DNA of 30,045 nucleotides, taken from a virus. Location of the stretch: IMG/VR virus record IMGVR_UViG_3300048009_000065, positions 1 to 30,045 of that record, one strand, 5' to 3'. The first letter of the stretch is position 1. Each line of letters begins with the position of its first letter. Below, piece by piece: positions 1 to 30,045 of the stretch. The notes under the pieces were generated by a model. It did no database searches and was not told the DNA's origin. It saw only the letters and a program-made list of their open reading frames with translations. Position numbers and translations under genes: made by a program.

Positions 1-174
1 CAGACAAACTTGTGGATGATTGGTAACGAGTACATTGAAGACTTACCTTTAACAGATTATCTAGCTTACGACATTGAACACGAGACTAGAGCGATACCAG
101 AGAAAGAGCCATGCAACGAAGATATGGAGTTTGACTCGATGAGAGATTATGAACGATTACACAAATACTTATAG
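1..174 (+). CDS. Unknown small protein, 3' fragment (alternative allele)
   Basis: Open from the first base to TAG, so the 5' part is cut off by the window edge. The 57 visible residues align without gaps to the C-terminal 57 residues of the complete gene at 29448-29828; by hand count 42 of 57 are identical, with the last 20 almost invariant (PCNEDMEFDSMRDYERLHKY). It is followed 2 bases later by the same 64-residue gene as the far-end copy. The simplest reading is that this is a strain variant of the gene at 29448-29828 rather than a second gene in one genome. Function unknown; the protein is acidic with no visible motif. Confidence 0.75.
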   Translation, partial: QTNLWMIGNEYIEDLPLTDYLAYDIEHETRAIPEKEPCNEDMEFDSMRDYERLHKYL

Positions 175-176
175 AC

Positions 177-371
177 ATGAATAACAATAAAAAGATACAT
201 GCGTTTTTTAACGCTTCTAACGACACTTCTGATATTGACAATGTATTTATACCAGCGAGTAAGATAAAGTCGCTTAGAATCGCTAAAACAATACAACCAG
301 CGCAACGTGCTACATTTAACGAAGTGTTCCAAAACGTAAGAGCAGAATTGTTAACTATAAAATCAAAATAA
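177..371 (+). CDS. Hypothetical protein, 64 aa
   Basis: A 64-residue protein starting MNNNKKIHAFF. Its ATG lies 2 bases after the previous stop and its stop directly abuts the ATG of the next gene (TAA then ATG at 372), so it is probably co-translated with the replication block. The second half is basic (LRIAKTIQPAQRATFNEVFQ), which would suit nucleic-acid contact, but I recognise no family. An almost identical copy lies at 29831-30025 and differs at four residues, all in the middle; the two are most likely the same locus seen twice because the genome is circular. Confidence 0.7.
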   Translation: MNNNKKIHAFFNASNDTSDIDNVFIPASKIKSLRIAKTIQPAQRATFNEVFQNVRAELLTIKSK

Positions 372-716
372 ATGAATACAAAAATCCAGAAAATCAAAGA
401 GTACATTGAAGGGAAAGAGCTAAAAAAGCCAAACAGAGCGAGAGAGATAGTCTACACTAGAGCTATTATTTGCAATATGCTGAAAGAGGAGGGCTTGAAT
501 CTTACAGAAACTGGTAAGATGTTTGGGCGTAAGCATGACTGGGCAATCTATATGCGTAAGCACTATAACACTCTCAAGAAATACGAAGACTTTAAGCTCA
601 TAGAAAACGAGCTAAAGGCAGATTTAAACGTATACACATTTGAGCAACAGTTTTTAAATTGTCAAAGTTATACAGATTTTATTAACTTGCAGCAGCAATT
701 TAATAATTATAACTAA
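372..716 (+). CDS. Small protein with DnaA domain IV-like helix-turn-helix
   Basis: 114 residues. Residues about 25-68 read like the C-terminal DNA-binding domain of DnaA (Bac_DnaA_C, PF08299): an LTETGKMFG helix followed by RKHDWAIYMRKH, which matches the layout of the DnaA signature (LpeIGraFGgRdHsTVlhA) that contacts DnaA boxes. There is no AAA+ domain, so this is a stand-alone DNA-binding module. The TAA overlaps the next ATG (TAATG at 714-718), coupling it to the replication protein. Inference: it binds the phage origin or acts as an early regulator. The family resemblance is moderate; a generic HTH regulator is the alternative. Confidence 0.6.
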   Translation: MNTKIQKIKEYIEGKELKKPNRAREIVYTRAIICNMLKEEGLNLTETGKMFGRKHDWAIYMRKHYNTLKKYEDFKLIENELKADLNVYTFEQQFLNCQSYTDFINLQQQFNNYN

Positions 717-1390
717 TGAAAGGATACATCCAAATTCATAGACAAATTTTAGAGTGGGAGTGGTTTGACGACCACAATACTTTTAGGCTGTTTATGTATT
801 TACTATTAAAAGCAAATCACAAGCAAAGAAAGTACAAAGGTACAACTATAAAAGCTGGGGAGCTGGTTACTGGTCTGAGTGTTTTATCTCAGCAAACTGG
901 ACTAAGTGTGCAACAAATTCGCACAAGTATAAAACGTCTAAAATCAACAAACGAAATAACAAGCGTTTCAACTTCGAAAGGCACTAAGATTCAAGTAGTT
1001 AACTATCTAAAATATCAACTGCTAACAAGCGAACTAACAAACCAGCAACAAACGAACAACAAACGAACAACAACTAACAATAATGTATATAATGTAAATA
1101 ATGTAAATAAAGACTCAGTACCTAGTGTCGAAGAGTACTTAAAACACGCATTGAAAAGAAAGCCTAACGTATGTCCAGAAGATGTAAAACTTAGGTACTA
1201 TTCATGGGTAGATAATGACTGGAGTATAAACAGAAACGGAATTAACAGACCTATTAAAAACTGGAAATCTACCTTAACCAATACGCTCAAATATTTGAAT
1301 GAACGATATACAAAACCTATTGAACCTATAAAAGAATCTTTGGAAGATAGAGTAAAAAGGTTAAATTTGGAACATAAACAAAAAGGCTAA
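716..1390 (+). CDS. Replication initiator / helicase-loader-like protein
   Basis: 224 residues. Residues 1-95 (GYIQIHRQILEWEWFDD, then an LSQQTGLSVQQIRTSIKRLK helix-turn-helix) match the winged-helix N-terminal domain common to phage replisome-organiser proteins of the lambda O/DnaD type. A Q/N/T-rich linker covers about 100-130, followed by a C-terminal region with the YYSWVDNDWSINRNG and IKNWKSTLTNTLKYL pattern seen in Bacteroidetes phage replication proteins. It sits directly before the replicative helicase, so a role in origin recognition or helicase loading is likely. The linker is encoded by tandem DNA repeats (see 1046-1108), as in phages whose origin lies inside the initiator gene. 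The exact class (initiator or loader) is not resolved. Confidence 0.65.
   Translation: MKGYIQIHRQILEWEWFDDHNTFRLFMYLLLKANHKQRKYKGTTIKAGELVTGLSVLSQQTGLSVQQIRTSIKRLKSTNEITSVSTSKGTKIQVVNYLKYQLLTSELTNQQQTNNKRTTTNNNVYNVNNVNKDSVPSVEEYLKHALKRKPNVCPEDVKLRYYSWVDNDWSINRNGINRPIKNWKSTLTNTLKYLNERYTKPIEPIKESLEDRVKRLNLEHKQKG
1046..1108 (+). repeat. Tandem repeats within replication gene; candidate origin iterons
   Basis: Two exact 11-base copies of CAACAAACGAA (1046-1056, 1057-1067) with a decayed third at 1068-1078. After a short gap come three 9-base units: AATGTATAT (1082-1090), AATGTAAAT (1091-1099) and AATGTAAAT (1100-1108). The tract is G-poor and very AT-rich. Position inside a replication-initiator gene, repeat structure and low melting stability resemble lambdoid origins. 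The repeats also encode a low-complexity Q/N linker, so protein-level repetition is the competing explanation. Confidence 0.4.
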
Positions 1391-1393
1391 ATT

Positions 1394-2338
1394 ATGGACA
1401 TTGTAAAGGAAAACGAAATAAAAGAACGACTAAAGGATTACTACCATACTGGTGGAGGCGTTACATACTACTTAGGATTCAACACGCTAGGAAGTTTGTA
1501 TAGTATCAAAGAAGGAGGCTGCACAGATTGGTCTGGACTTCCAGGCAGCGGTAAAACAGAGGTACTTCTAGACTGTTTAAAATTTTGTTCAAGGCATTAC
1601 AGACATAAGCACCTTATCCACATGCCAGACGCTGGTACTATTGAGGAGATTATAGGAAAGCTAATACACAAAATGAGTGGTAAACAGTTTGAAGAGTTTT
1701 ATATTGATTCAGAAGGTAACAAAAGACTAATTGAAAATAGAGTGACTTCAGAAGAACTAGACCATTACTTACCTATTGTTCTTGAGTTCTTTAAAATACT
1801 AGACCCAAAGAAAGCCAATAACTCAAAAGCCTTAACTCCTAAAGAGTTTTGGCAGTTCTCAGCAGACAATAAAAAAGAGCTAGGTATATTCTCAGCTGTG
1901 ATTGATAGCTGGAACTATATGAAGCACGATGTAGGACTTTTAAGATACGACCAATGGCTAGAGGATACTTTGAGCTTTAGAAACGAACTAGCAGAACGTA
2001 ACGCTTTGCACTTCCATACAATTATACATCCTAAAAGCGGCAAAAAAGTAGATGGTAAAACACAAATGCCAGACATGCACGATTTAAAAGGAGGCTCTGA
2101 ATGGGCAAACAACGGCAAAAGTATTATAATTGTGCATAGAGAGTTTGGAAGTAGCGTCACAGACATTAAAATAAACAAGGCAAAGCCTAAAATAGTAGGA
2201 GTTCAAGGCTTAACTTCTTTGCAATACGACATAAAACAAGGAGCTTTCTATGAATTTATTGACGGCAAAAAGAAATTTGCAGAGCCACAAAAGAAACCTT
2301 TAGCAGATTTGAGTACATTTATAAACGAAGATTTTTAA
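1394..2338 (+). CDS. Replicative DNA helicase, SF4 (DnaB/Twinkle-like)
   Basis: 314 residues with a RecA-like ATPase core. Walker A is GLPGSGKT at 48-55; a hydrophobic strand ending in D171 (GIFSAVIDSW) fits Walker B; HFHTIIHPKSGKK (about 206-218) and the MPDMHDLKGGSEWANNGKS stretch (225-243), followed by VHRE, match the distal motifs of DnaB/Twinkle-type helicases, including the conserved glycine-serine loop and arginine. There is no room for an N-terminal DnaB primase-interaction domain or a Toprim domain, so this is the motor domain alone. It would unwind DNA at the phage fork as a ring and is encoded 3 bases after the replication protein. RadA/KaiC-like ATPases are the less likely alternative. 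Confidence 0.8.
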   Translation: MDIVKENEIKERLKDYYHTGGGVTYYLGFNTLGSLYSIKEGGCTDWSGLPGSGKTEVLLDCLKFCSRHYRHKHLIHMPDAGTIEEIIGKLIHKMSGKQFEEFYIDSEGNKRLIENRVTSEELDHYLPIVLEFFKILDPKKANNSKALTPKEFWQFSADNKKELGIFSAVIDSWNYMKHDVGLLRYDQWLEDTLSFRNELAERNALHFHTIIHPKSGKKVDGKTQMPDMHDLKGGSEWANNGKSIIIVHREFGSSVTDIKINKAKPKIVGVQGLTSLQYDIKQGAFYEFIDGKKKFAEPQKKPLADLSTFINEDF

Positions 2339-2341
2339 ATT

Positions 2342-2593
2342 ATGATTTACTTTAACAAATTGACAGACTACCAAAGCGAGATATTAAGCGATGGCAAAAT
2401 TATTGGAACGCTGGAGAAACTAGCTGACGAATACTACATTATAGAAATAGATTACTTCGAGTTTCCAGTTAAGATAGAAAACAAGCATTTGATAAAAGGC
2501 TTAATAGAAAAGGTTTACTCTAAAGTAAGAGCTAGAGACTTGAGAAGCATGAAAAAGTTAAGACCACACGCACAATTTAAAACATTATCATAA
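2342..2593 (+). CDS. Hypothetical protein, 83 aa
   Basis: Small protein lying 3 bases after the helicase gene and sharing one base with the start of the NinG gene (TAATG at 2591-2595). The first half is acidic and predicted mainly strand (GTLEKLADEYYIIEIDYFEF). The C-terminus is basic (KVRARDLRSMKKLRPHAQFK), as in DNA-associated proteins. No family recognised; its place in the replication operon suggests a replication or recombination accessory, by inference only. Confidence 0.6.
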   Translation: MIYFNKLTDYQSEILSDGKIIGTLEKLADEYYIIEIDYFEFPVKIENKHLIKGLIEKVYSKVRARDLRSMKKLRPHAQFKTLS

Positions 2594-3129
2594 TGCCAAA
2601 ATGTAAAAATTGCGGAGACGAATTTAAGCCAGTATCCTTTAATAGAAAGTACTGCATAGAGAATCCATGTAACGACAAATATTACGAGGAGCTACAAAAG
2701 AAAGCCTTAAAAAAATGGAGCAAGGAAAAGAAAGCAAAGAAGGAAGAGCTTAAAACTGTTTCAGATTTAATGAAGGAAGCACAAAAGGCGTTTAATGCTT
2801 TCATAAGAGAGAGAGACAAAGACAAGCCTTGCATAAGCTGTAACAGATTGCTAGTAGGTAAGTTTGATGCTGGGCACTATTTTAGCTCTGGAGGTCACAA
2901 AAATGTAACTTTCCACGAAGACAACGTACATGGTCAATGTGTCTTTTGTAATAGGCACAGACATGGAAACCTTATAGAGTATCAAATAGGTATAGAAAAA
3001 CGAATAGGAGCAGATAGATTGTTTTATTTGCACCAACTAGCTCATCAAGAATACAAGCCTACAAGAGAACAAGTGAAAGAAATTATAAAAAAATACAAGC
3101 AAAAACTTAAAAATTTAAAGAATAAATAG
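2593..3129 (+). CDS. ninG: NinG/Rap recombination protein
   Basis: 178 residues matching the lambda NinG (Rap) family (PF05766), a structure-specific endonuclease acting on recombination intermediates. An N-terminal zinc-knuckle-like stretch (CKNCGDEF with further Cys at 21 and 26) is followed by a Lys/Glu-rich helix (about 30-75) and the core: CISC at 80-83, FDAGHY at 91-96, HEDNVHGQC (108-116) and CVFCN (116-120), the spaced Cys/His pairs of an HNH-like metal site. The length is close to lambda NinG (about 200 aa). It stands a few hundred bases before the ERF and exonuclease genes, consistent with a phage recombination module. Confidence 0.85.
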   Translation: MPKCKNCGDEFKPVSFNRKYCIENPCNDKYYEELQKKALKKWSKEKKAKKEELKTVSDLMKEAQKAFNAFIRERDKDKPCISCNRLLVGKFDAGHYFSSGGHKNVTFHEDNVHGQCVFCNRHRHGNLIEYQIGIEKRIGADRLFYLHQLAHQEYKPTREQVKEIIKKYKQKLKNLKNK

Positions 3130-3137
3130 TATATTTA
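3130..3137 (+). promoter_or_regulatory. Putative promoter box TATATTTA
   Basis: TATATTTA lies 19 bases before the ATG at 3157 and differs from the Bacteroidetes -7 consensus TAnnTTTG in the last base. No clear TTG is seen 19-20 bases upstream. The same box occurs at 3548-3555 before a gene with the same leader, which strengthens the call slightly. Confidence 0.4.
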
Positions 3138-3144
3138 CAAACAA

Positions 3145-3180
3145 AAAACAAAAATTATGAACACATTTAACGAAGAATTA
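3145..3180 (+). repeat. 36-bp direct repeat, copy 1 (leader plus first 8 codons)
   Basis: Identical over 36 bases to 3567-3602. It covers the A-rich leader, the ATG and the codons for MNTFNEEL. The two genes that start in it are unrelated after residue 8. Confidence 0.9.
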
Positions 3181-3495
3181 AATTTATTTGAAGGGAACAA
3201 GTTAAGAGATTTAGGTATTGAACAATCTTTTGAAAATGCAGAAATCAAATGTGAGAGCTGGGGTTCTTTAGCTTATTCTTTTTTACTTGAATACATTAAA
3301 GAGAACGATAAGTTTATGGCTGAAGATGTAAGGGTAGCATCTGAAGGCATAGTCCCAGAACCTCCAAGCAGAAGAGCGTGGGGTGCAATTTTTGTAATGG
3401 CTAAAAAAAATAAGATAATAAAATCTATCGGTTTTGGCAACGTGAAAAACCCAAAAGCTCACAGAACCCCTGCCACGCTATGGTCTGTTAATTAA
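3157..3495 (+). CDS. Hypothetical early protein, winged-helix-like, 112 aa
   Basis: The C-terminal half (RRAWGAIFVMAKKNKIIKSIG, then KNPKAHRTPATLWSV) has the look of a small winged helix: a helix, a turn into a second helix, and a wing ending in the TPATLW strand. Proteins of this kind are common beside recombination genes in Bacteroidetes phages, but their role is not known to me. It has its own putative -7 box and shares its leader and first eight residues with the downstream ERF gene. Function unassigned; DNA binding is inferred. Confidence 0.65.
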   Translation: MNTFNEELNLFEGNKLRDLGIEQSFENAEIKCESWGSLAYSFLLEYIKENDKFMAEDVRVASEGIVPEPPSRRAWGAIFVMAKKNKIIKSIGFGNVKNPKAHRTPATLWSVN

Positions 3496-3497
3496 GC

Positions 3498-3544
3498 ATA
3501 ACATCAAAATAAAAAGCATTTCAATGATTTTTATTAAATGTTAT
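3498..3544. promoter_or_regulatory. Imperfect 47-bp palindrome (operator or terminator)
   Basis: The left arm 3498-3519 and right arm 3524-3544 pair with about 18 matches around a 4-base loop (TTCA). It starts 2 bases after the stop of the preceding gene and ends 3 bases before the TATATTTA box of the ERF gene. It could terminate upstream transcription (the right arm holds a T5 run but no long U tail) or bind a dimeric repressor over the promoter. Confidence 0.45.
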
Positions 3545-3547
3545 TGC

Positions 3548-3555
3548 TATATTTA
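3548..3555 (+). promoter_or_regulatory. Putative promoter box TATATTTA for ERF gene
   Basis: Same box as at 3130-3137, 23 bases before the ATG at 3579 and immediately downstream of the palindrome at 3498-3544, so the expected -33 region falls inside the palindrome. Confidence 0.45.
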
Positions 3556-3566
3556 CAGAAATAATT

Positions 3567-3602
3567 AAAACAAAAATTATGAACACATTTAACGAAGAAT
3601 TA
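3567..3602 (+). repeat. 36-bp direct repeat, copy 2 (leader plus first 8 codons)
   Basis: Identical to 3145-3180; gives the ERF protein the same MNTFNEEL start as the upstream gene. Confidence 0.9.
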
Positions 3603-4124
3603 GAGAAGAGAAAGCTAAGCATTTACAAGAGTCTAGCTGCTTTCCAACAAGAATGTCCAGTAATTGCAAAAGCAACGAAAGGTCATAACTACCAGTACGC
3701 AGATTTGCCTACAATCTTTGAGGTTATCAATCCGCTTTTAGAAAAGCATGGACTAGGATTTACTCAGTTACTACAAGGTAACTCAATACAGACCATTTTA
3801 TTCCATGTAGAAACTGGAGAGACTATCGAAAGCCTCACAGAGATTCCACAAGATGAAGCTAGTCGTATGAATATTTTCCAGTCATCTGGGAGTGGAGTTA
3901 CTTACTTCAGACGCTATGCTTTGAGTTCTATGCTCGGCATTGTGACAGATGTAGATACAGACGCAGCTAAACAGCCATTATCAAACGATAGATTCGAGAA
4001 ACAGCCATTATCAAACGATAGATTCGAGAAAGCTCTTGCAGCAATCGAGAAAGGCACAATCAAAAAAGAGCAAATTATTAACGGCTTCAAGTTAACGCCT
4101 GAGCAACTTAAAAGACTAGGATAA
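3579..4124 (+). CDS. ERF-family single-strand annealing protein
   Basis: 181 residues matching the ERF superfamily (PF04404) of phage single-strand annealing recombinases. The signature runs from SIYKSLAAFQQECPVIAK through YQYADLPTIFEVINPLLEKHGL (about 37-58) to the SGSGVTYFRRYALSSMLGI segment (103-121), typical for the family. It pairs complementary single strands produced by the exonuclease encoded two genes downstream. A perfect in-frame 30-bp tandem duplication (KQPLSNDRFE twice, residues 131-150) sits in the linker before the short C-terminal helix. The first eight residues come from a leader repeat shared with the previous gene. Its stop overlaps the methyltransferase start by one base. 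Confidence 0.88.
   Translation: MNTFNEELEKRKLSIYKSLAAFQQECPVIAKATKGHNYQYADLPTIFEVINPLLEKHGLGFTQLLQGNSIQTILFHVETGETIESLTEIPQDEASRMNIFQSSGSGVTYFRRYALSSMLGIVTDVDTDAAKQPLSNDRFEKQPLSNDRFEKALAAIEKGTIKKEQIINGFKLTPEQLKRLG
3969..4028 (+). repeat. Perfect 30-bp tandem duplication inside ERF gene
   Basis: Positions 3969-3998 and 3999-4028 are identical and in frame, adding ten residues to the linker. No silent differences separate the copies, so the duplication is recent or is kept homogeneous. Confidence 0.95.
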
Positions 4125-4936
4125 TGAATGTATTAAGTTTATTTGATGGAATGAGTTGCGGACAAATCGCACTCAACAAATTGGGGATTAAGTATGATAA
4201 CTACTTTGCAAGTGAAATAAAAAGTCACGCAATAAAGGTAACGCAAGATAATTATCCATGCACAATTCAACTTGGGGATATTACAAAAATAAAAGGTAAA
4301 GATTTACCTAAGATTGATTTATTAATTGGTGGTAGTCCTTGCCAAGATTTTAGCCAAGCCAATAAAGAACGCAAAGGTCTGTATGGTGAAAAGAGTGGTT
4401 TATTTTGGGAGTTCGCAAGACTTCTTGAAGAGACAAAACCTAAGTATTTCTTACTTGAAAATGTAAAAATGAAAAAAGAACATCAGGACATAATAAGTAA
4501 TATTCTCGGTGTACAGCCAATAAACATAAATTCAAAAGTTGTATCTGCACAGATGAGGAATAGATTCTATTGGACAAACATCCCTAACGTAACTGCTCCT
4601 GATAAAGTAGACGTAAAGCTATCTGACATACTAACGAGTGGATACACTACTAAAGAAAAGGCGTACTGCTTACTTGAATCAGAGAGTAGACCTCAATCGA
4701 CAAATTGGAAAAGGTTTAGAAGATGGAGAAAAAAAGGGTTTGTAAATATAGTCTTTGAAACTCCCGACTTAAATCTATTTAGAAATAGAATACTAAATCA
4801 GGTAGAATTAGAAAGACTACAGACAGTTCCCGAAGGATATACGAGTTCTCTAAATAGAAATGATGCCGCTTGTTTATTGGGTGATGGCTGGACAGTAGAC
4901 GTAATAGCACACATCTTTAAAAATATAGAACTATGA
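4124..4936 (+). CDS. DNA (cytosine-5-)-methyltransferase, orphan
   Basis: 270 residues with the ordered C5-methyltransferase motifs: I LFDGMSCGQ (6-14, SAM binding), IV GGSPCQDFS (69-77) with catalytic Cys73, VI LENVK (111-115), VIII QMRNRFYW (143-150), IX ILNQVELERLQTVPEGY near residue 225 and X GDGWTVDVIAHIF close to the end. The target-recognition stretch between VIII and IX is short, so specificity is probably a short site; the overall form resembles Dnmt3-like phage enzymes. No restriction endonuclease is nearby, so it most likely masks phage DNA from host restriction or marks it for regulation. It lies between the annealing protein and exonuclease genes, overlapping both (1 and 4 bases). 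Confidence 0.9.
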   Translation: MNVLSLFDGMSCGQIALNKLGIKYDNYFASEIKSHAIKVTQDNYPCTIQLGDITKIKGKDLPKIDLLIGGSPCQDFSQANKERKGLYGEKSGLFWEFARLLEETKPKYFLLENVKMKKEHQDIISNILGVQPININSKVVSAQMRNRFYWTNIPNVTAPDKVDVKLSDILTSGYTTKEKAYCLLESESRPQSTNWKRFRRWRKKGFVNIVFETPDLNLFRNRILNQVELERLQTVPEGYTSSLNRNDAACLLGDGWTVDVIAHIFKNIEL

Positions 4937-5715
4937 AAGAGCTAAAGATAAGAGCCTCACAGCTTGGTAAGCTAATGGCAACAGATAGTAAAACAAGTAT
5001 TACAGAGAAACAGCTGGTAACCTTAAATGGGTTACTAGCTAAGATTCAGCTAACAGAGAAACAAGCAGAGCTAAGAGATACGTTACTACTCAAGAGAGAT
5101 GCAGAGCCAGAACTAAGTAAAGGAGCAAAGAGCTACATTACAGAGCTGTATCTAGAGCGTGAGTTCGGTATTAAGCAAGAGATAAACTCTAAGTACTTAG
5201 ACAAAGGTAACGAAGTAGAAAACGCCTCTATCGAGCTTACAAGTATATTACTAGAGAAAGACTTTCTATTTAAGAATGATGAGTATTTCGAGAATGATTT
5301 TGTACTAGGTACTCCAGACGTATTGACAGAGGACTGCGTTATAGATGTAAAATCTAGCTGGTCTGCTGCTACATTCCCATTCTTTGATACTGAACTAAAG
5401 AACAGCGTATACGAATGGCAGTTAAAGGCGTATATGTGGCTAACTGGTAAGACTGAGAGCTTTCTATGTTATTGCCTTGTTCCTACTCCAGAGAACTTGA
5501 TACTTGACGAAATGAGAAGAGTAAGCTGGAAGCGTGGAGAGGGTGCAGAGGTATCTGAGGAAACAGAGAGAGAGGTAATAGAGTACTTTGATATATCTAA
5601 GATTCCAACAGAGAAGAGATTAAAAGCGTTTAAGGTTATTCTAACAGATGAAGATATTGAGAAGATGAAAACGGCTGTAAAGATGGCTAGAGAATACTAC
5701 AAAACACTAAGTTGA
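4933..5715 (+). CDS. PD-(D/E)XK exonuclease (YqaJ/lambda Exo-like)
   Basis: 260 residues. The nuclease core is visible: the KGNEVEN helix (91-97), GTPDV with D129, and VIDVKSSW with D138 and K140, i.e. the D...(D/E)xK arrangement of the YqaJ/lambda-Exo family, followed by a WQLKAYMWLTG helix (about 162-172) that fits the conserved Q/Y motif. It would resect duplex DNA 5'-3' and hand single strands to the ERF protein, a standard phage recombination pair. It starts on a 4-base ATGA overlap with the methyltransferase. RecB-like nucleases are the close alternative; the pairing with ERF favours the recombination exonuclease. Confidence 0.8.
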   Translation: MKELKIRASQLGKLMATDSKTSITEKQLVTLNGLLAKIQLTEKQAELRDTLLLKRDAEPELSKGAKSYITELYLEREFGIKQEINSKYLDKGNEVENASIELTSILLEKDFLFKNDEYFENDFVLGTPDVLTEDCVIDVKSSWSAATFPFFDTELKNSVYEWQLKAYMWLTGKTESFLCYCLVPTPENLILDEMRRVSWKRGEGAEVSEETEREVIEYFDISKIPTEKRLKAFKVILTDEDIEKMKTAVKMAREYYKTLS

Positions 5716-5789
5716 TAAGTGGTAAGTTTTAAACACTACGTTAATTAATTAAAAAAGTTTCATATATTAACAAAAAAAAGTAAAGAAAA

Positions 5790-6131
5790 ATGGAAAATTT
5801 TAAAGTAAAGGGTACAATTTCAGAGATTACAGAAAAGAAAGTACTAGACAACGGAGCTGCTGTATTAGATTACGTAGTAGACACAACGTCAGAGAGTGGC
5901 TATGTAACTAGAATGAAGTTCGGAATGTACAAAAAAGCAGACTATGTAGAACACGTAGACAACTTTATTAAGTTTAATAACGTTGGAGATGTTGTAGAGG
6001 TCGAGTTTACAATAAGAGGACAAGAGTACAATGGTAAAGTCTACAACAGTTTGAACCATTGGAGATGTGACAAGGTAGAAATGTCAGATAGTCCACATAT
6101 AGAAGAGGCAAAAAATGACTTACCTTTCTAG
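5790..6131 (+). CDS. SSB-like protein (DUF3127 type)
   Basis: 113 residues, predicted OB-fold. Strand-rich N-terminal half (FKVKGTISEITEKKVLDNGAAVLDY), then VGDVVEVEFTIRGQEYNGKVYNSLNHWRCDKVE, the pattern of the DUF3127/phage SSB family in Bacteroidetes. It ends in an acidic tail finishing DLPF, the SSB C-terminal tip used to recruit partner proteins. It follows the recombination genes after a 74-base gap with an A-rich leader (AAAAGTAAAGAAAAATG) resembling the leaders at 7922 and 9856. It likely coats single-stranded DNA in replication and recombination. Confidence 0.75.
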   Translation: MENFKVKGTISEITEKKVLDNGAAVLDYVVDTTSESGYVTRMKFGMYKKADYVEHVDNFIKFNNVGDVVEVEFTIRGQEYNGKVYNSLNHWRCDKVEMSDSPHIEEAKNDLPF

Positions 6132-6363
6132 TGACGAAATATTAATGGCAATTTTGAGCAAACCTAACGGAAGCGCAGAGACTTCTATTGGGTTTGTTCA
6201 AGACTTGCATAAGTTTACACGTGGAAATGTGGCACTTATAAAACAGATTCAGAATCCAAGAGAATCAATCGAAGCAATAAACCTAAAGAATCAAATTCTT
6301 ACAATCCTTAAAGAGTACGACCAGCTAAACAGACAACCTATAAATTCAAAGCGTACGAAATGA
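6115..6363 (+). CDS. Hypothetical protein, 82 aa
   Basis: Starts inside the last 17 bases of the SSB gene and overlaps the next gene by 4 bases (ATGA). Helical, with no membrane segment or motif; the C-terminus is basic (NRQPINSKRTK). Part of the replication operon by spacing. Not recognised. Confidence 0.55.
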   Translation: MTYLSSDEILMAILSKPNGSAETSIGFVQDLHKFTRGNVALIKQIQNPRESIEAINLKNQILTILKEYDQLNRQPINSKRTK

Positions 6364-6557
6364 AGGATAAGTTTTACATTATTGATTACGGCAAAGATAC
6401 AGTAGAACTGGCTGAGTCAATAATTGAATATCTAAAAGAGAACGGAAATCACATTGTAATATATTTAACCGACTTGCCGAGCGCATTGATGGTTAACGAA
6501 ATCACTCAAGATGAGTTCCTAGACCATTTCACAGCAACCTTAAAAGACAAAAACTAA
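6360..6557 (+). CDS. Hypothetical protein, 65 aa
   Basis: Acidic 65-residue protein (FYIIDYGKDTVELAESIIEYL...) with a likely strand-helix-strand start and a helical end; begins on a 4-base overlap with the previous gene and ends on the ATG of the sigma factor (TAATG). No family recognised. Confidence 0.55.
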   Translation: MKDKFYIIDYGKDTVELAESIIEYLKENGNHIVIYLTDLPSALMVNEITQDEFLDHFTATLKDKN

Positions 6558-7102
6558 TGGACTGGCTAGAAAAAGTATCAAAGTATCACGAAGAGTATTT
6601 AAGATTCTTACAAGCTATGGGCTGCACTTCTCATGCTGATGACATAGTACAAGAGATGTATTTAAGGTTACACCATTACAACGCTGGAGAGAAAGTAATA
6701 AACGAAAAAGGAGAAGTTAGCAAGTCCTACATTTGGAGAGTGCTAAACAACATGTACAAGTCTTACCTAAAAGACAAAGGTAAGTTTTTTTTCTACGATA
6801 TTACAGAGTTCAAAGCTATCGAATCAGAAGACTACAAAGAACAAAGAGAGGGAGGCTACACGAAAATAACTGAGAAGCTATACAAAGAGCTGAACAACTT
6901 AGATAAAGAAGGCTATCCATACAACAAAGAACTATTTACTTTGTACATTGAGTCTGGAATGTCTATGAGAGCATTAAGCACAGTCACACGAATCAGCGTT
7001 ACAAATATATTCCATACAGTAAACTTCTGTAAGAACCAGCTTAGAGAGCGTCTAGGAGAAGACTACGAAGACTTTAATAACGAAGATTACGATAAACTTT
7101 AA
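6557..7102 (+). CDS. Phage-encoded sigma-70-family (ECF-like) factor
   Basis: 181 residues. Residues 5-40 (EEYLRFLQAMGCTSHADDIVQEMYLRL) match sigma region 2, where the DDIVQE(T/M)FLRL pattern contacts RNA polymerase and the -10 element. Residues about 125-170 (LYIESGMSMRALSTVTRISVTNIFHTVNFCKNQLRERL) form a region-4-like helix-turn-helix for the -35 element. Regions 1 and 3 are missing, as in ECF factors. It is the last well-recognised gene before the terminase block, the usual place for a late-gene regulator. Inference: it directs host RNA polymerase to the five AACAAA(A/T)-N11-AGTTATA sites upstream of structural genes. A general DNA-binding regulator is the alternative. Confidence 0.72.
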   Translation: MDWLEKVSKYHEEYLRFLQAMGCTSHADDIVQEMYLRLHHYNAGEKVINEKGEVSKSYIWRVLNNMYKSYLKDKGKFFFYDITEFKAIESEDYKEQREGGYTKITEKLYKELNNLDKEGYPYNKELFTLYIESGMSMRALSTVTRISVTNIFHTVNFCKNQLRERLGEDYEDFNNEDYDKL

Positions 7103-7113
7103 ACACAAACACA

Positions 7114-7287
7114 ATGAAAGAGATTAAAGCATTTTTAAGCAATCAAAAAGACATTTATACAGTAATGCTACTTGAAGAGATGAAGAGCGAAAGCCCTAAC
7201 TTTGTAGCAATGCGAGATATATTGAACATGGTAATAGCAAATGAGATAACTTTACAAGGAATAAAAAAGAACAAAGATGGCAAATAA
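7114..7287 (+). CDS. Hypothetical protein, 57 aa
   Basis: ATG at 7114, 11 bases after the sigma-factor stop, in an A-rich leader (AAACACAAACACAATG). Encodes 57 residues (MKEIKAFLSNQKDIYTVMLL...) and overlaps the next gene by 11 bases, the same packing as its neighbours. Codon use is like the surrounding genes. Helical; no motif recognised. Confidence 0.6.
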   Translation: MKEIKAFLSNQKDIYTVMLLEEMKSESPNFVAMRDILNMVIANEITLQGIKKNKDGK

Positions 7288-7801
7288 AAGATTTAGAAGA
7301 ACACCTGAAGAGATTGAGCAAGGCTTAACAGTAGAACAAGCGAAAGCTGCAAGAATAGAGAAAGAGATTCAAGATGCAGAGAAAGCAGTTGCTGAGGTTT
7401 GTGATGAGCCTATTAAGACTCAAGAAGAACTAGAAGAGAAACACGCAGAGAACGCACCAACTGGATTAGGAGATGTAGTAGAAGCAATAACAGAAGTTAC
7501 TGGTATTAAAAAGGCTGTAAAGTTTCTAGCTGGGGAAGATTGCGGATGTGATGAGCGTAAAGAAAAACTCAATAAGATGAGGTTCAGAAAACAACCGCTT
7601 TGTCTTACAGAATCAGAGTATACTTTTCTGCATGGTTTCTTTACAAATTCAAATGGAATGGTAAGCCAATCACAGAACTATGAACTAGCGACAATATACG
7701 CTAGAGTATTCCAGAAGAAAGGCGTAGAGGTTACAAGCTGCTCAAGTTGTGTTAAACAACGTGTAAAGGACTTAAAAGACATTTACAACACTTACGAATA
7801 A
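7277..7801 (+). CDS. Conserved phage protein with GEDCGCDERKEKLN motif
   Basis: 174 residues. A charged N-terminal helical part (1-58, RTPEEIEQGLTVEQAKAARIEKE) is followed by TGLGDVVEAITEVTGIKKAV and GEDCGCDERKEKLNKM (about 61-100), a motif I associate with Bacteroidetes phage genomes although its function is unknown. A C-terminal domain ends with a CSSCVKQRVKDL cysteine pair, which together with CGC could bind a metal. Last gene of the early/middle block, followed directly by a terminator hairpin. An assembly or regulatory role cannot be decided from sequence. Confidence 0.65.
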   Translation: MANKRFRRTPEEIEQGLTVEQAKAARIEKEIQDAEKAVAEVCDEPIKTQEELEEKHAENAPTGLGDVVEAITEVTGIKKAVKFLAGEDCGCDERKEKLNKMRFRKQPLCLTESEYTFLHGFFTNSNGMVSQSQNYELATIYARVFQKKGVEVTSCSSCVKQRVKDLKDIYNTYE

Positions 7802-7820
7802 TCATAATTGTTAATAATAG

Positions 7821-7853
7821 AGGGGCTTTCAGAGATGGAAGCTCTTTTTTTTT
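7821..7853 (+). terminator. Rho-independent terminator
   Basis: Stem 7821-7830 against 7837-7846 with G-T wobbles and the loop AGAGAT (7831-7836), running into a long T tract (7844-7853). The loop is the same as in the terminator at 10167. Confidence 0.8.
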
Positions 7854-7873
7854 ATTTTTTTTTAATAAAAGTG

Positions 7874-7903
7874 TTGTTTATTATAAAAGTTCCATTATAT
7901 TTG
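7874..7903 (+). promoter_or_regulatory. Bacteroidetes-type promoter (TTG ... TATATTTG)
   Basis: TTG at 7874-7876, 19 bases, TATATTTG at 7896-7903, matching the Bacteroidetes -33/-7 pattern. The leader (7904-7935) holds ACAAACAAAC and AGTAAAGGA, close to the leader at 9840-9871. Confidence 0.75.
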
Positions 7904-7935
7904 TATCTCACAAACAAACAAAAAAAGTAAAGGAC

Positions 7936-8148
7936 ATGAAAGATTTAGAATTATTATCAGGTAAGGAATTAGTTGATTATTTATTCTCTTTAGATGATGA
8001 GAGAGAAATGCAAGAATTCGAAAGGGTGGAGGATGAGCTTAACTGTAGATACGAGCCGGAGTATGTATCTAAATTATATAGAGAGTATAAGATTAAAACA
8101 TTCTTTTTTCTCAAGTTATTGGGACTAATCAAAGATGATACTTACTAA
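7936..8148 (+). CDS. Small acidic hypothetical protein in its own transcription unit
   Basis: 70 residues (MKDLELLSGKELVDYLFSLDDEREMQEFERVEDELN...). Acidic N-terminal half, then a short hydrophobic basic end (YKIKTFFFLKLLGLIKDD) that may be an amphipathic helix. It has its own promoter (7874-7903) and a downstream hairpin (8172-8196), so it is expressed independently of the early and late blocks, like a moron gene. No family recognised; a host-interaction or regulatory role is inferred only from the cassette structure. Confidence 0.6.
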   Translation: MKDLELLSGKELVDYLFSLDDEREMQEFERVEDELNCRYEPEYVSKLYREYKIKTFFFLKLLGLIKDDTY

Positions 8149-8171
8149 TTTAAAAACAAACACACAGAGAG

Positions 8172-8196
8172 AGCCTGCCATAACCGGAGGGCTTTT
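8172..8196 (+). terminator. Rho-independent terminator
   Basis: Stem 8172-8179 against 8186-8193 with one wobble and one mismatch, 6-base loop, followed by TTTT. Weaker than the other terminators but in the same family (AGCC...GGGCTTTT). Confidence 0.55.
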
Positions 8197-8204
8197 CTCA
8201 TTAT

Positions 8205-8231
8205 AACAAATCTGGATTTTTAAGTTATAAT
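8205..8231 (+). promoter_or_regulatory. Candidate late promoter 1 (AACAAAT-N11-AGTTATA)
   Basis: AACAAAT at 8205-8211 and AGTTATA at 8223-8229, 11 bases apart, continuing TA to give TATAAT at 8226-8231. Lies 20 bases before the small terminase gene. The same pair with the same spacing is found at four other structural-gene starts. Confidence 0.6.
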
Positions 8232-8249
8232 AACATAAAATAACATAGA

Positions 8250-8540
8250 ATGCCATTTAAAAAAGGAAACAAAGAAGCTAGTGGTAGACCTAAAGGCTCA
8301 GAGAACAAACTAACAACAGAAGCAAGAGAGATGTTTATACAGACATTGGAAGGTCAAGTACCAAACATTCAGCAGGCGTTCTATGACGTCCTCGCAAAGA
8401 GTCCAGAGAAGTATCTAGACCTATTCGCTAAATATGCTCAGTACTTTGTACCTAAGAAAACAGAATCAGAAATTAAAGGAGAGCTGAGTAGTTCAATAGA
8501 CTTTAATGAAGTGATGCGTAAGTTCAATGGGGAGGATTAA
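8250..8540 (+). CDS. Putative terminase small subunit
   Basis: 96 residues opening MPFKKGNKEASGRPKGSENK, the basic GRPKGSxNK arm seen at the start of many Bacteroidetes phage small terminases, followed by a helical segment (TTEAREMFIQTLEGQVPNIQQ) and a short C-terminus that overlaps the large terminase gene by 14 bases. The small subunit would bind packaging sites on the concatemer and load the motor. Identity rests on the N-terminal motif and on position; sequence conservation in this family is poor. Confidence 0.65.
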   Translation: MPFKKGNKEASGRPKGSENKLTTEAREMFIQTLEGQVPNIQQAFYDVLAKSPEKYLDLFAKYAQYFVPKKTESEIKGELSSSIDFNEVMRKFNGED

Positions 8541-9732
8541 GAACGTCTATCGAAAGTTTAATAATCCTACTCGTTACTTCATCGTAACTGGAGGTCGTGG
8601 CTCTGGTAAGTCGTATGCTGTTAATACTATTCTTTGCATGTTAACTTGCGAGGTAGGGCATACGATACTATTCACACGTTACACTTTGAGAGCTGCGAGT
8701 ATATCTATTATTCCAGAGTTCATTGAGAAGATTGAGATGTTAGGACTAGAGAAAGCGTTTCACATTACTAAGGATGAAATCATAAACATACAGACTGGTT
8801 CTAAGATTCTATTCAGAGGTATAAAAACCAGCTCTGGAAACCAAGTAGCTTCTCTCAAGTCTTTGCAAGGAGTAACAACGTGGGTACTAGATGAAGCGGA
8901 AGAGCTTGTAGATGAGAACGTATTTGACACGATAGATATGTCAGTACGTCAGAAGGGAATAGCTAACAGAGTCATAATGATAATGAATCCAACGACAAAG
9001 GAACATTTTATCTATCAGAAGTTCTTTGAGACTAGAGGAGTTCAAGAGGGAAGCAACATAAGCAAAGACGATACTACATACATACACACTACCTACCTAG
9101 ACAACTTAGAGAACTTATCTGAGAGCTTCCTAAAGCAAGTAGAGAACATTAAACAGAGAAGACCAGAGAAGTATAAGCACCAAATACTAGGAGGCTGGTT
9201 ATCTAAAGCTGAAGGCGTGATATTCTCTAACTGGGAAGTCGGAGAATTTAAGCGAGTAGGTACTTCTGTTTATGGTCAAGATTTCGGTTTCTCAGTAGAC
9301 CCTACAACGCTAGTAGAGACGAATGTAGACAAAGCAAGTAAGAAGATATATCTTAGACTTCATCTGTACAAGCCAAACCTAACCACAAGCCAAATACACC
9401 AAGTGAATGAAAAGGTAGCTGGTACGAGCTTAATTATAGCAGATAGCGCAGAGCCTCGATTGATAAAAGAACTAAAGCAAAAAGGACTTAACATAATTCC
9501 AGCTGTGAAAGGTCAAGGCTCAGTAACTCATGGAATAACTATACTACAAGATTACGACCTAGTGATAAGTCCAGATTCTCAGGAGTTGATTAAGGAGCTA
9601 AATAACTACTGTTGGCTTGAACGTAAATCTAACACGCCAATAGATGACCACAACCACGCCTTAGATGCTATCAGGTACGCTGTGACATATCAGCTTGAGA
9701 AACCAAATAGAGGTAAGTACTTTATTTACTAA
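8527..9732 (+). CDS. terL: Terminase large subunit (PBSX/Terminase_3 type)
   Basis: 401 residues with both domains of the DNA-packaging motor. ATPase: Walker A GGRGSGKS (22-29), Walker B VLDEAE (120-125), coupling-motif-like MIMNPT (151-156). Nuclease (RNase H fold): GQDFGFSVDPT with D252, LIIADSAEP with D306, and HALDAIRYAV with D380. The length fits PBSX-type large terminases. The start is taken at ATG 8527 within the end of the small-subunit gene, because the Walker A spacing from the start is then normal. It packages DNA into the prohead through the portal, which is encoded about 12 kb away rather than next door. Confidence 0.93.
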   Translation: MGRIKNVYRKFNNPTRYFIVTGGRGSGKSYAVNTILCMLTCEVGHTILFTRYTLRAASISIIPEFIEKIEMLGLEKAFHITKDEIINIQTGSKILFRGIKTSSGNQVASLKSLQGVTTWVLDEAEELVDENVFDTIDMSVRQKGIANRVIMIMNPTTKEHFIYQKFFETRGVQEGSNISKDDTTYIHTTYLDNLENLSESFLKQVENIKQRRPEKYKHQILGGWLSKAEGVIFSNWEVGEFKRVGTSVYGQDFGFSVDPTTLVETNVDKASKKIYLRLHLYKPNLTTSQIHQVNEKVAGTSLIIADSAEPRLIKELKQKGLNIIPAVKGQGSVTHGITILQDYDLVISPDSQELIKELNNYCWLERKSNTPIDDHNHALDAIRYAVTYQLEKPNRGKYFIY

Positions 9733-9803
9733 AAAAACTTTCGCTCTGTATCTCAGTCATAGTGGGCAAATCAAAAATAATTTAAAAAAAGTTTGTGAAT
9801 AAC

Positions 9804-9834
9804 TTGTGAGATACAAACAATGTGCTTATATTTG
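9804..9834 (+). promoter_or_regulatory. Bacteroidetes-type promoter (TTG ... TATATTTG)
   Basis: TTG at 9804-9806, 20 bases, TATATTTG at 9827-9834. The 36 bases 9801-9836 match 28937-28972 at 33 positions, so the two promoters are near copies. Confidence 0.8.
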
Positions 9835-9871
9835 TACCAACAGAAACAAACAAAGTAAAAGTAAAGGAATC

Positions 9872-10147
9872 ATGAGGAATTTAATCGAAGAATCAAAGGT
9901 AAAATCAGAAACACTATTTAGAGGTGGCGTAGCAGAGTTTAATAAGGTAATTGTTAAATTTGAAAAGGGAGGTAGAGATTATATATATGAAATATACAGG
10001 TCATCGTTTAAGGGTGGGAGTCATCATATCTGCTGTACATCTTTCGAGCATGGTTTGTACGACTATGCGCAAGAGAGGTCTAAGGTATACAGTGATAACG
10101 CTAAATTTGAAGCAGCTATAAAAAGAATACAATCTAAGATATCTTAG
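9872..10147 (+). CDS. Small hypothetical protein, 91 aa, in its own transcription unit
   Basis: Start taken at ATG 9872 (MRNLIEESKVKSE...). An in-frame ATG at 9806 lies within the promoter itself, so it should be untranscribed. The protein is basic with predicted strands (AEFNKVIVKFEKGGRDYIYEIYRSSF) and contains HHICC at mid-length, a possible metal site. It has its own promoter (9804-9834) and terminator (10167-10191) and sits between the terminase and tail genes, a typical spot for a moron. No family recognised. Confidence 0.6.
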   Translation: MRNLIEESKVKSETLFRGGVAEFNKVIVKFEKGGRDYIYEIYRSSFKGGSHHICCTSFEHGLYDYAQERSKVYSDNAKFEAAIKRIQSKIS

Positions 10148-10166
10148 TAAATCATAACACACAGAG

Positions 10167-10191
10167 AGCCTCCAGAGATGGGGGCTTTTTT
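10167..10191 (+). terminator. Rho-independent terminator
   Basis: A 7-bp stem (10167-10173 with 10180-10186, one G-T wobble), loop AGAGAT, followed by T5. Same loop as at 7831 and nearly that at 28882. Confidence 0.85.
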
Positions 10192-10198
10192 GGTTTAT

Positions 10199-10225
10199 AA
10201 CAAAATAGAAACATTTAGTTTTATA
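10199..10225 (+). promoter_or_regulatory. Candidate late promoter 2 (AACAAAA-N11-AGTTTTATA)
   Basis: AACAAAA at 10199-10205, 11 bases, AGTTTTATA at 10217-10225, then ATG at 10230. The -10-like half almost touches the start codon, so a transcript from here would be nearly leaderless. Confidence 0.5.
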
Positions 10226-10229
10226 AGTA

Positions 10230-10913
10230 ATGAAAGCAACAATAACAATTCCAGAAGATTTAAGCGAGATAACTCTAGGACAATATCAATCGTTTTTAAG
10301 CGCTTCTAAGGGACTCGAAGGCGATGAGTTAGCACAATGTACAGTAAGCTCGTTATGTGGCGTTAGAATCAACGAGGTGGCAAATATAAAGCTATCTGAT
10401 GTTAGAGACATAAGCGAACATTTGAATATGCTGTTTAGTGTAGAGCAAGATATACAAGTTAGGTTTAAACTTGAGGGTGTAGACTTCGGCTTTATACCAT
10501 CGCTTGAATCTATCACTTTCGGAGAGTATGTAGATTTAGATAAGTACTCCACAGACTGGGAAGAGATGCACAAAGCTATGGCAGTTCTTTACAGACCAGT
10601 AGTCAACACCTATAAAGACAAGTACGAGGTAAGAGATTACGATGGCACAGAAGAGTTCGCAGAGGTCATGAAGTTTATGCCGTTGAATGTTGCGATGGGT
10701 TCGCTGGTTTTTTTTTATCGTTTAGGAAACGAACTATTGAAAGCTACGCACAACTATTTGAAGCAAGAGCTGAAAGAGATGATTACAGCGAACAAGCACA
10801 ATTCAATAGACAATGGGGATGGTATCATTCAATCTATGCACTCGCAGATGGAGATATTGGAAAGTTCGGAGATGTTACAAAAATTAGAGCTTCCCAAGCA
10901 TTTAATTTTCTAA
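10230..10913 (+). CDS. Tail assembly chaperone-like protein, zero-frame product
   Basis: 227 residues. The N-terminal part (ITIPEDLSEITLGQYQSFL) and the ITFGEYVDLDKY and AMAVLYRP segments (around 95-125) resemble phage proteins of Bacteroidetes that I take to be tail-assembly chaperones; this assignment is tentative. The coding sequence contains nine T in a row (10708-10716, codons GTT TTT TTT TAT), and from that run the -1 frame is open for a further 86 codons (see the 10715-10975 entry). The short and extended products would then be the equivalents of lambda gpG and gpGT. The gene is not directly before the tape measure, as chaperones usually are, but opens the whole tail block behind a candidate late promoter. 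Confidence 0.6.
   Translation: MKATITIPEDLSEITLGQYQSFLSASKGLEGDELAQCTVSSLCGVRINEVANIKLSDVRDISEHLNMLFSVEQDIQVRFKLEGVDFGFIPSLESITFGEYVDLDKYSTDWEEMHKAMAVLYRPVVNTYKDKYEVRDYDGTEEFAEVMKFMPLNVAMGSLVFFYRLGNELLKATHNYLKQELKEMITANKHNSIDNGDGIIQSMHSQMEILESSEMLQKLELPKHLIF
10708..10716 (+). other. Slippery T9 run: programmed -1 frameshift site
   Basis: Nine T; in the zero frame T_TTT_TTT occupies 10709-10715, an ideal X_XXY_YYZ heptamer for a simultaneous -1 slip. The -1 frame downstream is open to 10975. A -1 slip joins 162 zero-frame residues to 86 new ones (about 248 aa). Polymerase slippage on T9 would have the same effect. Confidence 0.65.
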
Positions 10914-10975
10914 CCTATATAAAACAGAAAAACCAACTAGAAAGAAACCTAATGAATAAAGCACTAAAAAGATGA
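10715..10975 (+). CDS. -1 frame extension of the chaperone (gpGT-like C-terminus)
   Basis: Reached only by frameshifting; no start codon is needed. From codon TTA at 10715 the frame runs 86 codons to TGA at 10973-10975 and includes QFNRQWGWYHSIYALADGDI and then FNFLTYIKQKNQLERNL, a pattern (WGWY..IYxLA.GDI....KI) that I associate with the downstream half of such proteins in Bacteroidetes phages. Its stop forms a 4-base ATGA overlap with the next gene at 10972, the coupling used across this genome, whereas the zero-frame stop leaves 58 unexplained bases. The 10716-10913 stretch is therefore dual-coding. Confidence 0.65.
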   Translation, partial: LSFRKRTIESYAQLFEARAERDDYSEQAQFNRQWGWYHSIYALADGDIGKFGDVTKIRASQAFNFLTYIKQKNQLERNLMNKALKR

Positions 10976-11427
10976 CAGCATTCTACGACATAACAACACT
11001 ACTTAAAAACGCCTTAGAAGAGGACGTAAACGTTAACACAGTATCTGAGGGAGACATATTTAAAGTAGACCTAAACAAACAGACTATCTTTCCTCTATCG
11101 CATATTATGGTTGGAAGCGTTTTACATCAAGGTGCAGTAGTTAGCTTTTCGGTTTCTATTATACTCACAGACATAGTAGACATAAACAACGAACAAACGA
11201 AAGACGTGTTTGTAGGAAACGATAACGAACACGATGTACTTAATACTCAGTTTGCAGTAGGGATGAGGTTAATGGAAAGAGCAAGACGAGGAGACATCTG
11301 GGGAGATAAATACCAGCTAGATGGACAACCTACATTCGAGCCATTTACAGAACGCTTTGAGAACTACCTAGCTGGATGGGCTTTGAGCTTTAACGTACTG
11401 TATAAAAACGATATGACTATCTGCTAA
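10972..11427 (+). CDS. Putative tail terminator/completion protein
   Basis: 151 residues, predicted alpha/beta: an N-terminal helix (YDITTLLKNALEED), strands around HQGAVVSFSVSIILTDIVD, then a helix with NTQFAVGMRLMERARRGD and a C-terminal strand (GWALSFNVLY). Size, fold order and its place just before an HK97-gp10-like gene fit a tail terminator or neck protein. It starts on the stop of the frameshifted product and ends one base into the next gene. No strong family motif; the call depends on context. Confidence 0.4.
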   Translation: MTAFYDITTLLKNALEEDVNVNTVSEGDIFKVDLNKQTIFPLSHIMVGSVLHQGAVVSFSVSIILTDIVDINNEQTKDVFVGNDNEHDVLNTQFAVGMRLMERARRGDIWGDKYQLDGQPTFEPFTERFENYLAGWALSFNVLYKNDMTIC

Positions 11428-11945
11428 TGCAAGAGGTACAGAAATATCTAAGCAAGTTCGCCAAGAACGTAATTAAGGAAAGCAGAAGCAGACTGAGCAA
11501 ATCTAGTAAGCGAGATACTAACAACTTGTATGGCTCACTAGGTTATCAGTTAGATGTGTTTAAGAACTCGTTTAGCTTGAGCTTCTACATGGAAGAGTAC
11601 GGAGCTTTCGTAGATGAGGGAGTACAAGGTAAGAGGTCGAGCGCAAAAGCTCCACAGAGTCCTTTTAGATTTGGTAGTGGTTCGGGTAGAAAAGGAGGAC
11701 TAAGAGAAGCCATTTCTAAGTGGATAGAAAGAAAAGGAATACAAGGCAGAGATAATCAAGGAAGGTTTATAAGCAACAAGAGCTTAACAACTTTAATATC
11801 TCGAAGCATTTATAACAAGGGTATCGCTCCAAGTATGTTTTTTACTAAACCATTTGAGAACGCATTTAAGAACTTACCAGACGAGATAATACAGAAATTT
11901 AACCTAGATATTGACGAGCTAATAGAAAGCTCTTTAAACACTTAA
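11427..11945 (+). CDS. HK97 gp10-like head-tail joining protein
   Basis: 172 residues. YGAFVDEGVQG (about 58-68), followed by a glycine/serine-rich loop, SKWIERKGI and a terminal FFTKPFENAFKNLPDEI helix follow the layout of HK97-gp10-like neck proteins, where the Y..xVExG strand and the P-F...A final helix are conserved. These proteins sit at the head-tail joint. Encoded on a 1-base overlap (TAATG) with the preceding gene. Moderately confident from pattern; the exact step (adaptor or stopper) is open. Confidence 0.55.
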   Translation: MQEVQKYLSKFAKNVIKESRSRLSKSSKRDTNNLYGSLGYQLDVFKNSFSLSFYMEEYGAFVDEGVQGKRSSAKAPQSPFRFGSGSGRKGGLREAISKWIERKGIQGRDNQGRFISNKSLTTLISRSIYNKGIAPSMFFTKPFENAFKNLPDEIIQKFNLDIDELIESSLNT

Positions 11946-11947
11946 AA

Positions 11948-12982
11948 ATGTCAGAACCAATAAACGTAAGAAGTCCAAAGATAATAAGCGCTACTGGTGT
12001 GGCTAATGATGACATACGAGCTGAGATATTCCTATGGAACGACCCAGCAACACAACCAGCTACTCCTAACTTTATACTTGAGAAACCAATACCAAGCAGT
12101 ATAATTACAGAGTGTCATTTCGATATATCGCCATATTGCAGAGGCTTCATTGAACATATCAACTACGTAGAAGTAACAACAGACACAGCAGCCAATGTGA
12201 ACGAGTACGCTTACTGCCATGTAGACGTATATCGTAACGGAGTACTTCTACTAGCTTCATTCGATTACAACTTCATTTGCTTTGATGGTTTCGGATACCA
12301 TGCAGAAGGAGCGAATCCAGCGCACACACAATTCTTATCCGATGGAGATTACTACGTTAACGCTGTCGGTAATAGTGGAGGCGTTTATTATTATGATGAC
12401 CAGTCCGTAACTTGGGAGGCTAGATACACAGACCTAGCAGCTGGAGGGACTACTACAACCATAACACTAGCCAATGAGGTAGGTTATATTCCTTACGTTC
12501 ATTTATCGTATCTAACAACTGGTAACAAGCTAGAAATTATCAAAGACTCAGTAGTACAAAATACCTACTATTTTCACGTTCAAAGCGAATGTAAATACGA
12601 GACTATAAATTGTGACTTTGTTAACAAGTTCGGAGCGTGGCAAAGGTTAGTATTCTTTAAGGCTTCACAAGAGAACTTTACAATGTCAAACTCTGAGTAC
12701 AACCTAATGCCAGAAGATATAGATTACAACGTAAAGCGAAATGTAAGACAAGTATTTAACGTTAACGGAATGGATAAAATAACTGTTAATACTGGATGGG
12801 TGTTTGAATCATACAGCGAGGTAATGAAACAGCTACTACTGAGCGAGAAAATCCTACTAGATGACAAACCAGTAAACGTAGACACGAAGTCCTTAGAATT
12901 ACAGAAGAACATAAACAACAGAAACATAAATTACAACCTTTCATTTAAATACTCGAATCCAACCTTAAACTACAACATATAA
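11948..12982 (+). CDS. Tail/baseplate structural protein, 344 aa
   Basis: Strand-rich protein with no signal peptide or membrane segment. Segments such as ITECHFDISPYCRGFIEHI (about 54-72), YRNGVLLL and NCDFVNKFGAWQRLVFF (around 223-240) are of the sort seen in Bacteroidetes phage tail proteins. Placed between neck-type genes and the large 797-residue protein, with a 1-base overlap to the latter. Role inferred from position; probably a distal-tail or baseplate component. Not assigned to a named family. Confidence 0.5.
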   Translation: MSEPINVRSPKIISATGVANDDIRAEIFLWNDPATQPATPNFILEKPIPSSIITECHFDISPYCRGFIEHINYVEVTTDTAANVNEYAYCHVDVYRNGVLLLASFDYNFICFDGFGYHAEGANPAHTQFLSDGDYYVNAVGNSGGVYYYDDQSVTWEARYTDLAAGGTTTTITLANEVGYIPYVHLSYLTTGNKLEIIKDSVVQNTYYFHVQSECKYETINCDFVNKFGAWQRLVFFKASQENFTMSNSEYNLMPEDIDYNVKRNVRQVFNVNGMDKITVNTGWVFESYSEVMKQLLLSEKILLDDKPVNVDTKSLELQKNINNRNINYNLSFKYSNPTLNYNI

Positions 12983-15375
12983 TGAGAAAGGTACAGATAT
13001 ACGTTAACAATAAAAGGGTAGACTTATTTAACGATGAGAAGATAGTAGTTAAGTCTAGTGTTCAAGATATTGCAGACATTGCTAAAGTGTTTACCGACTT
13101 CTCGCAGAGCTTTACACTTCCAGCGAGTGACAACAACAACGAGATATTTGGGTTCTACTACAATAACGATAACGATAGCTTTGATGCCAATACGAGAGTA
13201 GATGCAAGAATAGAGATAGACTTTAATAAGTTCAGAAAAGGAAAGCTACAGCTTGAAGGTACAACGATAAAGAACAACCAAATAGAATCGTACAAGGTTA
13301 CTTTTTATGGAGATGTGGTAACGCTTAAAGATGTCATAGGAGAGGCAAAGCTAAGAGATTTGGACTATTCTAGTATATCACAAAATTACAGCGGTTCAGA
13401 TGTTCAAGACTCAATCACAGACCCTACGTTTAGAGATATACGTTTTCCTTTAATTAGTTCAGACAGAATCTGGACTTACAACGATGGAAGCGGTATAGAC
13501 TTACCAACTCAAGCAGTAAACTATCAAGAACTATTCCCAGCAGTTAGCGATGCTAAAATAATGGATATTATAGAGGACACTTTTAACGTAACTTTTCAAG
13601 GTAACTTTTTAACAGACCAGCGTTTTAAGAAGTCTTATACTTGGTGGAAAAATAGCAATAATCCAAACTTTACTTCTGAGCCAATAGATATAACTTTCAA
13701 TCCTCTTAATACTTCATGTACTACTAATATTCCAAACGCAGTAGGTACTAATGTTGTGAATGTTGAATATATAAATTTAAATACTACTCCTTTTGTTGTA
13801 AGTCCAAGTTTTATAGATTGGGTTTATAATTCGTTTATTCACAAAATAAAAATAGCAGTATTTAACACCTCTACAAGTAGTAATTTCTTTGTTGATGTTT
13901 ACAAGAACGGAACTCTAATAAACACTATAAGTGGCTCAAATAGTATTGTACAAGATGTTGTTGTACAAAACAACTCTACTGGATTAGATGATGAGTACAC
14001 GTTTCAATTTAGAAGTATAGGCGCTATGAGTTTTGACTTTAATATACAGTACACTTTTCAAGGATTGTACACCTTTGGTAGTTTTGGAATTCCTCAAGGC
14101 AGTAACTATTTAACAGAAACTTGCAACTACACAACTACTGGACTACTTACAAGTGGAACTCTAAATCTAACAACAACAGCTCCAGACATGAAAGTTACAG
14201 ACTGGTTGGCTGGTACTCTAAAGCAGTTCAATTTAACTTGCTATCCTTTGGATGAAGAAAAGACTTATCAGGTTGAGCCATTAGAAGACTGGTACGCTGC
14301 TGGAGATGTTATCGACATCACTAAGTATGTAAACACAGATACGATACAAGTAGACCGCTTAAAACTGTACAACGAAATCAACTTTGAATATGTAAAAAGT
14401 AAGGCGTTTTTAAACGATGCTTTTGAGGGTATAAACGCTAGACAGTACGGAAACCTAAAAGAAGTATTTAATAACGATGGTGGCAAGTACGAAGTTAAGC
14501 TACCTTTTGAAACTTTGCTTTTTACAAACTTCGATACTATTAACGGAAACTTGCAAGTATCTTACTGCTTAGAAGAGCCTACTGTACCAGTAAAGCCGTA
14601 CATACCAAAACCAGTAAAGCTGTATTTACAAGATTCTAAAGTATGTCAATTCTATTTCAACGATGGAACTAGTAATAACCTGGTATCTTCTTATATGCCA
14701 TTCGGTCAAGAGATACAGTACAATAACGCTGAGTACTCTATAAACTTTGGAGAGGAGGTAAGCTCACTATCCAACAACGTAGTAACAAACAGCTTGTACC
14801 AGACTTATTATCAATCTTACATTGTAAACTTATTCAATACCAAAAGTAGAAAAGTATCGCTAGAGTGTATGCTTCCTCTTGAGATTCTGACTAAGTTAAC
14901 TCTAGACGATGCGATTATAGTAAGAGATAAGAAGTACAGAATTAACGACATGACAAGCGATCTAACAAGCGGAATTGTAAAGATGGTTCTAGTTAGTGAC
15001 TTTGTAGATGAGAGAACGCTACAACCAACGCCTCCGCCTATACCAGATGTAGGAGGTACAATATACGTTCCAGTCAAAAATAAAAACGGAGGCTATACAG
15101 ATTTTCAAGCACCAATAGAAGCTCCATTTATTACCTCATCTATTCCGCTTCCATCTACTAGAGTAACTGGAGAACAGATTTGGACAATAACAGCACCAGC
15201 CAACACTACTGGACAAGATAGAACTCAGACTATAATATACTCCTCTTACTATGCAGATGGTTCGTTAGCGTGGACTAGAACGCTTGTAGTAACGCAAGAG
15301 GCATATAGTGACAAACTACTCACAGAAAGTGATGGTTCAATACTACAAGAAAACTTTGACAATATACTACTATGA
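12982..15375 (+). CDS. Large tail/baseplate protein with BACON-like C-terminal domain
   Basis: 797 residues. The N-terminal third (VQIYVNNKRVDLFNDEKIVV, FTDFSQSFTLPAS, LEGTTIKNNQIESYKVTFYGDV) looks like a tail hub or baseplate-type beta structure. The centre is strand-rich and Asn/Thr-rich. Around 700-785, EQIWTITAPANTTGQDRTQT ending in TLVVTQEAY has the BACON/Ig-like signature (an R/T-rich strand and a final V.Q.A strand), a domain common in Bacteroidetes carbohydrate-binding proteins. It precedes the tape measure, separated by a 48-residue ORF. Likely contributes to the tail tip and surface adhesion; the enzymatic state is unknown. Confidence 0.55.
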   Translation: MRKVQIYVNNKRVDLFNDEKIVVKSSVQDIADIAKVFTDFSQSFTLPASDNNNEIFGFYYNNDNDSFDANTRVDARIEIDFNKFRKGKLQLEGTTIKNNQIESYKVTFYGDVVTLKDVIGEAKLRDLDYSSISQNYSGSDVQDSITDPTFRDIRFPLISSDRIWTYNDGSGIDLPTQAVNYQELFPAVSDAKIMDIIEDTFNVTFQGNFLTDQRFKKSYTWWKNSNNPNFTSEPIDITFNPLNTSCTTNIPNAVGTNVVNVEYINLNTTPFVVSPSFIDWVYNSFIHKIKIAVFNTSTSSNFFVDVYKNGTLINTISGSNSIVQDVVVQNNSTGLDDEYTFQFRSIGAMSFDFNIQYTFQGLYTFGSFGIPQGSNYLTETCNYTTTGLLTSGTLNLTTTAPDMKVTDWLAGTLKQFNLTCYPLDEEKTYQVEPLEDWYAAGDVIDITKYVNTDTIQVDRLKLYNEINFEYVKSKAFLNDAFEGINARQYGNLKEVFNNDGGKYEVKLPFETLLFTNFDTINGNLQVSYCLEEPTVPVKPYIPKPVKLYLQDSKVCQFYFNDGTSNNLVSSYMPFGQEIQYNNAEYSINFGEEVSSLSNNVVTNSLYQTYYQSYIVNLFNTKSRKVSLECMLPLEILTKLTLDDAIIVRDKKYRINDMTSDLTSGIVKMVLVSDFVDERTLQPTPPPIPDVGGTIYVPVKNKNGGYTDFQAPIEAPFITSSIPLPSTRVTGEQIWTITAPANTTGQDRTQTIIYSSYYADGSLAWTRTLVVTQEAYSDKLLTESDGSILQENFDNILL

Positions 15376-15518
15376 TAGATTTATTAATACAGATGTTAAA
15401 AGTCTCAGACTTCTACGGAGAGAGCGAACTAATAGACATAGCAAAAGGAAAGCACAAGATAAGCAAATCAATTAAAGAGAAGTCTAAACAGATTAAAAGA
15501 GAGAAAGCATGGCAGTAA
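15372..15518 (+). CDS. Small basic hypothetical protein, 48 aa
   Basis: ATG at 15372 overlaps the stop of the 797-residue gene (ATGA), and the TAA at 15516-15518 lies 10 bases inside the tape measure gene. The 48-residue product (MIDLLIQMLKVSDFYGESEL...) ends in a lysine-rich helix. Tight packing on both sides and no other occupant of the gap support it as real. Function unknown. Confidence 0.6.
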   Translation: MIDLLIQMLKVSDFYGESELIDIAKGKHKISKSIKEKSKQIKREKAWQ

Positions 15519-17668
15519 AAAAGACCGTTGAAATAGATATTAAAAGCAACAGCAAAAAAGCGGATAAGGATTTAAAAGAAATAAAAAAAGACATTGACGC
15601 TATTGGGAAAAGCGCAAAGAAAAATCTATCTGGAGAGAATGCTAAAAAGCTAAACAAAGAACTTGACAAAACAGCTCAAGCTGCTAAGAATACAAAGACT
15701 AGATTAAGAGAGCTTGAGGATGAGTTAGCAGATATCGGAGATGTTAACAGTCCACAGTTTCAGAAGTTAGCAAAAGAGGCTGGTGTACTAAGAGACCAAA
15801 TGAATAACGCTAAGGCTGCGGTTCGTAGTATGTCGGCAGACTTTCCAAGATTGCAATTAGGTGTTCAAGCATTTCAAGCGATTGGAGGAGCTGCTCAAGG
15901 TGCAATGGGTGCGGCTGCTTTATTTGGTTCTGAGAATGAAGAGGTAACTAAGAGCATTCAAAAGCTAATGGCTGTACAGTCAATCCTAAATAGTGTTAAC
16001 GCTGTTGCCAATGCTTTAAGTGATGAGACAGCACTAGGTTTAAAAGTAAGAACTGTATTAACAAACCTACAAGCAAAGGGGGATAAAAAATTAACACTTG
16101 CAACTATAAGACAAACAGCAGTACAAACAGCAGCTACGGCTGCTACTAAAGTAGCTACTGTTGGAATGAGAATCTTTAATGCAGTAGTAAACGCAAATCC
16201 TTTATTTTTGTTGGTGACTGCTATTACTGCTGTTGTCGGAGCATTTGCTTGGTTTTTCTCTAGCTCTGAAGACTTAGAAGCGCAAAATGAAAAACTAAAC
16301 GCAAGTTTTGATAGGCAGATTGAGAAGATGGATAAGCTGTCTAATAGACGAAAGAAAAACGCAGAAGAAGCTAGTAGAGAACTAGAGGCTAGTATTAAAA
16401 AAGAAATTCAACTTCTAAAAGAAAAAGGAGCGGATGCTGAACTACTTAGAGATGTTGAACTTGGATTTGAAGTACAACGAATACAGCAAAGGTTAAAAAA
16501 CGCAGAAGCCGAAGAAAAAGAAAGAGTTGATAGAATTAAAGCTAACAAAGACTTTTATAATGATGCAGCTAAAAGAAGAAGAAAGGCTTACAAAGAAGAA
16601 GAGTACGAGCTTGGCGATAGCATTAATCAAAAGATGAAAGCCAGAAGAAAAGAAAACGAACAATTAATTCTTTTAAACAACGAATATAACACAAAAAAGA
16701 TAGAGCTAAATACTGAATTAGAAATAATATTATCTAAGAATAGAGAGAATAATAGAAAAGACGAAGAGGCAGATTACAAAGCTAGACAAGATAGATACAA
16801 AGAATTCTTACAAAAAAAGGAAGCTGCAAGAAAGCAAATAGAAGACTTAACAAACCAAGCTATTGAAGACGATGAACAAAGAGAAATAGCAAAAGCAAAA
16901 ACAAAGCACGAGAGAGACATAGAAAACATAGTAGGAACAGAAGACCAGAAGAACCAAATTAAAATATTAAAGGCAGACGAACTAGAAAAAAAGTTAGCTG
17001 AAATAAGAGCTAAATATAGAGAAGAAGAAATACCTTTAAGAAAACAAGCCGACTTAACAGAAGAAACAGCGAATATAGATGCAGCAGTAGCAAAAAGGAA
17101 AACAGAAGAACAAACTCAAAAGTATCTAAAAGAATACGATGAAGAGGAAGCACAAAGAAAGAGAGACTTAGCAGACCAAAGATTAAGTTTAGCTTCTGAA
17201 ACTTTCGGAGCTTTGGGAGACCTAGCAACTGCATTCGCTAAAGATGATGAGAAGTCAGCAGAGAGAGCGTTTAAAGTTAATAAAGCAGTTGGTATAGCTC
17301 AAGCAGTAATAAGTACGGCTCAAGGTGTAATGGCTCAACTATCAGTTCCTCAAGATGCTTTGACTGGTGCTAACTTTGTAAAGGCTGGAATAGTAGCAGC
17401 TACTGGTGCGGCTCAAATTGCTACAATAGCAAAAAGTAAGTTTCAAGGCGGTGCTGCTGGTAGTAGTCCAACTGCTCCAAGTGGTAGCGTATCTACTCCA
17501 TCATCACAGCCAGCGAGTTTCAACGTAGTAGGTAATTCTGGAGTAAATCAATTAGCTGAGACTTTAGGCAATCAAGGACAACAACCTATACAAGCGTTTG
17601 TAGTAGGTTCTGAGGTTACAACTCAGCAGAGCTTAGATAGAAATAAAGTAGAAACAGCGACACTATAA
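15509..17668 (+). CDS. Tail tape measure protein
   Basis: 719 residues with typical tape-measure architecture: a charged coiled-coil N-terminus (1-110), Ala/Gly-rich hydrophobic segments around 115-140 and 225-250 (NANPLFLLVTAITAVVGAFAWFF), a long Lys/Glu coiled coil (about 255-560) and a Gly/Ser/Ala-rich C-terminus that ends AFVVGSEVTTQQSLDRNK, an ending common in Bacteroidetes tape measures. It sets tail length; at roughly 1.5 angstrom per residue the tail would be near 100 nm, in keeping with a siphovirus. No lytic transglycosylase or peptidase domain is visible. The stop is followed 4 bases later by a stable hairpin. Confidence 0.88.
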   Translation: MAVKKTVEIDIKSNSKKADKDLKEIKKDIDAIGKSAKKNLSGENAKKLNKELDKTAQAAKNTKTRLRELEDELADIGDVNSPQFQKLAKEAGVLRDQMNNAKAAVRSMSADFPRLQLGVQAFQAIGGAAQGAMGAAALFGSENEEVTKSIQKLMAVQSILNSVNAVANALSDETALGLKVRTVLTNLQAKGDKKLTLATIRQTAVQTAATAATKVATVGMRIFNAVVNANPLFLLVTAITAVVGAFAWFFSSSEDLEAQNEKLNASFDRQIEKMDKLSNRRKKNAEEASRELEASIKKEIQLLKEKGADAELLRDVELGFEVQRIQQRLKNAEAEEKERVDRIKANKDFYNDAAKRRRKAYKEEEYELGDSINQKMKARRKENEQLILLNNEYNTKKIELNTELEIILSKNRENNRKDEEADYKARQDRYKEFLQKKEAARKQIEDLTNQAIEDDEQREIAKAKTKHERDIENIVGTEDQKNQIKILKADELEKKLAEIRAKYREEEIPLRKQADLTEETANIDAAVAKRKTEEQTQKYLKEYDEEEAQRKRDLADQRLSLASETFGALGDLATAFAKDDEKSAERAFKVNKAVGIAQAVISTAQGVMAQLSVPQDALTGANFVKAGIVAATGAAQIATIAKSKFQGGAAGSSPTAPSGSVSTPSSQPASFNVVGNSGVNQLAETLGNQGQQPIQAFVVGSEVTTQQSLDRNKVETATL

Positions 17669-17696
17669 AAAAAGGGTAGGAAACCACGCCTACCCT
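17667..17696 (-). terminator. Minus-strand intrinsic terminator
   Basis: Perfect 8-bp stem (17673-17680 with 17689-17696), 8-base loop. Read on the - strand it is followed by T7 (A7 at 17667-17673 on +). On the + strand there is no T tract after the stem, unlike every other terminator here. Its orientation implies an antisense transcript ending here, although it may also slow + strand transcription. Confidence 0.5.
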
Positions 17697-17778
17697 AATA
17701 CCTAACCTTAAAGAAACTAAGGGAACATAAATAAATAAATTAAATTAAATTTTGCTCTCAATAGCAGATGCAAATATA
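17667..17778 (-). ncRNA. Candidate minus-strand small RNA
   Basis: The 154-base gap 17669-17822 has no gene. On the - strand it holds a TATATTTG box (17771-17778 in + coordinates), then about 100 bases with two hairpins (CCTTA/TAAGG at 17706-17722 and the 8-bp stem at 17673-17696) and a T7 tail. This is the layout of a small terminated RNA. The -33 partner is weak: TTG lies 16 or 23 bases upstream rather than 19-20. It would overlap only the last two bases of the tape measure gene. Speculative. Confidence 0.3.
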
Positions 17779-17792
17779 ACAAAAGAATTTAA

Positions 17793-17819
17793 AACAAAAC
17801 ACAAAAAACTAGTTAAATA
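17793..17819 (+). promoter_or_regulatory. Candidate late promoter 3 (AACAAAA-N11-AGTTAAATA)
   Basis: AACAAAA at 17793-17799, 11 bases, AGTTAAATA at 17811-17819, then ATG at 17823. Same spacing as the other four sites, with the -10-like half 3 bases before the start codon. Confidence 0.5.
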
Positions 17820-17822
17820 AAT

Positions 17823-18743
17823 ATGCAGACTATAGAACTATTTATCAAAGACGAAGACGAAGATGGAGTATTCGCAATTTCGCTAGTAGAAAATCCAGCT
17901 ATCATGGAGGACTTTATAGCACTATCTGAGGAAGACGCTAACAAGTTCACAGTAGAATTAAAGACTATTGATGAAGAGAGAAAAGTAGTAGTAGGATACG
18001 CTTTAATTCCAGACCTTGAAATACCTAGAGTTAAAGATGGTAAGCAGTTCAATATCATAATGTCAAAAGAGACAGTTTCTAAAGCTGCTGAATTGTACAT
18101 GAAGAACTTAAACCTAAACAACGTAACAAGCGAACACGAGAAGCCGGTAAAAGACTGCTGCGTTATTGAGAGCTGGATAGTAGAAGACAAAGATAACGAC
18201 AAGGCTAATATGTACGGACTTGAGCCTAAAGGTGGAGAGTGGGTAGTAATGATGTCACTAAGTGATTCAGAGTACAGCAAGGCAAAAGATGGTACTTACA
18301 AAGGTTTCAGTATAGAAGCAATCTTTCAAGGCTTTGAGGCTTTGCAAATGAATGAAGAGGTAGAGCTTGAATCATATAACGACTATCCGCAAAGCGCAAA
18401 GAACAACGCTAAGAAAGTTTTAAAGTGGAGAGATGAGTACGGAGATGAGGTACAAGGAATGACAAGAATAGGCTGGACTCGTGCAAACCAATTAGCAAAG
18501 GGAGAAAATATCACAAGAGATACAATTGCTAGAATGGCATCTTTTAAACGTCACGAAAAGAACGCAGAAGTAAGCGAAGAGTTTAAAGATACTCCATGGA
18601 AAGATAAAGGTAGAGTAGCTTGGCTTGGATGGGGTGGAGCTTCTGGCATTAACTGGGCGATTGATAAACTAAAGTCCATAGATAACAAGTCTGAGCTTAA
18701 AGACATAGTAGAACAGATTAAAAATATTATTGAATCTAAGTAA
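17823..18743 (+). CDS. Prohead protease (XkdF/S78-like) with extra C-terminal domain
   Basis: 306 residues. The first half fits the XkdF-like prohead protease group: VVVGYALIPDLEIPR (about 55-69), TSEHEKP with candidate catalytic His105, and YKGFSIEA with candidate Ser163. The second half (about 186-290: YPQSAKNNAKKVLKWRDEYG, GWTRANQLAKGENITRDTIARMASF, then WKDKGRVAWLGWGG) is a separate helical domain, known fused to phage head proteins, with no function assigned to it that I know of. It would cleave scaffold and capsid termini during prohead maturation. The scaffold and capsid genes follow directly. Confidence 0.8.
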   Translation: MQTIELFIKDEDEDGVFAISLVENPAIMEDFIALSEEDANKFTVELKTIDEERKVVVGYALIPDLEIPRVKDGKQFNIIMSKETVSKAAELYMKNLNLNNVTSEHEKPVKDCCVIESWIVEDKDNDKANMYGLEPKGGEWVVMMSLSDSEYSKAKDGTYKGFSIEAIFQGFEALQMNEEVELESYNDYPQSAKNNAKKVLKWRDEYGDEVQGMTRIGWTRANQLAKGENITRDTIARMASFKRHEKNAEVSEEFKDTPWKDKGRVAWLGWGGASGINWAIDKLKSIDNKSELKDIVEQIKNIIESK

Positions 18744-18893
18744 ATGAGACGTAAAAAGAAATACGCTACAAAGCTAACAGCAGAGGAGTACGAAAAGTTA
18801 ACTGGACAGCGTATAGGTTCTCTAGTTAATCAAGGCGTGAGCAATGTTGTAAACGTAAATACTGAGCGTACTATTATCAACGTAAGCAGTTAA
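18744..18893 (+). CDS. Small hypothetical protein, 49 aa
   Basis: The ATG at 18744 immediately follows the protease stop (TAA ATG). Encodes a basic start (MRRKKKYATKLTAEEYEKL) and a Val/Asn-rich end. Gene-like packing, and it fills most of the space before the candidate late promoter at 18900. Not recognised. Confidence 0.55.
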   Translation: MRRKKKYATKLTAEEYEKLTGQRIGSLVNQGVSNVVNVNTERTIINVSS

Positions 18894-18899
18894 AAATAA

Positions 18900-18926
18900 A
18901 ACAAATCAATAATAAGTAGTTATATA
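18900..18926 (+). promoter_or_regulatory. Candidate late promoter 4 (AACAAAT-N11-AGTTATA)
   Basis: AACAAAT at 18900-18906, 11 bases, AGTTATA at 18918-18924, 18 bases before the scaffold ATG. Would drive scaffold and major capsid protein. Confidence 0.6.
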
Positions 18927-18942
18927 GTTAAATATCCAACAA

Positions 18943-19590
18943 ATGAAAGAGCAAATTAATACAATTTTAAAAGCAGTAGGCTTGAAAGCCGAAGAGATTA
19001 AACTAGCTGAGGCTAAGTTAAAAGATGGCGTTACAATGATTGAAGCTACTCCAGACTTCGAAGCTGGTGCAGCAGTAATGGTAAAAACAGAAGACGAGCA
19101 ACTTATTCCAGTTCCAGTATCTGGAGAAGGAGAAGCTTACGAACTCGAAGATGGTAGAGCGTTCAAAGTAGCAGAAGAAGGAGTTATTTCTGAAATGGTA
19201 GAAGTTGAAGAAGAAGCAGAAGAGCCAACAGAAGAAGTATCGGAGGAAGTTACAGAAGAACCAGCAGAAGAAGTTGAGGCATCTGAGGAAGTACGACCAG
19301 CTAAATCTATCATTGAGTCAGTAGTTAAAGAAACTAAGTTCTCAAAAGAAAGCGCACTAATCGAAGCGTTGACTGCTGAAATTACAGAGCTTAAATCACA
19401 GCTTGAAGCATCAACAAAAGTTGAAGAGGTAGAAGAAGAGGTAACTGAGGAAGTAGAGCTTTCAGAGGTTAAGCCTATCACTCACAATCCAGAGCCAAAA
19501 GCAGAAGTAAAACTACACACTTTCGGAAACAAAAGAAAGAGAGGTACTACTGATTCTGTAATGAGTAAAATAGCAAAATTGAATAAATAA
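18943..19590 (+). CDS. Capsid scaffold protein
   Basis: 215 residues, immediately before the major capsid gene. The middle (about 80-180) is extremely acidic, with repeated EEVTEE and EEVEE blocks interrupted by a predicted coiled coil (FSKESALIEALTAEITELKSQLE). The C-terminus is basic (FGNKRKRGTTDSVMSKIAKLNK), as in scaffolds that bind the inner capsid wall through a positive tail. Scaffolds are cleaved or expelled after assembly, probably here by the protease encoded upstream. Sequence identity is not diagnostic; composition and position carry the call. Confidence 0.7.
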   Translation: MKEQINTILKAVGLKAEEIKLAEAKLKDGVTMIEATPDFEAGAAVMVKTEDEQLIPVPVSGEGEAYELEDGRAFKVAEEGVISEMVEVEEEAEEPTEEVSEEVTEEPAEEVEASEEVRPAKSIIESVVKETKFSKESALIEALTAEITELKSQLEASTKVEEVEEEVTEEVELSEVKPITHNPEPKAEVKLHTFGNKRKRGTTDSVMSKIAKLNK

Positions 19591-19614
19591 TAATTTTTTT
19601 AATAAACAACAAAA

Positions 19615-20556
19615 ATGGCAACAACAACAAACATTACAACTACATACGCTGGAGAAAAAGCAGCTGGATATGTAGCAGCAGCGTTATTGAGCGCTAACAC
19701 TATTGAGAATGGCGGTATTACAGTAAAGCCAAACGTAAAGTACAAAGAAGTATTGAAAAGAGTATCTACTGACGATTTGTTAGCAGATGGTTCTTGTGAC
19801 TTCTCAGCAACTTCTACACTTACTTTGGATGAGAAGATTCTTGAGCCAGAAACTTTCCAATTAAACTTGCAACTTTGTAAGGCAGATTTCCGTTCAGATT
19901 GGGATGCAATCGAAATGGGATATTCTGCATTCGATGAGCTTCCGGCATCTTTCGCTGATTTCTTAATTGGACACGTAGCAGCTAAAGTAGCTGGTAAGAT
20001 GGAGCAAAACATCTGGTCTGGAGTTAACGCTAACGCTGGAGAATTCGATGGTTTCGAAACTTTGTTAGCAGCAGAGGCTGAGCTTCCAGCTGGACAGCAA
20101 ATCGCAGCAATCGCTGGAGGAGTTGACGCTGGTAACGTAATCGCTGAACTTGGAAAAGTAGTAGACGCAATTCCTACACGTTTGTACGGAGAGGAAGGAC
20201 TTACTCTTTACGTTTCTTCTAACGTTTACAGAGCTTATGTACGTTCACTTGGTGGATTCGGAGCTAACGGACTTGGAGCAGCTGGTGTTAACGCACAAGG
20301 TAACAACCAAATGTTCGGAGATTTAATGTTCGATGGTATTCCATTGTTCATGTGTAACGGAATGTCTGACGATACAGCTATCTGTACTACTAAAGATAAC
20401 TTGTACTTCGGTACTGGTTTGGCTTCTGATTCACAAGAAGTGAAAGTTTTGGACATGAGCGATTTGGATGGTTCACAAAATGTACGTGTAATCATGAGAA
20501 TGACTGCTGGAGTTCAGTACGCTTTCGCTGGTGACGTTGTAACTTACGGAATCTAA
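19615..20556 (+). CDS. Major capsid protein (HK97 fold)
   Basis: 313 residues. Segments such as KYKEVLKRVSTDDLLADGSC near the N-terminus, NLQLCKADFRSDWDAIEMG (about 83-101), KMEQNIWSGV (near 126-135) and a final AFAGDVVTYGI strand are the pattern of Bacteroidetes phage HK97-like capsids. It has no N-terminal delta domain, so the separate scaffold gene fits. Codon use is more biased than in neighbours (many GGA, GCT, AAC, TTC codons), as expected for the most abundant virion protein. A strong terminator follows. Confidence 0.85.
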   Translation: MATTTNITTTYAGEKAAGYVAAALLSANTIENGGITVKPNVKYKEVLKRVSTDDLLADGSCDFSATSTLTLDEKILEPETFQLNLQLCKADFRSDWDAIEMGYSAFDELPASFADFLIGHVAAKVAGKMEQNIWSGVNANAGEFDGFETLLAAEAELPAGQQIAAIAGGVDAGNVIAELGKVVDAIPTRLYGEEGLTLYVSSNVYRAYVRSLGGFGANGLGAAGVNAQGNNQMFGDLMFDGIPLFMCNGMSDDTAICTTKDNLYFGTGLASDSQEVKVLDMSDLDGSQNVRVIMRMTAGVQYAFAGDVVTYGI

Positions 20557-20582
20557 GAATTAATTATTAACCAATAAAAAGA

Positions 20583-20611
20583 GGGGAGGTAAAATGCCTT
20601 CCCTTTTTTTT
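20583..20611 (+). terminator. Rho-independent terminator after capsid gene
   Basis: A 7-bp G/C-rich stem (20583-20589 with 20597-20603, one wobble), 7-base loop and T8. Confidence 0.88.
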
Positions 20612-20629
20612 ATATAAAACTTTAAAAAT

Positions 20630-21169
20630 ATGTCATGTGACTTATCATTAGGCAGAATAGAGCCTTGTAAAGATGTAGTAGGTGGATTGGATGCAATTTA
20701 CTTCATCAATTACGAAGATGCTCCTCTTTCTGGTATCGTTTACGATACAACAAATACAGACGTTATCGAAACTCTAGGAACTGGTATCGACTGCTACAAA
20801 TACGAATTGAAAGGTACTTCTTCTTTCGAGCAAACTATTACAAGCTCAAGAGATAACGGTACTACTTTCTTCGAGCAAGTGTTGAACTTGTCTCTAAAGA
20901 AGCAAGATTTAGCTACTCACAAAGAAGTTAAATTGTTGTCTTTCGGTCGCCCTCATATCATTGTAAAAGACCACAACAACAATTTCTTTTACTGTGGTCT
21001 AGAGCATGGAGCAGAGGTAACTGGTGGTACTATATCAACAGGGGCTGCATTTGGTGACGCCTCAGGATACAATATCACTCTTACTGCACAAGAGCGTATT
21101 CCTGCAAATTTCTTTGAAGCAACAGACGAGGCTGGACTTGTAACGGCTGGATTGGTTATTAACTCATAA
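20630..21169 (+). CDS. Probable major tail tube protein
   Basis: 179 residues, strand-rich, with no membrane segment. It opens with LGRIEPCKDVVGGLDAIYFINY; YELKGTSSFEQTITSS and FFEQVLNLSLKKQD (about 56-95) precede FYCGLEHGAEVTGGTISTG and a GYNITLTAQERIPANF end. This order of strands and the GxExTGGT..TG...GD..GY motif recur in Bacteroidetes phage tail-tube-like proteins. It sits between two terminators right after the capsid gene, consistent with high separate expression. Another virion protein such as a decoration protein is possible. Confidence 0.55.
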   Translation: MSCDLSLGRIEPCKDVVGGLDAIYFINYEDAPLSGIVYDTTNTDVIETLGTGIDCYKYELKGTSSFEQTITSSRDNGTTFFEQVLNLSLKKQDLATHKEVKLLSFGRPHIIVKDHNNNFFYCGLEHGAEVTGGTISTGAAFGDASGYNITLTAQERIPANFFEATDEAGLVTAGLVINS

Positions 21170-21191
21170 TCAACAAAACAATCTTTTAAAG

Positions 21192-21218
21192 CCCTTGCCT
21201 TTTGGTAGGGGTTTTTTT
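21192..21218 (+). terminator. Rho-independent terminator
   Basis: An 8-bp stem (21192-21199 with 21204-21211, two wobbles), TTTT-type loop and T7 tail, 22 bases after the tail-tube stop. Confidence 0.88.
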
Positions 21219-21224
21219 ATTTAA

Positions 21225-21251
21225 AACAAATTCTTTTTTTTTAGTTATATA
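21225..21251 (+). promoter_or_regulatory. Candidate late promoter 5 (AACAAAT-N11-AGTTATA)
   Basis: AACAAAT at 21225-21231, 11 bases, AGTTATA at 21243-21249, ATG at 21255. Placed between a terminator and the portal block, exactly where a new promoter is needed. Confidence 0.65.
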
Positions 21252-21254
21252 AGT

Positions 21255-21584
21255 ATGATTATACTACGTGAGTCTTTACTATCTCAATCGTTTAAGTTTA
21301 TACCACGAACTTTAAGCGCAGATAGTATGGTTATAACTGATGAAGCAGAAAACACAAGCGACACAATAGCTATTACTCCAGTAGTAGATAGATACTATTT
21401 AAGCGTTTCTGAGGTACTTACTCTCGTAGAAGGTAGGTTTTATACTCTGACAGTTTTAAACGGAACAGACGTAGTATATAAGGACAAGATATTCTGCACA
21501 AATCAAGTAGTAAAAGACTACACTATTAACAAAGATGAGTACGTACAGAATGAGACAAACAACGAATTTGTAATTATTGACTAA
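21255..21584 (+). CDS. Hypothetical virion-associated protein, 109 aa
   Basis: 109 residues, predicted beta-sandwich (FIPRTLSADSMVITDEAENT, YYLSVSEVLTLVEGRFYTLTV, VVYKDKIFCT). It begins 5 bases after a late-promoter-like element and overlaps the portal gene by one base. A small structural or tail-associated protein is likely by location; no family recognised. Confidence 0.6.
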   Translation: MIILRESLLSQSFKFIPRTLSADSMVITDEAENTSDTIAITPVVDRYYLSVSEVLTLVEGRFYTLTVLNGTDVVYKDKIFCTNQVVKDYTINKDEYVQNETNNEFVIID

Positions 21585-23353
21585 TGAGCGACAAAAAGAA
21601 CATACATATTTTAGAACTTTCGACCTATTCACAGCCAGACATTATAGAAGATTCAAAAAATGACTGGGTAGAATATGGGATTGACAATCTTCACTATGAT
21701 TTTTTAATTGACAGATACAAAAACAGTACAACGAACAACTCAATTATCAATAACGTAGCTCGGTTAATTTACGGCAAAGGATTGAACGCTTCAAACGCTT
21801 CAAAAAAGCCTAACGAGTTCGCACAAATGAAATCACTTTTTAAGCCTAAGACGTTAAGAGCTTTAGCTTTAAATGAGTATATGCTAGGCTGTGGAGTGTT
21901 ACAATGTATCTTTGATGAAAAGCATACTAAAGTAATTAGAGTGGAAGCTGTAAAGACTAAACACGTTCGCCCAGCAAAATGTAACGAAGATGGAGAGATA
22001 GAGGCGTACTACTACTCAGATAACTGGTCAGATACTAAGAAATTTCCACCTAAAAGGATACCAGCTTTCGGAACTTCAAAAGAGCCTATCGAGTTTTTGG
22101 TTTATGGTAAAGACTCAATTGACCTTAAATACTTTTCAGAGGTAGACTACCAAGCGTGTATACCTTATTGTGTACTTGAGGAAGAAATAAGCAACTACTT
22201 AATTAACGATACTCAGAACGGCTTCTCTGGAACTAAGGTAGTCAACTTTAACTCAGGTACTCCAAGCGAAGAGCAACAGCGACTGATAGCTAACAAAGTA
22301 AAAGGTCAGTTAACTGGAGCGCAAGGCGATAAGGTAATTATAGCTTTTAACGACAACCAAGAAGAGAAAACAACAGTCGAAGATATACCGCTAGACAACG
22401 CACCAGAACATTTCAGCTATCTGAGTACTGAGGCACAATCTAAGATACTAAATAACCACAATGTAGTTAGTCCAATGATTGTAGGAATAACGACAGCAAA
22501 CAGCGGATTTAGCTCTAATGGAGATGAGATAGAAGTAGCTACAAAGTTCTTCTACAATCAGACAGTAAAACCACACCAAGAACTTTTAATAGATGCAATT
22601 GATGAGATACTAGCATTTAACGGAATATCTTTAAAACTATACTTTGAGAATCTTAACCTTTTACAGACAAGAGAAGAAGTAGAAACAGTATTAGAAGATA
22701 ATACTAAACTTACAAGCTTCTTAGATACTTTAGGAGAAGAGGAAAGCGAAGACTGGGAGTTAATCGACTCAAGAGAGGTTAACTACGATGAAGAGGAAGA
22801 GCTAGACAAGCAGTTCAATGACTTCGGACAGTCTACAATCGACAAAGTTAAAAACGCACTTATTAAATTGGCGAGTACTGGAACGGCTAGACCGAACGCA
22901 CAGAGCGCACAAGACAAGCAAGTGGACGGTAACTACTTTAAAGTAAGGTACAAGTATGTAGGAGAAGGCTCTGGACAGCGTGAGTTCTGTAATAAGATGA
23001 TGTCTTTAAATAAGATTTACAGAAAAGAGGACATTATGATGATGGGAACTCCTGAGGAGGGAGGAACTCAAGTAGTAAACAAAGGCTTTGGAGAGTTCGG
23101 AGCGGATACGTACTCAATCTGGTTATATAAGGGCGGGCCTCGATGCCGTCATAAGTGGGAAAGACGTACTTATATGTCTAAGTCAAGAACGATTGACGCT
23201 AACAGTCCATTAGCTCCAACTGTAAGTACTGGCAAAGCTAGAAAGTTCGGATACAATCCAGTAAATGAAAGAGAGGTTTCTATGAAGCCAAACGATATGC
23301 CGTTAAAAGGCTTTAGTCCTAATAATGAAAATTTACCATCAGACGTAAGATAA
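21584..23353 (+). CDS. Portal protein with C-terminal extra domain
   Basis: 589 residues. The N-terminal region (DWVEYGIDNLHYDFLIDRY, NNSIINNVARLIYGKGL) and the middle (PYCVLEEEISNYLIND; VSPMIVGITTANSGFSSNGDEIEVA; FYNQTVKPHQELLIDAIDEIL) show the clip, stem and wing pattern of phage portals of Bacteroidetes. After an acidic linker (about 380-420), residues 450-560 form a Cys/His-bearing domain (REFCNKMMSLNKIYRKEDI, GADTYSIWLYKGG, CRHKWERRTY) commonly attached to these portals and perhaps related to minor head domains. It forms the dodecameric DNA gate and docking site for the terminase. Confidence 0.82.
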   Translation: MSDKKNIHILELSTYSQPDIIEDSKNDWVEYGIDNLHYDFLIDRYKNSTTNNSIINNVARLIYGKGLNASNASKKPNEFAQMKSLFKPKTLRALALNEYMLGCGVLQCIFDEKHTKVIRVEAVKTKHVRPAKCNEDGEIEAYYYSDNWSDTKKFPPKRIPAFGTSKEPIEFLVYGKDSIDLKYFSEVDYQACIPYCVLEEEISNYLINDTQNGFSGTKVVNFNSGTPSEEQQRLIANKVKGQLTGAQGDKVIIAFNDNQEEKTTVEDIPLDNAPEHFSYLSTEAQSKILNNHNVVSPMIVGITTANSGFSSNGDEIEVATKFFYNQTVKPHQELLIDAIDEILAFNGISLKLYFENLNLLQTREEVETVLEDNTKLTSFLDTLGEEESEDWELIDSREVNYDEEEELDKQFNDFGQSTIDKVKNALIKLASTGTARPNAQSAQDKQVDGNYFKVRYKYVGEGSGQREFCNKMMSLNKIYRKEDIMMMGTPEEGGTQVVNKGFGEFGADTYSIWLYKGGPRCRHKWERRTYMSKSRTIDANSPLAPTVSTGKARKFGYNPVNEREVSMKPNDMPLKGFSPNNENLPSDVR

Positions 23354-23355
23354 AC

Positions 23356-23856
23356 ATGGCACAAGCACTATTTATAACAACCAAAGACATTGCAAAGTTC
23401 ACAGCTTTAAATGGCAATGTAGATACAGATAAATTCATTCAATTTGTAAAGATTGCTCAGGATATACATATACAAAATTATCTCGGTACTGATTTATTTG
23501 ATAAGATTAATAATGACATCGTAGCTGGTACGCTTAGCGGTAACTATTTAAGCCTTGTAACTGACTATATAAAGCCAATGGTTATCCATTTCGGAATGGT
23601 AGAATACTTACCTTTCGCAGCTTACACAATCGCTAACAAGGGAGTATATAAACACAACTCTGAGAACTCTCAAACAGTAGAGAAAAACGAAGTAGACTTT
23701 TTAGTAAACAAAGAGCGAAGCATAGCAGAACACTATGCTAAGAGATTCACAGATTATATGTGTAACAATTCTACGTTATATCCAGAATACAACAGCAACA
23801 GTAACGGAGATATGTACCCAGACAAAGACGTTAATTTTACGAACTGGTTTTTATAA
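23356..23856 (+). CDS. Head-tail connector (DUF6712-like)
   Basis: 166 residues, mainly helical: FITTKDIAKFTALNGNVDTD, QDIHIQNYLGTDLFDKI, VTDYIKPMVIHFGMVEYLPF and a final RFTDYMCNN helix. This is the pattern of the small helical adaptor encoded after the portal or capsid gene in many Bacteroidetes phages (DUF6712), analogous to the gp6/gp15 connector ring. It starts 2 bases after the portal stop. The family name is from memory of the pattern and moderately certain. Confidence 0.65.
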   Translation: MAQALFITTKDIAKFTALNGNVDTDKFIQFVKIAQDIHIQNYLGTDLFDKINNDIVAGTLSGNYLSLVTDYIKPMVIHFGMVEYLPFAAYTIANKGVYKHNSENSQTVEKNEVDFLVNKERSIAEHYAKRFTDYMCNNSTLYPEYNSNSNGDMYPDKDVNFTNWFL

Positions 23857-23942
23857 TGAAATACAAAGTAAAAAAGAAGAACATAATTAAGCTAAAGAAA
23901 GCGATAAAAAAGATTAACAATGGCAGACAGCAGAATAAGTAA
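23856..23942 (+). CDS. Possible 28-aa basic peptide
   Basis: The ATG overlaps the connector stop (TAATG) and the frame ends 23 bases inside the next gene. The peptide is almost only Lys, Ile and Asn (MKYKVKKKNIIKLKKAIKK...). It may be a real tiny gene or just an A-rich translational bridge. The 3' part, 23904-23925, is identical to 26720-26741 before the endolysin gene. Confidence 0.3.
   Translation: MKYKVKKKNIIKLKKAIKKINNGRQQNK
23904..23925 (+). repeat. 22-bp direct repeat at gene junction, copy 1
   Basis: Identical to 26720-26741. Both copies encode KKINNG at the end of one frame and carry the ATGGC start of the next gene. Confidence 0.85.
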
Positions 23943-24288
23943 CTTACCAACTGGAACACCTTTAGAGGATACAGATTTATTTGCAGTAGCTCAAGGAGAT
24001 ATAGATACTTCTTTTACTACTATTCAAGCTAGTACTGCTGATGTAAAAACCTACATACAGTCAAAGCCAGAATTTGTAGTTGAATTAGTAGACGCTCAAA
24101 CTGTTGATTTTTACGCACCTTTTGAAATGTCAATTGATAGCGTTACAAATATTCTAGCTTCTCCAACTACTACAATACAAGTGTCTGGAGCTGCTTACAC
24201 TTTAGGAGATACTATCATAGCTGGAAGAGCAATAACAGTAGACGTTGATATAGCTGCTGTAATAAGATTAAACGCAACTAAACTGTAA
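23920..24288 (+). CDS. Tail fibre-associated protein, 122 aa
   Basis: Opens ADSRISNLPTGTPLEDTDLF and continues with TTIQASTADVKTYI (to about 47), a standard N-terminal module of phage tail-fibre and appendage proteins of the form IS.LP..t.l...D.f.v......T..i....l. The second half is a small beta domain (FEMSIDSVTNILASPTTTIQV). It heads a run of three fibre-like genes, so it is probably a virion-attachment segment of the receptor-binding apparatus. Confidence 0.6.
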   Translation: MADSRISNLPTGTPLEDTDLFAVAQGDIDTSFTTIQASTADVKTYIQSKPEFVVELVDAQTVDFYAPFEMSIDSVTNILASPTTTIQVSGAAYTLGDTIIAGRAITVDVDIAAVIRLNATKL

Positions 24289-24289
24289 T

Positions 24290-24898
24290 ATGGTACAAGA
24301 GACTTATTATATAAAAGCACAAGCAGCTGGTGGTGGCGGAGGAGGTGGTTCTGTTGGAGCAACTTTAATGAAGACTGGACAGACAGTATCTTATCGTACT
24401 GGCGATGATGGTGATATAGAAGCTGGAAGAGCAACAGATTTTCTAACTCTTGCTAGTAACAATCCTTTCGGAAACACTAATAGATTTACGGATGAATTAG
24501 GCGGTCAGACTTACACAAATAACATTGTTATTGATTGGTCTACTTATAACGGTACGGATGTTTTAGGATATTCAAGAGTTAATCAACAAGCAACGTGGGA
24601 CGATGCGATTGATAATTGTTTGGCTTATTCATCGGGTTCGTATTCGAGCGGATGGAGATTGGCAAATGCTAAGGAGATGATTAATATATATAACTACCAA
24701 TCATACAATGTTCTGAACTATTCCCCATTTAACTTTACAGCCTCTTTTTTCTACACTTCTACAGCTGTTCCGGGTCAAAGTACAAGAATATTGTGGGGAA
24801 GAAATTCAGATGGGCAACTGCAAAATTACACAAAAACGGGAACATTTAATTACATTCCAGTCAGAAACTTTACAGTATCAGGAACAACATTAACATAA
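24290..24898 (+). CDS. Receptor-binding candidate with DUF1566-like domain
   Basis: 202 residues. A Gly7 run (residues 14-20) acts as a hinge after a short N-terminal strand. Residues about 100-195 (TWDDAIDNCLAYSS, GWRLANAKEMINIYNY, FYTSTAVPG, then FNYIPVRNF) match the DUF1566/Lcl C-terminal pattern with its WDDAI..C..., GWRLP...E and W(T/S)ST elements, a C-type-lectin-like fold often found on cell surfaces and phage tails. Likely an adhesive tip subunit. Related folds are targets of diversity-generating retroelements, but no reverse transcriptase was found here. Confidence 0.6.
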   Translation: MVQETYYIKAQAAGGGGGGGSVGATLMKTGQTVSYRTGDDGDIEAGRATDFLTLASNNPFGNTNRFTDELGGQTYTNNIVIDWSTYNGTDVLGYSRVNQQATWDDAIDNCLAYSSGSYSSGWRLANAKEMINIYNYQSYNVLNYSPFNFTASFFYTSTAVPGQSTRILWGRNSDGQLQNYTKTGTFNYIPVRNFTVSGTTLT

Positions 24899-24917
24899 AA
24901 ATATAAACAAAAAAACA

Positions 24918-25907
24918 ATGGCAAAAGAAATTTACAAGTCTGGAAACTACATAGTAACAGTAGACGCAGATAACAACTCAAGACTATTCCCAATAGGAAA
25001 AACAGTTTACGATGAATATAACAGCGTATTTAGATTAACTGAGGGACTTATTGAAGATGACCAATTAGTTATCTCTTATGCAGATTCTAGTAACTGGGTA
25101 GATGACTCAGCAGTATCTTATACTGAGGCAACTCTAAGAACTTTCTTACGAGAGAATACGGGTTTTAGTCCAGCTTCGGGCGGTAGCGGAGCAGCATGGG
25201 GTGGTATTACTGGAACTTTATCAACTCAAACAGATTTGCAAAGTGAACTTGATGACAAGCAAGACACCTTAGTAAGTGCAACAAACATAAAAACAATCAA
25301 CGGAAATTCGGTTTTAGGAAGTGGTGATTTAGCTATTTCAGGCGGTGGCGGTGCGCCCGCAACACAAATTTTAATCGAACCTAAATCCAATAGTTTTTAT
25401 GGTATTGGAATAAATGGGAATTCAGCTTCAAATTTAACTAACCTCAATAGTGGTCAATTACTCTTAACGGCATTTAGACCAGCTTATGACTTACAAATTA
25501 ACGCGATTAGTTTTGTAACTGTTCAAACTGCCCTTGCTGGTGGACTTTTAAAAGTAGTGATATATTCGGATGCTAACGGTCAACCAAACACAAAACTATT
25601 TGAGAGTGCAACTGTTTCAGCAGATACAACTGGTAACAAACTTTTAACGGGATTAAGTTTTACATTTAATGCAAACGAAACTTATTGGATTTCTACTGTT
25701 TCAAATGGCAATATTCAAGTGAGGGCGTATGATACTTCTCAACAATACCCTTTATTTCCAATAATAGCAAATTCTAACACAACTCAAAAATATCAAAGTT
25801 ATCGTTATAATTCAAATTTTAATTCGTTGCCCTCAACGATGCCAAATCTTACATCCTCCACTTACTCAAGTAGTAGAGTTGCAATGATAACACTTAGAAA
25901 ATCTTAA
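24918..25907 (+). CDS. Tail fibre protein, 329 aa
   Basis: The central motif WGGITGTLSTQTDLQSELDD, followed by KQDTLVSATNIKTING and NSVLGSGDLAI (about 94-139), is the hallmark of phage tail-fibre shafts. N-terminal residues 1-85 form a separate small domain (KEIYKSGNYIVTVDADNNS). After a GGGG hinge the C-terminal 180 residues form a predicted jelly-roll (FYGIGINGNSAS, LKVVIYSDANGQPNTKLFES, YWISTVSNG), which probably contacts the host surface. The C-terminal half uses different codons from upstream genes (more TTT, GAT, CAA), possibly reflecting recent exchange. Confidence 0.75.
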   Translation: MAKEIYKSGNYIVTVDADNNSRLFPIGKTVYDEYNSVFRLTEGLIEDDQLVISYADSSNWVDDSAVSYTEATLRTFLRENTGFSPASGGSGAAWGGITGTLSTQTDLQSELDDKQDTLVSATNIKTINGNSVLGSGDLAISGGGGAPATQILIEPKSNSFYGIGINGNSASNLTNLNSGQLLLTAFRPAYDLQINAISFVTVQTALAGGLLKVVIYSDANGQPNTKLFESATVSADTTGNKLLTGLSFTFNANETYWISTVSNGNIQVRAYDTSQQYPLFPIIANSNTTQKYQSYRYNSNFNSLPSTMPNLTSSTYSSSRVAMITLRKS

Positions 25908-25913
25908 AAAATT

Positions 25914-26066
25914 ATGACACAAATTAGACAAGAAATATATGACGACAACGGGCTTGTAGAAGTGAAATTCATCGAAGTAAATGAACCGACAAGTGAAGAA
26001 TTAATTGCAGAAAAAGAAGCGGAACTTTTGAAGATATACGCTGAACTTAACGAACTAAAAGGATAG
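25914..26066 (+). CDS. Small acidic hypothetical protein, 50 aa
   Basis: ATG at 25914, 6 bases after the fibre stop, with ATTATG context. 50 residues (MTQIRQEIYDDNGLVEVKFI...) ending in an acidic helix (SEELIAEKEAELLKIYAELNE). Short proteins of this kind often follow fibre genes and may be fibre-assembly chaperones, but that is inference. Confidence 0.6.
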   Translation: MTQIRQEIYDDNGLVEVKFIEVNEPTSEELIAEKEAELLKIYAELNELKG

Positions 26067-26070
26067 AAAA

Positions 26071-26316
26071 ATGGCAACTTACAAATTTCCACAATTTAAC
26101 TCTGAAATAGTAGAGCCTACAATAACAGTAGATTCTGATTCTATTATAGTTCATGCTTTGCGTAACGAGATTAGCTTAAACGTAACGCTAGAAACAGACA
26201 ACGCTAAACTATACGGAGTTGAGTTAGCAAATATCCCAGTAGAAAATTTAAACTACGAAGGAGAAGGCAACCTAATGTTAAGAGCTTTAGACGGCTTGAA
26301 GCAGTACGAAATCTAA
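26071..26316 (+). CDS. Hypothetical protein, 81 aa
   Basis: 81 residues, predicted beta (MATYKFPQFNSEIVEPTITV, IIVHALRNEISLNVTLE), with an ending of NLMLRALDGLKQYEI. Starts 4 bases after the previous stop and overlaps the next ATG by one base. Probably a small virion component at the junction of fibre and lysis genes; not recognised. Confidence 0.55.
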   Translation: MATYKFPQFNSEIVEPTITVDSDSIIVHALRNEISLNVTLETDNAKLYGVELANIPVENLNYEGEGNLMLRALDGLKQYEI

Positions 26317-26531
26317 TGAAAGACCTAATGAATAGCGAAGAGGCAAACATAGGAGGGATATTCTCTCTGGTTGCTACTGGTTTCATAAAGATATACGAGT
26401 GGCTTACATTTGATGACATCAACAACTTTTTACAGTTTGCTCTTGCTATTGGTGGTGCAATATTTTTGTATCACAGAATTAAAGGTCAAATACTAGACAA
26501 CAAAATAAAAAAGAAGAAGCTAAAAGAGTGA
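26316..26531 (+). CDS. Small membrane protein, holin candidate A
   Basis: 71 residues with one clear membrane segment (about 37-55, NNFLQFALAIGGAIFLYHR), a second mildly hydrophobic stretch (14-30) and a strongly basic tail (KKKKLKE). It lies 420 bases upstream of the endolysin gene, next to another membrane protein. The charged tail and size suit a holin or an inner-membrane lysis accessory. Confidence 0.5.
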   Translation: MKDLMNSEEANIGGIFSLVATGFIKIYEWLTFDDINNFLQFALAIGGAIFLYHRIKGQILDNKIKKKKLKE

Positions 26532-26749
26532 GGAAACTATTTAGACATATATCCGTAATAGTAAAGAGGTCATCTAAAAGGGCAGTCTTTCTTTATGTGA
26601 TTACTATACTAGTTACTCCTCTATGCTTCATCTATACAACTTACGAAAACTTCGAGTTTGTACTGGCTGAACTTTTAACCTTTTTGTCTTTTCTAGCTGG
26701 TGGTAATATTTACGAATCAATAAAAAAGATTAACAATGGCAAATCATAA
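26528..26749 (+). CDS. Small membrane protein, holin candidate B
   Basis: Starts at GTG 26528 (GTGA overlap with the previous stop); no ATG is available at the start of this frame. 73 residues with a basic N-terminus (RKLFRHISVIVKRSSKR) and two membrane segments (about 18-39 and 43-60, separated by a short loop YENFEF), i.e. a class II holin-like hairpin, then a charged end. It overlaps the endolysin gene by 14 bases, the usual place for a holin. Confidence 0.6.
   Translation: MRKLFRHISVIVKRSSKRAVFLYVITILVTPLCFIYTTYENFEFVLAELLTFLSFLAGGNIYESIKKINNGKS
26720..26741 (+). repeat. 22-bp direct repeat at gene junction, copy 2
   Basis: Identical to 23904-23925; spans the end of the holin-like gene and the start codon of the endolysin. 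Confidence 0.85.
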
Positions 26750-27311
26750 TAATATAGTTCCTTTCTTTTACAAGTGGGAAGGCGGTACAAGTTCAGACGT
26801 TAAAGACTCAGCTAGTAGTTACACTTGCGGAGTAGATGGTATTCACACAAACAAGGGAGTAACTTACAAGGCTTGGGTAGGAGTATTTGGCAAAGATGAG
26901 GTAGAAAGATTCTTAGAAATGAATCACGAAGACTGGGGATTAATCTTCAAGTCTAAATACTGGGATGCTGTAAAAGGTGACGATATAGAACTACAAAGTA
27001 TTGCAGACTGTTTAGTATCTTGGGCTTGGGGTTCTGGTGCTAAAACAGCTATAAAACAAATGCAGAGAGTTCTAGGAGTTACTAGAGATGGTATCATAGG
27101 AAAGAATACACTAGCAGCAATCAACGAAGCAGATGAAAAAGAACTATTCGCAAAATGTGTAGAGGCTAGACGTTTGTTTTTTCACTACATTACTACTCCT
27201 AGAAACGCTAAAAGCCAAACAGCTAGACAAAGGTACACCAATAACCAACGCTTTCTAAGAGGATGGCTAAGAAGACTAGAGAACTTCTCTAAGGAATACG
27301 CACCAAAATAA
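26736..27311 (+). CDS. Endolysin, GH108 N-acetylmuramidase
   Basis: 191 residues matching the glycosyl hydrolase 108 family (PF05838) with its C-terminal peptidoglycan-binding part (PG_binding_3). The catalytic Glu is E15 in KWEGG; GVDGIHTNKGVTYKAW (about 32-47) and KSKYWDAVKGDDI (68-80) are conserved family segments. WAWGSGAKTAIKQMQRVLGV and DGIIGKNTLAAIN form the binding repeat. There is no signal peptide, so export depends on a holin. It cleaves the glycan backbone of peptidoglycan at the end of infection. Confidence 0.9.
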   Translation: MANHNNIVPFFYKWEGGTSSDVKDSASSYTCGVDGIHTNKGVTYKAWVGVFGKDEVERFLEMNHEDWGLIFKSKYWDAVKGDDIELQSIADCLVSWAWGSGAKTAIKQMQRVLGVTRDGIIGKNTLAAINEADEKELFAKCVEARRLFFHYITTPRNAKSQTARQRYTNNQRFLRGWLRRLENFSKEYAPK

Positions 27312-27316
27312 CAGCT

Positions 27317-27760
27317 ATGAGATACATATTAATTGTAACGATGCTAATTGCTTCGTGTAGTCCTCAGTACCATATAAACAAGGCTAAGAAACACACCAAC
27401 AAAGCTATTAAAAAGGGTGCAACATTCACAGAAACAAGCGACACAGTACAAACAAATACAGTAGTAGATAGTAATTACATACAGAACGATACTGTGTACA
27501 TAGAGATTACTAAGATTATTGAGAAGGTAATAACTAAAGAAGGAGAGGTTCGGTACATTACTCGTAAAGACAAAAGAAGAGAATACAGAAAGCAGAAAAC
27601 AGAAGACAAAAGAGACTATAAACTAGAGCTTCAAGACAAGAAAACTGCAAAGCATATAGCAAAGGCAGACAGCAAGTTATGGAACAAGTTAATTATTTTT
27701 CTTATATTGCTGGGAATTGTAATAATTTATCTATATGAAAAAACGAGACAAAAGAACTAA
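27317..27760 (+). CDS. Unimolecular spanin-like lipoprotein
   Basis: 147 residues. N-terminal lipoprotein signal (MRYILIVTMLIASC) with lipobox IAS-Cys14, a periplasmic middle of about 100 residues that is Lys/Glu-rich and helical towards its end (KDKRREYRKQKTEDKRDYKLE), and a C-terminal membrane helix (about 122-140, LWNKLIIFLILLGIVIIYLY) followed by a charged cytoplasmic tail (EKTRQKN). A lipid anchor at one end and an inner-membrane helix at the other is the u-spanin design (phage T1 gp11 type), which links and fuses the two membranes at lysis. It directly follows the endolysin. Sequence similarity to known spanins is not visible; the topology is the evidence. Confidence 0.7.
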   Translation: MRYILIVTMLIASCSPQYHINKAKKHTNKAIKKGATFTETSDTVQTNTVVDSNYIQNDTVYIEITKIIEKVITKEGEVRYITRKDKRREYRKQKTEDKRDYKLELQDKKTAKHIAKADSKLWNKLIIFLILLGIVIIYLYEKTRQKN

Positions 27761-28826
27761 CAAACCAGCTCACGAAAGAGCTGAAGAAAGCAGTAAAAGT
27801 TCAAGACGATACAGACTTCGAGAGGATGAGGTTAAAGTACTTGAGCAATTTAGAAGAATCAAAGATGAAGCAGAAGCTGCTGGGTTAGATGTTGATAGCG
27901 TTAAAAGTGGCTGGATTAAATCAGACGAAGCTAGTCTATACTTTAAGAATCCTAACTACAAAACGCCAGAGCAAATAGGTATTGAGAAGATGCGAGATGA
28001 GCTTCTAGAAGAGTTCAGAGATTACGCACCTAAATACCCAACTATAAAACGTAAGAAGTCTAAAGATGGGCACTTGTTGATCATAGATCCAGCAGACATA
28101 CATATCGGTAAACTCTGCACAGCTTATGAAACTGGTATAGACTACAATCAAAACATAGCAGTAAAGAGAGTACTTGAAGGAGTTGAGGGTTTACTAGACA
28201 AATCTAACGGCTTCAACATTGACAAAATAATGTTTATCGGTGGTAATGATATACTACACACCGACACACCTAGACGAACCACAACCAGCGGAACTCCTCA
28301 AGACACTTCTGGTATGTGGTACGATAACTTTCTTACGGCTAAGAAGCTATACATAGACATATTAGAAATGCTTATGCAAGTGGCAGATGTTGAGTTTATA
28401 TTCAATCCATCGAACCATGATTATCAGTCTGGGTTTTTCTTAGCTCAGACTATTGAGGCTCACTTCCACACTTCTAAGAATATTACATTTGACTGTTCAA
28501 TAGCTCATCGTAAGTACTCAGTATATGGTAACTCGTTAATTGGCACGACTCATGGAGATGGAGCAAAGCAGCACAATCTTGGTAGCCTTATGAGCGTAGA
28601 AGCCAAAGAACATTGGGCAGATGCAGAACATAGATACTTTTATACTCATCATGTTCACCACAAATCGAGTAAGGATTTTATAAACGTCACAGTAGAGACT
28701 CTAAGAAGTCCAAGCCCAGCAGACTCATGGCATTATAGAAACGGATATATAAGCAAAGAAGCAGTAGAAGCGTTTATACATTCAAAAGAATTTGGACAAG
28801 TTGCTAGATTAACTCATTTTTATTGA
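27735..28826 (+). CDS. Calcineurin-like metallophosphoesterase
   Basis: 363 residues with the full set of metallophosphoesterase motifs: DxH as PADIHIGK (D121, H123), GGND (169-172), NHD (227-229), THGD (272-275) and THHVHH (304-309). These hold a two-metal site for phosphodiester or phosphomonoester cleavage. An N-terminal region of about 110 residues is charged and probably helical (AHERAEESSKSSRRYRLRED). It starts 26 bases inside the spanin gene. Similar genes occur in many Bacteroidetes phages; substrate unknown (DNA end processing in the Mre11/SbcD manner, or nucleotide turnover). Followed by a terminator. Confidence 0.8.
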   Translation: MKKRDKRTNKPAHERAEESSKSSRRYRLREDEVKVLEQFRRIKDEAEAAGLDVDSVKSGWIKSDEASLYFKNPNYKTPEQIGIEKMRDELLEEFRDYAPKYPTIKRKKSKDGHLLIIDPADIHIGKLCTAYETGIDYNQNIAVKRVLEGVEGLLDKSNGFNIDKIMFIGGNDILHTDTPRRTTTSGTPQDTSGMWYDNFLTAKKLYIDILEMLMQVADVEFIFNPSNHDYQSGFFLAQTIEAHFHTSKNITFDCSIAHRKYSVYGNSLIGTTHGDGAKQHNLGSLMSVEAKEHWADAEHRYFYTHHVHHKSSKDFINVTVETLRSPSPADSWHYRNGYISKEAVEAFIHSKEFGQVARLTHFY

Positions 28827-28834
28827 TATATTTG
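28827..28834 (+). promoter_or_regulatory. TATATTTG box directly after phosphoesterase stop
   Basis: Perfect TATATTTG, but the nearest upstream TTG (28801-28803) is 23 bases away rather than 19-20. A terminator hairpin begins about 40 bases downstream, so any transcript would be very short. Confidence 0.3.
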
Positions 28835-28874
28835 TACTTCATAATTTAGTTAGGTTTTTTTAATTGTTTGTTTA

Positions 28875-28898
28875 AGCCCTCAGAAATGGGGGCTTTTT
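28875..28898 (+). terminator. Rho-independent terminator of lysis/phosphoesterase block
   Basis: A 7-8 bp stem (28875-28881 with 28888-28894), loop AGAAAT, T5. Same design as the hairpins at 7821 and 10167. Confidence 0.88.
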
Positions 28899-28939
28899 CT
28901 TTGTATCAAAAAAAAAATAAAAAAAAAACTGTTTAAAAC

Positions 28940-28970
28940 TTGTGAGATATAAACATTGTACTTATATTTG
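28940..28970 (+). promoter_or_regulatory. Bacteroidetes-type promoter (TTG ... TATATTTG), likely early promoter
   Basis: TTG at 28940-28942, 20 bases, TATATTTG at 28963-28970; near copy of the promoter at 9801-9836. No terminator is seen between here and the replication genes once the circle is closed, so it may drive the whole early region. Confidence 0.8.
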
Positions 28971-28993
28971 TAGAAACAAAAAACAAAATAACT

Positions 28994-29395
28994 ATGAAGA
29001 CAATTAAAATTAAAGATAGAGAAGACAAGGTATTATTCACCCATACTTGTGACAACAACACTATCACAATAACATTGGAGAAAGCAGTAAGTGAGGGTGC
29101 TGATTTAACAAATGCTAATTTAGAATGTGCTAATTTAGAAGGTGCTTATTTAAGAGATGCTAATTTAGAAGGTGCTTATTTAAGAGATGCTAATTTAGAA
29201 GGTGCTGATTTAAGAGGTGCTTATTTAAGAGAAGCTAATTTAGAAGGTTCTTATTTAAGAAAAGCTGATTTAGAACGTGCTAATTTAACAGGTGCTGATT
29301 TATACGGTACTTATTTAAGATATGCTAATTTAACAAATGCTGATTTAAGATATGCTGATTTAAGAGGTGCTGATTTAACAGGTGCTAATTTATAG
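28994..29395 (+). CDS. Pentapeptide-repeat protein
   Basis: 133 residues. An N-terminal 35-residue segment (MKTIKIKDREDKVLFTHTCD...) is followed by 19 full A(D/N/Y)LxG-type pentapeptides (36-130) plus a final ANL, which would fold as a right-handed quadrilateral beta-helix. Such helices include DNA mimics that bind gyrase (Qnr/MfpA) and general scaffolds. The charge pattern here alternates Glu/Arg, so DNA mimicry is not certain. First gene after the strong promoter at 28940, hence probably expressed early. Exact 30-bp DNA repeats show recent internal expansion. It is shorter than Qnr (about 218 aa). Confidence 0.85.
   Translation: MKTIKIKDREDKVLFTHTCDNNTITITLEKAVSEGADLTNANLECANLEGAYLRDANLEGAYLRDANLEGADLRGAYLREANLEGSYLRKADLERANLTGADLYGTYLRYANLTNADLRYADLRGADLTGANL
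29131..29190 (+). repeat. Exact 30-bp tandem repeat in pentapeptide gene
   Basis: 29131-29160 and 29161-29190 are identical; a partial third copy continues for 16 bases. Each unit encodes two pentapeptides. Confidence 0.95.
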
Positions 29396-29447
29396 AAACT
29401 GTATTAACAAGGGTGGCGAATGATCCCCATCTAAACACTTAGAAATT

Positions 29448-29828
29448 ATGACAATATTTGTATTATCAAACGAAAGCGGAATCGTAAAGGCAACAGCTGC
29501 AATTGATGAGGCTACTATCTGGAAAGCTCAAGGCGGAACTTATAAAGAAGTTCTATTCTCAGAGGGAACTGAGCTAGTAGGTAAGCAAGAGGATGACTGT
29601 GTAGAAATCTATAACGATGATGACGAGCATATAGCAAGCGCTGAGAAATGTACTAAGACTAACCTGTGGAAAATAGGAAGTGAATTCTTCGAGGACATGA
29701 ATCTAACTGAATACTTAACAGACGACATTGAGCGAGAAATTAGAGAGATACCAGAGAGCGAACCATGCAACGAGGACATGGAATTCGACTCAATGAGAGA
29801 TTACGAACGATTACACAAATACTCATAG
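29448..29828 (+). CDS. Hypothetical acidic protein, 126 aa
   Basis: Complete version of the gene fragment at 1-174. 126 residues, strongly acidic; the N-terminal part (MTIFVLSNESGIVKATAAID) is predicted alpha/beta, and the tail EPCNEDMEFDSMRDYERLHKY is the part best conserved with the other allele. No family recognised. It lies 52 bases after the pentapeptide gene and 2 bases before the 64-residue gene, so all are probably one early transcript. A host-takeover or DNA-mimic role would suit an acidic early protein, but this is speculation. Confidence 0.65.
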   Translation: MTIFVLSNESGIVKATAAIDEATIWKAQGGTYKEVLFSEGTELVGKQEDDCVEIYNDDDEHIASAEKCTKTNLWKIGSEFFEDMNLTEYLTDDIEREIREIPESEPCNEDMEFDSMRDYERLHKYS

Positions 29829-29830
29829 AC

Positions 29831-30025
29831 ATGAATAACAATAAAAAGATACATGCGTTTTTTAACGCTTCTAACGACACTTCTAATATTGAGAATGTAT
29901 TTATACCAGCGAGTAGATTAAAGTCGCTTAGAATCGCTAAAACAATACAACCAGCGCAACGTGCTACATTTAACGAAGTGTTCCAAAACGTAAGAGCAGA
30001 ATTGTTAACTATAAAATCAAAATAA
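29831..30025 (+). CDS. Hypothetical protein, 64 aa (same locus as 177-371)
   Basis: Differs from the 177-371 copy at five bases and four residues, all before 29918; the remainder is identical. The start is taken at ATG 29831, 2 bases after the previous stop, to match the other copy, rather than the longer in-frame start at 29765, which would run inside the preceding gene. Confidence 0.7.
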   Translation: MNNNKKIHAFFNASNDTSNIENVFIPASRLKSLRIAKTIQPAQRATFNEVFQNVRAELLTIKSK

Positions 30026-30045
30026 ATGAATACAAAAATCCAGAA
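29919..30045 (+). repeat. 127-bp terminal direct repeat (circularisation overlap)
   Basis: Identical to 265-391 over exactly 127 bases, ending at the last base of the window. Interpreted as the overlap left by a k=127 assembly graph on a circular or circularly permuted genome. Confidence 0.9.
30026..30045 (+). CDS. 5' end of the DnaA-domain-like gene (repeat of 372-391)
   Basis: The first 20 bases of the gene complete at 372-716, cut by the window end; not a separate gene. Confidence 0.85.

Follow-up and report, generated by a model that had tools for sequence, protein, structure and literature searches.

The structural genes of a marine Bacteroidetes-type virus, and of its relatives in the hundreds, appear to be activated via a sigma factor of the phage itself. 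The short promoters involved stand so near the genes that the start codon is probably also the very first codon of many late messages. The window, by which we mean the whole analyzed stretch of 30,045 nt (IMG/VR record IMGVR_UViG_3300048009_000065), contains five copies of a two-box motif that very probably are late promoters of the ECF type, read by the phage sigma factor encoded at 6557-7102 with the host core polymerase and starting transcription near or at ATG; this function is inferred, in the absence of transcript or binding data. A phage-specific late promoter class had already been inferred in the initial annotation of the sequence. This inference gains support from the fixed spacing of the two boxes, their restriction to the coding strand and to late genes, their conservation, and the retention of the sigma factor in the family. 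The ECF-type form, the family-wide spread, and the position of +1 on the start codon go beyond that annotation.

Two-box motif in the window

The motif copies and the neighboring features are as follows.

6557..7102, plus strand, ECF-like sigma factor gene (181 aa, with regions 2 and 4 alone), the proposed promoter reader
8205..8229, plus strand, copy 1, AACAAA-N12-AGTTATA, upstream of the small-terminase-like gene; +1 expected at 8235 (C/A step), 15-nt leader
8250..8540, plus strand, small-terminase-like gene downstream of copy 1, assigned by its position before TerL (weak DUF5681, phrog_8771)
8527..9732, plus strand, terminase large subunit, TerL (PF04466, 2.5e-33)
10163..10190, plus strand, terminator-like hairpin directly before copy 2
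10199..10225, plus strand, copy 2, AACAAA-N12-AGTTTTATA, before the gene at 10230; predicted +1 at 10229, 1-nt leader
10230..10913, plus strand, late gene behind copy 2, without assigned function (phrog_32199, unknown function)
17793..17819, plus strand, copy 3, AACAAA-N12-AGTTAAATA, upstream of the gene for the prohead protease; +1 expected on the first base of ATG (17823), leaderless mRNA
17823..18743, plus strand, prohead protease (PF14550, 2.3e-13), downstream of copy 3
18900..18924, plus strand, copy 4, AACAAA-N12-AGTTATA, upstream of the scaffold-like and capsid-like genes; +1 expected at 18930, 13-nt leader
18943..19590, plus strand, scaffold-like acidic protein downstream of copy 4, assigned by its position before the capsid-like gene (no family of known function)
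21188..21215, plus strand, terminator-like hairpin directly before copy 5
21225..21249, plus strand, copy 5, AACAAA-N12-AGTTATA, upstream of the small gene that precedes the portal gene; +1 expected on the first base of ATG (21255), leaderless mRNA
21255..21584, plus strand, small late gene downstream of copy 5, its 3' end overlapping the portal start
21584..23353, plus strand, portal protein (phrog_33693, 8e-97)

The exact form AACAAA-N12-AGTT occurs five times on the plus strand of the window and never on the minus strand. None of the copies is in coding DNA: all five lie in the gap ahead of a late gene, and the noncoding share of the window is only 6.6%. The positions of the copies, their intergenic placement, and the absence of the motif elsewhere in the window had been described correctly in the initial annotation. 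The invariant 11-nt spacing given there holds in part: the spacing is indeed fixed, but the invariant unit is AACAAA-N12-AGTT, and the figure of 11 nt is a matter of box notation, because the trailing ATA is shifted by 2 nt in two copies. Among spacers of 0-30 nt, 12 alone is prominent, with five matches against 0-2 for any other length, and a blind ranking of dyads in the 19 upstream regions of the window placed CAAA-12-AGTT at the top.

A comparison with random sequence, proposed along with the motif, favored the exact form: approximately 0.3 copies are expected, the means in Markov-simulated sequence being 0.24-0.36. No more than 4 copies appeared in any of 300 order-1 runs, and 2-3 was the ceiling with orders 2-3. 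With three mismatches allowed, the window yielded 32 matches against 25 expected. Thus, the exact form is enriched and the three-mismatch form is not, and loose scans are misleading because the latter does not rise above the background.

Terminator-like hairpins had been reported ahead of the sites at 10199 and 21225, and both were found (10163-10190 and 21188-21215). Because such a hairpin precedes each of copies 2 and 5, the blocks behind them are interpreted as restarted. A weaker hairpin-like stretch is visible in the sequence before 8205; it was not called as a terminator. The block behind copy 2 had been labeled chaperone/tail. This label rests on position only, because family profile searches matched the 10230-10913 product to no family of known function.

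Conservation in related phages

Megablast of the late region against phage records gave no match; IMG/VR contigs provided more than 590 matching stretches for the phage family. In close relatives (TerL 88-100% identical), the unit is found before the small-terminase, tail-region, protease, scaffold, and portal-upstream genes, and it is conserved while the spacer drifts, for example AACAAATCTGGATTTTTAAGTTATA, AACAAATTGGTGTTTTTTAGTTATA, AACAAATTAGCCTTTTTTAGTTATA, and AACAAATTTATGTTTTCAAGTTTTA; copy 1 is kept with a drifted spacer in L006, L008, and L014. The alignment of orthologous gaps that had been suggested as a check therefore agrees with the proposed promoter class, the boxes being kept and the spacers drifted at late genes.

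Distant relatives (TerL about 70%, capsid about 65% identical) have a matching two-box architecture at the corresponding genes: (A/T)ACAA, about 15 nt, CGTTAT, CGTAAAA, GGTTAA, or AGTTAT, and then directly ATG. The family consensus may be written as (A/T)ACAA, about 15 nt, (C/A/G)GTTA, which is of the AAC/CGT form typical of promoters for ECF sigma factors. In non-redundant upstream regions outside the close clade, the gap between AACA and (A/C/G)GTT peaks at 14 and 15 nt, in 14 and 22 regions, respectively, against 2-3.3 in coding and shuffled controls. The upstream counts are de-redundant and not phylogenetically independent. When dyads were ranked across the distant upstream regions taken together, common ancestry governed the outcome; per-contig ranking and de-redundant ortholog sets were used instead. 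Gene starts in the metagenomic contigs were picked by profile alignment; those of the isolate considered below are annotated and agree.

The isolate is Nonlabens phage P12024L, with TerL 55% identical to that of the window. It contains seven AACAA...CGTTA sites, at 147, 2999, 5380, 22059, 24740, 25979, and 27580, with the G located 10-11 nt before the annotated starts 179, 3031, 5412, 22090, 24771, 26011, and 27612. All seven precede late genes, and none is in the replication and recombination region. Riemerella phage RAP44 (TerL 46% identical) gave no sigma match and was excluded. A flavobacterial host is inferred from P12024L and from the host-type promoters, not shown; it is not settled, because a scan of bacterial genomes by TerL gave only one distant Bacteroidales match.

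ECF-like sigma factor and proposed mechanism

The 6557-7102 product matches the TIGR02937 sigma70-ECF profile over nearly its whole length (residues 9-166, E 1.9e-8), below the curated cut-off, and Pfam Sigma70_r2 with E 2.6e-4, also below the cut-off. TIGR02937 is matched by 32 of 34 diverse homologs of this protein, and the profile of the window sigma family retrieves the solved SigH and SigW from PDB; phmmer with the single window sequence against PDB gave unrelated matches only. The AlphaFold2 model has a mean pLDDT of 81, and its best PDB matches by Foldseek are all ECF sigma factors (M. tuberculosis SigH, AlgU, E. coli SigmaE, and SigL). The whole-chain E-values exceed 0.001 with large rmsd, while the separate domains fit well (TMt about 0.5-0.75); judging from the model, the large whole-chain rmsd probably results from different packing of the two sigma domains. 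These matches agree with the sigma-like gene that the initial annotation had placed upstream of the late region.

The norm for ECF systems is an AAC -35 box, a CGT -10 box, and a protein of sigma2 and sigma4 domains only (PMC8103513). The 6557-7102 product has only these two domains with a short linker, as expected for an ECF (group IV) sigma factor. The AAC element is present, as AACAAA in all five window copies and as (A/T)ACA family-wide. The spacer is rigid, N12 in 5/5 window copies with the family peak at 14-15 nt after AACA. At the -10 box the picture is mixed, with CGTT in P12024L and many other lineages, AGTT in the window clade, and TTTTTAA in one sub-clade. No anti-sigma was noticed among the neighbors at 6115-7801, without a dedicated search, and no host-sigma inhibitor was identified. 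A co-transcribed anti-sigma is no longer considered defining for ECF sigma factors (PMC8103513).

The sigma gene is upstream of terminase in the relatives too. A profile search found it in P12024L and in 40 of 43 long contigs; the other three, of 20-26 kb, are possibly fragments. In P12024L it is gp35, annotated as Sigma-70 region 2, directly upstream of the terminase genes and retrieved by the window sigma-family profile with E 1.3e-10, although tblastn of the window sigma alone against phage records gave no match. Within the phage records searched, sigma factors close to that of P12024L occur only in P12024L and P12024S. Positive autoregulation, a trait associated with ECF sigma factors, would require a site before the sigma gene itself; one lies 11 nt before its ATG in the L016, L222, L224, and L237 lineages, and none in the window.

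The observed sequence, spacing, position, and conservation of the sites, together with the sigma gene, suggest the following scenario, in which both binding and the temporal class of the genes are inferred. The host primary holoenzyme would transcribe the early genes, including that of the ECF-like sigma factor, whose operon promoter was not identified. The phage sigma would then bind host core RNA polymerase, with region 4 recognizing AACAAA as the -35 box and region 2 recognizing AGTT as the -10 box, and transcription of the late blocks would proceed from the five promoters. Initiation is predicted at the A of a pyrimidine/A step, 11 nt past the G of GTT.

Predicted start points and leaderless mRNAs

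In the SigH open complex, the two T's of the -10 GTT are at -10 and -9 from +1 and the spacer is rigid (PMC6411747). Since this geometry sets GT at -11/-10 from +1, a GT at the same distance from ATG leads one to expect +1 on the A of ATG. We analyzed 104 sequences from upstream of the tail-region, protease, and portal-upstream genes, after removing redundancy at 75% identity. GT at -11/-10 from ATG is present in 42 of them; among other intergenic starts it is found in only 7/348 (p 2e-23), and among inner late genes in 5/154 (p 1.7e-14). The -35 box and GT occur together in 31, against one of each control set. The distance from G to ATG equals 11 in 12/14 and in 13/17 sites. The base at -1 of ATG, which played no part in choosing the two-box sites, is T in 32 of 33 such sites and in 44% of controls.

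Sites with leaders (n = 19) have a pyrimidine/purine step at the 10/11 place in 13 cases, the next highest place having 10. In each window copy, the base exactly 11 nt past the G is an A that follows a pyrimidine (8235, 10229, 17823, 18930, and 21255). With no transcript mapped, the start points, and with them leaderless translation, remain inferences: by their positions, three of the five window promoters should produce leaderless (copies 3 and 5) or 1-nt-leader (copy 2) mRNAs, and copies 1 and 4 should produce leaders of 15 and 13 nt. An A-rich stretch at -13 to -10 has been linked to strong translation in Flavobacterium (PMC6847099). It is present at control starts and weakened at the tail-region, protease, and portal-upstream genes, as would be expected if the stretch were absent from the mRNA. 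In F. psychrophilum, leaderless mRNAs account for only 5.5% (PMC9723704).

Divergence of the -10 box

In one clade (L123, L165, L113, L153, and others), the corresponding genes are preceded by AACAA-N15-ATTTTTAA, with the boxes further from ATG and TTTTTAA in place of the GT box. On the sigma tree, one change is enough to separate the GT class from the TTTTTAA class; 10 of 77 sigma-bearing contigs have neither form by the patterns used. This distribution is compatible with the sigma factor and the -10 box having co-evolved, as far as can be judged from a comparison of trees and motifs; phage kinship alone would give an equal pattern. Because the -10 class also tracks kinship, the link remains a correlation.

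It seems rather likely that, in this large and mostly uncultured family of Bacteroidetes phages, much of late expression relies on leaderless mRNAs, with the +1 of ECF-type promoters on the A of ATG and the promoter switch coupled to a switch in the mode of translation, and that one sub-clade left this arrangement with the change of its -10 box.

Alternative explanations

The closest alternative retains the sites as late promoters and replaces the phage protein by a host ECF sigma factor as the reader. Flavobacteria do possess several ECF sigma factors and a CGT -10 promoter class (SM6, PMC9723704), so the form is readable by the host. We consider this unlikely: the phage sigma adjoins terminase throughout the family, the -10 box shifts in step with the sigma tree, and a host stress sigma would, by inference, give no dependable late timing. 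The fixed distance of 11 nt between the second box and ATG at many genes might instead indicate an element of translation initiation or of mRNA beside the start codon. Such an element is very hard to reconcile with the scaffold and small-terminase genes, where the two-box spacing is kept while the distance to ATG is longer and variable, with a first box about 30 nt upstream, and with the -13 to -10 translation stretch being weakened at the tail-region, protease, and portal-upstream genes and kept at controls. A start by the host primary promoter was dropped because TAnnTTTG is absent from the late sites.

The partly palindromic copy 1 (TATAAC...GTTATA) and the reverse-strand near-matches at copies 1, 2, and 5 could point to operators for a phage repressor or activator. 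The symmetry is missing in copies 3 and 4 and in the relatives with CGTTA, and the conserved copies are one-stranded; we find little room for this explanation and dropped it because the symmetry is not conserved. The genome is AT-rich and the loosely matched motif is not enriched, as chance similarity would have it. Chance is scarcely credible and was rejected in view of the five exact copies against 0.3 expected, the family-wide statistics, and the seven copies in P12024L. Promoters read by the phage sigma thus remain our preferred interpretation.

Comparison with known systems

Phage sigma programs that take over late transcription are exemplified by T4 gp55 and SPO1, and the late promoters of T4 consist of a -10 element only. 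These programs and that of the window phage involve different sigma families and promoter boxes. Among the closest known systems are phiEco32, 7-11, and Kuravirus, whose ECF sigma (gp36) directs middle and late promoters (PMC4331800, PMC4281155, PMC7881722). Phage-encoded ECF sigma factors with late promoters are thus already known, and in both cases few well-conserved promoter copies precede structural genes. The phiEco32 promoters, by contrast, consist of one element only, tAATGTATAtA, located 6-8 nt from the start, and the motif of 7-11 is TGTGATGTTATA, whereas here we observe an AAC-type -35 box, rigid spacing, and a short GTT box at the start codon; the phiEco32-type element (PMC4281155) occurs in none of the five copies.

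Canonical ECF promoters, including the CGT-type class SM6 of flavobacteria, resemble the window sites in the sequences of their boxes, in the rigid spacer, and in where the boxes stand with respect to the predicted +1 (PMC8103513, PMC6411747, PMC9723704). The window sites differ in serving phage late genes, with no anti-sigma seen, a -10 box AGTT instead of CGT, and the predicted +1 on ATG. The host primary promoter TTG/TAnnTTTG occurs in the window genome before cassette genes, with matches in or beside the gaps at 7874-7903, 9804-9834, and 28940-28970, none of them late sites. The TAnnTTTG -7 box is lacking at the late sites, the only look-alike being TAGTTTTA at copy 2, part of AGTTTTATA, and the late motif is distinct from the Bacteroidetes promoter, as had been noted in the initial annotation.

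The literature searched, in which most subscription journals were not covered, contained no paper on the promoters of this phage family. What appears to be new is a phage ECF promoter class shared across the family, the position of these promoters at the start codon, and the switch to another -10 box in one clade.

In summary, the sites provide a readable switch of late genes for this phage family, and GT at -11/-10 with T at -1 offers a rule for recognizing such genes in its metagenomic members. The combination of a constant -35 box and a changing -10 box raises the question of co-evolution between a phage ECF sigma and its promoter, and the predicted start points raise that of leaderless late phage mRNAs in hosts without Shine-Dalgarno initiation.

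Organization of the packaging region

The packaging region, which includes a small-terminase-like gene (8250-8540) and the gene for the terminase large subunit (8527-9732), is split by two small cassette genes, 7936-8148 and about 9869-10147. Each is preceded by a match to the Bacteroidetes primary (host-type) promoter, TTG/TAnnTTTG, and followed downstream by a late promoter:

7874-7903, host-type promoter match, first cassette gene
9804-9834, host-type promoter match, second cassette gene

The sequence occupying the cassette-gene place varies between relatives. The second cassette gene was listed as an ORF at 9806-10147, and its GTG start overlaps the host-type promoter match; translation probably begins instead at the ATG near 9869. 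Directly 5' of the terminase block, the product of 7277-7801 contains paired cysteines (CGC, CSSC), and ORF ends with similar cysteines are visible at the matching position in relatives.

Repeats in the window

A common 325-bp stretch with 94% identity is found at the two window ends (68-391 and about 29722-30045). It may reflect either terminal redundancy or a circular or permuted genome assembled from a mixed population. A 25-nt start region, AACAAAAATTATGAACACATTTAAC, is identical at 3147-3171 and 3569-3593, ahead of two different early genes.

Proposed late promoters and the sigma gene in relatives

In a sub-clade of related metagenomic contigs (L123, L165, L113, L153, L116, and L029), the GT box, the -10 box of late promoters, is replaced by the unit AACAA-N15-ATTTTTAA. 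This unit lies at a greater distance from the ATG, and therefore a short A-rich leader is predicted.

The ECF-like sigma match spans one or two in-frame stops in the contigs G010, G019, G020, G034, G037, and G040, and it is not clear whether these represent the gene end, a pseudogene, or recoding. The L188 contig (G032; 59,277 bases) contains two sigma genes and is approximately twice the usual length for the family; it is probably a concatemer or a chimera. In L016, L222, L224, and L237, a late-type site is located upstream of the sigma gene, 11 nt from its own ATG, a possible case of positive feedback.
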